Below, one piece after another: positions 1 to 64,000 of a stretch of 64,000 bases of DNA. The translations under genes and the position numbers were made by a program. Source of the stretch: a virus. The notes under the pieces are model-generated. The model worked only from the letters and a program-made list of their open reading frames with translations, did no database searches and was not told the origin of the DNA. The DNA lies in IMG/VR virus record IMGVR_UViG_3300037189_011323, positions 53,101 through 117,100 of that record, one strand, 5' to 3'. Position 1 is the first letter of the stretch. Each line of letters starts with the position of its first letter.

Positions 1-573
1 GAAGCAAGTGACGGAAATACAGAAACAGCCGTTGAGTTCTGTTATTTTCAAAATTATTGGGCTATGCATGATGTTTGGAGTATAACATCACCAAATGGTA
101 GTCCACAACAAGCATGGCAAGCAGGATTTCGTGAAGGTGTTAAACTTTGTCTTGACCGTGGTCGCCGTGTAAATCCAGAAGAATTTGAAAAGGCAACCTG
201 GTTAGGCAATCGCACAAATCTTGTTATTTGGTGTAGTATCGGTGCTGATGTTGAATATGGCAAATATGCAATGTTGGGTGCTCGTCAAGGTGCTTTTAAA
301 ACCATGTTCGATGATGATTGGGACTATACAGAAGTTCGTGATTTTGATAAGTTAGAAAATATTTGGAATGATAGTTTAGAATATAACGACAAAGAAAGTG
401 AAACGTTTGCAAGAATGTTGCGTAAACGTTTAAATCTTGATATAGTGACTTTTAATGCTGAACAAAGTAAATGGTTTAAAAATCATCAACGTACATATCA
501 AAATATTGATATTATGTTACCAGAAAGAGATGTAGGAAATGTCATCCGAAGTGCTGCTAGACAACTCTGGTGA
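1..573 (+). CDS. Glycosyltransferase-like phage protein, C-terminal part
   Basis: The reading frame is open from the first base, so the start lies outside the window and 190 codons remain. The visible part carries AWQAGFREGVKLC followed by a WCSIGAD...YGKYAMLGARQG segment. The protein at 8124-9659 has the corresponding TWRTAFREVIKL and RLWSW segments near its own C-terminus, so the two look like distant members of one family. I associate this C-terminal pattern with phage proteins that have a glycosyltransferase-like N-terminal half, but that half is not visible here. The 3' end overlaps the first radical SAM gene by 35 bases, so it probably belongs to the same transcript. Function is inferred and moderately uncertain. 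Confidence 0.55.
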   Translation, partial: EASDGNTETAVEFCYFQNYWAMHDVWSITSPNGSPQQAWQAGFREGVKLCLDRGRRVNPEEFEKATWLGNRTNLVIWCSIGADVEYGKYAMLGARQGAFKTMFDDDWDYTEVRDFDKLENIWNDSLEYNDKESETFARMLRKRLNLDIVTFNAEQSKWFKNHQRTYQNIDIMLPERDVGNVIRSAARQLW

Positions 574-1978
574 TACTGCCACAGTTAACGAAGATAACAC
601 ATTAAAAAGTGATTTTCTAACCGCCGCTGAAAAAATGCAGCAGAAGTTAGGTAATTCACTTTGCCTTTCCAAATGGATGCAAACGAGTTTGCACCTAACA
701 ACTGGTCATACTAATAGTTGCTACCATCCACCACTACATAGGATAAATGCAGATGATCTCACCGATAACCCCAGTGCACTCCACAACACTGAATTTAAAA
801 AAACGCAAAGACAGCGAATGCTACTTGGAGAACGCCCAGAAGAATGTAGTTACTGTTGGCGAGTTGAAGCCACAGGAAACTTATCAGATAGACATTACAG
901 ATCGGGAGAACCTTGGGCTGCTAATAAGTATAATGAGATTCTTATTCAAGACCCCTTAACTTGGAATGTAAATCCAGCTTATGTAGAAGTAAATTTTAGT
1001 AATGTTTGTAACTTACAATGTAGCTATTGTTCGCCACAATTTAGTAGTGCGTGGCAAAAGGAAATAAATGAAAACGGTGCTTATCCTACTTCTAATTCCC
1101 ACAATAGTCCTTCTTACTTTACTACTGATCGTAGAGTTATACCAAACAGGGAAAGTAATGTTTATGTTGATGCGTTCTGGCGATGGTGGCCAGAACTCTA
1201 CCCAAACCTAAAACATTTTCGTATGACAGGCGGTGAACCACTGCTTGACAAAAACACTTATCGTGTATTTGATTATGTATTAGACCATCCTAAAAAAGAT
1301 TTACATCTAAACGTAACAAGTAACTTTAGCCAAGATGAATATGTATTTGAAAAATATCTCACTTATGTAAAGCATATGTGTGGTAATAAAGTGTTAGAGC
1401 ATTTCATGCAGTTTGTCTCTATTGATGGTTATGGTGAACGTGCTGAATATGGTCGTCATGGTCTTGATTTTAAACTTATGCAATCTAACGTTGAGAAGTT
1501 CTTAACAGATATACCAGGTCGTAATAGCGTAACTTTTATCATTACGATGAATGTGCTAAACATCACAAGTCTTAAAGAATTGATGCAATGGATACTTGAA
1601 CTTCGTAACAAATACAATACAACGTATCAACGTGTTTGGTTTGATACTCCAATTCTTCGTGAACCTAAATGGCAATGTGTTGATATACTGCCAGAAAGTT
1701 ATGCTTGGTTCTTACAGAATATTGTTGATTGGATGAAGCCACAGACAGAAACGGTTGATACAAGATTTAATGGTTTTAAAGATTATGAAATAACTAAATT
1801 ACAACGTGTTGTAGATTGGATGCGTGAACATCACCGTGAAGATAATAAAGCTATGGCAGATTTTTATAAATTTTTTGCTGAACATGATAGCCGCCGCAAA
1901 ACTAATTTTTTACAAACCTTTCCAGAAATGGTAGAATGGTGGGATAATTGCAAATATTGGGCAGATAATGCGAAGTAA
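539..1978 (+). CDS. Radical SAM enzyme with N-terminal SPASM-like domain (array member 1)
   Basis: The protein has 479 residues. The radical SAM cluster motif CNLQCSYC (C157, C161, C164) should bind a [4Fe-4S] cluster that cleaves S-adenosylmethionine. A GGEP motif for SAM binding follows near residue 232. Ahead of the core, C42, C61 and C103/C106 (GERPEECSYCW) form a SPASM/twitch-like auxiliary-cluster domain. In most SPASM enzymes this domain is C-terminal, so here the order is permuted. This member has SCYHPP where members 3-5 have a CC pair. It overlaps both neighbours. The substrate is unknown; SPASM enzymes typically modify peptides or other macromolecules. Radical SAM assignment is firm, role is not. 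Confidence 0.9.
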   Translation: MSSEVLLDNSGDTATVNEDNTLKSDFLTAAEKMQQKLGNSLCLSKWMQTSLHLTTGHTNSCYHPPLHRINADDLTDNPSALHNTEFKKTQRQRMLLGERPEECSYCWRVEATGNLSDRHYRSGEPWAANKYNEILIQDPLTWNVNPAYVEVNFSNVCNLQCSYCSPQFSSAWQKEINENGAYPTSNSHNSPSYFTTDRRVIPNRESNVYVDAFWRWWPELYPNLKHFRMTGGEPLLDKNTYRVFDYVLDHPKKDLHLNVTSNFSQDEYVFEKYLTYVKHMCGNKVLEHFMQFVSIDGYGERAEYGRHGLDFKLMQSNVEKFLTDIPGRNSVTFIITMNVLNITSLKELMQWILELRNKYNTTYQRVWFDTPILREPKWQCVDILPESYAWFLQNIVDWMKPQTETVDTRFNGFKDYEITKLQRVVDWMREHHREDNKAMADFYKFFAEHDSRRKTNFLQTFPEMVEWWDNCKYWADNAK

Positions 1979-3326
1979 AAAACCAGAAGAATCTTTTTTA
2001 GAATATAAACAACGTGTGTTAGATACAAAAAGTAAATCTTTTTGTGGTGCTAAATGGTATAATGCAACTATATGGCTTGGTAGTGGACAAACGACAAGTT
2101 GTCACCACCCACTTCCGCATACTATACCTGTAAATGAATTAGAAAAAAATCCAAGTGTATTGCATAACACATATCAAAAGAAGACTGAACGTGCAATGAT
2201 GCAACAGGGGGAACGTCCAAAAGGATGTGAATATTGTTGGCGTATTGAGGATAACAGTGATATAGCTATCAGTGACCGTCCTTACAAAAGTATGATATAT
2301 AGTGAAGAAGAATTGAACGAGGCATTTCGTCTACCATTTGATACTGACGTAAATCTTCGCACTTTGGAGATAGCCTTTGATAGAACTTGTAACTTTGCTT
2401 GTAGCTATTGTAATCCCGCTTTTAGTACTACTTGGGTTAAAGACATTAAAGTTAATGGACCATACGTTGACCTTGTTAGCGATGGTCGCAATCATTTTAC
2501 CCATATACATGATTCTTCTCAGCTATATAGTTTCTCTGATACGAATCCATATGTAGAAGCATTCTTTAAATGGTGGGAAACTGACCTATATAAGACACTA
2601 CGTGAATTACGTATAACTGGTGGTGAACCACTTATGAGTGGACATACATGGAAGTTGCTTGATTGGTTTAAAAACAATCGTGGTAAAAGCCGAACGAAAC
2701 TTGCAATTAACAGCAATCTTGGTATTGAACGAGAAAAACTTGTAGAGTTTGTAGATAATATTCGTGAATTGCCACACGTTGAAGTTTATACAAGTTGTGA
2801 AGCATTTAAAGAGCAAGCTGAATATATTCGTGATGGTTTAAATTATTATCAATGGTTTGATAATTTAGTTTACCTACAAAATAGTGGTGCTGTTAAACAA
2901 TTACACGTAATGGCAACTATTAATGGATTATGTTTGCCATCATTACCAAATTTTCTTGAACACATGATGGATTTTAAAATGGGTTATGGTCGTGATAGTT
3001 TAACTGTTACACTTAACATTTTGCGTTTCCCAAGTTTTCAAAGTCCAATTGTAATGCCATATGGTATCAAAGAAGAATGCGCTGTTGCTCTTGAAAAGTT
3101 TTTAGAACGACATGAACATGGAAAATATTTGCATCAAATGGAAATTGAACATGTTAAACGTTTAATTCAATATTTACGTACAACAACAACTCCACATGAA
3201 GGTGCAAGTCACATTGATATTTTAGAAAAAGATTTTAAAAACTTCTATGAACAATACGACAAACGCCGTGGTAAAGATTTTATTGAAACTTTTCCTGATT
3301 TAGAAGATTGGTATAATGGCATATAA
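1968..3326 (+). CDS. Radical SAM enzyme with N-terminal SPASM-like domain (array member 2)
   Basis: The protein has 452 residues. The radical SAM motif is CNFACSYC (C141, C145, C148), and RITGGEPLM follows. The N-terminal auxiliary-cluster region has C26, C45 and C87/C90. It is closest to member 1: both share SC[YH]HP, LHNT, GERP..C.YCWR, and a C-terminal stretch ending with an R-R-x2-F-(L/I)-(Q/E)-T-F-P motif. Members 1 and 2 therefore look like a recent tandem duplication pair. The start overlaps the end of member 1 by 11 bases, which suggests translational coupling. Substrate unknown. Confidence 0.9.
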   Translation: MRSKKPEESFLEYKQRVLDTKSKSFCGAKWYNATIWLGSGQTTSCHHPLPHTIPVNELEKNPSVLHNTYQKKTERAMMQQGERPKGCEYCWRIEDNSDIAISDRPYKSMIYSEEELNEAFRLPFDTDVNLRTLEIAFDRTCNFACSYCNPAFSTTWVKDIKVNGPYVDLVSDGRNHFTHIHDSSQLYSFSDTNPYVEAFFKWWETDLYKTLRELRITGGEPLMSGHTWKLLDWFKNNRGKSRTKLAINSNLGIEREKLVEFVDNIRELPHVEVYTSCEAFKEQAEYIRDGLNYYQWFDNLVYLQNSGAVKQLHVMATINGLCLPSLPNFLEHMMDFKMGYGRDSLTVTLNILRFPSFQSPIVMPYGIKEECAVALEKFLERHEHGKYLHQMEIEHVKRLIQYLRTTTTPHEGASHIDILEKDFKNFYEQYDKRRGKDFIETFPDLEDWYNGI

Positions 3327-4587
3327 CTATAACGGCAAAGAACCAATTAAAATTGCTGTTGACGATTTAACAGATTCTCAAAAACATTTAATCTTTGAGA
3401 ACAAATCATTTTGTATGTATCCTTGGATTCATCTTCATGCATTTCCAACAGGAGAAGCATATCCGTGTTGTAATACCGAGATGCCTGAACTTGTAGGTAA
3501 CACTCGCCATAATACAATAGAAGAAATTTGGCATGGATCGGCAATGCAAGATGTTCGTAATAAGATGCTTGCTGGTGAACCAGTAAAAGGTTGCAGTCGT
3601 TGTTATGAGCAAGAAGACAATGGTTTTTTCAGTATGCGCATGAGTGCTAATAAACACTTTGGACATCATATTGCACTGACAGACAATCCCACACCGCCAA
3701 TGAAAATGATTTATTGGGATATACGTTTTAGTAATTTATGCAATCTTCGTTGTCGCAGTTGTGGTCATATCTTTAGTTCAAATTGGTATGATGATCAAGT
3801 TAAACTTGCAGGTGAAGAGTGGGGAAAAAATAACAAACGTATCAATTTTGCTGGTCGCAATGAAGATGATATTTGGAATCAGCTTGAACCGCAGATTGAT
3901 AATCTTGAACAAGTATATTTTGCTGGCGGTGAACCACTTATCATGGAAGAACATTACCGTTTGCTTAAAGAACTTATTAAGCGTGGTCGTCACGATGTTC
4001 GTCTCATTTACAATACAAACTTTACACAAACAGTTTATAAGAAAACAAATGTGTTTGAACTTTGGCGTGAGTTTAAAAGTGTAAGTGTTGGAGCAAGTTT
4101 AGACGCAATGGGTAAACACGCCGAGTATATTCGCAAGAATACGGTATGGGCAGATGTTGAACGCAATCGTGAAGAAATGTTAAAGATATGTCCACGTGTA
4201 GATTTTTATATAAGTCCAACATTAAGTGTTATGAATGCATTACACTTACCTACTTTTCATCGTGATTGGGTAGAACGTGGATTTTTAAAACCGCAAGATT
4301 TAAATATTAATATATTGCAAGATCCACCTCATTATCGTATTGATATACTGCCATTTCAATATAAAGTTGATGTGCAAGAACTTTATTTGGAGCATATTGA
4401 TTGGCTTAAACCCCAAGATTACCTGAAACGAGCAACTGCTGGATTTGAAAGTGCAATTAACTTTATGATGGCAGATGATAAGAGTAATTTGCTAGAAAAG
4501 TTTATTACTAAGACAGTTCAACTAGATAAGATACGAAATGAAAATATTTTGGAATCCATTCCAGAAATGAGATTTATTCATGAATAA
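3316..4587 (+). CDS. Radical SAM enzyme with N-terminal SPASM domain (array member 3)
   Basis: The protein has 423 residues. The N-terminus is a textbook SPASM-type module: FCMYPWIHLH, then YPCCNTE, GNTRHNTIEEIW, and GEPVKGCSRC (C33, C51, C52, C93, C96). These are the landmarks normally found at the C-terminus of SPASM enzymes. The radical SAM motif CNLRCRSC (C142, C146, C149) and AGGEPLI follow. A C-terminal partial TIM barrel fits the remaining length. It overlaps member 2 by 11 bases and member 4 by 8. The auxiliary cluster suggests electron transfer to or from a substrate, or substrate anchoring, but nothing in the sequence names the substrate. Confidence 0.92.
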   Translation: MAYNYNGKEPIKIAVDDLTDSQKHLIFENKSFCMYPWIHLHAFPTGEAYPCCNTEMPELVGNTRHNTIEEIWHGSAMQDVRNKMLAGEPVKGCSRCYEQEDNGFFSMRMSANKHFGHHIALTDNPTPPMKMIYWDIRFSNLCNLRCRSCGHIFSSNWYDDQVKLAGEEWGKNNKRINFAGRNEDDIWNQLEPQIDNLEQVYFAGGEPLIMEEHYRLLKELIKRGRHDVRLIYNTNFTQTVYKKTNVFELWREFKSVSVGASLDAMGKHAEYIRKNTVWADVERNREEMLKICPRVDFYISPTLSVMNALHLPTFHRDWVERGFLKPQDLNINILQDPPHYRIDILPFQYKVDVQELYLEHIDWLKPQDYLKRATAGFESAINFMMADDKSNLLEKFITKTVQLDKIRNENILESIPEMRFIHE

Positions 4588-5743
4588 TTTTTGTGTATTA
4601 CCATTTACTAGTATTGAAGCAGATCCAATGGGTAAATGTAAGGTATGTTGTTTATCAAAAACTACTATACCAAATATTGACCTTAAAACTAATACATTAA
4701 CAGAAGCATTTAACAGTGATTACATGCGTAATTTAAGACAACAATTTTTACAAGATGAAAAACCAAGTGAATGTGAACGTTGTTGGACAGAAGAAGCAAG
4801 TGGACGCACTAGTAAACGTATGCACAGCACTATGCGACTTCAAAAAATTTTGCAAAATAAATCTTTTACTAAAGATACTGATGGTGAACTTATTTTTCTT
4901 GATCTTAAACTTGGAAATATTTGTAATTTGAAGTGTAGAATATGTGGTAGCTTTAGTAGCAGTAAATGGGCACAGGAAGAAATTGATATATTTAAAAATA
5001 ACAATACAGCACGTGAAAATCTTGAAAATGGACGTTGGCCACGTGAAGCAAACAATTTTTGGAAAGATTTAGCAGATTTATTATCAAATACAAAATATTT
5101 TGAATTTACGGGTGGCGAACCATTTCTTATTGACGAACACTTTACATTATTAGAAATTGCAGTCAAGATGGGTTATGCAAAAGATATTGAATTGCATTAC
5201 AATACTAATACTACTACTTTTCCTAAACGTGGTTTAGAATTGTGGCCAAATTTTAAATTGGTTGAAATTGCCCTATCAATTGATGATATGGGTAAGCGGT
5301 TTGAATATCAAAGATTTGGAACAAAATGGGAAACTACTCTTGAAAATTTAGAACGTTTTAGACAATTAAGACAAAACAATAAAAATATAAAGCTACAACT
5401 GTGTTTAACTGTTAATGTACTAAATGTTTACTATCTTGATGAAATTTGTAAATGGATACCAAAACAAAAATTTAATTATGTTTATTTTAACGTATTGCAT
5501 GATGCCTGGTATTTTAGTATCAAACATTTTACTCAACGTGCTAAGGATTTAGTTAATGAAAAATATAAAAATTATACTGGTTTTTACGCTGATGAAATAA
5601 AAAATTTAATAACATTTATGAATCAGGGTGTTAGTAGTGATGGAACTGATTTGGTAAGAATACTTAAGCAAAGTGACATACAGCGTAATCAAAAGTTTAG
5701 CAATTATCATAGTGAGATAGCGGCGGCAATTGGTTATGAATGA
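4580..5743 (+). CDS. Radical SAM enzyme with N-terminal SPASM domain (array member 4)
   Basis: The protein has 387 residues and is the shortest of the five. The SPASM-like domain starts almost at the first residue (NNFCVLPF) with C5, C20, C23, C24, C65 and C68, one cysteine more than member 3. The radical SAM motif is CNLKCRIC (C115, C119, C122), and TGGEPFL follows. An IDDMGKRFEYQRFG segment corresponds to the AEYIR regions of the other members. It overlaps the following gene by 8 bases. Same family as its neighbours; substrate unknown. Confidence 0.92.
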   Translation: MNNFCVLPFTSIEADPMGKCKVCCLSKTTIPNIDLKTNTLTEAFNSDYMRNLRQQFLQDEKPSECERCWTEEASGRTSKRMHSTMRLQKILQNKSFTKDTDGELIFLDLKLGNICNLKCRICGSFSSSKWAQEEIDIFKNNNTARENLENGRWPREANNFWKDLADLLSNTKYFEFTGGEPFLIDEHFTLLEIAVKMGYAKDIELHYNTNTTTFPKRGLELWPNFKLVEIALSIDDMGKRFEYQRFGTKWETTLENLERFRQLRQNNKNIKLQLCLTVNVLNVYYLDEICKWIPKQKFNYVYFNVLHDAWYFSIKHFTQRAKDLVNEKYKNYTGFYADEIKNLITFMNQGVSSDGTDLVRILKQSDIQRNQKFSNYHSEIAAAIGYE

Positions 5744-7028
5744 TTTTTGTTTGGCACCTTGGACCCACACATATATATCACCACAAGGTGAGCGTAGGTT
5801 ATGCTGTGCATCACGAGAACCCGCACAAAATTTTAAACAGTATATTGACACTGAACACGGAAATGGTGAATTTCAAGCCTTAGCACTAGAGGAATGGTGG
5901 AATGGTGAACATATTAGAAGAATAAGAAAAGAGTGGTTATCTGGAACAATCCCAAAAGAATGTGAAGTATGCGATAAAAAGTTACTTAATACTTCTGTTT
6001 ATCGTGATTACTTTGCTCATCTCTTCGGTCATTTACGGAAGGATATTATTTCTTCTACTGACCATGAAGGTTATACAACCATAGAACCAATATCCTGGGA
6101 TTATCGTTATAGTAATGTATGCAACTTTAAGTGCCGTATGTGTGGTGACATGTTAAGTAGTGCATGGGAAGTTGAAGTGCGTAAAAATGATATGGTTGAC
6201 ATAAAAAATCCAAAGAACTATTGGATGCAACCAAAGAATCGCCATGCTATTCGTGATTTTACTCGTGATGTAGTAATACCAGAATTTCGTGAAGCTATAG
6301 AAAACAAAACTGTGCGTGAAATCTATTGGGTAGGCGGTGAACCACTATTGTATGACGAACACTGGACTTTCATGCGCCGCATCGTTGAATTAGGTTATGC
6401 AGATCAGGTCCGTGTGCGGTATAATACGAATTTAAGTTATACTAAAGATAAAGATGGAACTCTTTGGGATTTATTACACCACTTTCCACATTGGGAAATA
6501 TGTGCAAGTTTAGATGGAACAGGAGATATTGGTGAGTATATTAGAAGTGGTCTTAATTATAATGATTGGTTGGATAATTTTAAACAAGGAATCCAACATC
6601 AGCGACATGTTCGCCAAATGCGTATTGATTTTACTCTTACTTTGCCTGGTTTATATGATCTGGCCAATATTATTAATCTTGTTGATTCTCTTAATGTTTC
6701 CCTATTAAGTAAAGTAGTATTTGCTTTTAGCCCTGATATATTATTAAGTCCATTAGCTTTACCTCGTAATATATTAATACCACTTATAGAAAATATACAA
6801 GAAAATATAAAATCAAAAATAACTTACAGAACTCAAAGTTTGTGGGATGTATTGGAACATCTTAAAACTCGTCAAACTTTTGAAGAAGAATTTCCTGACA
6901 ATTATAAACAAGAGGCAAAACGAGGTAAGGCGCATCTTTTAAAATTGGAATCTATTCGTAAAGATGCTAAAATAAAATTAGAAGATATCTTAACTGGTGA
7001 TACCTTAGATTGGTGGAATAGTATATGA
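5736..7028 (+). CDS. Radical SAM enzyme with N-terminal SPASM domain (array member 5)
   Basis: I place the start at the ATG at 5736 (MNDFCLAPW), aligned with the start of member 4; a TTG two codons upstream is also possible. The protein has 430 residues. SPASM-like cysteines are C5, C23/C24 and C76/C79. A longer insert with two tryptophans (EEWWNGEHIRRIRKEW) lies between them. The radical SAM motif is CNFKCRMC (C129, C133, C136), followed by VGGEPLLYDEHW. It overlaps member 4 by 8 bases and the following unknown gene by 4, so all five enzymes and the partner look co-translated. Confidence 0.92.
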   Translation: MNDFCLAPWTHTYISPQGERRLCCASREPAQNFKQYIDTEHGNGEFQALALEEWWNGEHIRRIRKEWLSGTIPKECEVCDKKLLNTSVYRDYFAHLFGHLRKDIISSTDHEGYTTIEPISWDYRYSNVCNFKCRMCGDMLSSAWEVEVRKNDMVDIKNPKNYWMQPKNRHAIRDFTRDVVIPEFREAIENKTVREIYWVGGEPLLYDEHWTFMRRIVELGYADQVRVRYNTNLSYTKDKDGTLWDLLHHFPHWEICASLDGTGDIGEYIRSGLNYNDWLDNFKQGIQHQRHVRQMRIDFTLTLPGLYDLANIINLVDSLNVSLLSKVVFAFSPDILLSPLALPRNILIPLIENIQENIKSKITYRTQSLWDVLEHLKTRQTFEEEFPDNYKQEAKRGKAHLLKLESIRKDAKIKLEDILTGDTLDWWNSI

Positions 7029-8131
7029 ATGTTGTAATGACCCTTCGCAATCCGTTAGACAAAACAGATTTTTTAAATGTTTTTATTGAACCTAATGATA
7101 CCCAACTTGCAAAAGATTGGCAAGCAGCATTGCAGTTTGAGATACAGCGCAACTCTATTTTGGAAAAAAATTATTGTTGGCATGGTTGGCCAAATGGTGC
7201 AAGAAACCTACAATATCTTACTAGCGAATTAAGTCGTCATGCACTTAACATATGGAAGTTTAACGAACTAGGAATCTGGCAAGGTTTAGGACTACCTAAT
7301 ATTAAAATTGAAACTGTTTATACGCCTGAAACAGTTATGCTTCCGCTCACAGATGAACCTGATAGTGGTGGACCAAACCACGATGTTATGAATATAGTGC
7401 ATAATCATTTTGAACATCTGCAAGGAACTGTAGAAAATCTTAGTCCATACTACAAGATTGCACCACCAAATATAAAGTATAGCATAAGACAATTAAACAA
7501 TCTTTGCCATGAGATTGAAACATTATGTTTAAGTTTGCGTAAGCAAAAACACAAACCAGATTGGATTCGTCCTAGCCAGATTACAACCTTTTTAAATGCT
7601 AAAAGATATAATTTAACAGATGAACATCGTAATGGTTTTTTAACAAATGGACATGACCGAAAGTTTGCACATGTTTATATGCATTGGACACAGATTGGCA
7701 AAACATTACTTGAAGTATTTCGTGATGAAGATGCACCACACCTTAATCAAGTAACGTGTGATGCTATAACACATTTACAATATTACAGTGGCGAGTTTGA
7801 TATTGAATGGGGGCGTGATGTTTGTTATGGAAAACATGATTGGCATACACAAGAGATTGATAAGTTCAATGACTGGTTAAAGCGTGAAGGATATGACCCA
7901 AACAATAAATCTTTAAGTCTTGGTTATCTTGAAATTGGTAAGATTGATCTTGAAATGAGTTTTGGAACCACTGACATTTCTACAATATGGGATGTTATGG
8001 GCGACTATCTTGACATATACAGCCTTGAAGTAGATGGAGACCATGCTATCTATGATTATAGTTGGGCTGACGAAAACCATGAACAACGCCAAATTGATTA
8101 TTTGATGCCTGGTTATCGCAGTCATGTTTGA
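7025..8131 (+). CDS. Protein of unknown function, candidate partner of the radical SAM array
   Basis: The protein has 368 residues and I do not recognise the family. Both ends overlap neighbours (4 bases with radical SAM member 5, 8 bases with the glycosyltransferase-like gene), so it is embedded in the array operon. It is rich in His, Asp and Glu within predicted helices: NHDVMNIVHNHFEHLQG, FAHVYMHWTQIGKTLLEV, and CYGKHDWHTQEIDKF. This pattern could bind metal, for example in a helical-bundle iron protein, but that is only inference. No signal peptide or membrane segment is visible. Either ATG (7025 or 7037) could be the start. Confidence 0.7.
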   Translation: MNVVMTLRNPLDKTDFLNVFIEPNDTQLAKDWQAALQFEIQRNSILEKNYCWHGWPNGARNLQYLTSELSRHALNIWKFNELGIWQGLGLPNIKIETVYTPETVMLPLTDEPDSGGPNHDVMNIVHNHFEHLQGTVENLSPYYKIAPPNIKYSIRQLNNLCHEIETLCLSLRKQKHKPDWIRPSQITTFLNAKRYNLTDEHRNGFLTNGHDRKFAHVYMHWTQIGKTLLEVFRDEDAPHLNQVTCDAITHLQYYSGEFDIEWGRDVCYGKHDWHTQEIDKFNDWLKREGYDPNNKSLSLGYLEIGKIDLEMSFGTTDISTIWDVMGDYLDIYSLEVDGDHAIYDYSWADENHEQRQIDYLMPGYRSHV

Positions 8132-9659
8132 TATAGTTTGGTATGATTACAGCGATGGTGATATTCAACATTTAATTGCGAAAGCTAAACAAAGTAGCAA
8201 AACAGAATATGTTTGGCTTGCACATCGTCAACTAGATTATGTAAACTTTAATTTTCGTTGGATGCCTAACCGTCATCAACTACAATACAAACACGCTTGG
8301 CCAAGTCATAACAATGCAGAACATTATACTACATGGCTTATACCTGTTTATAATGATAGCGGAATAGTGCATCATGATCAACTCGTACCAACGATTGATA
8401 CAAAATATTATGATACATGTTTGTTGAATACAAATAGTTTTGATAATGCACATACGGTAGATTTTCAAGTTCGTTTAATAACTACCATGCAAACTGCAAT
8501 TGATACCGCAGTTAAAAAATCAACCAAACCTTGGTTGTGGATTATTGCGGATTGTTGTGAGTATGATGGGTTTGATTTTAATTGGTTACCAAATAATCAT
8601 GAGATGAATTATATTCACTGCTGGCCAAGTGGAACATGTGAAAAGGGTGATACATTTTTAATTAATGTTGATGCTTATAAACGAGGTGAACGCAATTATA
8701 ATTTTAATCATGAACCTATCAAACGTAAACGTTGGCCAAGTACAAAGGTTACGCATGATAGTTTGGTACAGGAACTTAATGCAACTCCTAGACTAAATGC
8801 AATTTACACCGTATATTCTTATGTTGGATTTATAGATTATCCAGATGTTTGTCTGTGGGAAAAACGACCTGTGGTTAGTTTAAATCGTAGCAATAGCAGT
8901 TGTCTTGTTCCACGTGATTGTGTTGTAAAAAAAGAAATATACGAATATCCATATCTTATACGTGAAACAAGTTATGGATTTGATCTTGCAATCGATGTTA
9001 TTTTTATTGAGAATGGTGAAAGTTGTGCAAAAGAAAATTATGAAAGATTGAAAAAGTTAGAACCATTGACAAAATACTGTGCTGGTGTAAATGGCAGATT
9101 AGCTGCATATAAAAATGCTGCAAACCAAAGTAACAGTGATTGGTTCATTGCTGTGTTTGCAAAGTGTCATGTGAAAGACAATTTTGACGATTTTGATTGG
9201 CAACCAGATTTTTGGCAAGAACCTAAACATTATATTTTTTATAATCACAATCGTAATAATAATTTGACATATGGACACATGGCACCTATTGCCTACAATA
9301 CAAAACTAATTTTACAAAATACGGGTGGTCTTGATATGACATTGGCGCAAATGCACACCACCGTGCCAATTTGTATAAGTGAAACCTATATTGAAGATGA
9401 TCCATGGTTGACATGGCGAACTGCGTTTCGTGAGGTAATTAAACTACTTCATTATAGTAAGAATAATCCAAGCGTTGAAAATGAATATCGACTATGGTCA
9501 TGGAAAAATATAACAAATGGAAATGATGCTATTTGGCAACAGCGTGGTGTTAAAGATGCAGAAGATTATTATAAAATGTGTGGCGACAATGAAGATGCAC
9601 TAATGTTGACAAGTGAATGGGATTGGTTGCAGGCACATTATTCATCTTTACAAAGATGA
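8124..9659 (+). CDS. Glycosyltransferase-like phage protein
   Basis: The protein has 511 residues. Three internal segments resemble one another: VWLAHRQLDYVNFNFRWMPN, WLWIIADCCEYDGFDFNWLP and WFIAVFAKCHVKDNFDDFDW. Each predicts a beta strand followed by an acidic loop and a W/Y-rich stretch, so this looks like three repeats. The last is preceded by GVNGRLAAYKNAANQS, a pattern seen in GT-A-like phage proteins. The C-terminal TWRTAFREVIKL segment is shared with the protein at 1-573. It is the last gene of the plus-strand block, and its end overlaps the opposing aminotransferase gene by 12 bases. Glycosyl transfer is inferred, not shown. Confidence 0.55.
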   Translation: MFDIVWYDYSDGDIQHLIAKAKQSSKTEYVWLAHRQLDYVNFNFRWMPNRHQLQYKHAWPSHNNAEHYTTWLIPVYNDSGIVHHDQLVPTIDTKYYDTCLLNTNSFDNAHTVDFQVRLITTMQTAIDTAVKKSTKPWLWIIADCCEYDGFDFNWLPNNHEMNYIHCWPSGTCEKGDTFLINVDAYKRGERNYNFNHEPIKRKRWPSTKVTHDSLVQELNATPRLNAIYTVYSYVGFIDYPDVCLWEKRPVVSLNRSNSSCLVPRDCVVKKEIYEYPYLIRETSYGFDLAIDVIFIENGESCAKENYERLKKLEPLTKYCAGVNGRLAAYKNAANQSNSDWFIAVFAKCHVKDNFDDFDWQPDFWQEPKHYIFYNHNRNNNLTYGHMAPIAYNTKLILQNTGGLDMTLAQMHTTVPICISETYIEDDPWLTWRTAFREVIKLLHYSKNNPSVENEYRLWSWKNITNGNDAIWQQRGVKDAEDYYKMCGDNEDALMLTSEWDWLQAHYSSLQR

Positions 9660-10748
9660 AATTACAGTTTGAATAATATAATCAACTTGTTCATCAGTAA
9701 GATGTGTATGACTTGGCAAACTAATTATTTTACCAGATAAAGATTCACTTTTAACACACTGATGTTGATTCCACTGTTTAGCAAATTTTTGAGTATGCAA
9801 TGGATGTTTATAATGACTGCTATAATTTATTTTTGCATTTTTTAAGTAATTGCATGTTTTTTCATAATCGTTGGTTACAATTGGCATAACATACCAATTA
9901 TAGAGATTTTGAAATGCAAATTTTGGAATTTTAATTTGATTGTGATTTGAAAATGCTTCACAATATTTTTTAATTATTTGGACTTTTCTTGTGAAAATTT
10001 TTTCATAATTTTTAATATTTGCTGTAATAAGTGCAGCTTGTATACTTGTTATTCTGGATGTAAATCCAACATTATCAATATTACTATCAAAACCATAAAA
10101 AGATTTACCATTTGAGCAAATTGAATCTAATAATAATGTATCAATTTTGTTAGTGATGATTGCACCACCACCGCCAGCACCCCCAAAATTTTTGTAAGGA
10201 TTAAAACTTATACAAATAGCATCTGCTATAGTTTGATCATAATCTTTTGTTGTTATACTAAAACTCTGTGCAGCATCAATGATAAGTTTTAAATTTCTCT
10301 CGTCACACCATTTCTTTAAATTATAAATGTCACAACCTTGACCATATAAATCAACGACTAAAACAGCACTTACTTCATTAGCATACAAATTATAAACACG
10401 AGTAAGATCATTTAAATCTAACAACCAACTGTCATCAATATCAACAAATGTTGGAATACAATTAGCATTTAAAACAGACTGCGCAGTAGCTGCATATGTC
10501 ATTGTTGGTATTAATATTCTTGAATCTTTTGGAAGATTTAACGATAAGATACCTGCATGTAATGCGGCCGTGCATGTGCTTGTTAATTGCACACTTGCAT
10601 TATTATATAAATTACTAATAAATTTTTTTAATTCAATCTCATGTTGACCACGATAAACTTCACCGTATTCTAAAGTAAATTTTAAATTTTTTAAAATTTC
10701 TTCATTATTGTCTTGATATTGTAAATCCAAATCCGAAAATTTTATCAT
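9648..10748 (-). CDS. DegT/DnrJ/EryC1/StrS-family PLP-dependent sugar aminotransferase
   Basis: The protein has 366 residues, normal for the family. Family landmarks are STCTAALHAGI (about 57-67), PTMTYAATA (81-89), IIDAAQSFS (156-164) and SFNPYKNFGGAGGGGA, in which K186 is the expected lysine that forms the Schiff base with PLP. These enzymes transfer an amino group to a keto-sugar nucleotide. It overlaps the epimerase gene by 4 bases and is transcribed after it. Together with that gene and the glycosyltransferase-like genes next door it suggests synthesis of an amino sugar. The sugar cannot be named from sequence. Confidence 0.9.
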   Translation of the reverse strand: MIKFSDLDLQYQDNNEEILKNLKFTLEYGEVYRGQHEIELKKFISNLYNNASVQLTSTCTAALHAGILSLNLPKDSRILIPTMTYAATAQSVLNANCIPTFVDIDDSWLLDLNDLTRVYNLYANEVSAVLVVDLYGQGCDIYNLKKWCDERNLKLIIDAAQSFSITTKDYDQTIADAICISFNPYKNFGGAGGGGAIITNKIDTLLLDSICSNGKSFYGFDSNIDNVGFTSRITSIQAALITANIKNYEKIFTRKVQIIKKYCEAFSNHNQIKIPKFAFQNLYNWYVMPIVTNDYEKTCNYLKNAKINYSSHYKHPLHTQKFAKQWNQHQCVKSESLSGKIISLPSHTHLTDEQVDYIIQTVISSL

Positions 10749-11617
10749 AGTAATATTTTTATACCACTTTCTAAATCAACTTTGGGGGTATAACCAAGAT
10801 ATCTAACAGCAGTGCGTGTATCCATTGCACCACGACGAGGCATGTCCTCTGGTAAATCACGACCACAAATAATTTCACTTTCGCTTTGTGTCAATTCAAC
10901 GATAAGTTTAGCCGCATCATACAAACTTACAGCTTGACCATAACTCACATTAGCAATAACTTTGCTTACTGGTGATGTGGCAGCATTAACGATTGCTTGT
11001 GTAATATCACTTACATATGTAAAGTCAAGTTTAGCTAATGGATCATCTACATTAATTGGTTCATTATTTCTAGCTGATAATATCCATTTACTGATTACTC
11101 TGTTAGGATTATCACCAATTCCATATGCAGCCGTTGGTCTTGTGATAACCCAATTCTTTGCAATATCCTGAACTAATCGTTCACATGCAAGTTTAGCTTT
11201 ACCGTAATCATTAATGGGACGAAGTGGATCATCTTCACGAACAGTTCCAACCCAATTTCCATAAACCATGCTACTGCTTATATAAACAAACTTTGCATTT
11301 GGGTATTTGGTTAATAGATATACAGTTGAATTAATAGTGTTTTGCCAAGCATTGCCAATTTCTTTTGCAAAACTTGCTTGGTTAGGATGGCAAGCAAGAT
11401 GAACAATAACATCTACATCTTCTACAATGGTTTGTGCACAATCACAATTTAACCAATCATCATAACCATAATCCATACGACGACCACGATCAAGATATAA
11501 TTGTGTTGTAATAAAACGTAGGTCATCAACAATTGTTACCTTATGTTTTTTATTCTTAAGTGAATTTACAACATGATGACCAATAAACCCAAAACCACCC
11601 GTAACTAAAACGTGCAT
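10745..11617 (-). CDS. NAD-dependent epimerase/dehydratase (extended SDR), nucleotide-sugar type
   Basis: The protein has 290 residues. The N-terminal Rossmann motif VTGGFGFIGHHVV binds NAD(P). The acidic VDD follows the second strand. ISSSMVYG and DYGKAKLACERLV supply the catalytic Ser/Tyr/Lys set of extended short-chain dehydrogenases. Such enzymes act on nucleotide sugars such as UDP-glucose or UDP-glucuronate. At 290 residues it is a little shorter than typical UDP-sugar 4-epimerases. It lies one base after the end of thyA and is coupled to the aminotransferase. Confidence 0.88.
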   Translation of the reverse strand: MHVLVTGGFGFIGHHVVNSLKNKKHKVTIVDDLRFITTQLYLDRGRRMDYGYDDWLNCDCAQTIVEDVDVIVHLACHPNQASFAKEIGNAWQNTINSTVYLLTKYPNAKFVYISSSMVYGNWVGTVREDDPLRPINDYGKAKLACERLVQDIAKNWVITRPTAAYGIGDNPNRVISKWILSARNNEPINVDDPLAKLDFTYVSDITQAIVNAATSPVSKVIANVSYGQAVSLYDAAKLIVELTQSESEIICGRDLPEDMPRRGAMDTRTAVRYLGYTPKVDLESGIKILL

Positions 11618-11618
11618 A

Positions 11619-12509
11619 TTAGACCGCCATATCTGCTTTAATAGTTTGGTGATGAATATAATTCATTAAACGGATATCATCCATTTGCGCTGTCCACACA
11701 TCTTTAACATCACTTAAGTCAAGATGCGGTAATGGAAATGGGCGACGACTCATTTGTTCTTTAACCTGTTCAATATGGTTATTATAAATGTGAACATCAC
11801 CAAATGTCAAGATTAATTCGCCAACTTGTGCCCTAATTGTTTTGGCAATAAGATGCGTTAGCAATGCGTAGCTTGCGATATTAAATGGTACACCCAAAAA
11901 TAAATCAGCACTGCGTTGATACATCTGACAACTTAAAATATTATTACGAATATAAAATTGTGCAAACATATGACAAGGTGGTAATGCCATATCTTTAAGT
12001 TCAGCAGGATTCCATGCTGTCAAAATATGACGACGACCAGTAGGGTCTTTTTTAAGACCATCAATTAATTCTGCAAGCTGGTCAGTTTCACGATAATTTA
12101 TTTTGTTTAGGTTGCTATCTGGTTTAAATGGATTACCAGCTTCGTCTACTGAACGCCAATGTCGCCATTGAACACCATACACACGACCTAAATCACCATC
12201 ATACTTTGCTTTTGGTTTCCAGTATGGTGCTTTTGCATTTGCAGTCCAGATAGTTGTTTTATCTTTATCACGTGTGCCGTGTAGTATTTCTGCAAGACGG
12301 CGTTCATCACCACTGCCCTCAATAAACCAAAGTAGTTCACTTACTACACTCTTCCATGCAAGTTTCTTTGTTGTAACTGCTGGAAATCCTTCTTGTAAAT
12401 TAAAACGTAATTGTTCACCAAAAAGACTAACTGTGCCTACGCCTGTTCTGTCTTCACTTTGGGTGCCATCTAAAATAACTTTTGCACATAAATGATTATA
12501 ATTTTGCAC
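11619..12509 (-). CDS. thyA: Thymidylate synthase (ThyA type)
   Basis: The protein has 296 residues, about 30 more than Escherichia coli ThyA. It makes dTMP from dUMP using methylene-tetrahydrofolate. The dUMP-binding DRTGVGT (20-26), the catalytic cysteine in LPPCHMFAQF (C179), the QRSADLFLGVPFNIASYA stretch and the C-terminal IKADMAV are all present. The extra length is mostly an insert near residues 70-145 of the type seen in several phage and bacterial ThyA proteins. It overlaps the DHFR gene by 14 bases. The pair supplies thymidine for phage DNA and regenerates the folate used. Confidence 0.97.
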   Translation of the reverse strand: MQNYNHLCAKVILDGTQSEDRTGVGTVSLFGEQLRFNLQEGFPAVTTKKLAWKSVVSELLWFIEGSGDERRLAEILHGTRDKDKTTIWTANAKAPYWKPKAKYDGDLGRVYGVQWRHWRSVDEAGNPFKPDSNLNKINYRETDQLAELIDGLKKDPTGRRHILTAWNPAELKDMALPPCHMFAQFYIRNNILSCQMYQRSADLFLGVPFNIASYALLTHLIAKTIRAQVGELILTFGDVHIYNNHIEQVKEQMSRRPFPLPHLDLSDVKDVWTAQMDDIRLMNYIHHQTIKADMAV

Positions 12510-12993
12510 GTTTCCACACCTGAAATAATTTGTCTTTGCCGTAGGTTTCCCAATCCACTTGGAAATTGTGTAACAATTCTACCACATCTACGGCTACATC
12601 ACAATTATAATTATCATCAAAAACTGTAAGATATATTTGTTCAAATAAATGTTTTGTGCTTCTTATAAGTTTTGCACCACCAATTATCCATATATCTTTA
12701 TCAGGATTATTGGCTTTTAATACTGCTAAACTTTGTTCAATAAAATCACCATTAATTACATAATGTGCATCACGAAAATTATCAACAGGTTGATTAGATA
12801 CCACACAACATAGTCTTTCAGGAAGTGGTTTGGGCATTTTTGGATCTAACCATGTGTTACTACCCATAATAACAATATGATTGCGTGTATTGTTACTGAA
12901 CCATTGCATGTCTTGTTTATCATGTGGCCAGGGAAGACTGCCACCCTTGCCTATCCCACCATCACGGTCTACGGCAAATATGGCTTTAATCAT
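12496..12993 (-). CDS. folA: Dihydrofolate reductase
   Basis: The protein has 165 residues, normal for DHFR. It reduces dihydrofolate produced by thymidylate synthase. Landmarks are AVDRDGGIGKGGSLPWPHDKQDM at the N-terminus with the GxLPW substrate loop, IVIMGSNTW, the PLPERLCCVVS segment, and DIWIIGGAKLI, the NADPH-binding GG motif. It overlaps the 3' end of the upstream small gene by 4 bases and the start of thyA by 14. Confidence 0.96.
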   Translation of the reverse strand: MIKAIFAVDRDGGIGKGGSLPWPHDKQDMQWFSNNTRNHIVIMGSNTWLDPKMPKPLPERLCCVVSNQPVDNFRDAHYVINGDFIEQSLAVLKANNPDKDIWIIGGAKLIRSTKHLFEQIYLTVFDDNYNCDVAVDVVELLHNFQVDWETYGKDKLFQVWKRAKL

Positions 12994-13295
12994 AGGTCCA
13001 GTAATTCGTTAGTTTTGGATTCTACTTCTTCTGCAATTGCAGATATATTAAGATGAAAGTCCACACACTCTATTTCTTCATCATGTGCATCAAGATAGCT
13101 TTCAATTACAGTTTCAATTTCTGAATATTCATATCCATTTGCCAACATTGTTGTTACATCAAATGCATGAAGCTGACCATCTTGAAATTTTGCATCTATT
13201 CTTTTAATAAAACGAATGGGAACATCTGATATTTCAACACTTGAAATCAAATGCTCCCATCTGTCAAAAAATTCGTCACTGAAACTATCAGACAC
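12990..13295 (-). CDS. Hypothetical acidic protein
   Basis: A 101-residue acidic protein with no recognised domain. It overlaps DHFR by 4 bases and the upstream gene by 8, which supports it as a real coding region in a tightly packed operon. No signal peptide or transmembrane segment is visible. Confidence 0.7.
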   Translation of the reverse strand: MSDSFSDEFFDRWEHLISSVEISDVPIRFIKRIDAKFQDGQLHAFDVTTMLANGYEYSEIETVIESYLDAHDEEIECVDFHLNISAIAEEVESKTNELLDL

Positions 13296-13980
13296 TGGTC
13301 TTATTCTTAACGGTCTTTGCTGGTGCTTTCTTTGTAGACTTTACAACTACAGGTTTATCACCTTTAAGTTCATTAAGTTGCTTCTGCATGCTTTGCATGG
13401 TCTTCATCATTTCCATTATAAAAGCAGTCATATCTGGTTGTGCTGTTGGTGCTGGTTGAACTACAGGTGCTGGTGCAAGTTTTGCATTTTCTGCCGCAAG
13501 GTCTATGCCAAGGTCTTTAAAACTTGCATTTTCACTTACAAATGCATCTGTCTGTGCAGTCTTTGCTGGATCAGAATAACCTTGTGAATTTTCCATACGC
13601 TCAAGTTTCTTAACAGCATCATCACCTTTACCAACTGTAGATAATAGGTTGTTTAATTCATCAAGACGCATACTGCTCTTGCTGTTTGGTGTTACCATAA
13701 CACTGTTTGCAGCAACACGCTTAAGATAATTTTCTTGACTTAATGCTTGCAACATATTTTGTCCATCGCTCATCATACGGCGTTCAAGAATATCACTGAA
13801 CTCATATGCAGCTTGACCTTCTGTGCTTTCCAAAATCTTCATGACATCATCATGATATTTCTGTGGCATGATATCACTATAAATGACAACTGCCATATGT
13901 GGTTCATCACCACCAATGCTACGCTTGACGATGATAACTTTTTTACTATTGACTTTACCTACGTGTTTAAAAAAACTCAT
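13288..13980 (-). CDS. Hypothetical phage protein with Ala/Pro linker and coiled-coil tail
   Basis: The protein has 230 residues and no recognised function. The N-terminal 60 residues look like a small folded domain. A Pro/Ala/Gln linker (APAPVVQPAPTAQP) follows near residue 170. A short amphipathic helix (TAFIMEMMKTMQSMQKQLN) and a Lys-rich C-terminus come last. That layout, a folded head, flexible linker and basic tail, fits a protein that binds nucleic acid or a larger assembly, but this is inference. It overlaps both neighbours by a few bases. Confidence 0.75.
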   Translation of the reverse strand: MSFFKHVGKVNSKKVIIVKRSIGGDEPHMAVVIYSDIMPQKYHDDVMKILESTEGQAAYEFSDILERRMMSDGQNMLQALSQENYLKRVAANSVMVTPNSKSSMRLDELNNLLSTVGKGDDAVKKLERMENSQGYSDPAKTAQTDAFVSENASFKDLGIDLAAENAKLAPAPVVQPAPTAQPDMTAFIMEMMKTMQSMQKQLNELKGDKPVVVKSTKKAPAKTVKNKTSV

Positions 13981-14186
13981 TGATCCGTTCCTTCGGTTGG
14001 TTGTGCAGCTGGAGTTGCGTTTGCAATAAATGCTTTTACTTTATCATAAACTGCACCAACGGTTGATAACTCTTCTGCTTTAAATGCACCACGTTGTGCA
14101 ACAATCTCTATAATTTGCACCAAAAATGCAATATCATTGATAGTTACACTTGGTGGTGTTTGAACTTCGTTATTTTCGTCGCTCAT
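13977..14186 (-). CDS. Small hypothetical protein
   Basis: A 69-residue protein starting MSDENNEVQTPPSV. I choose the ATG at 14186 because GGAGACTAAA immediately precedes it; an in-frame ATG 12 bases earlier lies inside that ribosome-binding site. It consists of a flexible N-terminus, a helical core (IVAQRGAFKAEELSTVG) and an Ala/Pro-rich tail. It is the first gene after a terminator and a late-promoter-like element. Function unknown. Confidence 0.7.
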   Translation of the reverse strand: MSDENNEVQTPPSVTINDIAFLVQIIEIVAQRGAFKAEELSTVGAVYDKVKAFIANATPAAQPTEGTDQ

Positions 14187-14205
14187 TTTAGTCTCCATTA
14201 TATTA

Positions 14206-14213
14206 TATTTAAT
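14206..14213 (-). promoter_or_regulatory. Late-promoter-like element ATTAAATA
   Basis: The minus strand reads ATTAAATA 19 bases before the start codon at 14186, the same distance as other TAAATA elements in this window. It sits inside an AT-rich palindrome, which weakens the call. Confidence 0.35.
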
Positions 14214-14217
14214 ATAA

Positions 14218-14248
14218 TAAAAAAGGCTCCGAAAATTTTCGGAGCCTT
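14218..14248 (-). terminator. Rho-independent terminator
   Basis: A perfect 26-base palindrome (14223-14248, arms AAGGCTCCGAAAA) is followed on the minus strand by a run of six T residues. It lies just after the metallopeptidase/VWA gene and should end that transcript. Confidence 0.9.
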
Positions 14249-14274
14249 AAAAGATGCCTTATGGATGGATAGGA

Positions 14275-15537
14275 TTAGGCATCTTCGTAGTAAGCACTTA
14301 CACCAAATGGTGGTTCAATGGTCTTGTTATACTTGTTATGGATAATCCAAACAGTATCACAATAGTTTTCATCACCCCAAGAACCAAATGGTTCACCGTC
14401 AGTAAACACAATCAATAGCTTTGGTGAAACATCTTCGTGCTTCATCCAGTTCCAATTCACTTCAAAGTCGGTGCCACCAAAACCTTTAGGTTCATAGTTT
14501 ACAAGGTCATCACCATCAGCAGTGGTATATTCTTGTGGGTTATGGACCTGTGTATCAAAGCACCACACTTTAATCTTGTAATCATCATATGATTGCATAA
14601 TACCGTTGATTTCACCAAAGAAATTATTCAACTGTTCATTGCTGATAGAACCACTGGTATCAATGGCAACACAGACATCAATAGCTTGGTCCTTACGCAT
14701 GTTAGGCAGAACAAAACCATTGCTGAAATGTTTCTTATTAGGAACAGTCCAAGTGTAATCATTCTTAACAGTGGATTGGATTTGTTGTGTAATGAGTTCA
14801 CGCCAGTTGATTTTAGGTTGTGTGAGTTCATTAATCATACGCTTGACATTGCCAGGAACATTGCCAGCGCCAGCAGATTGTGCGGCGGCAAGCATTGCTT
14901 CCTTAAACTCATCCTTAATCTTTTGACGTTCTTCTTGTGAAAGTACGGGACGACCTTTGCCATCCTTCTCACCATCACCTTCGCCGCCACCGCCCTTGCC
15001 ATCCTTGTCAGCATCAAGATGGTCATCAAGCAATTGGTCAAGCAAATCTTCAATGTTGATTTTGGTAGCGTTCTTGATCAAGTCATCATAAACTTGTTCA
15101 AAATTCCATTCATCGTATTTGCGATCATGCAATACGGGAACAACAGTAATTTTTGCACCAAGGTTATACTTAATACAATCAGCATTAACAACATAATCCA
15201 TTGCGATGTTGGCAATGTCACGTTGTTTGCCAATACCACGGTTGATATGGTCATATGCACAATGAAGCAATTCGTGACAAAACAAAAACATCATTTGGTT
15301 TGTAGGCAACTTGAGGATAAAGTCACTGTTGTAATAAAAGTGACGACCGTCAGTTGCGGCAGTGGTCAGCCAGCTATCGGCATTAACCAATTTTAGTCGC
15401 ATGGCAAGATTGCCGAAAAAAGGTTGTTTAAGAACCAGTGCAATACGAGCCTTGAGAATTGCTTGACGTGCGTTGTAATCTACCGTAGCATCAATAGTAT
15501 CGGACAGTTTGCCACCACCCTGTTTAACTTTAGCCAT
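14275..15537 (-). CDS. Metallopeptidase-like/VWA-domain protein (DUF2201-type)
   Basis: The protein has 420 residues from the ATG at 15537, preceded by AGGAGATTAATT. The N-terminal half holds CHELLHCAYDH (H88, E89, H92), the HExxH zinc motif of the putative metallopeptidase domain. A Gly/Lys/Asp linker (about 190-205) follows. The C-terminal half has a von Willebrand A-like fold with the metal-adhesion signature AIDTSGSIS and LLIVFTDGEP. The next gene upstream encodes a MoxR-type AAA+ ATPase, the usual partner of such proteins. MoxR/VWA pairs act as chaperone or cofactor-insertion machines on protein targets; the phage target is unknown. Confidence 0.85.
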   Translation of the reverse strand: MAKVKQGGGKLSDTIDATVDYNARQAILKARIALVLKQPFFGNLAMRLKLVNADSWLTTAATDGRHFYYNSDFILKLPTNQMMFLFCHELLHCAYDHINRGIGKQRDIANIAMDYVVNADCIKYNLGAKITVVPVLHDRKYDEWNFEQVYDDLIKNATKINIEDLLDQLLDDHLDADKDGKGGGGEGDGEKDGKGRPVLSQEERQKIKDEFKEAMLAAAQSAGAGNVPGNVKRMINELTQPKINWRELITQQIQSTVKNDYTWTVPNKKHFSNGFVLPNMRKDQAIDVCVAIDTSGSISNEQLNNFFGEINGIMQSYDDYKIKVWCFDTQVHNPQEYTTADGDDLVNYEPKGFGGTDFEVNWNWMKHEDVSPKLLIVFTDGEPFGSWGDENYCDTVWIIHNKYNKTIEPPFGVSAYYEDA

Positions 15538-15561
15538 AATTAATCTCCTATCCATATATAC

Positions 15562-15589
15562 ATAATACCACAGAATTATATTATGTCAA
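15562..15589 (-). promoter_or_regulatory. Sigma70-like early promoter for the metallopeptidase/VWA gene
   Basis: On the minus strand TTGACA (15589-15584) and TATTAT (15567-15562) are separated by 16 bases. The start codon follows after an AGGAGA ribosome-binding site. It lies directly after a terminator, so the two genes of the MoxR pair can be transcribed separately. Confidence 0.85.
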
Positions 15590-15591
15590 GA

Positions 15592-15630
15592 GAAAAAATA
15601 GGGGGGAAGTGTTGCGGCACTACCCCCCTA
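15592..15630 (-). terminator. Rho-independent terminator after the MoxR gene
   Basis: On the minus strand AGGGGGGTAGTG and CACTTCCCCCCT form a strong stem (15599-15630), followed by TATTTTTT. Confidence 0.85.
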
Positions 15631-15633
15631 ACC

Positions 15634-15703
15634 GTAGGAAAAATCACACTTTTTTCCTACCTTATCTCGCCCTCACTGTGATGGAGAACGATAGGGGCGA
15701 GAT
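15634..15703 (-). other. Two further hairpins between the MoxR stop codon and its terminator
   Basis: One hairpin at 15634-15660 has 10-base arms GTAGGAAAAA/TTTTTCCTAC. Another at 15664-15703 has 9-base arms ATCTCGCCC/GGGCGAGAT enclosing a TCACTGTGA palindrome. Neither has its own T-run. They may protect the 3' end of the transcript from exonucleases, which is inference. Confidence 0.6.
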
Positions 15704-16830
15704 TAATCACGCACTGCCGCAAGGATGAAGTCACCGTTTTTAGCATGATATTCCTTATAGTGCTTCATCTTGCTAGTCTTCATTGGCAACTTGTAGTTAC
15801 GGAGAATAGTAGCAAGCATCATAACTTGTAATTCCGTATCCATGTTGTCAAGGAAGAAGCGGAACACGTTGTCAAGTTCATCGTGCCAAGCGGTATTCTC
15901 GTTGTCTTTCATACGTTCACCACCACGACGATCATAGCTATCCTTGAGTTCATAGCAACATGAAACCGTCAGCGAATACTTTGCACCAATGTCTTTCGCT
16001 TTGAGTTCCTTAACCTTACCGTTAAGAATATCGGTAGGATTAGGCATCTGGCTTGCTACCTTACGATGTGCGGCAAACTTAAGTGCAACACCTTCACCAA
16101 CTGTACCAGACACAAGGTCATTCAGTTCAGTATCTACAAGGTCTTCTTGCAAGAGATCGCTAACAAACGACCACGAACGAGGCGTAGCAAACGATGCACC
16201 ACTTTGGCGAGGATCAAAGTTGAACAAATCATTCTTGTTGCAAGTTACATAAGCAACAACGTCAGGATTGATAGCATTGTTCAATGCCCAATCATTCCAC
16301 GACTCGAAGTCAACACGCAAGTTCAAGTGAACAAAACGGTTGGCAAGTGGCGATGGCATACGATACACAACACCACGGTCAGTGTCACGGTTACCAGCGG
16401 CAACGATAACAACATTGTCAGGAAGTTCATACGTGCCAACACGACGATTAAGAACAAGCTGATAAGCGGCAGCTTGTGTTGCTGGTGCAGCAGAGTTCAT
16501 TTCGTCAAGGAAAAGAACCACAACAGGATACTTGGCAGCTTCTTCTGCTGTAGGCAGATCGGGTGGAGCATTCCACATGGCATTGCCAACGGTTGGGTTG
16601 TAGTAAAGAACACCTTTAAGATCGGAAGGGTCCATAAGTGCAAGACGCAAGTCATACAGCTTGCCGCCCATGCTTTCACAGATATCGGCAACAAGTTCGG
16701 ACTTGCCAATACCAGGTGCGCCCCACAAGAAGATAGGACGTTTACGCTTCATACATACCATAATTTCACGCTTTGCAGAAGCGAGAGTAACGGTGCGCAC
16801 TTCGGAAAGTGCCTCATTTGGTTTAGCCAT
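15703..16830 (-). CDS. MoxR-type AAA+ ATPase
   Basis: The protein has 375 residues. Walker A is GAPGIGKS (37-44) and Walker B is VVLFLDEMNSA (about 108-118). An AAGNRDTDRGVVYRMPSPLANRF segment carries the sensor 1 Asn and arginine-finger region of MoxR/dynein-related ATPases. The neighbouring gene encodes the expected VWA partner. It has its own early promoter and a strong ribosome-binding site (GGAGAATTACA). The pair is likely an early-expressed chaperone-like system acting on a host or phage protein. Confidence 0.88.
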   Translation of the reverse strand: MAKPNEALSEVRTVTLASAKREIMVCMKRKRPIFLWGAPGIGKSELVADICESMGGKLYDLRLALMDPSDLKGVLYYNPTVGNAMWNAPPDLPTAEEAAKYPVVVLFLDEMNSAAPATQAAAYQLVLNRRVGTYELPDNVVIVAAGNRDTDRGVVYRMPSPLANRFVHLNLRVDFESWNDWALNNAINPDVVAYVTCNKNDLFNFDPRQSGASFATPRSWSFVSDLLQEDLVDTELNDLVSGTVGEGVALKFAAHRKVASQMPNPTDILNGKVKELKAKDIGAKYSLTVSCCYELKDSYDRRGGERMKDNENTAWHDELDNVFRFFLDNMDTELQVMMLATILRNYKLPMKTSKMKHYKEYHAKNGDFILAAVRD

Positions 16831-16859
16831 TGTAATTCTCCATCAGTTGACTATAACTC

Positions 16860-16887
16860 AATATAACACATTATTTGTAGTTGTCAA
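16860..16887 (-). promoter_or_regulatory. Sigma70-like early promoter for the MoxR gene
   Basis: TTGACA (16887-16882) and TATATT (16865-16860) on the minus strand, 16-base spacer. The leader then reads TTATAGTCAACTGATGGAGA, nearly identical to the leader after the promoter at 17153-17180. Confidence 0.88.
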
Positions 16888-17123
16888 GCAGAAATTTTTT
16901 GCAAATCTGCAAGCGCACCTTGCAACCAACGTGATTTCTGGACAAGTGCCTTACCAGACAATTCACCGTCACAGCAAAGGTTTTCGGGCGAAAGTTCAGC
17001 TTCAAGACTATCTTGCAATTCTGCAATATCACGACTTGTCAAATTATTGACATCCATTTGACGCTTGTTGAAAATAGCGTTCCAAACGTTCTGCTTATTG
17101 ATATAGGCTTCAAGATTACGCAT
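16884..17123 (-). CDS. Small hypothetical protein
   Basis: A 79-residue protein starting MRNLEAYINKQNV, preceded by GGAGAAAATTG. It is mostly helical and includes a CC pair. It sits alone between two early promoters, so it is probably expressed immediately after infection and could target a host function. No family recognised. Confidence 0.7.
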   Translation of the reverse strand: MRNLEAYINKQNVWNAIFNKRQMDVNNLTSRDIAELQDSLEAELSPENLCCDGELSGKALVQKSRWLQGALADLQKISA

Positions 17124-17152
17124 CAATTTTCTCCATCAATTGACTATAACTT

Positions 17153-17180
17153 ATATTACCACAGGATTAGGGGTTGTCAA
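17153..17180 (-). promoter_or_regulatory. Sigma70-like early promoter
   Basis: TTGACA (17180-17175) and TAATAT (17158-17153) on the minus strand with a 16-base spacer. The leader TTATAGTCAATTGATGGAGA repeats that of the MoxR promoter. Confidence 0.85.
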
Positions 17181-17824
17181 GCACTTTTTTCAAGACGAAC
17201 ATAATGTAAACGGGTTACATTTTTGTCATCATGTTTATAGATACGTGCGGTCAAGCTGATTTTCTCGTTATTTTCCAAGCGGTTAGCATGTGGAAAACTT
17301 ACAAGATTTCCGTCAATTTCAGCCGTATGATACCATTTACCATAATTATGGCTATAAACGGCACTTACAATTGTTACGGTTGCCTTTAACCCATCACCAA
17401 TTTGTCCAATATGACGGCTGTTTTCGCCAATTTGTGCAATCTTTTCAACGGCTTGCTCACGCTTTACAGCGTTATTATAGGAACTAGGAACGCTGGCAAT
17501 AACCGCCAAGTTACGGTAATCGTCAGTTTTAAATTCTTTTTGTTCTGTTAAAAGAACGCAAGTTTTCCAGTATTCTTGTAATGTGCCAGCAATAAGTTCA
17601 ATCATCTTGCTGTCAAGATATTCACAAATTTGTTCAGCAAATTCAATATCTTGCGGTAAAATTTTAAAGTTTTCCATTTCTGGATTAAGAAATTCACGCA
17701 TAAGTGCGGCATTGCTTAATTCACCCTTGGTGTTGTCAGCATCATGCCGTTTGATATAACGACCATTTGTCCGTTGTGCCGCACAAGCGGCAGACATAGC
17801 ATGTTTCAAGCCAATAGTGGTCAT
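17177..17824 (-). CDS. Hypothetical protein with possible C-terminal OB-fold
   Basis: The protein has 215 residues. The N-terminal half is helical and unrecognised. The last 80 residues (from GQIGDGLKATVTIVSAVY) alternate strands and a Tyr/Trp-rich loop (SHNYGKWYHTAEIDG), as in the OB-like domains common in phage proteins, which suggests nucleic-acid or small-ligand binding. Its ATG overlaps the stop codon of the ArfA-like gene (ATGA), so the two are co-translated. Confidence 0.7.
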   Translation of the reverse strand: MTTIGLKHAMSAACAAQRTNGRYIKRHDADNTKGELSNAALMREFLNPEMENFKILPQDIEFAEQICEYLDSKMIELIAGTLQEYWKTCVLLTEQKEFKTDDYRNLAVIASVPSSYNNAVKREQAVEKIAQIGENSRHIGQIGDGLKATVTIVSAVYSHNYGKWYHTAEIDGNLVSFPHANRLENNEKISLTARIYKHDDKNVTRLHYVRLEKSA

Positions 17825-17937
17825 TTTGCACCTTTATGCTTTGGTTTACGGGTATAGCTGCCCTTGCCCTTACGGGGGGTGACAATTTTTTGACGGTATT
17901 TGGGGTCAGCCAATGACTTGGCAATAAGGCTACGCAT
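17821..17937 (-). CDS. arfA: ArfA-like alternative ribosome-rescue factor, minimal form
   Basis: A 38-codon gene starting at the ATG at 17937, with GGAGAACTAGCG before it and TGA at 17821-17823. It starts MRSLIAKSLADPKY. The segments LADPKYRQKIV and KGKGSYTRKPKHK correspond to LLHDPLFRQRVE and KGKGSYMRKGKH of Escherichia coli ArfA. In ArfA the basic KGKGSYxR region enters the empty mRNA channel of a stalled ribosome and the protein recruits release factor 2. The phage protein lacks the hydrophobic C-terminal tail of full-length ArfA, which in bacteria is removed or marks the protein for degradation, so it would be active as made. It has its own early promoter. Confidence 0.8.
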   Translation of the reverse strand: MRSLIAKSLADPKYRQKIVTPRKGKGSYTRKPKHKGAK

Positions 17938-17961
17938 CGCTAGTTCTCCATCAATTATGCT

Positions 17962-17989
17962 ATAATATCATATAATTATGCCTTGTCAA
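17962..17989 (-). promoter_or_regulatory. Sigma70-like early promoter for the ArfA-like gene
   Basis: TTGACA (17989-17984) and TATTAT (17967-17962) on the minus strand, 16-base spacer. The leader AGCATAATTGATGGAGAA is related to the two preceding early leaders. The -35 overlaps the stop codon of the upstream gene. Confidence 0.87.
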
Positions 17990-18387
17990 GACATATTTTG
18001 GATGGCTTGGCTTAAATTATTGTCACAGAGTGCTAACATCATGCTTAATTCACTATCCATAAGGAATAATTCACCCTTGCTCATTTGGTAAAACCACGGA
18101 TGATTATGGTAACGATCCATTAGAACAAGTTCTTTACCATTGATTTGATATTTTTGCCTATCAATATGATGTTCATAGAATTTATATCCATAACTGCGCA
18201 ATAGTTCAAGGGCAGTATTGTTGAGCCTAAATCCAAAATTTTTATTATTATTATACCAATAAAGAATAAAAATATTTTTTTGATTTATGTGAGGAATAGG
18301 CGCATCTTGTCCATGTGACAAATGATATAATTCGTGTGTCCAATCAATTTTGGATTTATTATTTTGTTGGGTAAACGATTGGGCCAC
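17986..18387 (-). CDS. Hypothetical protein
   Basis: A 133-residue protein rich in Asn, His, Tyr and Trp, with no recognised domain. An HELYHLSHG segment resembles a metal site only superficially. It overlaps the upstream gene by 29 bases. No membrane segment is visible. Confidence 0.65.
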   Translation of the reverse strand: MAQSFTQQNNKSKIDWTHELYHLSHGQDAPIPHINQKNIFILYWYNNNKNFGFRLNNTALELLRSYGYKFYEHHIDRQKYQINGKELVLMDRYHNHPWFYQMSKGELFLMDSELSMMLALCDNNLSQAIQNMS

Positions 18388-18652
18388 TATTGAGCAATAC
18401 TACGCTAAAACGATTTGTTTTAAATTGTGCATTAAGTTTCTTGCAAAGATTAATAGCATGACCAGGATTGCTAAAACTACTTTTTTTATATTTTGGTCCA
18501 CTATACTGTGCCAACATGCTTGTAGTTTTAAGATTTACTGGTTTATTGTCAAGAAAGATAGCCCAAATACCTTCACTTGCCAGCACTTGTTCTGACTTGT
18601 AAGTTTGCTTATTCGTAATTTCTAATAGTACTTGAGGCTTTGGTCTACTCAT
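18359..18652 (-). CDS. Hypothetical protein
   Basis: A 97-residue basic protein starting MSRPKPQVLLEITN. No family recognised. The pattern of strands around EGIWAIFLDNKPVN and RFSVVLLNSGP looks like a small alpha/beta domain. It follows a late-type promoter element and a short palindrome. Confidence 0.65.
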   Translation of the reverse strand: MSRPKPQVLLEITNKQTYKSEQVLASEGIWAIFLDNKPVNLKTTSMLAQYSGPKYKKSSFSNPGHAINLCKKLNAQFKTNRFSVVLLNSGPIVYPTK

Positions 18653-18672
18653 AATTGATAATATCTATAGTT

Positions 18673-18695
18673 TATTTATCGGATCGATTCGATCC
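18673..18695 (-). promoter_or_regulatory. Late-promoter-like GATAAATA beside a 15-base palindrome
   Basis: The minus strand reads GATAAATA at 18680-18673, 20 bases before the start codon at 18652. Directly upstream is the perfect palindrome GGATCGAATCGATCC (18695-18681), which overlaps the stop codon of the preceding gene and could be a weak terminator or an operator. Confidence 0.5.
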
Positions 18696-18916
18696 TAAAA
18701 ATCTTTCCCTATCATTTCTACATTTATAGTATCTGCATTTTCAAGTTTTACTTCTAAATCAGCAATATGATTTTCTAATTGCAGAACATATCCAAGTAAA
18801 TCTACAAGTTCACCTTGGACTTTTCGTATTTCATCATTATCAATAATTTGTTTACCTGCGGCAACAGTTACACGATTATTAAATTCACGGATGTAATGCG
18901 TATTAGGCGGTCTCAC
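18695..18916 (-). CDS. Small coiled-coil hypothetical protein
   Basis: A 73-residue protein. Residues 30-62 (QGELVDLLGYVLQLENHIAD) have heptad-like Leu spacing and predict a coiled coil. It overlaps the next gene upstream by 14 bases. Function unknown. Confidence 0.65.
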   Translation of the reverse strand: MRPPNTHYIREFNNRVTVAAGKQIIDNDEIRKVQGELVDLLGYVLQLENHIADLEVKLENADTINVEMIGKDF

Positions 18917-19379
18917 TATTACAAATCCTTAAACGTTCTTGCTGTTCCAATTTGGTCTTAAATGGACCTTCATACTCATATCGTTGTAGTGTAATGAGTT
19001 TTGGTGTAAACTCTGGAACAAAAGTTTTATTATATTTTACAATGTAATAACCAGCACAATAATATGAACTGCTCTTATCGTTCTTTGTATAAATTGGAAC
19101 TTTAAGTTTTACATTCCATAAGATATTATGTGGTGTATGATTTGTTGGATAATCATACACCGTATTTTCAACAGTAGGTTTTGTTTCACGACTGCGGCGA
19201 ACAAACTTAATATCTTTGTTTGCAATCATTTCTTGCATGTTTGGAAATACTTCAACACTGTCTTCCATAGTGCAACGAACACCACTTGTGGTTTGCGCAA
19301 TGTTTCCAATGCGCTCACCACGATCATTTTCAATAATCCAAAAGCGGTTTTCTACAATACTCTTTGCTTTAAGACTCAT
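18903..19379 (-). CDS. Hypothetical protein
   Basis: A 158-residue protein. I choose the ATG at 19379 (MSLKAKSIV) because AGGAAG precedes it. No domain recognised; the N-terminal WIIENDRGERIGNIAQT segment suggests a beta-rich fold. It overlaps the upstream membrane-protein gene by 11 bases. Confidence 0.7.
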   Translation of the reverse strand: MSLKAKSIVENRFWIIENDRGERIGNIAQTTSGVRCTMEDSVEVFPNMQEMIANKDIKFVRRSRETKPTVENTVYDYPTNHTPHNILWNVKLKVPIYTKNDKSSSYYCAGYYIVKYNKTFVPEFTPKLITLQRYEYEGPFKTKLEQQERLRICNSETA

Positions 19380-19581
19380 TTTTAACACTTCCTTTTACCA
19401 TATCAAGCAATGAATAATATTCACCACGTAATTCAATTACACTTAACCAACCAACGATAGCTACAATACTGATTACAGTTCTGGTAGTATCAGTGCCCCA
19501 ATAGTGGACTGTATCATAAACACAAAGTGTTACAACTGCCCACGGAAGAATATTATCAATAATTTTAATTACTTTATGCAT
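19369..19581 (-). CDS. Small predicted inner-membrane protein
   Basis: A 70-residue protein from the ATG at 19581, preceded by GGAGCAATCCT. Two hydrophobic segments (ILPWAVVTLCVYDTVHYW and TVISIVAIVGWLSVIEL) predict a membrane hairpin. It overlaps the flap nuclease gene by 8 bases. A holin role is possible from size but there is no positive support, and the likely holin lies at 54887-55489. Confidence 0.65.
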   Translation of the reverse strand: MHKVIKIIDNILPWAVVTLCVYDTVHYWGTDTTRTVISIVAIVGWLSVIELRGEYYSLLDMVKGSVKNES

Positions 19582-20572
19582 AGGATTGCTCCATAAGAGG
19601 TTTAGCCAAAATATCGGCAATGGGTTGCACATTTTCACTTAACTTGACAAGTTCCCACTTACTACAAAACTTAATAAGATGGGTGCCAATTTGACGATTG
19701 CTCTTGGGCTTTACTTGCATAAGTTCAGCATCAATAGCATCACGTATATCCTGTGGCTGTGCAGTTAAATCCACAAGAACACGATTTTCTTCATAACGGT
19801 CAAGCACACGATGTTCTACACCTTCATGGTCAGTCCAACGTTGTAACATCATATTATTCCATGCCCAACCACGTTTATCACGGTCAGCAAATGCTTCTAC
19901 AAGACCAACTTTTTTAGCACTGCCTTTGGTGCGAACACCAGGATATGCAGTCATAATGTTATCAGTTGGGTCACCACGCATACATTTTTCAAACAACACA
20001 AACTTTGGATCACCAACAGTCTTGTGTTCTTTGGTTTTATTATCAACAACTGGTTTACCATTATCATCAAAATATCCATCAGTTGTAATATAATGGTTAA
20101 CTAAACCATTGTAAATGCTGACGTTTTTTTCAAGTAATTGATGAAAGTCACTGTCATTGCTTAAGATGATGTGTTCATCTTGCGGATGTAATGCAATCCA
20201 ACGTGCAATAATATCATCTGCTTCTGCACGTTCAACTCTAATAACACTACAGTTTGTCTTTTCATTTACCCATGAGGTAAAATCGCCATAGGCTTTCCAA
20301 AACTCTGCATCTTCTTCTGCTTCACGTACTGTCATTTTACCCTTAATAACTGCACGGTTTGCTTTGTATGTGAGTTTATGATCCTTACGCCAACTACGAG
20401 CCTCAAGTGCAAAAATAACATGGTCAGGCTTGTGCAAACGATTTACCTTTTGGATCACATTAAACATAATGTGCAAGGCAAGCCCAATCTTTTGCCACGT
20501 ATCAGTTCCACGATTGGTGGAATGACGTGCACGTGCAAACAGGTTAGCTGTATCTACAAGAAGATATTTCAT
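19574..20572 (-). CDS. rnh: 5'-3' exonuclease/flap nuclease (T4 RNase H-like)
   Basis: The protein has 332 residues, close to T4 RNase H. It should remove RNA primers and 5' flaps during lagging-strand synthesis. The N-terminal LLVDTANLFAR carries the first catalytic Asp. EAEEDAEFWKAYG and RVERAEADDIIARW give the acidic cluster, and IILSNDSDFHQLL the next pair. CMRGDPTDNIMTAYPGVRTK is the helix-hairpin-helix (H3TH) region. It has an early promoter, as expected for a replication gene. Confidence 0.93.
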   Translation of the reverse strand: MKYLLVDTANLFARARHSTNRGTDTWQKIGLALHIMFNVIQKVNRLHKPDHVIFALEARSWRKDHKLTYKANRAVIKGKMTVREAEEDAEFWKAYGDFTSWVNEKTNCSVIRVERAEADDIIARWIALHPQDEHIILSNDSDFHQLLEKNVSIYNGLVNHYITTDGYFDDNGKPVVDNKTKEHKTVGDPKFVLFEKCMRGDPTDNIMTAYPGVRTKGSAKKVGLVEAFADRDKRGWAWNNMMLQRWTDHEGVEHRVLDRYEENRVLVDLTAQPQDIRDAIDAELMQVKPKSNRQIGTHLIKFCSKWELVKLSENVQPIADILAKPLMEQSYA

Positions 20573-20581
20573 AATAACCTT

Positions 20582-20610
20582 AATATAATGTATGGACTTT
20601 AATTTGTCAA
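20582..20610 (-). promoter_or_regulatory. Sigma70-like early promoter for the flap nuclease operon
   Basis: TTGACA (20610-20605) and TATATT (20587-20582) on the minus strand with a 17-base spacer, just after the stop codon of the preceding gene. Confidence 0.87.
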
Positions 20611-20613
20611 GGG

Positions 20614-21045
20614 TTATTTTATTTCAGTGCGACCATCACCAAGATTAGTTCTGGTAACATACCGAGTGTTATCTAAATTGGGGGGATTTTGTTCGTTGGT
20701 GCGTATGATATTACGTGCCACATCATTAAGCCAAGCATCAACAAGGTCTTCGGGATTGATACCACGATAACCATTTTCACGCAGCATTTCAATAAACTCT
20801 GCGTTCCAATCAAGTTCCATACTACCCATACTTGGATTTTTTGGATCAAAGTCAAATCCAAGCACGGATACACGTGGTTCTACTTTTACAGGTTTTTCTT
20901 TTTTTACACGAGGTTTTTTAGGTTTTGGTTCTGGTTTAGTTTTAGTAACGGCTGGTGGTGCGCTTTCTGTTTGCACAGTAGAGGCGTCAGCGGTTTTGTT
21001 ATTTGTATTAGTTAATGTTTCTATAATTTTATTAAAGATTTTCAT
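20614..21045 (-). CDS. Hypothetical protein with Lys/Pro-rich linker
   Basis: A 143-residue protein from the ATG at 21045, which overlaps the stop codon of the preceding gene (ATGA). An in-frame GTG six bases earlier is an alternative. Residues about 35-58 are a KPEPKPKKPRVKKEKPVK linker. A conserved-looking acidic domain (LGFDFDPKNPSMGSMELDW) follows. No function recognised. Confidence 0.7.
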   Translation of the reverse strand: MKIFNKIIETLTNTNNKTADASTVQTESAPPAVTKTKPEPKPKKPRVKKEKPVKVEPRVSVLGFDFDPKNPSMGSMELDWNAEFIEMLRENGYRGINPEDLVDAWLNDVARNIIRTNEQNPPNLDNTRYVTRTNLGDGRTEIK

Positions 21046-21353
21046 TGACACACTGTTTGAAATACTGGACGACCATAAATGTCACGCCCAGCAAAGTAAC
21101 GGTTACATACTGGTTGATAATATGGATCGTAATAAGGTTGCTGTTGATAATATTGTGGTTGGTTCATGCTGTTGAGCATACCACCAATGATAAGACCGCC
21201 AACAAGTCCACCAAATAGAGCAGCACCAGCGTCACCGCCACCGCCACGATAGTATCCGCCACCACCATGATGGTGATGACCGTTCCAATCAGCATAAGAT
21301 ACTGATGGCATTAAAGTAGCAGTTACTAATATAGCAGCAATAATCTTACGCAT
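21042..21353 (-). CDS. Exported glycine-rich protein with glycine-zipper-like segment
   Basis: A 103-residue protein. I place the start at 21353 because GGAGAAAACC precedes this ATG and MRKIIAAILVTATLMPSVSYA is then a complete signal peptide, probably cut after YA. The mature part begins DWNGHHHHGGGGYYRGGGG, continues with ALFGGLVGGLIIGGML, a GxxxG hydrophobic stretch like glycine-zipper envelope proteins, and ends with a Tyr/Gln-rich tail with two cysteines. It should act in the periplasm or envelope. An early promoter precedes it, which would suit a superinfection-exclusion role, but that is speculation. Confidence 0.8.
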   Translation of the reverse strand: MRKIIAAILVTATLMPSVSYADWNGHHHHGGGGYYRGGGGDAGAALFGGLVGGLIIGGMLNSMNQPQYYQQQPYYDPYYQPVCNRYFAGRDIYGRPVFQTVCQ

Positions 21354-21372
21354 GGTTTTCTCCATATAACCC

Positions 21373-21401
21373 TTTATACTACGGTATTTAATATCTGTCA
21401 A
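21373..21401 (-). promoter_or_regulatory. Sigma70-like early promoter for the exported protein
   Basis: TTGACA (21401-21396) and TATAAA (21378-21373) on the minus strand, 17-base spacer, followed by a leader ending in ATGGAGAAAACC. The ATGGAGAA string recurs in other early leaders. Confidence 0.87.
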
Positions 21402-21404
21402 GTA

Positions 21405-21638
21405 CTAATTTAGATAAGGACGATGTTTTGCCTCAAATTCTTTTATAAATTTAGCGGCACTTGGATGTAGGACAATTTTCTCATTTTCCAAGTCTTCTGG
21501 CAATTCAGCCCCAAGATATTCATATATTTCACGTGCCTCTACGTATTTTTTACCGTTTTTAGTTTGTTCCTGAATATATTTTAACATAAAATATTCAATT
21601 TCTTCTTGGTCAAGTTCAAGTTCTTCTTGGCTATTCAT
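21405..21638 (-). CDS. Small acidic hypothetical protein
   Basis: A 77-residue acidic helical protein starting MNSQEELELDQEEI. It overlaps the upstream gene by 8 bases. No domain recognised. Confidence 0.65.
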   Translation of the reverse strand: MNSQEELELDQEEIEYFMLKYIQEQTKNGKKYVEAREIYEYLGAELPEDLENEKIVLHPSAAKFIKEFEAKHRPYLN

Positions 21639-21891
21639 TTGTCACCTGCAATAGTGTTAGGTAGGTTTTCCATGCTTCTTCAAGAGATGGATGCTGTTTT
21701 TGAAGTTCTTTTTGTTTAGCGTAAGAAATGTTAAAAAACGCACTGTCATTAGTTTCTAACAATGCGTTTTCAACCCATTTTTTTATATTATTCCTACGAG
21801 CATCATGAAAATCTTGCCATCCTGCACTATCACGTGGAATAGCCCGTCCAGTATCATACTCAAAATCGTATTCGTATTGAGTGCTGCTCAC
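21631..21891 (-). CDS. Hypothetical protein
   Basis: An 86-residue protein with an aromatic, acidic N-terminus (YEYDFEYDTGRAIP). It overlaps both neighbours by a few bases. No domain recognised. Confidence 0.65.
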   Translation of the reverse strand: MSSTQYEYDFEYDTGRAIPRDSAGWQDFHDARRNNIKKWVENALLETNDSAFFNISYAKQKELQKQHPSLEEAWKTYLTLLQVTNE

Positions 21892-22202
21892 CTGTTACTT
21901 ATCACATATTGCGTAACGATTTCAGTAAGTTCAGCACCAAGAGTTTCTAAACCATCTGGAATTATATAAATCTGATTGTTACAGCGATCCTTAATACGGT
22001 CATATTTGCTAAACTCTACGATATAACCACCATTGTCAGCAAACCATAACTTGAAATCAACATAATCTTTTGATGGATGCGAGTTTCTTGTTTGATTACT
22101 AACTGTCCTTGGTCCATCATTGAGTAAGATGTGTTGTTCTTTCTGTGCCGCATCCCAAGCCCGCTTTGCTTGTTTTTGGAACCACTTATCAAACCACTTC
22201 AT
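21888..22202 (-). CDS. Hypothetical phage protein
   Basis: A 104-residue protein with an amphipathic N-terminus (MKWFDKWFQKQAKRAW) and a beta-rich DFKLWFADNGGYIVEFSKYD segment that I associate with small conserved proteins of T4-like aquatic phages. It overlaps the cupin gene by 4 bases. Function unknown. Confidence 0.7.
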   Translation of the reverse strand: MKWFDKWFQKQAKRAWDAAQKEQHILLNDGPRTVSNQTRNSHPSKDYVDFKLWFADNGGYIVEFSKYDRIKDRCNNQIYIIPDGLETLGAELTEIVTQYVISNR

Positions 22203-22552
22203 TGGAACTGCCTTTCAATGTCATCTTCATCACACGCTTCACCATATTGTGTTTCAATAATAACAAGTGGTTCCTTACCAATATTCACAACTTGATGCCA
22301 ATTACCAACAGGAATTGAAACAGTTTCGCCTGCCTGTAAAATTGTAGTGTGATCATTGTCTTTGGCACCACTATAATTTTTTACAACTCTTGCAACACCA
22401 CTTTGAATTACCCAAAATTCACTGCGCTTGCTATGCTTTTGGTAACTTAAACAATGGCTTGGCTTTACTACAAGTTCTTTTACTTTGACATTGCCAGCGT
22501 CATGCAACACTGTAAAATGTCCCCAAATACGTTCTTCATAATCTTTGCTCAT
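22199..22552 (-). CDS. Cupin protein, type II phosphomannose isomerase-like
   Basis: A 117-residue single-domain cupin. It matches the isolated C-terminal domain of type II mannose-6-phosphate isomerase/GDP-mannose pyrophosphorylase: PWG-like EERIWGHFTVL start, LSYQKHSKRSEFWVIQSG with the metal-binding His and Glu, SIPVGNWHQVVN, and the closing IETQYGEACDEDDIER. Such cupins isomerise mannose 6-phosphate and fructose 6-phosphate or another sugar. This links it to the aminotransferase and epimerase as part of a phage sugar pathway, although it is not in the same operon. Confidence 0.85.
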   Translation of the reverse strand: MSKDYEERIWGHFTVLHDAGNVKVKELVVKPSHCLSYQKHSKRSEFWVIQSGVARVVKNYSGAKDNDHTTILQAGETVSIPVGNWHQVVNIGKEPLVIIETQYGEACDEDDIERQFQ

Positions 22553-22857
22553 ATTTCTAATCCATCTTTCGGTAAAACTGGTAATTTCATAGCGGCATAA
22601 GTTGCCGCCTCTTTATTTTTAAATTCTATATGAACTTTGCCTAATCCGCAAGTTAAAAATGTAAAATCCACATTATATCTATAACCTGCTTCACCCATTG
22701 CATTGCAGATTATACAAGCGGCTTCTACATCCTGATAGTTTGCATTAAGTGCACCACCCTCTATATAATCACCAGGATCAATCATATATCCGTTTGAAAT
22801 CGGTCTTTGTGTAAGTGATTTACTTGGAAATTCAAGTATTAAACTTTTTCTTGGCAT
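22549..22857 (-). CDS. Hypothetical protein
   Basis: A 102-residue protein starting MPRKSLILEFPSKS. Three cysteines and a beta-alpha-beta pattern near the C-terminus (GKVHIEFKNKEAATYAAMKL) are visible. It overlaps the cupin gene by 4 bases and the upstream gene by 19. No family recognised. Confidence 0.65.
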   Translation of the reverse strand: MPRKSLILEFPSKSLTQRPISNGYMIDPGDYIEGGALNANYQDVEAACIICNAMGEAGYRYNVDFTFLTCGLGKVHIEFKNKEAATYAAMKLPVLPKDGLEI

Positions 22858-23078
22858 TTATATTTCAACGCATAAAAACTACAGTTTGAAGGTTCTGCAA
22901 ACCTGACTTTAATACAATTGCTATTGTCTATTTGTAAAAAAAGATAATCTTGCCCATTTACAAGATTATCTTCATTAAACCACCTTTTTAAAGTATACAT
23001 TGCTGTTTGACGACCTACCCAATTTCTTGGTACTTCAAAAGCTACTTCATTATCTTTTGTAATATATGGCACTGGCAA
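22839..23078 (-). CDS. Small hypothetical protein
   Basis: A 79-residue protein with a beta-rich sequence (DYLFLQIDNSNCIKVRF). It shares overall layout with the downstream 102-residue protein, and the two may be distant paralogues, which I could not test. Function unknown. Confidence 0.6.
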   Translation of the reverse strand: MPVPYITKDNEVAFEVPRNWVGRQTAMYTLKRWFNEDNLVNGQDYLFLQIDNSNCIKVRFAEPSNCSFYALKYKCQEKV

Positions 23079-23089
23079 ATATCCATTAA

Positions 23090-23311
23090 TTACTGGACGC
23101 TTCCGTATACTTTTTCGGTAAACAATTTATCATCAATATCCCAATTATTTGGGATCTTCTCCCCACGCTTTACACGCTCATATTGCGAATAAGCATGCTT
23201 ATCCTTGCGATAAAGTTCTGCCTCATTAAAGACAAAACCATACTCCACACAAAATGCCTTGAACGCCTCAAGGTCATTGAACACACGATTTACATTTTGG
23301 TTCTTAATCAT
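23090..23311 (-). CDS. Small hypothetical protein
   Basis: A 73-residue protein, Lys/Tyr/Phe-rich, starting MIKNQNVNRVFNDLEAF. It is the first gene after an early promoter. No family recognised. Confidence 0.65.
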   Translation of the reverse strand: MIKNQNVNRVFNDLEAFKAFCVEYGFVFNEAELYRKDKHAYSQYERVKRGEKIPNNWDIDDKLFTEKVYGSVQ

Positions 23312-23361
23312 TTGCTATCTTTCTGTTAGCGTTATATGGACTTGCCAGTGCCATAATTGTC

Positions 23362-23389
23362 AATATACAGTAAACTTATAGTTTGTCAA
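23362..23389 (-). promoter_or_regulatory. Sigma70-like early promoter
   Basis: TTGACA (23389-23384) and TATATT (23367-23362) on the minus strand, 16-base spacer. A second TTGACA overlaps the -10, but it has no good -10 at normal distance. Confidence 0.83.
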
Positions 23390-23714
23390 CTACTTTTTTA
23401 TCTTTATTTTTCAATAACTTATTATAATGGTCAATAGCCGCCTGTATTTTAGGAATATCTTCCTTTTGAACAATTACATCATTCCAAGTTAATTCTGCTC
23501 CAAAAATGTATTTTATAGCAGCCCACACTCTCTTATGAAATGGTTTGTAATTAGAAGCCTGTATTTCAATAAAGAAATCTGGTTTATAAGGCATGCTATC
23601 GCCCCAATCATAAACTTGGATAATAACAGTATGATCAGGAGATTGACATTCACACGAAAGAAATACTTTCAGGTCATTATCATTCTTTACTGATATATCT
23701 TCAATTTTGCTCAT
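23376..23714 (-). CDS. Hypothetical phage protein
   Basis: A 112-residue protein, beta-rich with CECQSPDHTVIIQVY and a conserved-looking KRVWAAIKYIFG helix. It starts inside the stop codon of the sliding-clamp gene (TAATG), so it is co-translated with the clamp. Function unknown. Confidence 0.7.
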   Translation of the reverse strand: MSKIEDISVKNDNDLKVFLSCECQSPDHTVIIQVYDWGDSMPYKPDFFIEIQASNYKPFHKRVWAAIKYIFGAELTWNDVIVQKEDIPKIQAAIDHYNKLLKNKDKKVVDKL

Positions 23715-24445
23715 TATTTTGTCTTTGCTGGTAATAGATATTCATACTTGATAAGACCGCTGTCAACTGTAATCTTGGCTACACCATCATCACTGAATTG
23801 CATTGTCTTATCACCTTGTAGGTTAAGAATTGAAACTACCAAACCTACTGGCCATGCCCAACCCTTTGTAAGAGTTCCAGTTACACCGCTTTGGAATACA
23901 AAGTTACCAGCGTGAGTGGAAGCATCACCAAAATAAAACTTTAAGTCACTGCCTTCTGTTTTTGCAATAAATGCAGGTTCTTCATTATTAGCTTGTGCTT
24001 GAAATTTAAGGCGTTGAATATTACTACCAGTTGGTTCAAAAGTAACACCAAAATTAGCACCACGGAATGTTACAGTCTTCAACTTTTCGTTAATAACTTC
24101 TGTTGTCATAAAACGATAGTCGTTTTTAAAATCACCCTTTGCATTTTCAAAATGAATACCAACTGGTGTTGAAGCACCATTACGAGTTTCACGCTTTAAT
24201 TCAATTGTGGCATCTTTTGCATATTCTGGAATATTAAGAATAGTATTCAATTTTGGCAGATTTGGCATACCAAATACACCAACAAAATCTGCATTCACTT
24301 CGTTGAATGTTGCGTTAAGAATAAGTGTGCGATCTTCGCTAACACTTTGAATTTTAGTTTCTTTATCATCACCTGTAATCTTGATAACATCAATTTTACC
24401 AGTTCCAAGTGTATGATGTACGATATCTGTAAGAAAGTCTTTCAT
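23714..24445 (-). CDS. 45: Sliding DNA clamp (T4 gp45-like)
   Basis: The protein has 243 residues, slightly longer than T4 gp45. The repeated beta-alpha architecture, the interdomain region and the C-terminal GDKTMQFSDDGVAKITVDSG then YEYLLPA match phage clamps. It should form a trimeric ring that tethers the polymerase and, in T4-like phages, also links replication to late transcription. An early promoter lies just upstream. The clamp loader subunit is 34 kb away at 58557-59483. Confidence 0.88.
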   Translation of the reverse strand: MKDFLTDIVHHTLGTGKIDVIKITGDDKETKIQSVSEDRTLILNATFNEVNADFVGVFGMPNLPKLNTILNIPEYAKDATIELKRETRNGASTPVGIHFENAKGDFKNDYRFMTTEVINEKLKTVTFRGANFGVTFEPTGSNIQRLKFQAQANNEEPAFIAKTEGSDLKFYFGDASTHAGNFVFQSGVTGTLTKGWAWPVGLVVSILNLQGDKTMQFSDDGVAKITVDSGLIKYEYLLPAKTK

Positions 24446-24466
24446 AGATTTTTTCCTTTATGTCAT

Positions 24467-24495
24467 AGAATAACAAATTATTAATTATAAGTCAA
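24467..24495 (-). promoter_or_regulatory. Sigma70-like promoter for the sliding clamp
   Basis: TTGACT (24495-24490) and TATTCT (24472-24467) on the minus strand, 17-base spacer, 22 bases before the clamp start. It overlaps the end of the methyltransferase gene. Confidence 0.75.
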
Positions 24496-25321
24496 TTATT
24501 TCTGCAGTACCACCACCAATTTTATATCTTGGTTGTAGTTCACCAGATTTTCTCCATACCATGTAACTACTTTTTAATGGTTTAATTTCAAAATTGTCCA
24601 AAACAAAACCTAACATAGTAAGTTCATTTATTACATGTTGATAATCAATGACGCTTAAATTATTTTCTATATTAGCTTGTTGCGCCCATACTTGGTCATT
24701 AGGTAAAAAATTAAAAACCCAAATACCACCTTCATAAAGCAAATCATAAACTTGTTTGCTTATATCAATAATATAATTTTCGTCAGCCTGTATAAATTCA
24801 CTAAAACAATATACTATCCCAAATGATTTTTGAGGAAGAGATAACATATTATTATCAGGTATTTCATATTTTCTTAAACGACGATTTGCATAAAATGGAT
24901 TGTTTAATGATGCTGCAGCTTCAATGCAAATATCATAATATCTATCTGCGATGTAGAAAGGTTCTGCAGATACACTAAATGGTAGAAATTGTCCACGACC
25001 TGGAAATAATTCTAAAGTAGGAACATTATTTGCGATATATTTTAATAATAAACTTGATAGATTAGTTACATCATATTCATTAAATTTGTTTGAATCAAGA
25101 AAAATTCTTCGTGACTCTAAACTTTGACCTTTCAATTTATTAACATAAACAGTTGTATTGTTTTTTAATATTGTTAAATCTTTTTCCAATCCTATTTCAA
25201 GTTTTTTTATTAATGTATCATATAAATCTGCAACTTCATTAAAGTATGTAGAATAGTTTTGAAAAACTTTTTTTGATTCTTTTAAAGAATTAAGGTGATT
25301 TTGTTTTTCTAATAGGTTCAT
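24485..25321 (-). CDS. SAM-dependent methyltransferase-like protein
   Basis: The protein has 278 residues. After a helical N-terminal third, TLELFPGRGQFLPF resembles motif I of class I methyltransferases, LPQKSFGIVYCFSEFIQ the motif IV region, and LLYEGGIWVFNFLP motif VI. The substrate is not evident. It starts within the DNA polymerase stop codon (TAATG), so it is co-translated with the polymerase and could act on DNA or a replication protein. The motifs are divergent, so activity is uncertain. Confidence 0.65.
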   Translation of the reverse strand: MNLLEKQNHLNSLKESKKVFQNYSTYFNEVADLYDTLIKKLEIGLEKDLTILKNNTTVYVNKLKGQSLESRRIFLDSNKFNEYDVTNLSSLLLKYIANNVPTLELFPGRGQFLPFSVSAEPFYIADRYYDICIEAAASLNNPFYANRRLRKYEIPDNNMLSLPQKSFGIVYCFSEFIQADENYIIDISKQVYDLLYEGGIWVFNFLPNDQVWAQQANIENNLSVIDYQHVINELTMLGFVLDNFEIKPLKSSYMVWRKSGELQPRYKIGGGTAEIIDL

Positions 25322-27984
25322 TAAATAAACTCAAATAAATTGGTAAAAGTATTGCTTATATTAGTTCTGTTAGTTATATCCCAACCTAACACACCAAGCA
25401 AGTTTTCTACTTTCTGACTTACAATTGTGTCTTCCATTTCATCACTATCAAATGGCATATCTTTAAACCATTGCGGAATACGTGTTTCATCTGTAGGATA
25501 ACCAATACTTGTTAATTTAAGTGGATTATCTTTTAGCTTACACACAATAGTTTTCATACCGTCAACGATTTCAATACTGCGAGTATCACCATGCATGCGA
25601 CGAAGATTATTCCAATTGAGAGCGGCACGAACGTGACCTGGCATATTAGCACGACCTTCACGGCGTTCTGCTTCACCATAGAATGTTAATTTATTAACAC
25701 GTTTTGGTGTTCCCTTTTCCCAACTTGGTAAGTTTTTAAACTTATATTTGAAATCACGAATTTCTTCAACAAGTGTTTCTTGGTCAACACCATCAAGTGT
25801 TTTTTTAAGAATGTCAGCAAGAAAGTCCTGAACAAGTTTTGGTGTATCACTGCGTTTTAAGTCTAAACCCATTGCTTTAAGTTTGCCAGATTTTCCTTCA
25901 ACATCGAGACGTTTGTTTTCAAGGTCATAAATCAATACTGCATATCGTTTCTTTGTAATAAACAAACCTTTACTTGCAACCAATTCACGACCACCCTTAA
26001 TGATTTCACCAAGTTCTGGTGTAGTATGAAATGCTTCATACATAAACTTTGGAAACGTAAGGTTAACTTGTTCACCAATACTGTCATAAAGTTGGACACA
26101 TATCTCTTTGTTCCACTCCATGCGACCAGCTTCAACATCATCTTTGATAACTGGCCATGCAGAGAAATAAACAGAGTCAGTATCACCATAGATTATTGCC
26201 TTACCAACATGGTCATGCTCACCAGTAATAAGTTGATTAACTGTAGCATCCATGTGCTTTGCAATCGTACGACCACATAGCGTAGTGCTTTGTCCAATAC
26301 GTTGGTCAAAGAAACGACAACCTGCGTTAAGAATAGCACCGTATAGACTGTTCAAGTTAATCTTTTTAACCAACTGACGTTTATCCCAGAAAGCAATTTC
26401 TTTTGGGTCTTTGGCTTCTTTCTTTTTAGCTTGCAATTCTTTACGTTCACTATACCAACGTTCAAGCAAACTTGGCACAACACCTTGGCGTTCAAGGTTA
26501 AAAATAGTTCCATTGGCACTTAATGCCCATGGAGCATAATTGTCAAAAATCATATCATAAATTTGTGCTGCACTGTAAACTTCACTACTACCATTTTCCC
26601 AATCAATGGTAATTTCTGTGCCAATTTCACGATTCATTACAGCAGTGTATTCTAATGTTGCAAACAAACCTTCCCATGCACCTGCAAATGATTTGCCTTC
26701 ATCTATGCGTTGTTTAAGTAGTGCTTCTGTCATAATAGGACGAAGTTGTCCAACGATGGTTTCTGGTCCCATATTGAGTGCACGAATAACGGATGGATAC
26801 AGTGAGTTAATATCAATAGCACCAATCCAATCATGCAATCCTTTCTTTGGATATGCAACATAAGCACCAGCAACCTGTGTATTGACTTCTTCTTCACGTG
26901 AACGGCGACTTGGAACCACTAACCCACGACGATGCGCTTCATTGATAATTGCCTGGTCTGTCACTGCAACAGCACCCATTGTAGTCTGCAACAACACGGT
27001 ATTATCATGCGCAATTTCGTTTGCCAAATCAAGAAAACGCAACTTTTTATCTAATTTGTTTAACAGTGCAACGTCCTGACGAGAATACTGAATAAAGGTT
27101 TCAAAGTCACGATTATATAACTGGTCAAGCGAACCTTCGTATGCTGTCTTGCGTTCATTGAGTTCGTATTCGCCAATAGCATCAAGGCTATAGGAATGGC
27201 GTTCTTCATAGGTATACTTGCGATATAGCACCATATAATCAAGATGAACACGACCTACCAAATCATAGGTATAACTGGTCTTGCCGTATTTTTCATATTC
27301 ACGTTCTTTAGGAAACTGATCCCATAAGCAGAAACGACGAGTATCGTCTTTGCTTAATACACGTGTAACACGATTAACGGTATATGGAATATCAAAACCT
27401 TCACTATTCCAACCACTTAACACATCTGCGTCATCAATAAGTTCAAGGAATGTAAGTAGTAATTCACGCTCACTTTCAAACATAAATGTGTTTTCAAATC
27501 GTGCGCCAATCTTATTAGCTTCATCTATGCTCATTCCCTTTGGTGGCATGGCAAGTGTAATAAGTTGGTCGAGCCAATCCAAATAGATTGTTATTGCAGT
27601 GATTCTGGTAAACGGGTCATCAGGAGTGCTGTAACCTTTTTGCGGATCAAAGTCCGTCTCAATATCGAAAAAGGCTGTTTGTAATTGTGGCGAATCTTTA
27701 CCAAGATAATTTTCAGCGAGACAACGAAAAATTGGGTTGAGGTCACTTTCAAATATACGTTTACCTTTTTTTACTCCGTTTAATTCACGGCGTAAATCTT
27801 TATTACTACGACAACTTACACGACGAACTGGGGTATCATAAATGCTGCGATGAGTGCCATTGTCATCTTCATAATAAAATTGATAGTTACAATTATACTC
27901 TTTATAAACACGTTTACCATCTACACGTTCAACAACATGAATGCGTTCTCGTGTTCTGTCATGGATGGCATCAACATAACTCAT
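25321..27984 (-). CDS. 43: Family B DNA polymerase (T4 gp43-like)
   Basis: The protein has 887 residues, close to the 898 of T4 gp43. The 3'-5' exonuclease motifs are AFFDIETDFD (D107, E109), LSGWNSEGFDIPYTVNR and YSRQDVALLNKLD. Polymerase motifs are IDINSLYPSVIR (about 390), KKINLNSLYGAILN (motif B) and IIYGDTDSVYFS (about 598, the catalytic Asp pair). The last residues, NTFTNLFEFI, resemble the hydrophobic tail that docks gp43 on the sliding clamp. All catalytic residues are intact, and it should be the replicative polymerase. Confidence 0.98.
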   Translation of the reverse strand: MSYVDAIHDRTRERIHVVERVDGKRVYKEYNCNYQFYYEDDNGTHRSIYDTPVRRVSCRSNKDLRRELNGVKKGKRIFESDLNPIFRCLAENYLGKDSPQLQTAFFDIETDFDPQKGYSTPDDPFTRITAITIYLDWLDQLITLAMPPKGMSIDEANKIGARFENTFMFESERELLLTFLELIDDADVLSGWNSEGFDIPYTVNRVTRVLSKDDTRRFCLWDQFPKEREYEKYGKTSYTYDLVGRVHLDYMVLYRKYTYEERHSYSLDAIGEYELNERKTAYEGSLDQLYNRDFETFIQYSRQDVALLNKLDKKLRFLDLANEIAHDNTVLLQTTMGAVAVTDQAIINEAHRRGLVVPSRRSREEEVNTQVAGAYVAYPKKGLHDWIGAIDINSLYPSVIRALNMGPETIVGQLRPIMTEALLKQRIDEGKSFAGAWEGLFATLEYTAVMNREIGTEITIDWENGSSEVYSAAQIYDMIFDNYAPWALSANGTIFNLERQGVVPSLLERWYSERKELQAKKKEAKDPKEIAFWDKRQLVKKINLNSLYGAILNAGCRFFDQRIGQSTTLCGRTIAKHMDATVNQLITGEHDHVGKAIIYGDTDSVYFSAWPVIKDDVEAGRMEWNKEICVQLYDSIGEQVNLTFPKFMYEAFHTTPELGEIIKGGRELVASKGLFITKKRYAVLIYDLENKRLDVEGKSGKLKAMGLDLKRSDTPKLVQDFLADILKKTLDGVDQETLVEEIRDFKYKFKNLPSWEKGTPKRVNKLTFYGEAERREGRANMPGHVRAALNWNNLRRMHGDTRSIEIVDGMKTIVCKLKDNPLKLTSIGYPTDETRIPQWFKDMPFDSDEMEDTIVSQKVENLLGVLGWDITNRTNISNTFTNLFEFI

Positions 27985-28016
27985 TTATTACCCCAGTCTG
28001 TGTATATTATAATTTA

Positions 28017-28283
28017 TTACTGTGAATCTTGCAAATTATCCGTAGATTGTAGGATACTTTCAATGATATCAAGTTCATCACGTGCCTTATCAAAGTCACG
28101 CTTCTGTGCCATCTTTACTGCTTTCTTAAGAAGATTTGGCTTAAGTTGCATTTCTTCTGCTACAGCGGCAATCGTATCATTAAGTCCACCAGTAAGTACT
28201 TCTACTTCGGTGGTTACGCTGATTGCTTCTGTAATAAGTTGTTTAAGTTTTGCACGTTCTTCATTGCTAAATGTTCTTGACAT
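28017..28283 (-). CDS. DsbA-like double-stranded DNA-binding protein (T4)
   Basis: An 88-residue helical protein starting MSRTFSNEERAKLKQLI. Its size and the pattern of a helix, a TGGLNDTIAAVAEEMQLKPNLLKKA segment and a charged tail resemble the small T4 DsbA family. T4 DsbA binds double-stranded DNA and stimulates late transcription. The match is by pattern only. It precedes the DNA polymerase gene and has its own promoter. Confidence 0.6.
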   Translation of the reverse strand: MSRTFSNEERAKLKQLITEAISVTTEVEVLTGGLNDTIAAVAEEMQLKPNLLKKAVKMAQKRDFDKARDELDIIESILQSTDNLQDSQ

Positions 28284-28305
28284 GATTTAAGTCCTTTCAC
28301 TGTCT

Positions 28306-28334
28306 AATATATATAATCTTTAAAAATAAGTCAA
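28306..28334 (-). promoter_or_regulatory. Sigma70-like promoter for the DsbA-like/polymerase operon
   Basis: TTGACT (28334-28329) and TATATT (28311-28306) on the minus strand, 17-base spacer. It drives the leftward operon away from the plus-strand gene at 28429. Confidence 0.82.
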
Positions 28335-28372
28335 TATAATATGTTTTGTCGTCGTAGTGTCATAGTATACAA

Positions 28373-28380
28373 CTTAAATA
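28373..28380 (+). promoter_or_regulatory. Late-promoter-like element CTTAAATA
   Basis: CTTAAATA precedes the Ala/Val-rich gene. It is followed by a small hairpin in the leader (GTACCATGGTGGTAC, 28387-28401) and an AAAAGGAAC ribosome-binding site. Confidence 0.5.
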
Positions 28381-28428
28381 TTTGCGTACCATGGTGGTAC
28401 ACAAAATTCAAACCAAAAGGAACAACCC

Positions 28429-29079
28429 ATGAGATTAGACGATTTGGCCACACGTTTAGTTGCTGTTGAAGCAAAAGTAGCAACACTAACAGGCACTACA
28501 GTTAATACAAATGCACCTACTACTACAGAAGAACTTGATGCTCGCCTTTCAGTAGTTGAAGCACAAGTTGACCACCTAATTGCTGCAAAGACCGCAGAAC
28601 ACATTGATGCTATCGTTGCAGCACCAGCAGACGCTGCACCAGTTGCAGTTGAAGATGTTGTTGCTCTCTCACCAAGTGCAGACGTTCCAGAAGCAGCAGC
28701 TATTGTAGCTGACGTTGTTGCAGATCAACATGAAGCAGATGCTATTGTTGATAGCGAAGTAGCAGTTATTATTGCAGCCGCTGTTTCAGCAGTTGTTAGC
28801 GCAGACCCAGAAGTTGTAACTGATCCAGTTGCTATCGCTGATGCTATCTCTGCAGCAGTTGCAGATGCACCAGCACCAACAACTCCAGAAGCAGTAGAAG
28901 CAGCAGTAGCAGCAGTTGCTGATATTATTGCAACTGCAACTGGCGTTGATGAAGTAGCACCAGAAGTTGTTGCAGCGGTTTCAGAAGCAGTTGCTACACC
29001 TGCTGACCCAGCACTTGATGCAATTGAAGTACGTCTTGGTACTGTTGAAACAAAGGTTGATTCACTTTTGGGAAACTAA
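28429..29079 (+). CDS. Ala/Val/Asp-rich low-complexity protein with coiled-coil ends
   Basis: The protein has 216 residues and no recognised family. The N-terminus (LATRLVAVEAKVATL) and C-terminus (AIEVRLGTVETKVDSLLG) are near copies of a short heptad helix, and a third copy (LDARLSVVEAQVDHLI) follows the first. Between them lie about 130 residues of Ala, Val, Asp, Glu and Pro, such as AAAIVADVVADQHEADAIV. It is acidic and has no aromatic residues in the centre. It is a lone plus-strand gene with its own promoter and two terminators, so strong independent expression is likely. A structural or internal-head role is a guess. Confidence 0.85.
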   Translation: MRLDDLATRLVAVEAKVATLTGTTVNTNAPTTTEELDARLSVVEAQVDHLIAAKTAEHIDAIVAAPADAAPVAVEDVVALSPSADVPEAAAIVADVVADQHEADAIVDSEVAVIIAAAVSAVVSADPEVVTDPVAIADAISAAVADAPAPTTPEAVEAAVAAVADIIATATGVDEVAPEVVAAVSEAVATPADPALDAIEVRLGTVETKVDSLLGN

Positions 29080-29080
29080 T

Positions 29081-29148
29081 AACCAACGCTCTGCGTTGGG
29101 TTAAAAAGTTTTTTTAATACGAAAGAGCCACTTCGGTGGCTCTTTTTT
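29081..29148 (+). terminator. Two successive hairpin terminators
   Basis: The first hairpin (AACCAACG/CGTTGGGTT, about 29081-29102) is followed by AAAAAGTTTTTTT. The second, strong hairpin (29122-29145) has 10-base arms AAAGAGCCAC/GTGGCTCTTT around a TTCG loop and runs into T residues. It overlaps the stop codon of the converging gene at 29147. Confidence 0.88.
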
Positions 29149-29560
29149 ATTCTTCACCCTGTTTGTATAGGTTTAATAGTGTTTGGTATTGTTCATAAGC
29201 ATCCTTTAATGTAGGATACTTTTCTGTAAAGTATGGGTCATCTGCAATAATCATCATCTTATCTGCAATCATCATAACAGTTTTATACAATTTATCAAGA
29301 TTTATTTCATTATGATTAGTTTTAATAATTGCATCACCCTTATCTTGTGGCGTAATTTGCAATTCTTTGCTTGTTATTGCTACTGATGGAGTTATTGTAT
29401 TAAAATTGTATGATGAAGATGAACCAGTAGCAAGATACATTCCACTACCACCACCGCCTCCGCCGCCTATTGTGTTTATAGTAATAGAACCAGTAGGGGC
29501 ATTAGTTGGAAGTGTATAAGTGGTTCCTGATAATGGTATTTGAGTAATATTGGTGCTCAT
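29147..29560 (-). CDS. Phage virion-like protein with Gly-rich linker
   Basis: A 137-residue protein. A beta-rich start (PLSGTTYTLPTNAPTG) leads to a GGGGGGGSG linker. The second half (QDKGDAIIKTNHNEINLDKL and ADKMMIIADDPYFTEKYP) is a helical domain that I recognise from small conserved proteins near structural genes in T4-like aquatic phages. Function unknown; a virion role is likely. Confidence 0.65.
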   Translation of the reverse strand: MSTNITQIPLSGTTYTLPTNAPTGSITINTIGGGGGGGSGMYLATGSSSSYNFNTITPSVAITSKELQITPQDKGDAIIKTNHNEINLDKLYKTVMMIADKMMIIADDPYFTEKYPTLKDAYEQYQTLLNLYKQGEE

Positions 29561-29565
29561 TCTTT

Positions 29566-29594
29566 AATTTACTAATTTACATAGCTAAAGTCAA
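29566..29594 (-). promoter_or_regulatory. Possible sigma70-like promoter
   Basis: TTGACT (29594-29589) and TAAATT (29571-29566) on the minus strand with a 17-base spacer. The start codon follows only five bases later, so a transcript would be nearly leaderless. The call is weaker than the others. Confidence 0.45.
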
Positions 29595-29596
29595 TA

Positions 29597-30727
29597 TTAT
29601 TCTACTCTTCTTTCTATGTCACAAGTAATACAATGTAAACTACCTTCCCAAAAAACATCATTTGACCATTCAACATAGATTGCAGTAATACCATCGTTTT
29701 TTAAAACTGAATAAAAGTTCCTGTCATAAAACGGTAAAATTATTGTTTCTGGATTAATTGTTAAACAATTAACTTTTTTGTTATTTTTTTTAAAAAGAGG
29801 TTGCCACTTATGTAACCACAAACTTGGATCGTATTGTTCTTGCACAAAAGAAGATGGCAAGGTTTTAATCCACTCATTACTATTTTCTGGAACATATATT
29901 TTTTTAAAATAATTAGATAAAACGTTTTCTTTATTAAAAGAAATTATTGAATCAGAATTTAAAATACAAATTTCACTATCTAAATGTCCAATTGCATCAA
30001 CGTAAATTAATTCAATTCCCAAAAAGTTAAGCCAATTTTTCATCCATATTTTGCCTAATTCTGTTCCACTATATTTGCTAATAAAACACTTACTATTATG
30101 TTTTAAAATAGAAGCAGTGTGAAAATAATTTTTTGAATAATTTGAAATGTTATGTTTTATTAACCACTCCAATTTATTAAATGGATCAACTTTTTTTATA
30201 TTTTTAACAAAACTTTTTGCATGATTTATATTTTTTGGTGGAAAAATTCCTACCATTTTGAAATAATCATCATATGTTTTTAAAATATATTCAGGATTAA
30301 TTTCTACATCTTCTTGTAAATTTACCTCAGTTGAATTGACAATTAAATTACCATCCCTTAATAAATCATCACAAATTTTTTCTAGCCACAAATGTTGATA
30401 TCTACGTTCAACATAAGGTCCATACGTTGTAAAAAACATATTACCATAGACCATATAAAAATCACGCATGTTTATAAGTGGGTCATGATTTATTATTTCA
30501 ACACAATTATAATTTAACGGTTGCTTTGGTCGTAAAACTTTAACATTTAGTTGTTCTAAAATATTTTGAAAATTATTCAGTTCACGATTTGATTGTTCAA
30601 CAATACTAACAAAATCTTCTTGTTTTTTATCATCATACCTTGAAGGAATTTTATCATTTTCAAAAACAGAACCTAATATAACAGTTTTTAAACTATCATA
30701 TTCATTCCAACAGTGTATTTTGGTCAT
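29597..30727 (-). CDS. Amidinotransferase-like protein (glycine amidinotransferase family, pentein fold)
   Basis: The protein has 376 residues, near the usual length. The start CWNEYDSLKTVILGSV matches the NEWDPLxxVxVG start of arginine:glycine amidinotransferase. NMRDFYMVYGN, GHLDSEICIL (H248) and LHCITCDIERR (C366) match the RD, catalytic His and catalytic Cys regions. The family moves the amidino group of arginine to an amine. One oddity: where the animal enzyme has FDAADF with the triad Asp, this protein has FHTASI (about 202-207), so the Asp seems to be replaced. Activity may be altered or lost. It is third in a late-type operon. Confidence 0.82.
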   Translation of the reverse strand: MTKIHCWNEYDSLKTVILGSVFENDKIPSRYDDKKQEDFVSIVEQSNRELNNFQNILEQLNVKVLRPKQPLNYNCVEIINHDPLINMRDFYMVYGNMFFTTYGPYVERRYQHLWLEKICDDLLRDGNLIVNSTEVNLQEDVEINPEYILKTYDDYFKMVGIFPPKNINHAKSFVKNIKKVDPFNKLEWLIKHNISNYSKNYFHTASILKHNSKCFISKYSGTELGKIWMKNWLNFLGIELIYVDAIGHLDSEICILNSDSIISFNKENVLSNYFKKIYVPENSNEWIKTLPSSFVQEQYDPSLWLHKWQPLFKKNNKKVNCLTINPETIILPFYDRNFYSVLKNDGITAIYVEWSNDVFWEGSLHCITCDIERRVE

Positions 30728-30730
30728 AAA

Positions 30731-31084
30731 TTAAACGCTTTTTGGACGATTTTGACGGTCATGCTTTAATTTAGCAGCAAAGGCATCTGGGGTCAATTTA
30801 TATTTTGCAATAAAAGCATCATGTAAATCTTTTGGGTCAACTTGGAAAGCCACTGATATGTTTTGCATTAAATCATCAATGCTTGCATAATCTATTTGTT
30901 CCATATCATCTAATTGGCTTCCAAGACGTGCAACAGCACCCATCATATTCTTACCTTCTACACCTCTTACAACAGTGTCATACTTCCAACGTGCTGCCAT
31001 AAGACCACGTGCACCAGCACTTATAGGATTGCGTCCTTGAATCGTAGTGCTCATTGCTGCTTCAATAATTTCTTTAACTTTCAT
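30731..31084 (-). CDS. Small protein with capsid-targeting-like N-terminus
   Basis: A 117-residue protein starting MKVKEIIEAAMS. This resembles the N-terminal capsid-targeting peptides of T4 internal proteins (MKTYQEFIAEA and similar), with IIE before Ala as a possible prohead protease site of the (L/I)xE type. The rest (GRNPISAGARGLMAARWKYD) is unrecognised and mainly helical. It overlaps the TRAP-type gene by one base. Packaging in the head is inferred. Confidence 0.7.
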   Translation of the reverse strand: MKVKEIIEAAMSTTIQGRNPISAGARGLMAARWKYDTVVRGVEGKNMMGAVARLGSQLDDMEQIDYASIDDLMQNISVAFQVDPKDLHDAFIAKYKLTPDAFAAKLKHDRQNRPKSV

Positions 31085-32037
31085 TAGGTTGCCATAATTT
31101 TTTTAAGTAATGTGGGAGCAAATAAATTTTTAACTAATTCAGATTTGTAAATTTCAGAAGTCATTTCTTTAAATTTTTTCATTTCATCTACACCAAATTC
31201 AAAAAACCCACTGCATCTATTTTTGCTTTGCTCTACAAATTTTTCACTATCCTTAATAGTTTCTGTTCTTTCAATTAAAGCGGTTTTTTTAGCAGTTTCT
31301 TTAAATAATTTTTGATCATTTTCTGATAGTGAATTCCAAAAATCATTTGATATAACAATAGTTGTTAAAAACAAACTATGATTTGTATTTGTGATAAAAG
31401 GTGTTTTGTGTTTGACTTTATCAAATCTGACCAAAGTTGTTTCACCACCATCAAAATTAATATCTTTCATTCTTTCAAAGTGTGCGGATAAATCATCACC
31501 ATGTTCATCTAAAATCGCATTTGCTCCTAAAATATCATAAACCTTTTTTGTAATTGGGCTTTCTGAACAACTAACTGTTTTACCCTTAATATCATCTATT
31601 TTTTTTAAAGGTTGATTACTTACCATGATACGGAATCCACCGCTGTAAGTAAAAGCTAATCCTCTCATTGCAGTATTTTTACCTAATAATTCTAAAAGAT
31701 TTTCTCCTATAGAACCATCAAGAACTCTGGAAGCATGGTCATGGTCTTGAAACAAAAATGGCATATCAAATATATAAAAGTTATTAAATTTTGAACCTAT
31801 TGCCGTAGTTTGAAACTGTGCCATTTGAAATTTGTTGTCACGTAATGATTTATAAAAACTTGCACTATGATTATAACTAGGATTAGAAAAAAATTCTTTT
31901 CTAGTTAAAACTTCAATATTGATTCGTCCACTTGTCTCTTTTTCAATTATATTTTTAAAAGTATTTGCTGATCTTAAAAATAGATTAAGAGGTTCATGAG
32001 CAACAACCCAACGACAATTTATTGAAGTTTCAGTCAT
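31084..32037 (-). CDS. TRAP transporter solute-binding protein (DctP-like), no signal peptide
   Basis: The protein has 317 residues, normal for the mature form of DctP proteins. Family features are the start WVVAHEPLNLFLRSANTFKN, the MAQFQTTAIGSKFNNFYIFD stretch, MPFLFQDHDHASRVLDG, and LAFTYSGGFRIMVSNQPLKK with the conserved Arg that binds the carboxylate of the ligand. Host proteins of this family work in the periplasm, but this one begins directly at the mature domain. No export signal is visible. It therefore either acts in the cytoplasm, leaves on lysis, or is a virion component. It follows a late-type promoter. Confidence 0.85.
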   Translation of the reverse strand: MTETSINCRWVVAHEPLNLFLRSANTFKNIIEKETSGRINIEVLTRKEFFSNPSYNHSASFYKSLRDNKFQMAQFQTTAIGSKFNNFYIFDMPFLFQDHDHASRVLDGSIGENLLELLGKNTAMRGLAFTYSGGFRIMVSNQPLKKIDDIKGKTVSCSESPITKKVYDILGANAILDEHGDDLSAHFERMKDINFDGGETTLVRFDKVKHKTPFITNTNHSLFLTTIVISNDFWNSLSENDQKLFKETAKKTALIERTETIKDSEKFVEQSKNRCSGFFEFGVDEMKKFKEMTSEIYKSELVKNLFAPTLLKKIMAT

Positions 32038-32054
32038 AGTAATTCCTTTTTACC

Positions 32055-32062
32055 TATTTATG
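32055..32062 (-). promoter_or_regulatory. Late promoter CATAAATA
   Basis: CATAAATA on the minus strand, 17 bases before the start of the TRAP-type gene, followed by AAAAAGGAATTACT. Confidence 0.55.
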
Positions 32063-32089
32063 AATAAAAATATGAAATTATATGTTATC

Positions 32090-32497
32090 TTAAACTTTAC
32101 CACTTGGGTCCATAATAGGCGGTAGACCTAACTTATTGGTTTTATTACCAAATTTGGCGGCTTGACGCTGTGTTTCGCCAGGTTTTATATCAACTGTCAT
32201 GCTCATAGCATAACGTGGGTCTTTTGCCATCTTTTTATTGCCAGCAACTACGCCTACACCAGCAGATTCACGGTAAACTTTTTCGGCACCAACAGGGTTA
32301 ATCTTAAATCCCCACATCTTTAATTTATATAATAATTCTTCTTCATCTTGTGCAACAAAATCATATTTGTTTGTATAACCATAATAGGTTCCATTAGGAC
32401 GTTTTGTTACATATGCAGTTTCGCCTGTGCGTGGGTTATCATATACAGTGGCGTAAGTTGCTTCGTCTAACTGTGAGAATAATTCGTTTAATAACAT
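32090..32497 (-). CDS. Hypothetical protein with capsid-targeting-like N-terminus
   Basis: A 135-residue protein from the ATG at 32497 (MLLNELFSQLDEATYATV). The first residues closely resemble the T4 Alt start MELITELFDEDT, and LDE before Ala could be a prohead protease site. The next part (ATVYDNPRTGETAYVTKRPN) is a small beta domain. Its start overlaps the last base of the GIY-YIG gene, which probably separates it from its former upstream neighbour. Function unknown. Confidence 0.7.
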   Translation of the reverse strand: MLLNELFSQLDEATYATVYDNPRTGETAYVTKRPNGTYYGYTNKYDFVAQDEEELLYKLKMWGFKINPVGAEKVYRESAGVGVVAGNKKMAKDPRYAMSMTVDIKPGETQRQAAKFGNKTNKLGLPPIMDPSGKV

Positions 32498-33141
32498 TAC
32501 ATTAAGTCCCATTTTTTAAGAGACCATTTTTTAACCATATCACGTGATAAATTTACTTTGGTTGATATCTCTCTTGCTGTTAAACCTTCATTTTTTAACA
32601 TCTGAATAGAATCAAATTGTTCTTTCGTTAAACCACGACGAATCATCGCTCGTTTCTCTATAATTGATTTTTCCCACTTTACCCAAGGTTTTTTCTTACC
32701 TTTATGTGATTCTGATATTTTCTTTTTAGATTCTTCCGAATGAATTTTACCGTGCATTCTTGTATAATTTTTAGCAATGCCTTTTAATGCTCTACTTCTT
32801 TTTACATTTGACTCTTCTGACATAATTATGCCATTATTGCCATCGCCACCTTTTGTAGAATTATATCCATTTTTATAGGTATCAAATTTTTCTATAAGTT
32901 CTATTTCTTTTTGTTTAGCAACTTCTGCGGAATCAACCAATTCTAATAATTCTATCTTCCACACATCAGTTCCATACTTGTTTATAGCATTGTAAAATTT
33001 TCTATTGTCACGAATTTTTATAGCATCTTTCTTATGCTGTTCAAATCTTTCAAATATGGTATTACCAGTAAAACCAATATATGATTTACCATTTACATTA
33101 TTTGTAATTTTATAAACAGAATAGGTTTTTGCAATTACCAT
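32497..33141 (-). CDS. GIY-YIG homing endonuclease with C-terminal helix-turn-helix
   Basis: I prefer the ATG at 33141 (MVIAKTYSVYKITN), giving 214 residues; one five codons upstream is possible. YSVYKI...GKSYIGFTG is the GIY-YIG nuclease core, followed by FEQHKKDA and YNSTKGGDGNNG. A NUMOD3-like SEESKKKISESHKGKK helix pair and a helix-turn-helix (LTAREISTKVNLSRDMVKKW) should bind DNA. It is wedged between two genes of the late operon with short overlaps, as expected for a free-standing homing endonuclease gene. Confidence 0.93.
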   Translation of the reverse strand: MVIAKTYSVYKITNNVNGKSYIGFTGNTIFERFEQHKKDAIKIRDNRKFYNAINKYGTDVWKIELLELVDSAEVAKQKEIELIEKFDTYKNGYNSTKGGDGNNGIIMSEESNVKRSRALKGIAKNYTRMHGKIHSEESKKKISESHKGKKKPWVKWEKSIIEKRAMIRRGLTKEQFDSIQMLKNEGLTAREISTKVNLSRDMVKKWSLKKWDLM

Positions 33142-34076
33142 GCACGGCAACTCCAATATCTTGCAGTTGTTCTATCTTTTGCTGTTTTGCAATTGTGTCT
33201 GGCTCTAAAAGACTTTCTGCGTTTTGGATTTGACCGCTTTATTCTCATTTTTTTGTCACCAAAATTTACTTTAATTACTTTGCCTGTTTTTGGATTTTTC
33301 ACGTACACTTTTTTCTTTTTAACATCGCCCTTCATAGGTTTGCCAAGTGGAACTTTACGACCATGATATTCTGCTTCTGCAACGAGTGATTCATGAAGTT
33401 CATCCATAAAGAAACGAACTTCTTTGTCGCCTTTGTTAAGAACAATATCATCATCGTCTTCGTCAATATCCCAACCCATGTTGCTTAACATTTTTACGGC
33501 TTGGGCATGCTTACCTTCATCACCATGCCACCACATCTTTGCCAAACGTTTTAGAGTTTGGTGATTATCTTGCATAGAAACTACTTCACCTTCTGCTACA
33601 CTACTTTTCTGTGCGATTGCACGTTCTGCAGCTTGGTTGATGTCCTCACGACTTGCGCTATATGGGCTTACATTTAGCGTGGTGATTTCTTCGTATGCAG
33701 GCGTCATTTCATCATCGGTTTTTACAACTTTTTTAAGAAGATGATAATTTGTCTTACGAACATCATCAGACTCATGACCACTTGTTGCAATAAAATAATC
33801 ATCACGATAATGCTTTACATAATTGTTGCCACCAAAATCACGTTCTCGCCAAAGTTTTGCTTCACCAAGATATTTGGTTTCAATTGCGCCTAAACTTTCT
33901 AATAAACCAAGTAATTTTTCATCACCAAGTAATGTAATACTTTCGTTATCCATTTCCATAATTTCAGTATCTACTTGTAGAATATTACTGAACTCAAGAT
34001 AGACACCATCACCAATGGTTGGACGATCTTCGCTTATGGCTGTAAGTTTTTCAATTAGGGAACGCATATCACTCAT
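33135..34076 (-). CDS. Virion-associated-like protein with Cys/Arg-rich C-terminal tag
   Basis: The protein has 313 residues. The start MSDMRSLIEKLTAISEDRP fits a capsid-targeting peptide with ISE as a possible cleavage site. The middle is unrecognised (a GDEGKHAQAVKMLSNMGWDI segment is helical). The C-terminus (VPLGKPMKGDVKKKKVYVKN, then KSFRARHNC and ARYWSCRAW) is a Cys/Lys/Arg module that I recognise as recurring at the ends of many unrelated T4-like phage proteins. Its role is unknown; zinc or nucleic-acid binding is plausible. Confidence 0.75.
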   Translation of the reverse strand: MSDMRSLIEKLTAISEDRPTIGDGVYLEFSNILQVDTEIMEMDNESITLLGDEKLLGLLESLGAIETKYLGEAKLWRERDFGGNNYVKHYRDDYFIATSGHESDDVRKTNYHLLKKVVKTDDEMTPAYEEITTLNVSPYSASREDINQAAERAIAQKSSVAEGEVVSMQDNHQTLKRLAKMWWHGDEGKHAQAVKMLSNMGWDIDEDDDDIVLNKGDKEVRFFMDELHESLVAEAEYHGRKVPLGKPMKGDVKKKKVYVKNPKTGKVIKVNFGDKKMRIKRSNPKRRKSFRARHNCKTAKDRTTARYWSCRAW

Positions 34077-34095
34077 GTTAAAAATCCTGATATGT

Positions 34096-34103
34096 TATTT
34101 ATT
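34096..34103 (-). promoter_or_regulatory. Late promoter AATAAATA
   Basis: AATAAATA on the minus strand, 19 bases before the start codon at 34076, overlapping the end of the previous gene. Confidence 0.55.
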
Positions 34104-35049
34104 TTGCTTTGGTGCTTACACGAATTGGTGCTTTACCTGTTCCGCCAGTATCTTTACCACCACGACCTGCTGCATTTTGTGCTTTACGTTTACGAGTAAC
34201 TGCACTGCGTTTTTGTGCCGCACTCATTTTACGTGCTTTGGCTGCTGGTACACATTTTGCATAGCCACTCTTGCTGCCGCTTGTTCCGCATGGTGGATGC
34301 TTACCGCCAACCTTCTTGCCAATATTAACCCACTTGTCTTTAAACCACTTGTGTAGATTGCCCTTGGCTTCTGGTAATACAAGATTTCCGCAATGAATAC
34401 AATAATCAACTTGTTCAAGTAGCACACTCTCGGTAATTGGATCACATGTAAGTTCTGTGCTTTCTAAGGTCATTTCCATAGCGATTTTTTTCTTATATAC
34501 GTATAGTTTGTAACCTGAAGCATCATCGCTAAAAATCTTTTTCTGTTGGACTGGATCAGTTACAGCCTTAAAACCCATCTGCTCAAAGAATTTTGCTGCC
34601 CTATCATATAACTTGATTCTGCTTGGTTCGTTTGATTTTGCACCCATGACAATTACTTCAGTTTTAGGATGTCTTGCAATAAAGTGATTCAAACAATAGG
34701 CAACGCCATTGAATATTTTAAAAACAGTATCTCTTTCAGTGCCAGTTGCAGCATGGGTATCAGGTCTGCTCTGCGTTTTATTTTCAAATGCCAATACATA
34801 ATAATTTTCATTATATTCTTTAAATGTGACTTCAATTTTGGTTTTATTAACGGTGAAATCATAATCAGAACCGTAATTATCTGCATACACATCAAAATTT
34901 TCTGGCGCTTTGTTTACGTCGATAAATTCTTCAATTTCTTCGCTTTCGTTCTTGACGCAGTTTGGATACTTCTTTCCAAACATTGTTTTCATGCCTTCTT
35001 TATGATAGCCTTTCCAACATGCTTCGCCAAGAACATCTTCCATCTTCAT
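34099..35049 (-). CDS. Phage protein with capsid-targeting-like start, acetyltransferase-like middle and basic tail
   Basis: The protein has 316 residues. The start MKMEDVLGEACWKGYHKEGM fits a targeting peptide (LGE before Ala) followed by a CWKGY...KKYPNCVK tag seen in other phage proteins. The middle, with VIVMGAKSNEPSRIKLYDRA and FFEQMGFKAV, has a GNAT-like SR..LYxR pattern. A CIHCGN half zinc ribbon follows. The tail has CGTSGSKSGYAKCVPAAKAR and ends in a Lys/Arg/Gly-rich stretch likely to bind DNA. It overlaps the upstream gene by 4 bases. Function unknown. Confidence 0.7.
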   Translation of the reverse strand: MKMEDVLGEACWKGYHKEGMKTMFGKKYPNCVKNESEEIEEFIDVNKAPENFDVYADNYGSDYDFTVNKTKIEVTFKEYNENYYVLAFENKTQSRPDTHAATGTERDTVFKIFNGVAYCLNHFIARHPKTEVIVMGAKSNEPSRIKLYDRAAKFFEQMGFKAVTDPVQQKKIFSDDASGYKLYVYKKKIAMEMTLESTELTCDPITESVLLEQVDYCIHCGNLVLPEAKGNLHKWFKDKWVNIGKKVGGKHPPCGTSGSKSGYAKCVPAAKARKMSAAQKRSAVTRKRKAQNAAGRGGKDTGGTGKAPIRVSTKAK

Positions 35050-35783
35050 TTGGATTTATTTCCCCAGTTTTTAGCACCAGCCTTGCGGCACTTAACTAAC
35101 GCACCGCTTGCATAAGCACTTGGCCATACTTTATAACGGCTCTTAACTTTGTAATAACAAGCATCTTTCTTTTCATTCATAAGACTTGCTTCATACATTA
35201 ATCCACCACAATGTGGACAACTTTCTTCTACAGCTTCTAACTCATCTGTTGTATCACCAGTAACAGGATATGTCTTGCCACCAACATTGAATGATTTTTT
35301 ACCTGCTTTTATAGCATTCATTCTTGCATCAGTAAAGGCATTGGATTCTTCCATGTCATCGTGTTCAGCATTACCAATGATTTCATTATAATTGTCCATG
35401 CAAAGATAATCATGACTCTTACTCAACTCTATAAGTTTTTCAGCAACATCGTGTAAATCCATATCAGTCTTTGCATCTTCACGTGCATATTCCATGATTC
35501 TAATAAGCAATGGAACATCCATTGTTACAGTATCTGTAGCATCTGCTTCTGGAATTACTTCAACATTTTCTTGTGGAATTACTTTTGGTTTACGAATAGC
35601 ACTACCTGGTATCATCTTGTCCATTGCAAGTTCAACACCAGCACGTTGTTTTTTGCTTTTACCAGCAGCATGACCCTTCATTAAATTAGGGTTGCGTGAT
35701 AATCGCTTTGTTACATAAGAAGTAAGAGTTTTATTGCGTAGTTCTTCTAAATCTGTCTCAACAATAATATCATTTATACGCAT
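35046..35783 (-). CDS. Phage protein with capsid-targeting-like start and YASGA-type C-terminal tag
   Basis: The protein has 245 residues. The start MRINDIIVETDLEE gives IVE as a possible prohead protease site. DVPLLIRIMEYAREDAKTDM is a helical domain seen in T4-like aquatic phages. A CPHCGG half zinc ribbon follows. The C-terminus CYYKVKSRYKVWPSAYASGA then LVKCRKAG is a very recurrent phage tag. It shares one base with the next gene and four with the previous. Likely a head-associated protein, by inference. Confidence 0.75.
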   Translation of the reverse strand: MRINDIIVETDLEELRNKTLTSYVTKRLSRNPNLMKGHAAGKSKKQRAGVELAMDKMIPGSAIRKPKVIPQENVEVIPEADATDTVTMDVPLLIRIMEYAREDAKTDMDLHDVAEKLIELSKSHDYLCMDNYNEIIGNAEHDDMEESNAFTDARMNAIKAGKKSFNVGGKTYPVTGDTTDELEAVEESCPHCGGLMYEASLMNEKKDACYYKVKSRYKVWPSAYASGALVKCRKAGAKNWGNKSK

Positions 35784-36655
35784 TAGTCACCACCTACCAT
35801 TTTATCACCAGGTGGTCCACTATCTGTACCTTTCCAATAGCCAGTAAATTTTGGACCAGTTTTTTTAGATTCGTTTTTTCTACGTTTCTTTTGCTTATAT
35901 GTTCCACCGAATAATGATCCAACACCATTGCGACTTATCATTCCACCTAATGGACTTGAAACAGCAGCAATACCACCTGCACTACTTGCGCCAGCACTTG
36001 CACTTTCACCAATCACGTGAAAGCCAGCTTGTTGCTTACTTTTAACTTGTGCTTGTGGAACCATAACAGGAATACCCTGAACATTACCATTTGTATCAAT
36101 TTTTGCCATCTTTACCATGCCTGGTGTTTGTGTCATACCAGGTGGCTTTTTAGGACCAAGTGTTTTTTGTGGCGTTCCTGTTGTTGTGGGCTGAACTGGC
36201 ATTTCTGCTTCTGTCATTTCACTTGGATAACGCATTTCATAATCAAGATAATCAAAAACACTTTCAATATAATCAGCTGCACGAGTTAGTTTACGTTGAA
36301 CCCAACCCTCAAGTCCTTGATTTTCCCCAACATTTTTAAGCATATCATGTAACATGATAGCAAGTTTAGCTGTGCGGTAAAGTTCCTGACGTGCCATTTG
36401 AACTTCGTGATCTGGATACTGATTATATGTTTGTGGCATAATTTCGCCAGTTGGTTGTGCTTGGCAATCACATTCATCAAGACTCTTAATAGTTTCTGGT
36501 AGTTTAATCATATAACGACCAGTTGGAAGTTTCCAAACAGTGCCGTTGAAACGTTGTAATAGTTTTTCTGCTTCATCGTAATTTACAATTACTGGCTTGC
36601 CATTTTTAGCAAGAATTTTACCATAAACGTAAGTGTCTTTAATCTGATAATCCAT
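35783..36655 (-). CDS. Virion-associated-like phage protein
   Basis: The protein has 290 residues. After a small beta domain, a helical segment (ARQELYRTAKLAIMLHDMLK then GWVQRKLTRAADYIESVFDY) matches a conserved region in T4-like aquatic phage proteins. A Pro/Gly/Thr linker and an ESASAGASSAGGIAAVSSPLG segment follow. The C-terminus is basic. It has no targeting-like N-terminus, unlike its three downstream neighbours. A structural or scaffold-linked role is likely but unproven. Confidence 0.7.
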   Translation of the reverse strand: MDYQIKDTYVYGKILAKNGKPVIVNYDEAEKLLQRFNGTVWKLPTGRYMIKLPETIKSLDECDCQAQPTGEIMPQTYNQYPDHEVQMARQELYRTAKLAIMLHDMLKNVGENQGLEGWVQRKLTRAADYIESVFDYLDYEMRYPSEMTEAEMPVQPTTTGTPQKTLGPKKPPGMTQTPGMVKMAKIDTNGNVQGIPVMVPQAQVKSKQQAGFHVIGESASAGASSAGGIAAVSSPLGGMISRNGVGSLFGGTYKQKKRRKNESKKTGPKFTGYWKGTDSGPPGDKMVGGD

Positions 36656-36992
36656 TGGAAATTTCCTCTGTATTATTTATTTTACTTTCTGTAACAGTAA
36701 GGTTAAGATTTTTGATAGTAATACCATTGAAAGAATTAAATTTAATGTTATTAATATTCATTGATTTAATTTTACATTCTTTATTTTTTAAATTAATAAA
36801 TTTTAACGATTTGGGTTCAAACCCTTCATTTTTTACATAAAAAATATCAACGATGCCTTGATTTTGTTGCAAAACAGGCAAACTACGTTCACTTATAAGT
36901 TGATCTTCAAAATATATTCTATAACATATTTCTTCTTCACCATAATCATATGATTCTGGTACAATTATTAATTTAAATTCAATTTCCGCCAT
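36639..36992 (-). CDS. Hypothetical beta-rich protein
   Basis: A 117-residue protein starting MAEIEFKLIIVPESYDYGEE. Its first half resembles the opening of the 158-residue protein at 48701-49177 (EFKVILDSIW...YQVLLDG), so both may be small Ig-like virion domains. The end overlaps the next gene by 17 bases. Function unknown. Confidence 0.6.
   Translation of the reverse strand: MAEIEFKLIIVPESYDYGEEEICYRIYFEDQLISERSLPVLQQNQGIVDIFYVKNEGFEPKSLKFINLKNKECKIKSMNINNIKFNSFNGITIKNLNLTVTESKINNTEEISNGLSD
36674..36681 (-). promoter_or_regulatory. Late promoter AATAAATA
   Basis: AATAAATA on the minus strand, 18 bases before the start codon at 36655, inside the preceding coding sequence. The gap includes an AGAGGAAA ribosome-binding site. 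Confidence 0.5.
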
Positions 36993-37261
36993 TATAAAAC
37001 CTGTTGCAAACCTTTTAATAATTTATCTTGGTGCAACTTTGCTGTTTTACTTTTACTTTTTTTAATTTTTTGGATTTTTGCGTGAAAGCGGCGTAAATCG
37101 CTGCGAGTGAGTTTTTTATTTTTCTTTGAAAGAAATTCTATAGCTTGGCTTTTTATATTTGTGGATTGTATTTCTAAATTACTGTTTATTTGATACTCTT
37201 CCCAAAGTTGAACGATTTGTTCCCATTGTGCTTGGGAGAGAGCAGTATTGTCGTCAAGCAT
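36992..37261 (-). CDS. Small basic hypothetical protein
   Basis: An 89-residue protein. I choose the ATG at 37261 (MLDDNTALSQAQ) because GAGGAGAGTACA precedes it and longer versions would run far into the upstream gene. The C-terminal half is very basic (SKKNKKLTRSDLRRFHAKIQ). Possibly DNA-binding; no family recognised. Confidence 0.65.
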   Translation of the reverse strand: MLDDNTALSQAQWEQIVQLWEEYQINSNLEIQSTNIKSQAIEFLSKKNKKLTRSDLRRFHAKIQKIKKSKSKTAKLHQDKLLKGLQQVL

Positions 37262-37274
37262 TGTACTCTCCTCA

Positions 37275-37787
37275 TTAATTGTATCTCCCCAATTTTGCAT
37301 AACTGGAGAGTTCTCTTGCAACTTTTCCAAATTCACTGTCATTATACTTGATGCCAATGCCGCCAGCACTTTGCCAACTTGCAATGTTCTTGCCATAATC
37401 ATCTACAAGAATACAAGAATTACCACCCAATGTGGCAAACATTGCTTTATTATGTGTAAGTTCAATGTGGCGTGGTGGCATATCACTAAAGTGCATATTA
37501 ACCCAAGCAACCTTGCCTGGCGCACTACGTGGATCACCTGTTAGCGGTGAACTGCAAATATGATAACTGCCAAACTCTTTAATAACATGTCGCACTAACT
37601 GACGAGCATGTGGAAGTAACGGTAGGTCAACCCAAAATGTAGGATGGTCACGGACCAACTGTAATTTTGCCTCTGGATTGTCTATATCTTTATAGTGGTC
37701 TTTTTTATCTAATCTGGCCCACTCACCAAAAAAATCAGCAAGAACGCCGTCCATATCAAGATAAACTCGGAATTTTTGGTATGCCAT
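37275..37787 (-). CDS. HAD-family 5'(3')-deoxyribonucleotidase-like phosphatase
   Basis: A 170-residue protein. VYLDMDGVLADFF holds the nucleophile and acid/base Asp pair (D11, D13). ICSSPLTGD is HAD motif II, and CILVDDYGKNIASWQSAGGI the acidic motif IV. The fold matches 5'-nucleotidase type C enzymes that dephosphorylate deoxynucleotides. It has an early-type promoter and may trim host nucleotides into the phage pool. Confidence 0.88.
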   Translation of the reverse strand: MAYQKFRVYLDMDGVLADFFGEWARLDKKDHYKDIDNPEAKLQLVRDHPTFWVDLPLLPHARQLVRHVIKEFGSYHICSSPLTGDPRSAPGKVAWVNMHFSDMPPRHIELTHNKAMFATLGGNSCILVDDYGKNIASWQSAGGIGIKYNDSEFGKVARELSSYAKLGRYN

Positions 37788-37818
37788 AGTAATATTTACC
37801 TAATTTTGCCTATGGTTT

Positions 37819-37847
37819 ATACTACCACGGATTTACAAATCTGTCAA
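37819..37847 (-). promoter_or_regulatory. Sigma70-like promoter for the deoxyribonucleotidase gene
   Basis: TTGACA (37847-37842) and TAGTAT (37824-37819) on the minus strand, 17-base spacer. A GTAAATATTA string follows close to the start codon and might add late expression. Confidence 0.83.
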
Positions 37848-37850
37848 GTC

Positions 37851-40800
37851 TTAAACTTCACGCAAAGACAATCTACCCGTCTCATATTCTCTTGTAAATG
37901 TATCAAGAAGTGCTTGACCACCAGCTTCTTTATAGTGTTTTACCAATATTTCATATGCTTCCGTTGGTGTATCAGCACCAACTTCAATAAATCGATCAAC
38001 AGAGGTATCTCTATATAATGCAAACACTTTACTTGCATTTGCACGACCAATACGGTCTACAATTACATTAGAACGCTGTGGCTGTGGTTTTGGTTGTGGT
38101 TTTGGTTTTCTTACACCAGTTTTATAATCAGTTGGTGTTACCAGATGATATGGTCCATTACCATTACTAATATTATTTGCAATGTTGCGATAACCGCCAT
38201 TATTAAGATTTGCTAATGCACTTTCTTCACTATCGCCACGAACACGAACAAATACAAAGTTATTTGTATCACTTACAACATAGAACTCAATCTTGCCGCT
38301 ACCAACAACAACAATGTGATTTATATCTTGCTTGCCTATGGCTTGACGTGCGTTTCTGCTGCCCCAATGCAATCTACGATTACCACGATAAACAATCATA
38401 TTGTTATCAAATGCATTTGCATAATAATCAGCAATTTCTGCAACTTGATCTTGTGTATATTTTGCTGGATCAAAACGTGCAATAATATGGTCATCATAAT
38501 CTTCAATGCGATATGCAAGAGTATTGTAAACCTGTTCAGCATTAGGTTTGCCATCCAAACCGTTTCGCTCAATTTTTATGATTTCACCATAAAGTGATGC
38601 AATGTTATTATCACTATAATTATATCCTATAACATTCAAGTAATTTTTAACATCTTCTCTGCTAACATTTGGTATAAGATTTTTTACAGCTTCAAATTCT
38701 ATTTCATCAGTGTTTGCTTGATTTGGATAAAGTCCTAATCTGCTATACTCACGATTCTTTAAACCATTGCCCTGCATATAAATCGTTGTGACGTAAATGT
38801 TAAAATATGGGAACTTTAACAAATATGCTTGTGTATCCATATTGCGTTCATTTAGCCAATCATATGCAAGTTTAATCATTTCATATAGTTGTTCACCATG
38901 AACTTCTACTACTTCATCACCTAATTTAGTTTCAATTTTAGCAGTAATTTTACCTTGACCGATTGGTTTAACTGGCTCACGTGACTTACGAACTGCTTGA
39001 ACTTGACGCACCAATTCTTCTTTGTCAATATCACCAGTAACATATTTTGCAAATATATCAACTGTGCTACTGTCTTTCTTTACGCTATCTACAATAAGTT
39101 TATAAAACTTCTTGTGATATTCTTGTTTGCTATCTTCTGGATCAGCAGCCGCAGCCATAGCACGAACATAACGTAACATTGTGTTACGGATTTCATCATA
39201 CTTTTCAAAGTAATTGCCACCAGCACTACGAAACTCAATATAATTAGACTTGATGTTTACACTTACGTAACGATCACCTTTAGTTCCACTGATAATTTTG
39301 TTTACTTCTCTATTAGTTTGGTCAAGTAAACCAGCACGTGCATCATCCAATATCTTTGGTAGTGACTTACGGAAATCACGTGTTTCTGTTGCTTTATATG
39401 CTTGGTCAAACATACTCTTTGTCCAACGGCTGTTTAGTCGTTCAAAACGGTCTAATACATACTTGTCACCAAGCAACAATATAAGTTTAAGGTGATTTAT
39501 ATTTGCCATAGTTTGGTCAGGAACACTAACACCAATATGGAAACCTGTTGTGCGATTAGTATAATAACGGTTACGCTTTGCCCATGTGAATACGTTATTA
39601 AGTGCTTCAAGTGCATCATCAAGTAACATTGGTGGTGATACAAGTTCTACACCGCCATCTTCAAAGTCTTCTGGACTATCTAAACTGCTATCTGGTTCAA
39701 ATATCCAGTAATCACCACGACTTGTGCCGTGATAACCACTGCTTTCAACTGCGCTATAACCTGTTGCATTTTCAAAACTATTCACTAAATCATCATAAGT
39801 TACATCACCTGAACTACTGCCATCAGTCATATATGGCCAATCAAGACTATCAACATTTGTTTCACGATTAATGTAACGTGCAAAACCTTGCATTGTGTCA
39901 ATTTCGTGGATTCTTAAAAAGTCTTGCCAGTTTTCTTTATCGTTTTCATTTTCCCAATTTTCACGAACAGAAGATTCGGCTTCATCTTTTTGTTCTTCGG
40001 TTACTTCACTGTAATCATCTACGCCTACTTCATCAGCAATTGCTTGTTTCCATTCATCGCTGTTTTCATATTCATAATATTGATCACTTACATAATCGCT
40101 AAAGTTTTCATAGAATGCTTCTAATGCACGTTCTACACTGCGACGACTATTGCCATAATCACCTTCTGTAAAGAAGTCTATAATCATACGTTGGCGATCT
40201 TTGTAAGTTTCATCTGCTGGAAAATCTTCATCTTGATCATAATCTGGCTCTGGGTCTTCTTCTTCACCTTGTAGACCAGGTACATACATTTCAGTTTCAA
40301 AGCCAACACGCATTTGTTGTGCAAACTCGCTCTTGGCAAATGCTTCCAAACTCTTTGGATTCATTTTTACTTCTGCAAGGAAAGATTCTGTTAGACTTTC
40401 TTCAATGCTTTCGTTGCGTTCTGGAACTGCTACAATAGTATAACCTGGTCCCATATTATGTTCAGTTGCCCAACTTTGTGCATAACGACGAGCAGCAGTT
40501 TCACTTGCAGCAGTAAATGTATGGTAAACACCGCCCATACTACCTACAATATTATATGTAGTTTCTCCTTGCGGTGTAGCACGATGCTGTGCAATAATTA
40601 GTGGTGGTATTGTATTGCCAGCAATATCATAACCACGCTGTATTTCCCAATCTGCATATTGTCGTTGTTGTTCTGGTTGTGGTCTTGGTTGTGGAATTAG
40701 TTGACCTTGCGCATCCCATAGATTATTGTTGTTTGGTGTTCTAATTGCAATATTTGCTAATGATAGACCACGTTGTTGTGCAAAACTTTGTGCTGCTTGA

Positions 40801-43800
40801 CTTGCTTGGTAAAAACTTCGTGCTTGTGTTGCTAATAATTCTGTGCCATCGCTTCGGTTTACAACAACATATGTTCCGCCAGATTGTTGTTGCTGTACTG
40901 GCTGTGCTGATGCACCGCCAACAGTTCTCCATTCCCACCTGCCATTTATAAGACGATTATCATCTGCCCATTGTCTTGCATATTGGTATGCTGCTGCTTG
41001 ACTGTCAGCAGTAAAACGATGAACAACACCGCCTTGCGATAGTATTTCAAATTGTTGTCCTGACTGTGATGCTTGTTGTGTTTCATTAGGTCTAAACAGA
41101 TTGTATGAATCAAGTGCTATATTATTTCTATTTGCATATTCACGAGCTGCTGCAATAGCCTCTTGGGTAGTAGTATAAGTTCCTTGTGCAATTACTCTAT
41201 CACCACTACTGGTTCGCATTTGGAATACAGCGCCAGCAGTTTGGTATGGCATTTGCGGAATAGTTGCAGCAGTTTGTGTTTGTCCAACAGTTTGTGCATC
41301 TGTTTCACGGCGTGTCATAAATTGCGGAACATCAATCATTTCACCACTTGGTGCTTGTAGTTGAACACTATCAGGATAACCACCATCACGTGCAATTCTG
41401 CGACCATAACCACGAGCACGATCCATTACATCAAGTAGTGTGCCAAACATAGTTACTTGACGTGAACCGTTTATAAACAACATAAAGTTTTGTTGTGCGT
41501 CTTGTGGTGTTTGTGTTTGTTGTGGTTCGCTACGGCGTGTTTCGTTGGCTGTAAAAACATTATAATATGTATTAACACCCATATAATTGTGTTTTAATTC
41601 ATAATTATTATAATTTACACCACGACCACGCAACCACCTAAATGCTAAATCAGAAGCATCGTATTTGTTATCTGCACGAACAATCTGCACTGCTAATTCT
41701 GTATCTTTATAAACTATTTCATAACGATTGCTACCACTGCCAATACCAGTGTCACTTGCAACAAACGCCAGTGGTGGTAGTGCAGGCATTAAACCACTTA
41801 CATACGTAGCATTTTTCAAACGAACCAGCATTACATCTTGTAGATAATAGCCACTGTCACTGCTTGTCCAATTACGTGCATCGTCATAAACTTCATAAGG
41901 ATCATTGCCATAAAACTTTTTAAGAACTGTTCCGTTCTTGGTGCGAACTTCATATTCCTCTACACCAGAACCTTTTTTATCACGACTAATAGCACGTTTA
42001 CGCTGTTCATTACGAACATGTGATAACAGTGCAGTCTTTGGAATAGTGCCGCTTACATATTGACTAAAATACTTGATTGTATCTGTATCTTCTTTTGGTG
42101 CATTAGTTGCTAATAATTTATAAAACTTCTTTGCATATTCTTGCTTTTCTGCTTCTGGATCAATCGCAATACTCAATGCATAAACTGTGCGGTAAAGGGT
42201 GTTTATAACTTTATCTAAATCCATATCTAACCAATTACCGCCAGGACTACGAATCTCAATACGATTATCTTTGGTGTTGATACTGGTAAACTTATCAGTA
42301 TTAGTATCGTGAATCATCTTACTAACAGTTTTGTTTAAGTTAGTGCGAATCATACTAATTGCTTGTTCTGCTTTGCCTGGATTACGCTTGATTACAGTGG
42401 CTACTTTATCTAATGCACTTACTGCATAATTATTACCAAGACGACCGAATGTATCAAGAACATACTTGTCTCCTAAAAATAGTGCCATCTTTACATAATC
42501 AAGATTTTGCAAACTATAACCAGGCAGACTTACATTCATATGCAGACCAGTGGTTTTATTGGTATAAGCATTTCCACTCTTTGCCCACGCTGCAACTTTC
42601 TTTATAACATCTACCATTTGCGGAATAGTTAGTGGTGGACTTACAAACTCCCAACCTTCACCACCACGACCGCTGCTTGCATGCAAACTACTATCTGGTT
42701 CAACCTTAAAGTAATTAGGTTTTTGGCGTTGGGTGTGATAACCACCACTTACTTGTATATCATAACCTACGGCTTGACTAAAACTACGTGCAGGCGGACC
42801 ATCGCCACGACCACGACTATTATCATAATCTGGTTCTGTCCAGTGCGGCCAATTTATAGTTCCACTAAAATAATTGTGAATGTCACTATATGTATCACCA
42901 CCAATAACACTATCTAAAAAGTCTTCTACAAGTGAGCCGTCTTCGCTTGCTTTATCATACCACTTTTCATAGTTTTCACGAGTGAAGCGCATGTAAGCAT
43001 CAATTGGTGGTATTTCAGGAAATAGTTCACCTTGCTTTTCATAATCACGACCATAGGTTTTATCTAACCATACTTGATATCGTGTATCAGTTTGTCCACT
43101 TTCTTGACTATTTGCCCAATTATCAAACGCAATTTTAGCATAAGTTTCATATTCACCAGCAATACTTTCTTGAACTTGTTGTATATCACGGCGAGTATTA
43201 TGGTCACCACGGAAGAATTCCATAATTGAATTTTGTAAATCAGTTAGATTATCTGCAAATATGTTTCCATCTTGGTCATAATCTGGTTCGCTGTCAAAGT
43301 CTTCGTATGGATCATAGTCATCGTCATCTTCAAACTCTGTAACGATAAGTTCAAACTCTAAACCAGCACGTGCAAGTGGCAATGCATCAACTGCTTTTTT
43401 AAGTGCAGTAGGACTCATTGCAACTTCATTTAATAATTCTTCTGTAATCAAACTATCGCCAAGCACTACATCTTCAAGCCAAGGAATCTTTGGACTTTGT
43501 TGATCTCCACGTGGATATTCATCCCATGGAAACTTTGCTACTGCACGGTCAGTAAGAGTAGGACCACCACCAACTGTTCCAAGAATACTTGGTGCGTGTT
43601 CGCTTTGCTTTTGTGGTCCAAGTAAGCGCATAAACTTTACCTTGTCTCTTGGCATTACATAATCATAAGAAAGTTGGTTATCAATTGTTCCATCAATAAT
43701 TATATCTACTGCAATATTTTTGAATCCAAGTGCGGTTTGTGCATATACACGATAAGTCTTTCGCAGATCAGGCAACGTTCCTTGAACAAAGAATGTGACA

Positions 43801-46388
43801 GTTGCTTTTGCAAATCGCACATATCCAAGTTTAAATGCTGCTTCATATCCATCTATACCTTGGCTATGTAGATAACCTTCGTGATATTCTGGTGGAACAT
43901 AAACAACTTTACGATCAGGCAATATCCAACCATGTGTTTCATTTGGGTCAAGTGCTTCTTCAATGCTTTCAGCCTTTTGCATCCACTTACTTTTAATGTA
44001 TTCAATTACACCCATAGTATCTTTAATATTATTCTGCTGCATGAATCGCACAATCTTGCGACCATTTTCATAATCAGTATCACCAGGCTTTCGTGAATTG
44101 CTTAATTCTCTACGTAAACCAAAGTCATCACCATCAATATTATAATAACGCAAGTCAAACAATATCTTGCTTGCTTCTTTGCTTAATGTTGAACGATTCT
44201 GTCCAAATAACAATTCAACATAAGGAGCCAAATAACTTTTTCTGCTATATTGCTTACGTGATGGTTGTGGACCTTTAAGGATATTCTTTGCCGCACCAAT
44301 TGTAATACTCTTTGCAGTATTTTGTAATCTCCATGCTTCTTCATCGGCATAAAGATATGTTGGAATACCACGCTTTTTTGCAGCAAGTAATACACGGCGC
44401 ACCGCTGGACTTTGGAACTCATGTTGTTCTTTAATTAAAACATGAACACTCATTACTGGTGTAATTGCAATAGTGCCATCACGACTGAATACACGGTCTT
44501 CACTTTCACGATGACGTGTAGTGCTTTGGTCATTCCAATAATCAATTGGTTTTACTTTATAATTTTGGTTTAACCAACGACCATTCAATACAAACATTAC
44601 AGCACTATTACCAACATATTTGTGATAACCACCGCTACGACTGCGTGTAGTGCTTAAAAAGTATGGATAACCTTTTGGTTGTAGTTTATATTCCCAATCA
44701 CTGCCAACAGTGTTGCTCAACTTAAACTCACCACTTGTTAATATTTCAGCGGCAGCAGTTGTTCCTGTGTAATGGTATAGAACATCAGTTGCTAATTCTG
44801 TTAGTGGTTCAACGCCTTCATCAAGTTGTGATTGTATACTTTTAACAATTTGTGGTGATGCTTTTCCGCTTGTCCATTCAGTTTCAATACTGCCATCAGG
44901 ATTCATCCAGAATAATGCTGCTTCACCATTGTCAATAGCATCAAGATAACGATCAGCAACATAGAAATTATGATGGAAATCATTTTCTGCAGCTTTTTCA
45001 TATGTATAGGTTGCTAATACATGACCATCACGTGTATCAAATACACCAATGTAAAATGGTTTACCACGGAAACTACCAACATTCTTGTTGGTGCTTTCTT
45101 CTAAATCTTTACGATGACTACGCTTGTAGTATGAACACCAACCATTAGGCGCAATCTTGCCTTTTACCGCACTACAACCATGAGGAGGACGCCACATAGT
45201 GCAGTGGTCGCAACGTTGACCATTGCGAGGCATTGCCTGATACTTTGCTTCGGCTTTGGTTGATTTTTCTGCGGCTTCTTCAACTTTCTTTTGTGCAAGA
45301 TGCATTATATCTTTTTTAGGAACAACATAAACATCAATGGTTTTCTTGTTCTCTACATCAATCGCTTTTTTCATACGATTTAAACCATCAGCAACACTTA
45401 AATGACCATCATCATTTTGTATTACAAGTAGCGGATAACGTGTGTCAGCATTCTGCATACGCTCACGCTGTGCTGCATTATCTTGCCACCAACTTAAATC
45501 GTGTTTAATTTTATCTAATGGAAAATTCTTGTGCAAATATTGTGGTTTAGATTGTGCAAACTTTAATACCGCTTCTACACTAAACTGATTGCCAGCATCA
45601 TCGCCAAACTTACTACCGTGAAAGTAATCTTTTGCTTCATACTTTGGTAAACCGTATAAATCTAAATCAACACCGTGTGTAGAACCATAATAGGTATCAT
45701 CTACATTTGGTTTATATGGTTTACGACCAACCTTTACAAGTTTTGGTAAATCATCCCAATCACCACCAATGCCTGGTGCTTCTGTAATGTTTTCTTCAAC
45801 TGCTTCGCCTAATCCCAAACCAATACGCACTGCTTGCATAAGTGTTTTGCCATCTACCATGATGTTTTGTGGGACTTGTGTAGCACGTTCAAAAGCATCT
45901 GCATCACCACTCTTTGCTGCTTCACGTGCATTAGTAGCACTGGTTAGTCGTGGACTTTCAACAAATGTAAGTGGTTCAAATTTATAAAAACCGTGTGCAA
46001 CTTCTTTGCCATTATATTGTTCAAGCACTGGACGCATACTTGCCATATCATCTTCGCCAGCAACAAAGGTTGCACTACGGAAACCTTTTTCATAAAGATA
46101 AGCAGCGGCTTGTAGGAATGTTTTAATATTTGGATCTTCTACGATATGACCTTTGGTTTCTGGATATAATGTATAAAGCCAACGTAGTTTTAAATCATAT
46201 GGCAGTGGATTTTTTTTCTTGTCTTGTGACTTACTTAAAAATCCTGCCCATGCACCATTCTTTGCACTGGTAATTGTAGTTTGGATTAATCCCTGATGAC
46301 CAAAATGTGGTGGATTTAGTCTGCCAAAGAAGAAAGAGATATGTGGTCCGCTTGCTTCTTTTAATGTGCTGTTAATAATTGTCATCAT
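37851..46388 (-). CDS. Giant polyvalent-type protein with capsid-targeting-like start (2845 residues)
   Basis: One uninterrupted frame covers 8.5 kb. Domains in order, with rough residues: 1-12 targeting-like MTIINSTLKEASG; 15-165 nucleotidyltransferase (GRLNPPHFGH near 22-31, SPRLTSATNAR near 145-155); 215-375 ParB/Srx-like region with ADGLNR; 390-420 a four-cysteine module (CDHCTMW...CSAVKG...GWC) like phage HiPIP-type modules; 530-665 ADP-ribosyltransferase-like (LYHYTG, FLSTTRSRSG, RESEDRVFS); 985-1460 first amidoligase-like domain (WEFVSPPLT, NKTTGLHMNVSLP, NRIEIRSPGGN); 1480-1985 several beta-alpha repeats of 45-60 residues; 1997-2460 second amidoligase-like domain (VELVSPPML, NRTTGFHIGVSVP, NYIEFRSAGGN); 2464-2845 further repeats. 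Linkers carry (L/I)xE strings, such as LLNEVAMSP and FLAEVKMNP, resembling T4 prohead protease sites. This suggests a polyprotein packaged in the head and injected. Domain calls vary in certainty: nucleotidyltransferase and amidoligase are good, the others tentative. Confidence 0.85.
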   Translation of the reverse strand: MMTIINSTLKEASGPHISFFFGRLNPPHFGHQGLIQTTITSAKNGAWAGFLSKSQDKKKNPLPYDLKLRWLYTLYPETKGHIVEDPNIKTFLQAAAYLYEKGFRSATFVAGEDDMASMRPVLEQYNGKEVAHGFYKFEPLTFVESPRLTSATNAREAAKSGDADAFERATQVPQNIMVDGKTLMQAVRIGLGLGEAVEENITEAPGIGGDWDDLPKLVKVGRKPYKPNVDDTYYGSTHGVDLDLYGLPKYEAKDYFHGSKFGDDAGNQFSVEAVLKFAQSKPQYLHKNFPLDKIKHDLSWWQDNAAQRERMQNADTRYPLLVIQNDDGHLSVADGLNRMKKAIDVENKKTIDVYVVPKKDIMHLAQKKVEEAAEKSTKAEAKYQAMPRNGQRCDHCTMWRPPHGCSAVKGKIAPNGWCSYYKRSHRKDLEESTNKNVGSFRGKPFYIGVFDTRDGHVLATYTYEKAAENDFHHNFYVADRYLDAIDNGEAALFWMNPDGSIETEWTSGKASPQIVKSIQSQLDEGVEPLTELATDVLYHYTGTTAAAEILTSGEFKLSNTVGSDWEYKLQPKGYPYFLSTTRSRSGGYHKYVGNSAVMFVLNGRWLNQNYKVKPIDYWNDQSTTRHRESEDRVFSRDGTIAITPVMSVHVLIKEQHEFQSPAVRRVLLAAKKRGIPTYLYADEEAWRLQNTAKSITIGAAKNILKGPQPSRKQYSRKSYLAPYVELLFGQNRSTLSKEASKILFDLRYYNIDGDDFGLRRELSNSRKPGDTDYENGRKIVRFMQQNNIKDTMGVIEYIKSKWMQKAESIEEALDPNETHGWILPDRKVVYVPPEYHEGYLHSQGIDGYEAAFKLGYVRFAKATVTFFVQGTLPDLRKTYRVYAQTALGFKNIAVDIIIDGTIDNQLSYDYVMPRDKVKFMRLLGPQKQSEHAPSILGTVGGGPTLTDRAVAKFPWDEYPRGDQQSPKIPWLEDVVLGDSLITEELLNEVAMSPTALKKAVDALPLARAGLEFELIVTEFEDDDDYDPYEDFDSEPDYDQDGNIFADNLTDLQNSIMEFFRGDHNTRRDIQQVQESIAGEYETYAKIAFDNWANSQESGQTDTRYQVWLDKTYGRDYEKQGELFPEIPPIDAYMRFTRENYEKWYDKASEDGSLVEDFLDSVIGGDTYSDIHNYFSGTINWPHWTEPDYDNSRGRGDGPPARSFSQAVGYDIQVSGGYHTQRQKPNYFKVEPDSSLHASSGRGGEGWEFVSPPLTIPQMVDVIKKVAAWAKSGNAYTNKTTGLHMNVSLPGYSLQNLDYVKMALFLGDKYVLDTFGRLGNNYAVSALDKVATVIKRNPGKAEQAISMIRTNLNKTVSKMIHDTNTDKFTSINTKDNRIEIRSPGGNWLDMDLDKVINTLYRTVYALSIAIDPEAEKQEYAKKFYKLLATNAPKEDTDTIKYFSQYVSGTIPKTALLSHVRNEQRKRAISRDKKGSGVEEYEVRTKNGTVLKKFYGNDPYEVYDDARNWTSSDSGYYLQDVMLVRLKNATYVSGLMPALPPLAFVASDTGIGSGSNRYEIVYKDTELAVQIVRADNKYDASDLAFRWLRGRGVNYNNYELKHNYMGVNTYYNVFTANETRRSEPQQTQTPQDAQQNFMLFINGSRQVTMFGTLLDVMDRARGYGRRIARDGGYPDSVQLQAPSGEMIDVPQFMTRRETDAQTVGQTQTAATIPQMPYQTAGAVFQMRTSSGDRVIAQGTYTTTQEAIAAAREYANRNNIALDSYNLFRPNETQQASQSGQQFEILSQGGVVHRFTADSQAAAYQYARQWADDNRLINGRWEWRTVGGASAQPVQQQQSGGTYVVVNRSDGTELLATQARSFYQASQAAQSFAQQRGLSLANIAIRTPNNNNLWDAQGQLIPQPRPQPEQQRQYADWEIQRGYDIAGNTIPPLIIAQHRATPQGETTYNIVGSMGGVYHTFTAASETAARRYAQSWATEHNMGPGYTIVAVPERNESIEESLTESFLAEVKMNPKSLEAFAKSEFAQQMRVGFETEMYVPGLQGEEEDPEPDYDQDEDFPADETYKDRQRMIIDFFTEGDYGNSRRSVERALEAFYENFSDYVSDQYYEYENSDEWKQAIADEVGVDDYSEVTEEQKDEAESSVRENWENENDKENWQDFLRIHEIDTMQGFARYINRETNVDSLDWPYMTDGSSSGDVTYDDLVNSFENATGYSAVESSGYHGTSRGDYWIFEPDSSLDSPEDFEDGGVELVSPPMLLDDALEALNNVFTWAKRNRYYTNRTTGFHIGVSVPDQTMANINHLKLILLLGDKYVLDRFERLNSRWTKSMFDQAYKATETRDFRKSLPKILDDARAGLLDQTNREVNKIISGTKGDRYVSVNIKSNYIEFRSAGGNYFEKYDEIRNTMLRYVRAMAAAADPEDSKQEYHKKFYKLIVDSVKKDSSTVDIFAKYVTGDIDKEELVRQVQAVRKSREPVKPIGQGKITAKIETKLGDEVVEVHGEQLYEMIKLAYDWLNERNMDTQAYLLKFPYFNIYVTTIYMQGNGLKNREYSRLGLYPNQANTDEIEFEAVKNLIPNVSREDVKNYLNVIGYNYSDNNIASLYGEIIKIERNGLDGKPNAEQVYNTLAYRIEDYDDHIIARFDPAKYTQDQVAEIADYYANAFDNNMIVYRGNRRLHWGSRNARQAIGKQDINHIVVVGSGKIEFYVVSDTNNFVFVRVRGDSEESALANLNNGGYRNIANNISNGNGPYHLVTPTDYKTGVRKPKPQPKPQPQRSNVIVDRIGRANASKVFALYRDTSVDRFIEVGADTPTEAYEILVKHYKEAGGQALLDTFTREYETGRLSLREV

Positions 46389-46390
46389 AT

Positions 46391-46417
46391 AATCCAGATA
46401 AAATATTTATCTGGATT
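46391..46417 (-). promoter_or_regulatory. Perfect 12-base inverted repeat containing late promoter GATAAATA
   Basis: AATCCAGATAAA and TTTATCTGGATT flank a three-base loop. The minus strand reads GATAAATA at 46411-46404, 15 bases before the start of the giant gene. The hairpin begins at the stop codon of the upstream gene, so it could serve as transcript end and promoter together. Confidence 0.6.
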
Positions 46418-46818
46418 CATTTAGAACGATTTTTACTATAGTAGCCATTCTTAATTGCTCTTATTGTTTTAAGAGCATGGTATCTTTGTTTTAAATCACC
46501 CTTTTTCTTATATTCTGCGCTTTTAAAGTGTGGATTAGCGTCAAGTTCTTTGTGTTGTCTTAATAAATCTTCTTCTGTATCGTTATCATATTCATGTGGT
46601 CTGTATGTTACAACTTGATATGGGAAATGTATTCCCTTGTTCATTGTTGCAAGATTTTGTTCTACCCAATCTGCACCAATACGATCAGCTTCATCTTGAG
46701 AATCTGCACTAAAAGTATCAACTGTTCTGTATGAACGTTGATTGTATGCATTTGGAAATAATAATTGTACGGCATATGTTTGTTGGGTATCTTCGCCAAT
46801 TATTTCACTATAACGCAT
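46417..46818 (-). CDS. Small protein with capsid-targeting-like start and one giant-protein-type repeat
   Basis: A 133-residue protein from the ATG at 46818 (MRYSEIIGEDTQQTYAV), preceded by AAGGATTATAAG. The start resembles T4 internal-protein targeting peptides, with IGE before Asp. The segment TVDTFSADSQDEADRIGADW then VEQNL matches the repeats of the giant protein downstream (for example HRFTADSQAAAYQYARQWAD). It may be a single-module relative of that protein. Function unknown. Confidence 0.72.
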   Translation of the reverse strand: MRYSEIIGEDTQQTYAVQLLFPNAYNQRSYRTVDTFSADSQDEADRIGADWVEQNLATMNKGIHFPYQVVTYRPHEYDNDTEEDLLRQHKELDANPHFKSAEYKKKGDLKQRYHALKTIRAIKNGYYSKNRSK

Positions 46819-46837
46819 CTTATAATCCTTCAAGTAT

Positions 46838-46845
46838 TATTTATT
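46838..46845 (-). promoter_or_regulatory. Late promoter AATAAATA
   Basis: AATAAATA on the minus strand, 19 bases before the start codon at 46818, overlapping the stop codon of the preceding gene. Confidence 0.58.
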
Positions 46846-47983
46846 AGGTTGGTGTCCAACGATGTCTTGGAACCAATTTAACATTAGGTTCACCAGCTTT
46901 ACCATAAGCAACATAGCCCTCACCACCAGGCTCACCTTTTGTAGTTTGTGTAATGTCACTTAGTTCACTGTCAATTTGTTCAATAATATTATTCTTGATA
47001 GCACGTAGATTTTCTAATACATTAAATGTAGCAAGGAATCCACGACTATTCTTGTTTACCCATTCAGTAATCTTATTCTGCATAGGAACACTTTGGCGAC
47101 TGCTTGGTAACCATTCTAAAAACTTGTTAGCAAGTCCAGTTGTAATACCACTACGTGCCATTTGGTTGTTAAAATTATATAATACTTGCTTAAATCCAGA
47201 CATCTTCATAGCTGCAAGATTCTGGTCATTTAAGAAATTATCAATAGCAATCTTATTTGTGGCAACATACTTCTGTAAATTAGCAAGTGCAGTTGTATCT
47301 ATTTTTGGTTGTGATTGGGCATAACGTGGACCTAATACAATCAAGCCAGCAGTTTTATTAAATGCTGTAAAATCATTTATAGGTTGTTGCTCATCATCAC
47401 TTAAACCAAACTCTGGGAAGTAAGCATGACCAACAGCTGCTGCTGTGCTTTTTGCAATACGTTGTCCAAGTTCACTATTTGCCTTAACACTGTATGTTAC
47501 ATTGTTTGGTGTAAATGTGTAAGCACCGTCTTTAAGTGGTGGACGATTCATATAAAGTAAATCAGCATATACATAACCACGAAATTCTTTCGGTGTAGCT
47601 GCTTCAAATAGCGGCCAAAGGCTTGCAAATTGTGTAGCAAATGCTTGTCTTTGCTTGATTTCTTCTGGTGTTTCTGCTTTACCAGTTTGCATAATAAAAC
47701 GTGCAAGGTCACCTGCACTTTGTGATTTACCATCTATGGTTCGTTTTAACCAACCGTTGTGACCAACCATGATGAATTTACCATCAGGTTCACGTCCCCA
47801 ATATACTTGTGGTTTGCCATCCCATTTCCAACGAATATTTTGCTGTGGATTTTTGGCAATTTCTGCAAGTTTGTTTATTGCAGTAGTTGCACCCAAACTA
47901 CCACTTATAAGAACCAAGTCTTCAATATGTTGGAAAGCACGACCAACTTTTGGTGCTTCGGTAAGGATTTGGTTTATAAACAT
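46844..47983 (-). CDS. Nucleic-acid ligase-like protein with capsid-targeting-like start
   Basis: The protein has 379 residues. The start [16 protein letters not shown] gives LTE before Ala as a possible prohead protease site. NIRWKWDGKPQVYWGR resembles motif I (KxDG) of covalent nucleotidyltransferases such as ATP-dependent DNA/RNA ligases. EFRGYVYADLLYMN, VTYSVKANSELG and TAGLIVLGP fit later core strands. The closest relatives I recall are uncharacterised phage proteins (DUF6267-type), so ligase activity is inferred from the motif. It is preceded by an inserted GIY-YIG gene. Confidence 0.7.
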   Translation of the reverse strand: MFINQILTEAPKVGRAFQHIEDLVLISGSLGATTAINKLAEIAKNPQQNIRWKWDGKPQVYWGREPDGKFIMVGHNGWLKRTIDGKSQSAGDLARFIMQTGKAETPEEIKQRQAFATQFASLWPLFEAATPKEFRGYVYADLLYMNRPPLKDGAYTFTPNNVTYSVKANSELGQRIAKSTAAAVGHAYFPEFGLSDDEQQPINDFTAFNKTAGLIVLGPRYAQSQPKIDTTALANLQKYVATNKIAIDNFLNDQNLAAMKMSGFKQVLYNFNNQMARSGITTGLANKFLEWLPSSRQSVPMQNKITEWVNKNSRGFLATFNVLENLRAIKNNIIEQIDSELSDITQTTKGEPGGEGYVAYGKAGEPNVKLVPRHRWTPT

Positions 47984-48645
47984 TATAAAATATTTAGTTT
48001 GTTTTTTCTATATGGGCCACGAGATTTTCCTTTTCTTGCATTCCCCATTTTAATACGTGTTTCACTTGATAAAGTTCTTCCTTTAAGAGATGAACTTATT
48101 TTTTGTTTTGTTTCTTCCGAACGTTTTTTTCCTTTATTTGCATTACCTATTTTTTCACAAATTTCTTTATTGTTTGGGTTATTTTTCTTTACTTTGCTTA
48201 ATTTGGCACGATGCTCTGGTGATTTTATTTTTCCTTTTGTTGCAATACTTAAATTATCGCAATGTTTTTTGGAAAATATTCTGCCTTTTTGTACAATACT
48301 CATTTTAATTCGTGTTTCTTTGGATGGTGATAATCCACTTATTCCATCGCCGCCATCTGTTTTATTATGTAATATACCAGTGCCAATATCTTTGCGACCA
48401 TACCACGCAATCATACGCCGTTCTATTGCTAATGCACCTATTTCGGTTAAATTATGTTCTAAAATAATAATATTATTTTTGTTTTTTGGTGTAGACGTAT
48501 TATAATGCTTTTCATATGCACGTCTATCTTTGCCTTTACCAATATAATATGGAGTTAAATCATCTGCTCTTATATAAGCATATACGTAATATCCGCTTGG
48601 CGGATTAGTGCTGGTAAATACCATTGCTGTGTTCCCTATAAACAT
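47983..48645 (-). CDS. GIY-YIG homing endonuclease with NUMOD3 repeats
   Basis: The protein has 220 residues. The nuclease core is [20 protein letters not shown] (GIY-YIG-like) with [10 protein letters not shown] and [14 protein letters not shown]. The C-terminal half has repeated NUMOD3 helices: [44 protein letters not shown] and [15 protein letters not shown]. These bind DNA along the minor groove. It sits between a late promoter at 48682-48689 and the ligase-like gene, and looks like a separate insertion from the other GIY-YIG gene. Confidence 0.93.
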
Positions 48646-48681
48646 AGAGTAGGTAGGGCTGCAACCCGTGACCTACACTAT

Positions 48682-48689
48682 TATTTATA
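48682..48689 (-). promoter_or_regulatory. Late promoter TATAAATA
   Basis: Exact match to the T4 late consensus TATAAATA on the minus strand. The first downstream gene is the GIY-YIG gene, 36 bases away; it probably once served the ligase-like gene directly. Confidence 0.68.
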
Positions 48690-48700
48690 ATTTAATTATA

Positions 48701-49177
48701 TTACAAATTTTCTAAAAACCACATATAGGTTGGAACAGAGAACTTTAATCGCCATTCACCATTCCATCCTAAATTTTTATAACTGTCTGGAAGTGGTTCT
48801 GCTTCATACTCTGCTGAACCATTGATTTGTTTATGATATTTTCCAAGACTGTAAAACAAATAGTCTAATTCAATTTCATCAATTTCTATTTGTTTAATGT
48901 TTAACAATTGGTCTGCAAGTATATTACCATTTTCATCAACGGGTGTGTGACGATTCTGTTTATCAACAAGTCTTATCTGTAAAACATGATCGCCTTCAAT
49001 TAAATCTTTGCTAAAAGTGATGACTTTTTCATCACCACTTTCTGCTTTTTCTACAACTTCACCAGATTCAATAAGTTCACCATCAAGTAGCACTTGGTAT
49101 TTTGGCGGTTCATTATGCCAAATACTATCTAAAATAACTTTAAATTCTACAAGTTCACTATCAAGTTCTTCACTCAT
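48701..49177 (-). CDS. Hypothetical beta-rich virion-like protein
   Basis: A 158-residue acidic protein. The first 80 residues resemble an Ig-like domain (EFKVILDSIWHNEPPKYQVL, then GDHVLQIRLVDKQN). The C-terminus ends in aromatic residues (WNGEWRLKFSVPTYMWFLEN). Relationship to the 117-residue protein at 36639 is possible. Function unknown. Confidence 0.65.
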   Translation of the reverse strand: MSEELDSELVEFKVILDSIWHNEPPKYQVLLDGELIESGEVVEKAESGDEKVITFSKDLIEGDHVLQIRLVDKQNRHTPVDENGNILADQLLNIKQIEIDEIELDYLFYSLGKYHKQINGSAEYEAEPLPDSYKNLGWNGEWRLKFSVPTYMWFLENL

Positions 49178-49180
49178 TGT

Positions 49181-50092
49181 TTAGCCTTTCTTAATGGCAT
49201 CCTTGTTAATGTTTTTATTTAATTTTAATTTAATTGGTTGTGGTGCTGCACCTGGTGGTTGTGGAGCCTGACCGCCCTGTGGTTGTTCAAGTGGATATTT
49301 TGCATCTGGATTAAGATGATGTGCACCACCATTGCTAATTTGGTTAGTAAGAACCTTCTTAAGTTCTTCTACGTTACCTTCATACTTGTGATAACCAGTG
49401 TGGTCAAGTTTAATACCTGTATCAGCAAAAATCTTACCACCAGCCATACGCCATAGGTAACAGAATGTCCAATCTTCGGAAAGATAATTGTCATCCTTGT
49501 CAATCATGGTATCAAACAAACCATACATAAGTGGTTCATATTGCGGACCAATACCGATATTATCACGATATTTTAATTCTGGATGTAGGTTGATAAGTTG
49601 TTCAATCACCTGACGCTTTACCATCATGAAACCAGTTCCCAATGTAGAAACTTCAACGAGGTCACCCATAGTAACTGGATTTGGAACAGTGTTAATAACA
49701 TAACGAATTGGAATACGCTTCATTGGATAAACACCACCAACAACATCTTGGTTGGCAAGTAATAGACGAATGATTGCTTCTGGATCAAAACCAAGGTCAA
49801 CGTCAATAAACATCAAATGTGTAGCAGCTTGGTTAAACAAGAACTTTGCAACAAGGTTATTACGACCACGAGTAATAAGTGATTCGTTAACCATTGTATC
49901 AATGCTATAGTTAAGTCCCATCTTACCAGCAATGATACCAAACTTAATCATTGCGATAAAGGTTGCTTCATTACAAAGTCCACCATACATTGGCAAACAG
50001 AAATGAATATGTTGTTTTCTTAAAAAATCCAATGCCTCTTGTGGCAAACCAAAGGTATTATCTTGTTGTGGTTGATTTAATTGTTCTGTCAT
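49181..50092 (-). CDS. Phage glycosyltransferase (GT-A-like)
   Basis: I place the start at the ATG at 50092 (MTEQLNQPQQ), with AAAGATCA before it; four extra codons are possible. The protein has 303 residues. FCLPMYGGLCNEATFIAMIK is the nucleotide-sugar-binding start, and LMFIDVDLGFDPEAI holds the DxD motif (D97, D99) for metal and sugar nucleotide. GGVYPMKRIP and SEDWTFCYLWRMAGGKIFAD fit acceptor and catalytic regions. It is a different subtype from the proteins at 1-573 and 8124-9659. The acceptor is unknown. Confidence 0.82.
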   Translation of the reverse strand: MTEQLNQPQQDNTFGLPQEALDFLRKQHIHFCLPMYGGLCNEATFIAMIKFGIIAGKMGLNYSIDTMVNESLITRGRNNLVAKFLFNQAATHLMFIDVDLGFDPEAIIRLLLANQDVVGGVYPMKRIPIRYVINTVPNPVTMGDLVEVSTLGTGFMMVKRQVIEQLINLHPELKYRDNIGIGPQYEPLMYGLFDTMIDKDDNYLSEDWTFCYLWRMAGGKIFADTGIKLDHTGYHKYEGNVEELKKVLTNQISNGGAHHLNPDAKYPLEQPQGGQAPQPPGAAPQPIKLKLNKNINKDAIKKG

Positions 50093-50153
50093 TGATCTTT
50101 CCATAAAGTGTAGATATAATTAGTTATCTACTACAAGCAGTATGACAGAATTT

Positions 50154-50525
50154 TTATGTATTGTAAAGAACTTGATTAATATTACCAGAAGTAAAGTTAG
50201 TAATATGTGCACGGCACCATACAAAATTACCAGTAAAATTAAAGAAATAACTACCAGTGATTGGTGTAGTTCCATCACCAATTATAGTTGATGTAATATC
50301 AAACCAATCACTGTCGGTTGGGTTTTGTAGTAATGATGCTTGGAAATCAATAATCCCAACAAAGTTAGATAAGTTGTAACTTACTGTATGCAAACCATCT
50401 GTGTAACCATAGTATCCATTACCTTTAACTTTGTCACTGCTCCAAGTTGTGCTACTGCCATTATATGGTCCATTTGCTTGACCATATGCAATAGAATTTA
50501 ACACTACTTGTGGGATACTACTCAT
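50154..50525 (-). CDS. Virion-like beta-rich protein
   Basis: A 123-residue protein rich in Ser, Thr, Gly, Asn and aromatic residues (YGQANGPYNGSSTTWSSDKV), typical of tail or head decoration proteins. No family named. A short RBS-containing gap separates it from the 56-codon gene upstream. Confidence 0.65.
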   Translation of the reverse strand: MSSIPQVVLNSIAYGQANGPYNGSSTTWSSDKVKGNGYYGYTDGLHTVSYNLSNFVGIIDFQASLLQNPTDSDWFDITSTIIGDGTTPITGSYFFNFTGNFVWCRAHITNFTSGNINQVLYNT

Positions 50526-50527
50526 TA

Positions 50528-50698
50528 TTATTCCGCTTTTTCAATTTCAACGATTACTTTTTCACCAACAAGTTCCTGAACAACTGCTTCAATGTTTTCA
50601 ACAACATCACTACTGATGATTGTTTTTGAACTTGATTCTTTGTCAGCAACAAGTTTGCTTACTTTGATAACCAATACTTCTTCGTAGATTTTTGCCAT
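50528..50698 (-). CDS. Small hypothetical protein (56 residues)
   Basis: A short frame from ATG at 50698 to TAA at 50528 that fills the gap between two genes exactly. It starts MAKIYEEVLVIKVSKLV and is acidic with alternating strand and helix (VVENIEAVVQELVGEKVIVE). GGAGTCATAAG before the start is a reasonable ribosome-binding site. Its composition and fit in the operon support coding. Function unknown. Confidence 0.7.
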   Translation of the reverse strand: MAKIYEEVLVIKVSKLVADKESSSKTIISSDVVENIEAVVQELVGEKVIVEIEKAE

Positions 50699-50699
50699 C

Positions 50700-51041
50700 T
50701 TATGACTCCATAGTATTTATTCGTGGTTTACGTCCACGCTTTTTACCACCACCACGTGCGGTGCCATTTGGTTTAATATCATAGGCAAGGCCAAGACGTG
50801 TAGGTTCCATACCATCAATTTCCATAATTTTATCAGTTGGAACACTAAACTTACGACCATTTCTATGACTTGCAATAAACTTAAAACTGTTATCTTCCCA
50901 AACTACATTATCTACATTTAAGAATAGTTCTTGTTCACCTGGCATACCACCAAAAACTTGAACAGGACATTTAGCAAGTATTCTTGTTTTTCTATTAATT
51001 ACTTTCTTTTCAATTAATGCACGTGTTAGATCTGTATTCAT
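50700..51041 (-). CDS. Hypothetical protein with AT-hook-like tail
   Basis: A 113-residue protein. A beta-rich body is followed by GGGKKRGRKPRINT, an AT-hook-like GRKP motif that could bind AT-rich DNA in the minor groove. It overlaps the next upstream gene by one base. No family recognised. Confidence 0.65.
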   Translation of the reverse strand: MNTDLTRALIEKKVINRKTRILAKCPVQVFGGMPGEQELFLNVDNVVWEDNSFKFIASHRNGRKFSVPTDKIMEIDGMEPTRLGLAYDIKPNGTARGGGKKRGRKPRINTMES

Positions 51042-51757
51042 TACGCTTTACTCTCTTTCTTAACATGTTTATAAATCTTATTGACGCCATCCTGAAACAT
51101 CATATACATAAGTGGAATATTGTCACCACTTTTGGCAAATACACGAACAGCACCATAATAATAACCACCACTACCAATATAACCATCCACAATTTTCTCA
51201 CACCAACGGTCAAGTTCATATGTCATGCTTAAATCGTCACTGTTGGTTTTTACAAAATTATATAATTCAATTAGATTATCTTTCTGTGTTGATCTACCAC
51301 CTACTCTCCAACCCCAATAGGTATGAAAATCAATTTGATATTTGATATCTGGATCATACTTTATTGCACTGATAAGTTTAACATCAACAGCAATATTGTC
51401 AAGTTTATCCAACTCATCAACATATTGTATATTACTTGTTGTTAAACCATAAACATGTCCAAGCATTTCTGGATCATCAAGAAACGCATCAAGAAGTGAC
51501 GTTTCATTTGTAAAAACACGCAAACATCCTTCTTTACGCACACGTGCGGTTGGATCAAGTGCTAATACTTTTTTTCGCAAAGGAGTTGCATGAGTATAAG
51601 AAAAATTCCTTATACTACCATGTGGATCGCCTAATTCCAAACGGAATCTATACTTGTTCTTATACCAAGTTTTAGCTTCGCTTGTTACACGCCAATGTGG
51701 AATTACGTTTTTAAACTTTTCCTGATATTCAATCAGCGTTTGTTCTGTCACTGCCAT
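51041..51757 (-). CDS. Hypothetical protein
   Basis: A 238-residue protein with a basic N-terminal half (KTWYKNKYRFRLELGDPHGS). Its end has IGSGGYYYGAVRVFAKSG. It overlaps the ClpA gene by 29 bases and should be transcribed with it. I do not recognise the family. Confidence 0.68.
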   Translation of the reverse strand: MAVTEQTLIEYQEKFKNVIPHWRVTSEAKTWYKNKYRFRLELGDPHGSIRNFSYTHATPLRKKVLALDPTARVRKEGCLRVFTNETSLLDAFLDDPEMLGHVYGLTTSNIQYVDELDKLDNIAVDVKLISAIKYDPDIKYQIDFHTYWGWRVGGRSTQKDNLIELYNFVKTNSDDLSMTYELDRWCEKIVDGYIGSGGYYYGAVRVFAKSGDNIPLMYMMFQDGVNKIYKHVKKESKA

Positions 51758-53963
51758 TTTCTGCCACCAATTCTAACTTGTCATCAAGCAAGTCTACTTT
51801 AATTGTAACACTGTTCTGTGATTTGTCAAACAGTATTTTCTTTGCAAGTGGAACCTTGATGTGTTCATGAATTGTGCGGCTCATTGGTCTTGCACCAAGC
51901 AATGGGCTATAACCCTTCTTGACAAGCCAATCATAGGCAGCGTCAGTAATATCAAGTGTGATATTTTTACCTGACATCTGTGCTTCAAGTTCAGCAATGA
52001 ACTTTTCAGCAATCTTACGGATAGTTTTGCTATCCAGTTTGTTGAATGTAACAATCGCATCTACACGATTGCGGAACTCTGGACGGAAATGTTCTTTAAC
52101 AGCAGTTTCAACAACATCACTACGATCTTGGCTGCCAAAGCCAATAGCAAGACGTTCACTATCAGCTGCACCAAGATTACTGGTCATAATCAGCAATGAT
52201 TGGCGACAATCAGCACGTTTACCATTTGTGCCAGTGATGAAACCCTCATCCATAACTTGCAACAATACTTGTGCAACATCAGGATGTGCCTTTTCAATTT
52301 CGTCAAATAATATAATACAATGTGGGTTCTTGGCAACTTCACTGATAAGCAATCCACCAGCAAGATTAGCATCATCATAACCAACATAACCTGGCGGAGA
52401 ACCAATTAATCGTGAAATGCTATGCTTTTCTTGATATTCACTCATATCAAAACGTAGCAGTTTCATATTAAGTTTTTCACTTAACTGTTTAGCAAGTTCT
52501 GTTTTACCAGTGCCAGTTGGACCAAGGAACAAGAAGGAACCAACGGGCTTGTTATCAGCCTTCAAGCCAGCTTGACTTACCCATACACGATCAAGAACTG
52601 CATCAACCGCCGCATCTTGATTATAAACTTTACGTTTAATTTCTTTGTCAAGAGTTGGCATAAGTTTCTGTGTATTCTCTGCACCAAGCTGTGACTCTGG
52701 AATACCAGTGATACGGCTCAATTCACGGCGGATTTGTGCAACATCAATAGTGCGTGATCCACGTGACTGTGTGCGGCGTAGTGCTGCGGCACTATCAATA
52801 AGGTCAATAGCCTTATCTGGTAGACGTTTATCTGCTTGATAACGATGACTTAACATCACTGCTTCTGTGACAGCAGCATCTGTAATCTTAACATTATGAA
52901 ATGTTTCATAATTGGATTTAATGCCAAGCATAATTGTCTTACAATCTTCAATGCTTGGTTCACCAACACTCACACGATTAAACCTACGCATAAGCGCACG
53001 ATCTTTTTCAAAGTGCTTGGTATATTCTTCCCATGTAGTAGAAGCAATAACCTTGAAATCACCACGAGCAAGTGCTGGCTTAATCATGTTGCTTAAATCA
53101 ACACTGCTATTGCTACCACTGCCAGCACCATTCATTTGGTGTGCTTCATCAATAAACAGAATAACATTACCTTGTTCAGTTGCGGCGTTCATAATTTCTT
53201 GTAGACGTTCTTCAAAATCACCACGATATTTGGTACCTGCAAGCAAGCTACCAATATTCAAACTGTATACTTCATGTCCACGTAGGAACTTTGGAACATC
53301 ATCATGCACAATGTTGTAAGCAATACCCTCTGCAATAGCAGTTTTACCAACACCAGGATCACCAACCAACATAACGTTGCACTTGTTCTTACGTGCAAGA
53401 ATTTGTGTCATATCTGCAATTTCACTTGCACGACCAATGACAGGATCAATCTTGCCATCACGCACAAGTTCATTTAAATTTGTGCAATATTCATCAAGCG
53501 CATTACCACCAACACCAACTGCTTTTTTATTTGTCTTTTTATATAATTCTAAAACTTTTTCTGGTTCAACACCATACTTGTTAAGGAAATAAGCAGCATG
53601 GCTTTGTGTTTCCTTACTGATGCTCAAATATAGGTCAGTAATATGAATTTGCTGACGACCAAGTAGAATAACTTGGGTAAAGGCACGGTTGAATACACGT
53701 TCAAGACTTTGTGTTTTCTTGGGTTCTGCACTATCACTATCTTTTACTACTGGAATATTATCAAAGATATAATTTTCCAATTCTAATACGAGATTATCAA
53801 CATCTACACCAATTTCTCGTAGGGTTTTGCTGAAACCACGTTCGTGGAGCATACTAACCAGTAGATGTTCTACGGTGTAATATTGGTGGTTGTTGTCAAT
53901 AGCAAATTGCTTTGCTATTTTCACTACTTTTTCAAGGTCGCCGTTGCTGCTAAATTGTGTCAT
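51729..53963 (-). CDS. clpA: ClpA-like AAA+ unfoldase
   Basis: The protein has 744 residues, close to bacterial ClpA (758). The N-domain (YYTVEHLLVSMLHERG) is followed by the first AAA+ module, with Walker A GDPGVGKT and Walker B ILFIDEAH, and the second, with GPTGTGKT and IILFDEIEKAHPDVAQ. Near residue 605 the loop reads LAIGFGSQ, matching the IGF/IGL loop by which ClpA and ClpX dock on ClpP. No ClpP is encoded in the window, so it may use the host peptidase. It has an early-type promoter. Possible roles are degradation of host proteins or protein remodelling. Confidence 0.93.
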   Translation of the reverse strand: MTQFSSNGDLEKVVKIAKQFAIDNNHQYYTVEHLLVSMLHERGFSKTLREIGVDVDNLVLELENYIFDNIPVVKDSDSAEPKKTQSLERVFNRAFTQVILLGRQQIHITDLYLSISKETQSHAAYFLNKYGVEPEKVLELYKKTNKKAVGVGGNALDEYCTNLNELVRDGKIDPVIGRASEIADMTQILARKNKCNVMLVGDPGVGKTAIAEGIAYNIVHDDVPKFLRGHEVYSLNIGSLLAGTKYRGDFEERLQEIMNAATEQGNVILFIDEAHQMNGAGSGSNSSVDLSNMIKPALARGDFKVIASTTWEEYTKHFEKDRALMRRFNRVSVGEPSIEDCKTIMLGIKSNYETFHNVKITDAAVTEAVMLSHRYQADKRLPDKAIDLIDSAAALRRTQSRGSRTIDVAQIRRELSRITGIPESQLGAENTQKLMPTLDKEIKRKVYNQDAAVDAVLDRVWVSQAGLKADNKPVGSFLFLGPTGTGKTELAKQLSEKLNMKLLRFDMSEYQEKHSISRLIGSPPGYVGYDDANLAGGLLISEVAKNPHCIILFDEIEKAHPDVAQVLLQVMDEGFITGTNGKRADCRQSLLIMTSNLGAADSERLAIGFGSQDRSDVVETAVKEHFRPEFRNRVDAIVTFNKLDSKTIRKIAEKFIAELEAQMSGKNITLDITDAAYDWLVKKGYSPLLGARPMSRTIHEHIKVPLAKKILFDKSQNSVTIKVDLLDDKLELVAENGSDRTNAD

Positions 53964-53969
53964 AGTCCT

Positions 53970-53997
53970 AATATAACATGTATTCAGTAGTTGTCAA
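53970..53997 (-). promoter_or_regulatory. Sigma70-like promoter for clpA
   Basis: TTGACA (53997-53992) and TATATT (53975-53970) on the minus strand, 16-base spacer, followed closely by AGGACT and the start codon. The -35 overlaps the dnaJ stop codon. Confidence 0.87.
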
Positions 53998-54866
53998 GTA
54001 TTTAGTGGACGAATTTTCTGTATTTCTTTAACTAAATTAAGTTGTTCATTAGTCAAAATTGTAGGTATTTTTATATTAATTTTTGCAATATACTTGCCAC
54101 GTGTTCCATTTTGTCTTGGGAAACCTTCGTCTGTGATACCAAATTGGCTATTATTTTGGGTTCCACGAGGAATATGTAATTCTATAATTTTACCACTTGG
54201 TAAACTAATAGGTAAATTACATCCTAATATGGCTTGAAATGCATCAATTGTAATATCTTCCATTACATTTTCAGCATTTCTTGTAAAACGTTCATGCCGC
54301 TGAACACGGATTTGGACATCTAAATTACCACGTGGAACGCCTGGATTGGCATCATCCCCACGTCCAACTACCTGAAATACATATCCATCTTCAACACCTG
54401 CTGGTATTTCAATTTGTATTTTATCTTTATTATTTGTGGTATTAAATTCTATAATTTTAACTTGTGGATTTAGTGTATCCAAAAAGTTAAGGTCTAATAC
54501 TACACGTAAATTACGGTTTCTTGGCTGTTGGCGAGTCTGGAAGCCAAATTGGTTAAAGAATTGGTCATGGAAATTAGCAAATGGGTCTGAACCACCACCA
54601 AAGTTAAAGTGAAACTCAAATGGATTTCCGCCACCTTGATGCTGATGAAAATTACGGAATTGTGGTTGTGGATTTTTCAAACTATAATCATAAGCGGCAC
54701 GTTCTTGTGGATTGCTTAATGTATTATAAGCATCGTTGATCTGTTGAAACTTGTCTTTGCTACCACCCAAATCAGGATGATGCTGTTTGGCAAGTTTTCT
54801 AAAAGCTGATTTAATTTCTTCTGGAGTGGCAGACTGTGCCACCCCAAGTGTTTCATAATGACTCAT
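53994..54866 (-). CDS. DnaJ-family (type II, CbpA-like) co-chaperone
   Basis: The protein has 290 residues. The J domain occupies 1-70 with the HPD motif (H30-D32) that stimulates DnaK ATPase. A Gly/Phe-rich region (GGGNPFEFHFNFGGGSDP) follows, then two beta-rich substrate-binding domains. There is no cysteine zinc finger, so it is type II like CbpA. No DnaK is seen, so it should work with the host DnaK. It lies upstream of clpA but each has its own promoter. Confidence 0.93.
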   Translation of the reverse strand: MSHYETLGVAQSATPEEIKSAFRKLAKQHHPDLGGSKDKFQQINDAYNTLSNPQERAAYDYSLKNPQPQFRNFHQHQGGGNPFEFHFNFGGGSDPFANFHDQFFNQFGFQTRQQPRNRNLRVVLDLNFLDTLNPQVKIIEFNTTNNKDKIQIEIPAGVEDGYVFQVVGRGDDANPGVPRGNLDVQIRVQRHERFTRNAENVMEDITIDAFQAILGCNLPISLPSGKIIELHIPRGTQNNSQFGITDEGFPRQNGTRGKYIAKINIKIPTILTNEQLNLVKEIQKIRPLNT

Positions 54867-54872
54867 ACTAAT

Positions 54873-54901
54873 AATTTAGCATGTAATTAATTGCTTGTCA
54901 A
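54873..54901 (-). promoter_or_regulatory. Sigma70-like promoter for the DnaJ gene
   Basis: TTGACA (54901-54896) and TAAATT (54878-54873) on the minus strand, 17-base spacer. It overlaps the end of the holin gene. Confidence 0.72.
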
Positions 54902-55489
54902 GGTGCTTTTTGGTGTAGCAGCCGCAGTATCTTTCTTTTCTTGGGTTCTGCCCCAAGCACTTATACCTAAAATTGCACCAAATGCAAGATGTATAAGTCC
55001 ACCGTTAGATAATGTTAGACTTGTCCATTGTGTGTATGCAATCGTAGTTGAACCAAGAGATTTAAGAAATACTGGCATCGCCATTGTTAAGAATGGAGCA
55101 ACGATAAAATCAAAAGCACAAATAAGCATATAAAGAACTGCCATCATAGGACGCCAAAATTTTTGCATCCAATGTTCTGGTGGTTTTTCATTTGCTTTAC
55201 GTTCTTCACGCAATTGGCGTTGACGTTCATATTCTATTTCATCTTCTTTTTGTTGTTCACGACGATCTTCAATCATCATCTTGTGAAGTTCACGGCGTTC
55301 TTCAAGATGAAACTTCATTTCTTCTAATGCAATTTTACGAAGTTCTACATTTTTTTGATCTTCTGCACTTAGTTGTGTTTGTGGAGTAGGTGCATAAGAT
55401 GTAGCGGCAGTTGTTAATTGTGCGTCTTCTGGACGCTCATCATCTGCCATACGGCGTGGACCAATTGGTTCATCATCGTCATCTGCCAT
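54887..55489 (-). CDS. Probable holin (GTA_holin_3TM-like)
   Basis: The protein has 200 residues from the ATG at 55489 (MADDDDEPIGPRRM), preceded by AGGAACAAAATAAG; longer starts would overlap the spanin gene. A charged, coiled-coil-like N-terminal half (residues about 50-105) is followed by WRPMMAVLYMLICAFDFI, FLTMAMPVFL and LIHLAFGAILGISAW, three hydrophobic segments. This matches the three-segment holin layout, with an RP motif before the first helix. It lies just after the two spanin genes, which supports a lysis role. Confidence 0.72.
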   Translation of the reverse strand: MADDDDEPIGPRRMADDERPEDAQLTTAATSYAPTPQTQLSAEDQKNVELRKIALEEMKFHLEERRELHKMMIEDRREQQKEDEIEYERQRQLREERKANEKPPEHWMQKFWRPMMAVLYMLICAFDFIVAPFLTMAMPVFLKSLGSTTIAYTQWTSLTLSNGGLIHLAFGAILGISAWGRTQEKKDTAAATPKSTLTSN

Positions 55490-55490
55490 C

Positions 55491-55889
55491 TTATTTTGTT
55501 CCTGTAGTTGTTTTTGTTGTATCTGGCTTTGCGGCTTGTGCATCATAGTATTTTTTGTATGCTCCAAGTTGTGCTTGATATTGTCTAATGATTTTAACAA
55601 GATTGGCTTGGTTGATTGCCATGTCTTCGTAGTCTTTTGGAGTAATTGCGAAAAGAGTGTCGCTATTTGCCGTTCTAAATGTTGTGTCAATGTGATCATC
55701 CGCACCAGTTTTGGCGTTTTTATTTATAATATACCATTCTACGTCACTTAATTGAACTTGGTCTACATTAGGTAACATAAGAGTAGGTTTTTCTACTGTA
55801 ATTACTGCTGTTGTTGGACCTGTAGTTTGGCAACCCATTAGCAATGCAGTTGCAAATATAGCTGCAAGGATTTTAACAACCTGAGACAT
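55491..55889 (-). CDS. Probable o-spanin (outer-membrane lipoprotein)
   Basis: A 132-residue protein. The signal ends in a lipobox, FATALLMGCQTT, so the mature protein starts at a lipidated Cys. The rest is soluble with a Thr/Lys tail. It overlaps the i-spanin gene by 17 bases, the usual arrangement of Rz/Rz1-type pairs. Spanins fuse the inner and outer membranes at the end of lysis. At about 110 mature residues it is longer than most o-spanins, so the call is moderate. Confidence 0.65.
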   Translation of the reverse strand: MSQVVKILAAIFATALLMGCQTTGPTTAVITVEKPTLMLPNVDQVQLSDVEWYIINKNAKTGADDHIDTTFRTANSDTLFAITPKDYEDMAINQANLVKIIRQYQAQLGAYKKYYDAQAAKPDTTKTTTGTK

Positions 55890-56274
55890 TTGCGGTTCCT
55901 TTGTTGACTGTTTCTTCTATGCATCGGAATGATTTTGCAGTAGCATCATTCATGCGTTTCTTGACTTCTTTTGGTTTGGCTTGTGCAAATGCTGCAAGGT
56001 CACGGTTATTTTTTTTAAACTTTTCTTGTATTGTGTTTACTTCATTACGAGCAGTCTGATAATCATCATATGCTTTTTGTGCAACTTCTTGCTGCACTTT
56101 TAAATCTTCTTGTGTTTTCTTAAGAGTTTCAGTAGTTGTTTTAAGAGCAAATTCTTTTGCTGCTACTTCTTGATTTAATCTGGCTAATTCGTCTTGGGTG
56201 TATTTAAAGTAGCCTACAATACTACCTACTATCGCAAGAACGATGCCAATCTTCCAAAGGCTGATTCCAAACAT
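55873..56274 (-). CDS. Probable i-spanin (inner-membrane, coiled-coil)
   Basis: A 133-residue protein. One N-terminal membrane segment (LWKIGIVLAIVGSIVGYF) is followed by about 80 residues of heptad-like helix (LNQEVAAKEFALKTTTETLK and on) and a Cys-containing C-terminus. This is the i-spanin layout. It overlaps the downstream lipoprotein gene and precedes the holin. Confidence 0.7.
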   Translation of the reverse strand: MFGISLWKIGIVLAIVGSIVGYFKYTQDELARLNQEVAAKEFALKTTTETLKKTQEDLKVQQEVAQKAYDDYQTARNEVNTIQEKFKKNNRDLAAFAQAKPKEVKKRMNDATAKSFRCIEETVNKGTANVSGC

Positions 56275-56801
56275 TAGATAATTCCACTTAATTTCTTGAT
56301 TGCGTCTATATCTGTATTTAACTTTTCGGTTTCACTCTTTACTCTATTAAAACTTTTTACACTTTCTTCATATTGTGCTGGATTTTGTGGCACAGACTTT
56401 GTAAAGTTTTCTTCATTCATTGGTTGATAATCATTGCTCTTATACCAACGGAATTTCCAATCGCCACGCTTTACACCTGTGAGATGATTTAGATCGTCTA
56501 ACATTTCATTTACATATTTGTAAACATTTGGTCTGCGTTGGACTTCAACAAATACAAGACGTTCATTATCAGCAACTTCACCCGTGCTAACATCAGCATC
56601 AAGAATAAAATCATAACCATTTTCAAGAAAACTTACTAAATCAGTTGCTGGCATTAAGTCTTTTACTTTAAAACTTAATGTAACAACATCACTTGGGTCA
56701 CCCATCTTACTATTATATTCATCAATATGAATAGTATTATCAACCAAATATTTTAGGTCTTCTGCTTGTAAACCTTCATTTAATTGATTATGCTTGTTCA
56801 T
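56274..56801 (-). CDS. Hypothetical phage protein
   Basis: A 175-residue protein from the ATG at 56801 (MNKHNQLNEGLQ), preceded by AGGAGGAAGAAA. The middle (VTLSFKVKDLMPATDLVSFL and ILDADVSTGEVADN) is a beta-alpha domain. The C-terminus is a coiled-coil-like helix. It overlaps the i-spanin gene by one base and the upstream gene by 14. Function unknown; a virion role is possible from context. Confidence 0.68.
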   Translation of the reverse strand: MNKHNQLNEGLQAEDLKYLVDNTIHIDEYNSKMGDPSDVVTLSFKVKDLMPATDLVSFLENGYDFILDADVSTGEVADNERLVFVEVQRRPNVYKYVNEMLDDLNHLTGVKRGDWKFRWYKSNDYQPMNEENFTKSVPQNPAQYEESVKSFNRVKSETEKLNTDIDAIKKLSGII

Positions 56802-57339
56802 TTTCTTCCTCCTCATTTTCAATTGGAGCTTCTTGATTTGTATCTTGTTCCTTTGCACCCTTATCACTCAAGCCTTTTTCAATGCTTGCTTGTAGGTCAG
56901 CAAGATCAACTTCTTCACCAGCAATATCCACACTACCTTGTTTAATATCACTCATAAGTTTCTTTGGTAGCAACATTTCTACATACCAAATTGGAAATTC
57001 TACAAGTTTACCTTTATGACTACCTGGTCTAATGTCAGCGGGACTACGAATTTCAATTGGAACTCGCACTTTTTCTTTTTTATAAGTAATCTTTGCACCA
57101 TATGGTAGCAAACGTTTAGCCGCAGCTGGATCAGGCATACGATCTAGTGGCCACATGAATATGCACTTTACCCAATAACGACTAATAATTGGACCTTCAA
57201 CCAATTCACCAATACGCCAGTTTGGGAAAGTATAGAAATCCATATTGTCAAGAACACGTTCAAAATCGCAGAGCATGCTGATTGCTGCATCACTCATATA
57301 AATTTGCTTTACTGCTTTTAAATTCTGTTTAATATCCAT
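56788..57339 (-). CDS. Hypothetical virion-associated-like protein
   Basis: A 183-residue protein starting MDIKQNLKAVKQIYMSDAAI. It is followed by a well-ordered alpha/beta body (YWVKCIFMWPLDRMPDPAAA) and a long acidic tail (about 145-183). It follows a consensus late promoter, so it is probably a virion or assembly protein. I do not recognise the family. Confidence 0.68.
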   Translation of the reverse strand: MDIKQNLKAVKQIYMSDAAISMLCDFERVLDNMDFYTFPNWRIGELVEGPIISRYWVKCIFMWPLDRMPDPAAAKRLLPYGAKITYKKEKVRVPIEIRSPADIRPGSHKGKLVEFPIWYVEMLLPKKLMSDIKQGSVDIAGEEVDLADLQASIEKGLSDKGAKEQDTNQEAPIENEEEENEQA

Positions 57340-57355
57340 AGTGACACTCTTAAGT

Positions 57356-57363
57356 TATTTATA
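57356..57363 (-). promoter_or_regulatory. Late promoter TATAAATA
   Basis: Exact TATAAATA on the minus strand, 16 bases before the start codon at 57339. It should drive two hypothetical genes and the spanin/holin lysis genes late in infection. Confidence 0.72.
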
Positions 57364-57368
57364 ACAAA

Positions 57369-57396
57369 TTGAGGTCAAGATACATTACATTATAAT
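57369..57396 (+). promoter_or_regulatory. Sigma70-like promoter for phoH
   Basis: TTGAGG (57369-57374) and TATAAT (57391-57396), 16-base spacer, plus strand. The -10 is perfect. Confidence 0.68.
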
Positions 57397-57410
57397 GTCA
57401 TATATTGTGA

Positions 57411-57418
57411 TTTAAATA
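57411..57418 (+). promoter_or_regulatory. Late-promoter-like element TTTAAATA upstream of phoH
   Basis: TTTAAATA lies 37 bases before the phoH start, within the early leader, so phoH may be expressed at both stages. Confidence 0.45.
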
Positions 57419-57455
57419 CTTTTGTGCTACAACCAGCACGGGAAGAGAATACTTT

Positions 57456-58211
57456 ATGAAGCGTAAACAAAAGTTACATCAAATGAACCCTAACGCACAA
57501 AGCCAAAACAGAAATTATAACAACATAACTCAAATAGAACAGTTCTTACCACAGAAGAAAAGAACAGTTGAAATTATTCCCAGAAATATAAATCAGGAAA
57601 CCTATCTTGCACTGCTCATGGACCCATCTATGAGCATTATTATTGCAAGTGGACCTGCTGGCACGGGTAAAACACTGTTAGCTATGCAAGCTGCAATTAA
57701 ATTCCTTAAAGAACGCCAAATTGATAAAATTATTTTAACAAGACCAGCAGTTGGTGTTGAAGGTGAGCGTCATGGGTTTTTACCAGGTGATTTAGTACAA
57801 AAAATGGAACCTTGGACTAAACCACTATTTGATGTGCTACACGAGTATTATACCACACGTGATACACTTTCTATGATTGAAAATGGTGTTATTGAAATTT
57901 GTCCACTTGCTTTTATGCGTGGGAGAACTTTCAAAAATGCAGTAATCATCGCAGATGAAATGCAAAATGCAACACCAAATCAAATGAAAATGTTATTAAC
58001 ACGTATTGGTGAAGGCAGTCGTATCATTGTAACAGGCGATGTTCGTCAGACCGACCGAACAGAAGGTGAGAACGGATTATTAGATTTCAACAAACTAATT
58101 AACCAATTCCGCTCCAGCGCACATGTTGGCACCGTAGAATTTACAGGCAGTGATATTGAACGTCATCCAGCAGTAGAGGAGGTATTGCGAATATACGGTG
58201 ATATCAAATAG
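57456..58211 (+). CDS. phoH: PhoH-like ATPase
   Basis: The protein has 251 residues. Walker A is GPAGTGKT (66-73) and Walker B is AVIIADEMQNATPNQM. TRPAVGVEGERHGFLPGDL and IIVTGDVRQTDR are family-specific. Residues 1-45 are a basic, Asn/Gln-rich extension. PhoH proteins are predicted RNA- or NTP-dependent ATPases, common in marine and freshwater phages; their role in infection is unclear. The gene is alone on the plus strand, with its end overlapping the converging gene by 8 bases. Confidence 0.95.
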   Translation: MKRKQKLHQMNPNAQSQNRNYNNITQIEQFLPQKKRTVEIIPRNINQETYLALLMDPSMSIIIASGPAGTGKTLLAMQAAIKFLKERQIDKIILTRPAVGVEGERHGFLPGDLVQKMEPWTKPLFDVLHEYYTTRDTLSMIENGVIEICPLAFMRGRTFKNAVIIADEMQNATPNQMKMLLTRIGEGSRIIVTGDVRQTDRTEGENGLLDFNKLINQFRSSAHVGTVEFTGSDIERHPAVEEVLRIYGDIK

Positions 58212-58560
58212 TCTTACGACTTAGTAACTTTAATAACCGCCATTGGTCATAAGCGTCTTTTACGGCTTCACTTTCATGTTGGCGATCTTTTGCCCAACTT
58301 GTTTCTTGAATCCATCCGCCGTTTTTACCCTGTGCTTTATATATTGCCCATGCTTCTGGTAGATACTGTTCAAACCAAGTATCTTCGCCCAAATCATTAC
58401 GGGTCATACCAAAGAAAGCATTTCCGTCCATTATAGCCATAACTTCGGCTATTGGTCGCAGCAATTCTTTTTCTTTCTGTGTAAACTTTCTCTTTTTAAG
58501 TTTTTGGTTATAGTTTTTCCAGAACCATTTTAAAAAAGAATCAGGTTCACTTTTATTCAT
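58204..58560 (-). CDS. Hypothetical protein downstream of the clamp loader
   Basis: A 118-residue protein with FLKWFWKNYNQKLKKRKFTQ at the start and GGWIQETSWAKDRQHESEAV near the end. It overlaps the clamp-loader gene by 4 bases. Position suggests the small clamp-loader subunit (T4 gp62), but length and sequence do not convincingly match, so I leave it unnamed. Confidence 0.65.
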   Translation of the reverse strand: MNKSEPDSFLKWFWKNYNQKLKKRKFTQKEKELLRPIAEVMAIMDGNAFFGMTRNDLGEDTWFEQYLPEAWAIYKAQGKNGGWIQETSWAKDRQHESEAVKDAYDQWRLLKLLSRKTI

Positions 58561-59483
58561 TGTAATTCGGCTAACTCACAAAATGTAGCACTTAAATTAA
58601 TTTCAGCATCAGCAACCATACTATGATTTACCAAGCCATTGCGAATGATAACAATTGCACGATCCTGTGCATCATCACTACTTGCAAACAAATCAAGATT
58701 ATCATACATCCAACGGAATACTTCTTCCATCTCATCAGGACGAACTTGACTACAAATTAGTTTACGTGCTTCACGAATCTTTTTTGCTTTAAACAATTCA
58801 ACTGCTTGTAATCTATAGTCACTGCTATTCTGCGAACCTTGTGCAACCTTTTGTAGGGTTCCGCCACTACTTCCACTTTGTAGTGCATTAATACATTTAC
58901 GAAGGTCAGGATATTGTGCACTTACATAAGTGTCTAACACATCTAAGTCAAAGTTAATATTTTCTTCAACAAGAATAGTAGCGGCACGTGCAGTAAACTC
59001 TGTTTTGTCAAGTTTCTCAATATGGAAACCTTGACAACGACTATGCAACGCTGGAATAATCTTGTTAGGATAGTTGCAAGTCATAATAAAACGAGCAGTG
59101 CTGCTGTAAGTCTCCATCAAACCACGCAGCACTGCTTGTGCGTTAGGCGACAGATAATCTGCCTCATCCAACAGCACCACCTTAAACTCACCAAATGGCA
59201 TTGTAGATACAAATCCTTCAATGCGGTCACGAATAAAATCAACACCGTTATCTCTGGAAGCGTTGATTTGCATAATATCATAATCTTCTACGCCAAGATC
59301 ATTCATAAGAACCTTGGCAAGCGTGGTCTTGCCTGTGCCTGGTCCACCACTGAATAACAGATGTGGAATATTCTTCTCACTCACCCACTGACGAACCTGT
59401 TGTTGTTGGGCATCATCACGCCAAACATAATCATTTACCGTGCGTGGGCGGTATCGTTCTGTCCAAAGATAATTTGTAATCAT
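58557..59483 (-). CDS. 44: Clamp loader ATPase subunit (T4 gp44-like)
   Basis: The protein has 308 residues. It starts LWTERYRPRTVNDYV, as in RFC small subunits. Walker A is GGPGTGKT (46-53), Walker B is VVLLDEADYL, and the arginine finger is in LHSRCQGF. It opens the sliding clamp and loads it onto primed DNA using ATP. The clamp itself is at 23714-24445. An early promoter precedes it. Confidence 0.95.
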   Translation of the reverse strand: MITNYLWTERYRPRTVNDYVWRDDAQQQQVRQWVSEKNIPHLLFSGGPGTGKTTLAKVLMNDLGVEDYDIMQINASRDNGVDFIRDRIEGFVSTMPFGEFKVVLLDEADYLSPNAQAVLRGLMETYSSTARFIMTCNYPNKIIPALHSRCQGFHIEKLDKTEFTARAATILVEENINFDLDVLDTYVSAQYPDLRKCINALQSGSSGGTLQKVAQGSQNSSDYRLQAVELFKAKKIREARKLICSQVRPDEMEEVFRWMYDNLDLFASSDDAQDRAIVIIRNGLVNHSMVADAEINLSATFCELAELQ

Positions 59484-59489
59484 GTTTTT

Positions 59490-59518
59490 ATACTAACATA
59501 CGGTTATAGTGATGTCAA
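59490..59518 (-). promoter_or_regulatory. Sigma70-like promoter for the clamp loader
   Basis: TTGACA (59518-59513) and TAGTAT (59495-59490) on the minus strand, 17-base spacer. The start codon is only six bases beyond the -10, so the transcript would be nearly leaderless. Confidence 0.78.
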
Positions 59519-59523
59519 CTATT

Positions 59524-59913
59524 TTAAGTTGGGTTAATACCAAAGGTTAAATCTTCTGTTGGCATTTCATCGCTGCTCATAAGAATATCTTTGGGATCAA
59601 CCAGACGAACAGTGGTAGTTTCACCGCTTTCATCTGTCATATCAAGACCACGAGTCCAACGACCATGTGCAACAAGAATATATTCACCTGGTTTTACATC
59701 TTCTTGTAAACGACCAACAGCAACAACTTGTGCCCAACGTGGACGAATACCTTGTCCTTTCTTGTCATCATCAATAATGATGATACCACCAAGTGTCATA
59801 CGCTCACCAAAATCCATGTCCTTTACAAGAACATTATTTTTAGTTGGTATAATTTTTCGATAGTCTTCACGAACATGGTGTAGACTACTTTTTGCTTTAT
59901 TGAGTTTTGTCAT
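59524..59913 (-). CDS. GroES-like co-chaperonin (T4 gp31-type role)
   Basis: A 129-residue protein. After a 25-residue basic extension, PTKNNVLVKDMDFGERMTLG then GIIIIDDDKKG, PRWAQVVAVGRL and VKPGEYILVAHGRW follow the Cpn10 strand order, including a mobile-loop region (GERMTLGGII) that would contact GroEL. In T4, gp31 replaces host GroES so that the large capsid protein can fold. A similar role is likely. It overlaps the upstream gene by 4 bases. Confidence 0.85.
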   Translation of the reverse strand: MTKLNKAKSSLHHVREDYRKIIPTKNNVLVKDMDFGERMTLGGIIIIDDDKKGQGIRPRWAQVVAVGRLQEDVKPGEYILVAHGRWTRGLDMTDESGETTTVRLVDPKDILMSSDEMPTEDLTFGINPT

Positions 59914-60320
59914 ATTCTGCGTCTCTGGTTTCTTAAACGGTCTGCAAGTTCTTGGCTACGTGCTTGTGCATCATTAATACCACCAGTTGTTGGTGCTGGT
60001 GTATTTGGATCAACTGGTGTAGATTCCTGCTGTGAACTAACAAGATTTTCTAACGGAGTTGGTGTTTCAAAAATATCTGCTACTGCTGCGGCATTTGCCT
60101 CATCAACCGTATTATAAATTGGTGCGTCTTTTAATGGACTACCTTTCTGTGCATTATAATAACTTTTCATTCGCTGATCCCTTGTTTCAACAACTTGTCC
60201 ACCTGGTCCAAGTATATCACCACGTGCATTTTGCCTGCTATTACCTACAGCAATAGTTCTTTCTTGTTGTATTTTCAACGCATTTATATCTAAAAATTTG
60301 CCATTTGCTGTGCGATTCAT
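59910..60320 (-). CDS. Hypothetical phage protein
   Basis: A 136-residue protein. The first 60 residues (FLDINALKIQQERTIAVGNS then RQNARGDILGPGGQVVETRD) are a conserved-looking pattern of T4-like aquatic phages. The rest is Pro/Thr/Ala-rich linker and a short basic helix. A late-type promoter precedes it. Function unknown. Confidence 0.7.
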   Translation of the reverse strand: MNRTANGKFLDINALKIQQERTIAVGNSRQNARGDILGPGGQVVETRDQRMKSYYNAQKGSPLKDAPIYNTVDEANAAAVADIFETPTPLENLVSSQQESTPVDPNTPAPTTGGINDAQARSQELADRLRNQRRRI

Positions 60321-60339
60321 AAAAACTCTACTCCTTGCG

Positions 60340-60347
60340 TATTTAAC
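60340..60347 (-). promoter_or_regulatory. Late-promoter-like element GTTAAATA
   Basis: GTTAAATA on the minus strand, 19 bases before the start codon at 60320, followed by CAAGGAGTAG. It overlaps the end of the Pol III-like gene. Confidence 0.5.
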
Positions 60348-60858
60348 GCATAAATTCTGCGAACTCTAAATTATTTCTTAAACTATGTATGCGATGAACA
60401 CCAATCAAATATAAAACAAAACTTGCTACACTTGAACCACGACCAACGCCCCATACTATACTATTCTTACGCATGGTGTCAACAAAATATTTTAAATACT
60501 GCAATAGTGGTAACAAATCTCTTTCAGCATATTCTAATAATTCTTGACCAGCACGTTGTAATTCATTTTGGTCTTGGCATTGATCTAAAATCCATTTAGC
60601 AATATCCAAATCCAAATATTCCTGTGGCATGAACCACACCTGTTGATTACGTTTATGAAACTCATTCACACTGATATCCAACGCCTCTAACTTTTGTAAA
60701 GGTTTCCAATCAAGATATAATGATTTAATTGCCGCATTATATTTTTCTGGATTAGTTATTGGAATATCGGATATTTCCCGTTCAGGATTAATATAAAGTA
60801 ATTCTGCTAGTTCAACATCATTTATTACTGAACGGGAAAATTCGTCAAGATTTGTCAC
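60343..60858 (-). CDS. Orphan fragment resembling bacterial DNA polymerase III alpha
   Basis: A 171-residue protein. Near the C-terminus, IVWGVGRGSSVASFVLYLIG matches the GRGS motif region of family C polymerases (GPGRGSGAGSLVAYLLGI), which binds the incoming nucleotide's phosphates. The catalytic aspartates, PHP domain and fingers of Pol III alpha are absent. It cannot be a polymerase by itself. It may be a domain reused for phosphate or DNA binding. Overlap with its upstream neighbour by 14 bases argues against a decaying pseudogene. Confidence 0.75.
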   Translation of the reverse strand: MTNLDEFSRSVINDVELAELLYINPEREISDIPITNPEKYNAAIKSLYLDWKPLQKLEALDISVNEFHKRNQQVWFMPQEYLDLDIAKWILDQCQDQNELQRAGQELLEYAERDLLPLLQYLKYFVDTMRKNSIVWGVGRGSSVASFVLYLIGVHRIHSLRNNLEFAEFMR

Positions 60859-61504
60859 CTTTGATTACCTCTGGCTTCCAATTCTTTTTCAATGGAACAA
60901 CATTGTTATCATTCTTTTTCTTGATTTCTACTTTATCAGGTTCTTGTTCCCATTGCAACCATTCAGCCCATTCAGCTTCATGATATACCATAACACTTTG
61001 ACCTTTTTGTTTTGTTAAAATATCAAATGTTGTGGGTGTTGGGCGAAACCACCAAGCAGGTTTATTCCAATTTTTCATGGCTAATTCTTCCATGAGTTCA
61101 TCTTCCATTGCCATGTCTTGATCTATATGAATACAAATATTATCGCTTTTGTCACAACTTAAATCAACATTTGTTAAACTTACACGACCTTGCCCCATAC
61201 TTAAAATTTTATACCAAGTTGTTACACCAATGCAATAATTGTTTGGTGCAAAGGGTAATGTAACTATTTTAGCATCTAATTTTTTATAAAGTGTTGGCAA
61301 AATTGGATTTCCAACCCATATAAAAATGCTATCTTGGTATAAATCTTTAATTAAGTGACGAATACGACCAAAAGCAGTTGCTTGGTCTTCGGGTGTTAAT
61401 GATTCATCATCAAATGTAATATTAATATTATAATTGCATGGCTCCATGATTTTAGCATAGCAATTAATTGCACTAAATTCGGCACTCCAACTGATTGTGC
61501 TCAT
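60845..61504 (-). CDS. Hypothetical protein
   Basis: A 219-residue protein. An alpha/beta body (IKDLYQDSIFIWVGNPILPT and NNYCIGVTTWYKILSMGQGR) is followed by a Trp-rich, Lys-rich tail. It overlaps both neighbours by 4-14 bases. Family unrecognised. Confidence 0.68.
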   Translation of the reverse strand: MSTISWSAEFSAINCYAKIMEPCNYNINITFDDESLTPEDQATAFGRIRHLIKDLYQDSIFIWVGNPILPTLYKKLDAKIVTLPFAPNNYCIGVTTWYKILSMGQGRVSLTNVDLSCDKSDNICIHIDQDMAMEDELMEELAMKNWNKPAWWFRPTPTTFDILTKQKGQSVMVYHEAEWAEWLQWEQEPDKVEIKKKNDNNVVPLKKNWKPEVIKGDKS

Positions 61505-61734
61505 CCTACGTCCAAACTATCTTTAAAAATTGGGTTCTTTTTTGTAGCTTCTGCTTCTGCACGATAACGTTTGTTAATTTCTTCCTGGTAGGTATCAACA
61601 ACATTACGCATTTGCTGTATCATGACACCGTTGCCCATACGACCAAGCCATGCCATTTTCTTGTGTAAACCGTTAACTGTTTCTAAAAGTTCATCAAGTG
61701 TTTTGCCACTTAAATCACTCATAAGAGGATGCAT
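61501..61734 (-). CDS. Small hypothetical protein
   Basis: A 77-residue helical protein (LSGKTLDELLETVNGLHKKM). It starts within the stop codon of the MazG gene (TAATG), so co-translation is likely. An in-frame ATG four codons later is an alternative start. Function unknown. Confidence 0.65.
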   Translation of the reverse strand: MHPLMSDLSGKTLDELLETVNGLHKKMAWLGRMGNGVMIQQMRNVVDTYQEEINKRYRAEAEATKKNPIFKDSLDVG

Positions 61735-62150
61735 TATAGATCACCTTGTTTACGATTTTCACTATGCCAAGCATCAAATTTACCGCCTGGATAGCGTGAT
61801 TCTAACTTCTTAACATTTTCATTAATTACATCATTTGGGTCAAGACCAAGTGCGGTGCAAGCATTTACCCAATACCATATAATATCACCAAGTTCACGCT
61901 TCATATGAAATACATTTTCTTCATTAAGTGGTTTACCTTGAAAGAAAATCTTCTTAATAATTTCATTAAATTCGCCACTTTCGGCACTTAATCCCATGCC
62001 AGCAGTCAATAATAATGCGGGATTAATCTTGGTTTTGTCATCTTGATAATTGCTTAAATAGTCAAATCTGTCTAGAAAAGCATAATTGTGTTTACTTTCT
62101 TCACTGGTTACTACGGTAACAAATTCTTGGTAAAGTTTTAAATCAGTCAT
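61734..62150 (-). CDS. mazG: MazG-like nucleotide pyrophosphohydrolase
   Basis: A 138-residue single-domain protein. LSAESGEFNEIIKKIFFQG and MKRELGDIIWYWVNACTALG hold the ExxE and ExxD metal-binding helices of the all-alpha NTP pyrophosphohydrolase family, with LDPNDVINENVKKLESRYP following. Such phage enzymes hydrolyse dNTPs or alarmone-related nucleotides to monophosphates. It is first in an operon with a clear early promoter. Confidence 0.92.
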   Translation of the reverse strand: MTDLKLYQEFVTVVTSEESKHNYAFLDRFDYLSNYQDDKTKINPALLLTAGMGLSAESGEFNEIIKKIFFQGKPLNEENVFHMKRELGDIIWYWVNACTALGLDPNDVINENVKKLESRYPGGKFDAWHSENRKQGDL

Positions 62151-62156
62151 TAAAAT

Positions 62157-62196
62157 ACTCCTGATATAATATAGTTATTATTAAATCAGGAGTCAA
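62157..62196 (-). promoter_or_regulatory. Sigma70-like promoter with a flanking inverted repeat
   Basis: TTGACT (62196-62191) and TATATT (62173-62168) on the minus strand, 17-base spacer. A 9-base inverted repeat ACTCCTGAT/ATCAGGAGT (62157-62165 and 62185-62193) brackets the promoter and includes the ribosome-binding site AGGAGT. It could be an operator or a translation-blocking hairpin. Confidence 0.75.
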
Positions 62197-62198
62197 TA

Positions 62199-63095
62199 TT
62201 AATTAGTGGCAGTTCTAAACCATCTATTTGCACTGTTTACGAAAGTAAATCCAATGTTACTATTACCACTTAAAGTAGTGGTATTGCCATTAATTGTATT
62301 TCCAGCAACAAGGAACATATTTGCAATAGAGACATTCGCACTTATGCTTAGTGACTGACCATCCATTGGATAACTTGGGAAAGTTACCTTAACATTTGCA
62401 AGAGCACCAGCGGCACCGTTATCAAGAATTAACTTGCTGATAACGCTTACGTTTGTGGTATTCGTGGAACTTGTTCCATTACTGACGTTAGAATAAAGAT
62501 AATCTGGATTTACACGAGCACGGCTTAGTGGGAAAATTGTGATTGTAACACCCGCATCATCACTAATAAACTCATACCAATAAATTCCTACACCACTTTG
62601 TGTGTAACCAATGCTATTATTAGTTTGATCATAATCTTGAAGATATTTTGTTCCAATACTTACCGCACTTGGTAAAATTAAACGGTGACTTGTGCTTGTA
62701 ACATTTAGCTTAAGACGAATACGACCAACTGTTCCTGCAGCAGGAAAGTTACTAAAAGCAAGTGTTACTGTTCCGTTAGTTTGAACTTTATGATAATGTC
62801 CACGGCTATGATCTAATGTGACGTTAGTAGAGATAATACCATTGTCATATTCTGTTTCACGAAAATCTTGAATTTGCGCACTGCTTAATAGTGTGCCGCC
62901 CATGTTGTTATTCAACGTTGTTCCACTTAAGGCACTTTTTACGATTGCTTTACTTTGTAAATCATCAAGTTCACTTTGCGCATAAGCAAAGTTATTCTTT
63001 ATGTTTGTAAAGTTATCACGAAAACCTTGACTATCGTTATCAACACCAGCTACAGGATAAGCAGAATTGATATTATTAGGGTTAATGTTACTCAT
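62199..63095 (-). CDS. Phage structural protein (tail or baseplate region type)
   Basis: The protein has 298 residues. The start NPNNINSAYPVAGVDNDSQG and FRDNFTNIKNNFAYAQSELD is a recurrent N-terminal module in structural proteins of T4-like aquatic phages. The remainder is Ser/Thr/Asn/Gly-rich beta sequence, as in fibres or decoration proteins. A late-type element precedes it. It follows another structural gene in the same orientation. Confidence 0.75.
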   Translation of the reverse strand: MSNINPNNINSAYPVAGVDNDSQGFRDNFTNIKNNFAYAQSELDDLQSKAIVKSALSGTTLNNNMGGTLLSSAQIQDFRETEYDNGIISTNVTLDHSRGHYHKVQTNGTVTLAFSNFPAAGTVGRIRLKLNVTSTSHRLILPSAVSIGTKYLQDYDQTNNSIGYTQSGVGIYWYEFISDDAGVTITIFPLSRARVNPDYLYSNVSNGTSSTNTTNVSVISKLILDNGAAGALANVKVTFPSYPMDGQSLSISANVSIANMFLVAGNTINGNTTTLSGNSNIGFTFVNSANRWFRTATN

Positions 63096-63114
63096 TTAAT
63101 GTTTCCAACAACTA

Positions 63115-63126
63115 TATTTATTTATG
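63115..63126 (-). promoter_or_regulatory. Overlapping late-promoter-like elements
   Basis: The minus strand reads CATAAATAAATA, giving CATAAATA (63126-63119) and AATAAATA (63122-63115), 19-23 bases before the start codon at 63095. Confidence 0.55.
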
Positions 63127-64000
63127 TAGCAGTTTCCAAGATATTTTGTAATGGGAACTTCAAGTAACTATCATTTGCAAATGGCAACTGATATTGATCT
63201 TGATTATTGATGAATTGTGTTTTTGTGTTATCAAATGTGGTTGGTGATTTCAATTGTAAAGTTTGAAAATTACCTTCTTCATATTTTGGCACAGTCTGAT
63301 TGCCAACACCAACATTTTTACTACTATACTGCCAAGTTTGACCAGCCTTTGCACCAAGTTGAACTAAAACAACATCGTTTAATGCAATTTCTTGAACAAA
63401 TGTTAATGATACTGTTCTATTAGATATGCTTATTTGCCAAACACCGCCACGTTTGTTTACCGTTGCAGAACCATTTTGAACTTCTGCATAACCTGGTATA
63501 ACCGCACCATTTTGATTCCAACCATCATTGTATAGTATTGGAAATTCTGTTGGATTATAGTTTTGTTGCGTGCTGAATACAACATACTTACCATCCCAAT
63601 CACCACTTTCATCACCATCCATACCGCCTATATCATTAATTTGGGTTATTGTAGAATTGTCTACATGATCAAATGGTATATCTAATGCATAACCAACGGT
63701 TGCTGTTGGTGTAATACTTAAAACATAACCAGTATCAAAAGTTGTATATTGTTTTGTATAAAAGAAACCAGTTGCAATGTCGTAATTTATATCTAGATTA
63801 TTATCAAAAATATAACGATCAGCAACAAATGGTACTAATTTAATATCATTTGGAACACCGTTCTTTAACAAATACAGCACACGCTCACCAGTGCCTGGTT
63901 TTAAATAAGCTAAAACTGCCGCAGTTTGAAATCCTAATATTCTACCATCATTTTGAATACTTGTTTCCCACTGTGGTAATGTATTGGTATTTGTTTCACC
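63122..64000 (-). CDS. Phage structural protein, C-terminal part
   Basis: The frame stays open to the right edge, so the start lies beyond the window. The residue just inside the edge reads GETNTNTLPQWETSIQNDGR, and 292 codons plus stop are visible. The sequence (PTATVGYALDIPFDHVDNST, ALNDVVLVQLGAKAGQTWQY) is beta-rich, with repeating Asp/Asn/Thr turns typical of large tail or baseplate-associated proteins. It ends just before the late-type element for the next gene. Exact role unknown. Confidence 0.7.
   Translation of the reverse strand, partial: GETNTNTLPQWETSIQNDGRILGFQTAAVLAYLKPGTGERVLYLLKNGVPNDIKLVPFVADRYIFDNNLDINYDIATGFFYTKQYTTFDTGYVLSITPTATVGYALDIPFDHVDNSTITQINDIGGMDGDESGDWDGKYVVFSTQQNYNPTEFPILYNDGWNQNGAVIPGYAEVQNGSATVNKRGGVWQISISNRTVSLTFVQEIALNDVVLVQLGAKAGQTWQYSSKNVGVGNQTVPKYEEGNFQTLQLKSPTTFDNTKTQFINNQDQYQLPFANDSYLKFPLQNILETAT

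Follow-up and report, generated by a model that had tools for sequence, protein, structure and literature searches.

Phage gene clusters that encode several radical SAM enzymes were noted in 2010 and 2017 (PMC2853527, PMC5332604). In the Campylobacter phages CP220 and CPt10, five radical SAM genes occur with a putative amidinotransferase and, in CP220, with two genes noted as nucleotide-diphospho-sugar transferase-type, shortly downstream of base-plate-type genes, in a module that is described as interchangeable (PMC2853527). A marine T4-like genome, TARA_ERS488813_N000010, carries 12 radical SAM genes, and radical SAM cassettes occur in the host recognition cluster of pelagimyophages, in the region of tail fibres and glycosyltransferases (PMC5332604, PMC7029224), but without a described gene order, partner or set of paralogue groups. 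At the sequence level, NCBIfam provides the model NF033640 (N_Twi_rSAM, twitch domain-containing radical SAM protein), a sequence family whose name gives no function or gene arrangement. The locus analysed here differs from these examples in that five distinct members of NF033640 form a fixed array with a sixth partner gene, an arrangement for which no description was found in searches of the openly licensed literature (including PMC7150976, PMC11002830 and PMC9301287).

The window, a stretch of 64,000 bases, corresponds to bases 53101-117100 of a 117,100-base virus record in IMG/VR (IMGVR_UViG_3300037189_011323). It derives from a phage, and its DNA polymerase is nearest to those of Phosso, Atu_ph07 and other jumbo phages. 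An earlier note, made from the sequence alone, had described five overlapping radical SAM genes in which a SPASM-type cysteine domain precedes the core, coupled to an unrecognised sixth gene and with glycosyltransferase-like genes at both ends, and this observation is confirmed. The genes of the array overlap by 4-14 bases, and the features of the window considered here are as follows.

1..573, + strand: 3' part (190 aa) of the 312-aa protein of family cluster 0, directly upstream of A, with a predicted GT-A (nucleotide-diphospho-sugar transferase) fold; the full gene is at 6320-7258 of locus L006
539..1978, + strand: A, N-terminal-twitch radical SAM enzyme, 479 aa
1968..3326, + strand: B, N-terminal-twitch radical SAM enzyme, 452 aa
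3316..4587, + strand: C, N-terminal-twitch radical SAM enzyme, 423 aa, fused to D in four relatives
4580..5743, + strand: D, N-terminal-twitch radical SAM enzyme, 387 aa
5730..7028, + strand: E, N-terminal-twitch radical SAM enzyme, 432 aa, with a TTG start at 5730 or an in-frame ATG at 5736
7025..8131, + strand: ORF6, the partner, 368 aa, predicted cyclophilin-like barrel with a helical insert
8124..9659, + strand: ORF7, 511 aa, C-terminal part (281-502) homologous to the GT-A-fold family upstream of A
9648..10748, - strand: DegT/DnrJ/EryC1/StrS-type sugar aminotransferase-like (PF01041, 3.7e-57)
10745..11617, - strand: NAD-dependent sugar epimerase/dehydratase-like (PF01370, 5.6e-32)
29597..30727, - strand: arginine deiminase/amidinotransferase-like protein, about 21 kb from the array

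All five enzymes score over the NF033640 cut-off of 170 bits (A to E: 335.7, 307.8, 400.1, 342.6 and 292.3 bits). The Pfam SPASM domain lies N-terminal to the radical SAM core in C (42.5 bits at 33-97), D and E, and although Pfam does not call it in A and B, the four-cysteine pattern before the core is seen in their alignment too; the Pfam Radical_SAM model is over its cut-off only in D and E. Among unique relatives longer than 360 aa that could be labelled with a clear margin (others were dropped), the CX3CX2C motif is present in 107/107 A, 118/118 B, 119/119 C, 118/118 D and 114/114 E proteins, and the N-terminal C...C...CX2C pattern in 107/107, 116/118, 119/119, 114/118 and 112/114, respectively. 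A profile of the C family aligns its N-terminal residues 28-99 to residues 183-257 of the aminoglycoside-type tailoring enzyme BtrN (1.9e-4), which form the auxiliary-cluster domain of BtrN; the domain order is reversed relative to BtrN.

The order A-B-C-D-E-ORF6 is kept in 61 of the 79 loci of a first IMG/VR scan, and of the other 18, 16 are cut by contig ends. In a second set of 80 loci, found with ORF6 alone, 60 have the order and four more (L114, L127, L160 and L164) have it with C and D fused, the first half of each fusion matching best as C (644-677 bits) and the second half best as D (594-622 bits). E is the array member next before ORF6 in 79 of the 80 loci of the second scan, and the distance from the end of E to the start of ORF6 is under 150 bases in 60 of 64 and 76 of 80 loci that have both genes. 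Exceptions exist: locus L081 lacks ORF6, and L075 has it between A and B. In a control selected by DNA polymerase, 7 of the 9 contigs of 37 kb or more among 80 loci carry ORF6, while the other two, by their coordinates, end 0.3 and 7.8 kb past the polymerase on the array side; six of the seven were already in the two scans. In a tree of the enzymes, A, B and E each form one branch at support 100, and C and D require two changes each, so the array is not a local amplification but a set of old, distinct paralogue groups. Further family members occur elsewhere in these genomes (6-14 matches per contig at E 0.001 in 13 contigs, not all over the cut-off), and some arrays hold extra, diverged copies. 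Pairwise identities co-vary (0.56-0.86), but this shows only shared inheritance and is not used as proof. Scattered single copies or unconserved cluster cysteines had been named beforehand as grounds for rejecting a coordinated system, and neither was found.

ORF6 has no hit in NCBIfam, Pfam or PHROGs at E 0.1. Its AlphaFold2 model (pLDDT 90.3) was closest to cyclophilins, with a VIA Z of 8.9 to E. coli CypB (135 aligned of 166, 3.4 A) and of 6.6 to the cyclophilin-like domain of KslB, although this rests on a predicted model only and Foldseek itself gave no PDB match under E 2. An alignment of 48 rows has 35 invariant columns, and the large helical insert holds the most conserved residues, among them the invariant H126, E130, N158, H162, E163 and E165. 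A diiron or ferritin-like protein was suspected from the His/Glu motifs but gave way to the cyclophilin-like model, which leaves the invariant His and Glu residues of the insert unexplained. The cyclophilin active-site motif F..Q.GD is absent from all 48 rows, and PPIase activity was rejected on these grounds. A PDB profile search with ORF6 gave only IFT57 chains at 0.008-0.009, taken as chance. A Foldseek search of a viral library gave ten matches at E 0.001 or better, all uncharacterised and one of them in Atu_ph07, but the ORF6 profile found nothing in Atu_ph07 or Phosso, and neither phage has an NF033640 match over the cut-off.

Among 50,697 records of isolated phages, ORF6 and the cluster-0 protein have no match at E 0.01 and 0.001, and C matches 23 records, those listed being at 21-26% identity. 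In a collection of cellular genomes, ORF6 was found in two loci, L168 and L169, both on contigs of MAGs and neither with an array gene in the stretch examined; L168 appears to have tail-like neighbours, and its contig, which seems to be contig C42 of MAG G017, has two family members about 13 kb further on. ORF6 relatives thus occur beyond this clade without an array beside them. NF033640 was matched at E 1e-55 or better in 1 of 190 genomes of one class, the MAG G018 itself, and a phage-like contig of that MAG (C6) shows a radical SAM island beside a cluster-0 gene, without the A-E order.

The flanking genes are glycosyltransferase-like, as the earlier note had proposed, but this is supported at the fold level only. 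The model of the cluster-0 protein (AlphaFold2 pLDDT 89.7) has a predicted GT-A fold over residues 4-154, with Foldseek matches to TarS, TarP and SunS at about 1e-3 (best E 8.4e-4, probability 0.96; TM-scores about 0.3) and a VIA Z of 9.2 to B4GALNT1 (142 aligned, 3.2 A). The matching rows include the nucleotidyltransferases IspD and MobA, so that the fold does not separate sugar transfer from nucleotidyl transfer, and a PDB profile search with the family gave nothing better than 0.05. The family occurs in 77 of 79 loci of the first scan (as a single-linkage cluster that also takes in ORF7-like genes), and lies within 60 bases of A in 24 of the 66 loci where it was found upstream of A, and further away in the rest. 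The homology of the C-terminal part of ORF7 is supported by hhalign (probability 96.9, 212 columns) and BLASTP (6e-8). Both the GT-A and the cyclophilin-like assignments rest on predicted models with Z of about 9 or less.

Other neighbours vary from phage to phage. In the first scan, an O-carbamoyltransferase family is found in 38 of 79 loci and an amidinotransferase family in 26 of 79, with matches to TobZ, GdmN and NovN for the former, and to AGAT, SxtG and an inosamine-phosphate amidinotransferase for the latter, although enzyme classes shared with aminoglycoside-type tailoring enzymes such as TobZ and StrB1/SxtG show no shared product. In the window, the carbamoyltransferase family is not among the genes next to the array, and the distant amidinotransferase-like gene falls just short of the Pfam cut-off (PF02274 6.9e-5, 22.5 bits against 22.8) but belongs to the same PHROG as the amidinotransferase near the array in relatives (phrog_25854, 6.5e-7, and 4.6e-12 for a relative). 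A nucleosidase-like gene follows D in 17 of 17 cases (12 before E, four before a second D-type gene and one at the end), and SAM synthetase lies downstream of ORF6 in 13 of 13, both families being named from one representative each and both found in 0 of the 80 loci of the second scan. MTA/SAH nucleosidases also cleave 5'-deoxyadenosine, and SAM supply together with by-product removal fits real turnover. Compared with CP220, which has no NF033640 match over the cut-off, the present module is fixed in order and, where contigs reach it, present throughout the clade sample.

The module follows virion structural and tail-fibre genes in the same run of genes. The strict T4 late promoter TATAAATA is not enriched, being fewer than chance in the window and absent in locus L085. 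The relaxed form ATAAATA, a short motif chosen after looking at the gaps in L085, occurs upstream of tail-fibre genes in 26 of 39 cases and of the next structural family in 13 of 49, against 0 in the control stretches of these two, whereas upstream of B, C, D, E and ORF6 it occurs in 0, and of A in 1 of 86. It is probable, then, that the module is read late.

The interpretation given in the earlier note, a coordinated and undescribed biosynthetic system acting on a glycan, a virion protein or a short peptide, is partly supported: coordination is upheld, but 'undescribed' is too strong given the earlier multi-radical-SAM modules and the existing NCBI model, and ORF6 now has a predicted fold. 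The explanation favoured here, with about even confidence, is a late-expressed biosynthetic module of Rak2/T4-like jumbo phages, in which five non-redundant radical SAM enzymes (each with one SAM-cleaving cluster and one auxiliary cluster in an N-terminal twitch domain) and ORF6 act together on one shared substrate, each enzyme making a different C-H activation step, and in which C and D, and probably the whole set, would work as an assembly. The product would most likely be a modified sugar or glycan, or a glycosylated protein, that the flanking GT-A-type proteins build or transfer, that accessory enzymes (amino-, amidino- and O-carbamoyltransferase, epimerase) decorate differently from phage to phage, and that probably ends on the tail or particle surface. 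Comparison establishes the conservation, the order, the distinct paralogue groups, the cysteines, the C-D fusion and the position downstream of tail genes, while SAM cleavage and radical turnover, sugar transfer, late expression, the common substrate, its glycan nature and its virion location are inferred, in the absence of any substrate, product or expression data. That the set is coordinated is highly likely; that the substrate bears sugar is only slightly more likely than not, and accessory sugar-type genes are not in every locus; and a destination on the virion rather than the host is evenly balanced. It could be speculated further, though only tentatively, that the five enzymes and a cyclophilin-fold partner form an ordered, virus-specific assembly line that installs a previously unknown multi-step radical modification on a virion component, either a tail glycan or the small conserved protein encoded just upstream, as part of particle maturation, with SAM synthetase and nucleosidase in some phages supplying and clearing SAM products.

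Of the alternatives, the one that survives best, although it remains unlikely, is that the enzymes are protein or peptide maturases that put several radical modifications (cross-links, epimers, thioethers) on a tail protein or on the small protein, with ORF6 presenting the polypeptide. Twitch/SPASM enzymes often act on peptides or proteins, which weighs against a glycan substrate, tail genes lie upstream, and the predicted fold of ORF6 is cyclophilin-like. A small protein family, mostly about 115 aa, is encoded upstream of the cluster-0 gene in 57 of 79 loci and within a longer protein in one more, has no match among the isolated phages, and is a candidate substrate by position alone. However, sugar-type neighbours fit glycan chemistry better, ORF6 lacks the cyclophilin motif, and the auxiliary-cluster domain is N-terminal, whereas in SPASM/twitch RiPP maturases it is usually C-terminal to the core. 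Pfam scans reported no RRE (PqqD-type) domain, although divergent RREs could be missed. Less likely again is a remodelling of the host surface polysaccharide during infection, for example to exclude other phages, as has been proposed for the glycosyltransferases of pelagimyophages (PMC7029224); the glycan-type genes would fit, but the position downstream of tail genes with late-type sites suggests late synthesis, and the conservation of the core in the clade is unlike a variable surface-exclusion cassette. DNA hypermodification was weighed because a carbamoyltransferase of this superfamily makes 5-carbamoyloxymethylcytosine (PMC8670742), but it is very unlikely. The 17 thymidylate synthases found near the array in the first scan all have Asn in the PFNIASY motif, taken as position 177, where that paper finds mostly Asn in unmodified and mostly Asp in modified contigs, so that no Asp-type (dCMP-hydroxymethylating) homologue was seen among them; 4 of 7 contigs of 289-344 kb, which may be incomplete, have no PF00303 match; and the module sits with tail genes. 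Tandem duplication without coordinated function, to which the extra family members might point, can all but be dismissed given the fixed order, the old paralogue groups, the conserved cysteines and the fusion.

The array thus points to a shared chemical modification, most likely of a sugar or protein on the virus particle, in giant phages of aquatic environments. If this reading is right, widespread aquatic jumbo phages would carry their own multi-step radical chemistry as a core late function and not as an occasional auxiliary gene. It would give a first function to a radical SAM family for which none was found described, would provide a source of new sugar or protein chemistry, and would offer a direct test of why some T4-like phages carry so many radical SAM genes.

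The window spans bases 53101-117100 of a virus record of 117,100 bases. The same array, with a C protein that is identical over its full length, is carried by L006, a stretch of a 338 kb IMG/VR contig, so the phage is probably a jumbo phage, and its DNA polymerase is nearest to those of Phosso, Atu_ph07, 121Q and similar phages. Six overlapping genes on the + strand fill positions 539-8131. The first five, here called A to E, each exceed the cut-off of NF033640 (twitch domain-containing radical SAM protein), with the cysteine domain preceding the core, and the sixth is the partner, ORF6. The other four paralogues in the window are only 21–28% identical to C.

The arrangement is real and conserved. 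A scan of IMG/VR with C gave 90 relatives, of which the best 80 (79 loci) were examined using profiles for each group. Of these, 61 of 79 have A-B-C-D-E-ORF6 in order, 16 of the other 18 run into a contig end, and of the remaining two loci, L081 has no ORF6 and L075 has it between A and B. Many loci hold further genes inside the array, some of them extra radical SAM copies. A second scan, with an ORF6 alignment, gave at least 519 relatives, of which 80 were examined. E is the array member next before ORF6 in 79 of 80, and the last locus starts at a contig edge with a fragment that scores as E. In 60 of 80 the full order is seen, while in four more (L114, L127, L160 and L164) C and D are fused into one protein of 838–857 aa, the first half of which scores best as C (644–677 bits) and the second half as D (594–622 bits). 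Twelve are cut at the contig start, and in L119, L120, L134 and L163 gene A does not lie in the flank examined. Nineteen loci are shared by the two scans, so that about 140 contigs were seen, some of which are near-copies. In four relatives an array gene is split into two frames, which could reflect either decay or assembly error:

L066:11284-12488, D split into two frames
L068:8305-9599, B split into two frames
L069:4099-5528, A split into two frames
L083:10001-11256, C split into two frames

Since both scans are ranked by likeness to the query, the DNA polymerase was used for a control scan (at least 599 relatives, 80 examined). Of the nine contigs of 37 kb or more, a length chosen after the list had been seen, seven carry ORF6. 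Six of these had been recovered in the scans with the array, and in the seventh ORF6 lies at the contig edge. Judging from the coordinates, the other two contigs end soon after the polymerase on the array side.

The five enzymes are distinct. In a tree of 141 rows, made with a quick method, A, B and E are each one branch with a support of 100, whereas C and D need two changes each, apparently owing to two long-branch rows whose labels may be wrong. The motif cysteines are kept in nearly all labelled unique relatives. An additional N-terminal domain of about 130 aa occurs on some C and some D proteins (19 and 6 hits, respectively, with six more hits to genes that had been labelled C or D) and on no other family in these loci. 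Tandem radical SAM genes were also seen in L187 and L188 (G018:C6, a contig in a MAG), a phage-like island with a cluster-0 gene (the family of the gene that overlaps A in the window) and many radical SAM genes, in which N-terminal-twitch and classical types are interleaved and which includes a 735-aa protein with two radical SAM domains.

Upstream of the array, on the same strand, lie genes for a 2745-aa virion structural protein and a tail-fibre-like protein with kin, a pair of 250–280 aa proteins without family hits, and the cluster-0 gene, which overlaps A in the window, although in relatives other genes often stand between it and A. The cluster-0 protein was modelled at pLDDT 89.7, and its first half has a predicted GT-A fold, as in glycosyltransferases and some nucleotidyltransferases. 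ORF7, downstream of ORF6, contains the same domain. The observation in the earlier note that glycosyltransferase-like genes stand at both ends is thus supported at the level of the fold. On the other strand follow genes for a DegT-type aminotransferase and a sugar epimerase, and genes of these clusters occur in 26 and 30 of 79 loci of the first scan, and in 58 and 54 of 80 loci of the second. Further neighbours in relatives are an O-carbamoyltransferase (38 of 79; 56 of 80), an AGAT/SxtG-like amidinotransferase (26 of 79; 10 of 80), an MTA/SAH-type nucleosidase-like gene (17 of 79; 0 of 80), SAM synthetase (13 of 79; 0 of 80) and a classical radical SAM/SPASM enzyme (7 of 79, all between A and B; 13 of 80). 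Each cluster was named from one representative, with the nucleosidase being over the cut-off of Pfam but under that of NCBIfam, and because the loci are of limited length these counts are lower bounds. Elsewhere in the window (37851-46388, - strand) is a gene for a 2845-aa protein whose N-terminus matches cytidyltransferase PHROGs (3041 and 395), while most of the rest has no assignment.

The sequence ATAAATA, a relaxed form of the T4 late promoter, occurs within -80..+30 of tail-fibre genes in 26 of 39 cases and of the next structural family in 13 of 49, against 0 in control stretches of these two. It is found before A in 1 of 86 cases, and before B, C, D, E and ORF6 in none. The loci are not all independent, but from this pattern we infer read-through from the tail genes.

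In seven large contigs there is one strong copy of ORF6 per genome, and one of them has a second, weak match. The predicted model of ORF6 aligns to cyclophilins at Z up to 8.9, with the barrel split by a helical insert. A Z near 8 can reflect a common arrangement, and the E-values given by Foldseek itself are above 2, but the first 25 rows are cyclophilins or cyclophilin-like chains of larger complexes, nearly all aligned over the same range. The insert is the most conserved part, with invariant H126, E130, N158, H162, E163 and E165, and no row has the motif F..Q.GD. It may be a scaffold, a substrate-holding protein, or an enzyme with its site in the insert. Distant relatives of ORF6 outside the clade stand without an array beside them. 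One of these (L168:5010-6104; 37% identity) is on a contig of an archaeal MAG, near genes that look like those of phage tail proteins and without an array gene in the stretch examined, and another (L190:9500-10486, - strand) is a second, diverged relative in a genome that also has the normal one.

Groups of radical SAM genes in phages have been described before. Timms and others (PMC2853527) described modules of five radical SAM genes with a putative amidinotransferase in CP220 and CPt10, but CP220 has none over the NF033640 cut-off. Twelve radical SAM genes have been reported in one T4-like genome (PMC5332604), and radical SAM cassettes in the host recognition cluster (PMC7029224). We found in these papers no description of the present array, its order or its partner.

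SPASM/twitch enzymes bind SAM at the CX3CX2C cluster, make a 5'-deoxyadenosyl radical and use the auxiliary cluster for electrons or substrate, and it is inferred that each of the five enzymes would most likely work in this way. While the gene order, the divergence of the five groups and the fusion are seen directly by comparison of the loci, the radical chemistry, the read-through, the shared substrate, its nature and its destination are inferences. A peptide or protein substrate is the main rival. A small protein family, mostly of about 115 aa, sits upstream of the cluster-0 gene in 57 of 79 loci, and a related-looking 75-aa protein with a proline-rich stretch and a C-terminal region that is kept in lake-type relatives is encoded in the same position in one relative (L085:16516-16743, outside the window); this could be a substrate or a chaperone. 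The fixed order, the old divergence and the fusion of C and D argue for successive steps on one substrate, the sugar-type neighbours argue for a glycan or glycoprotein, and the place of the array downstream of the tail genes argues for the particle.
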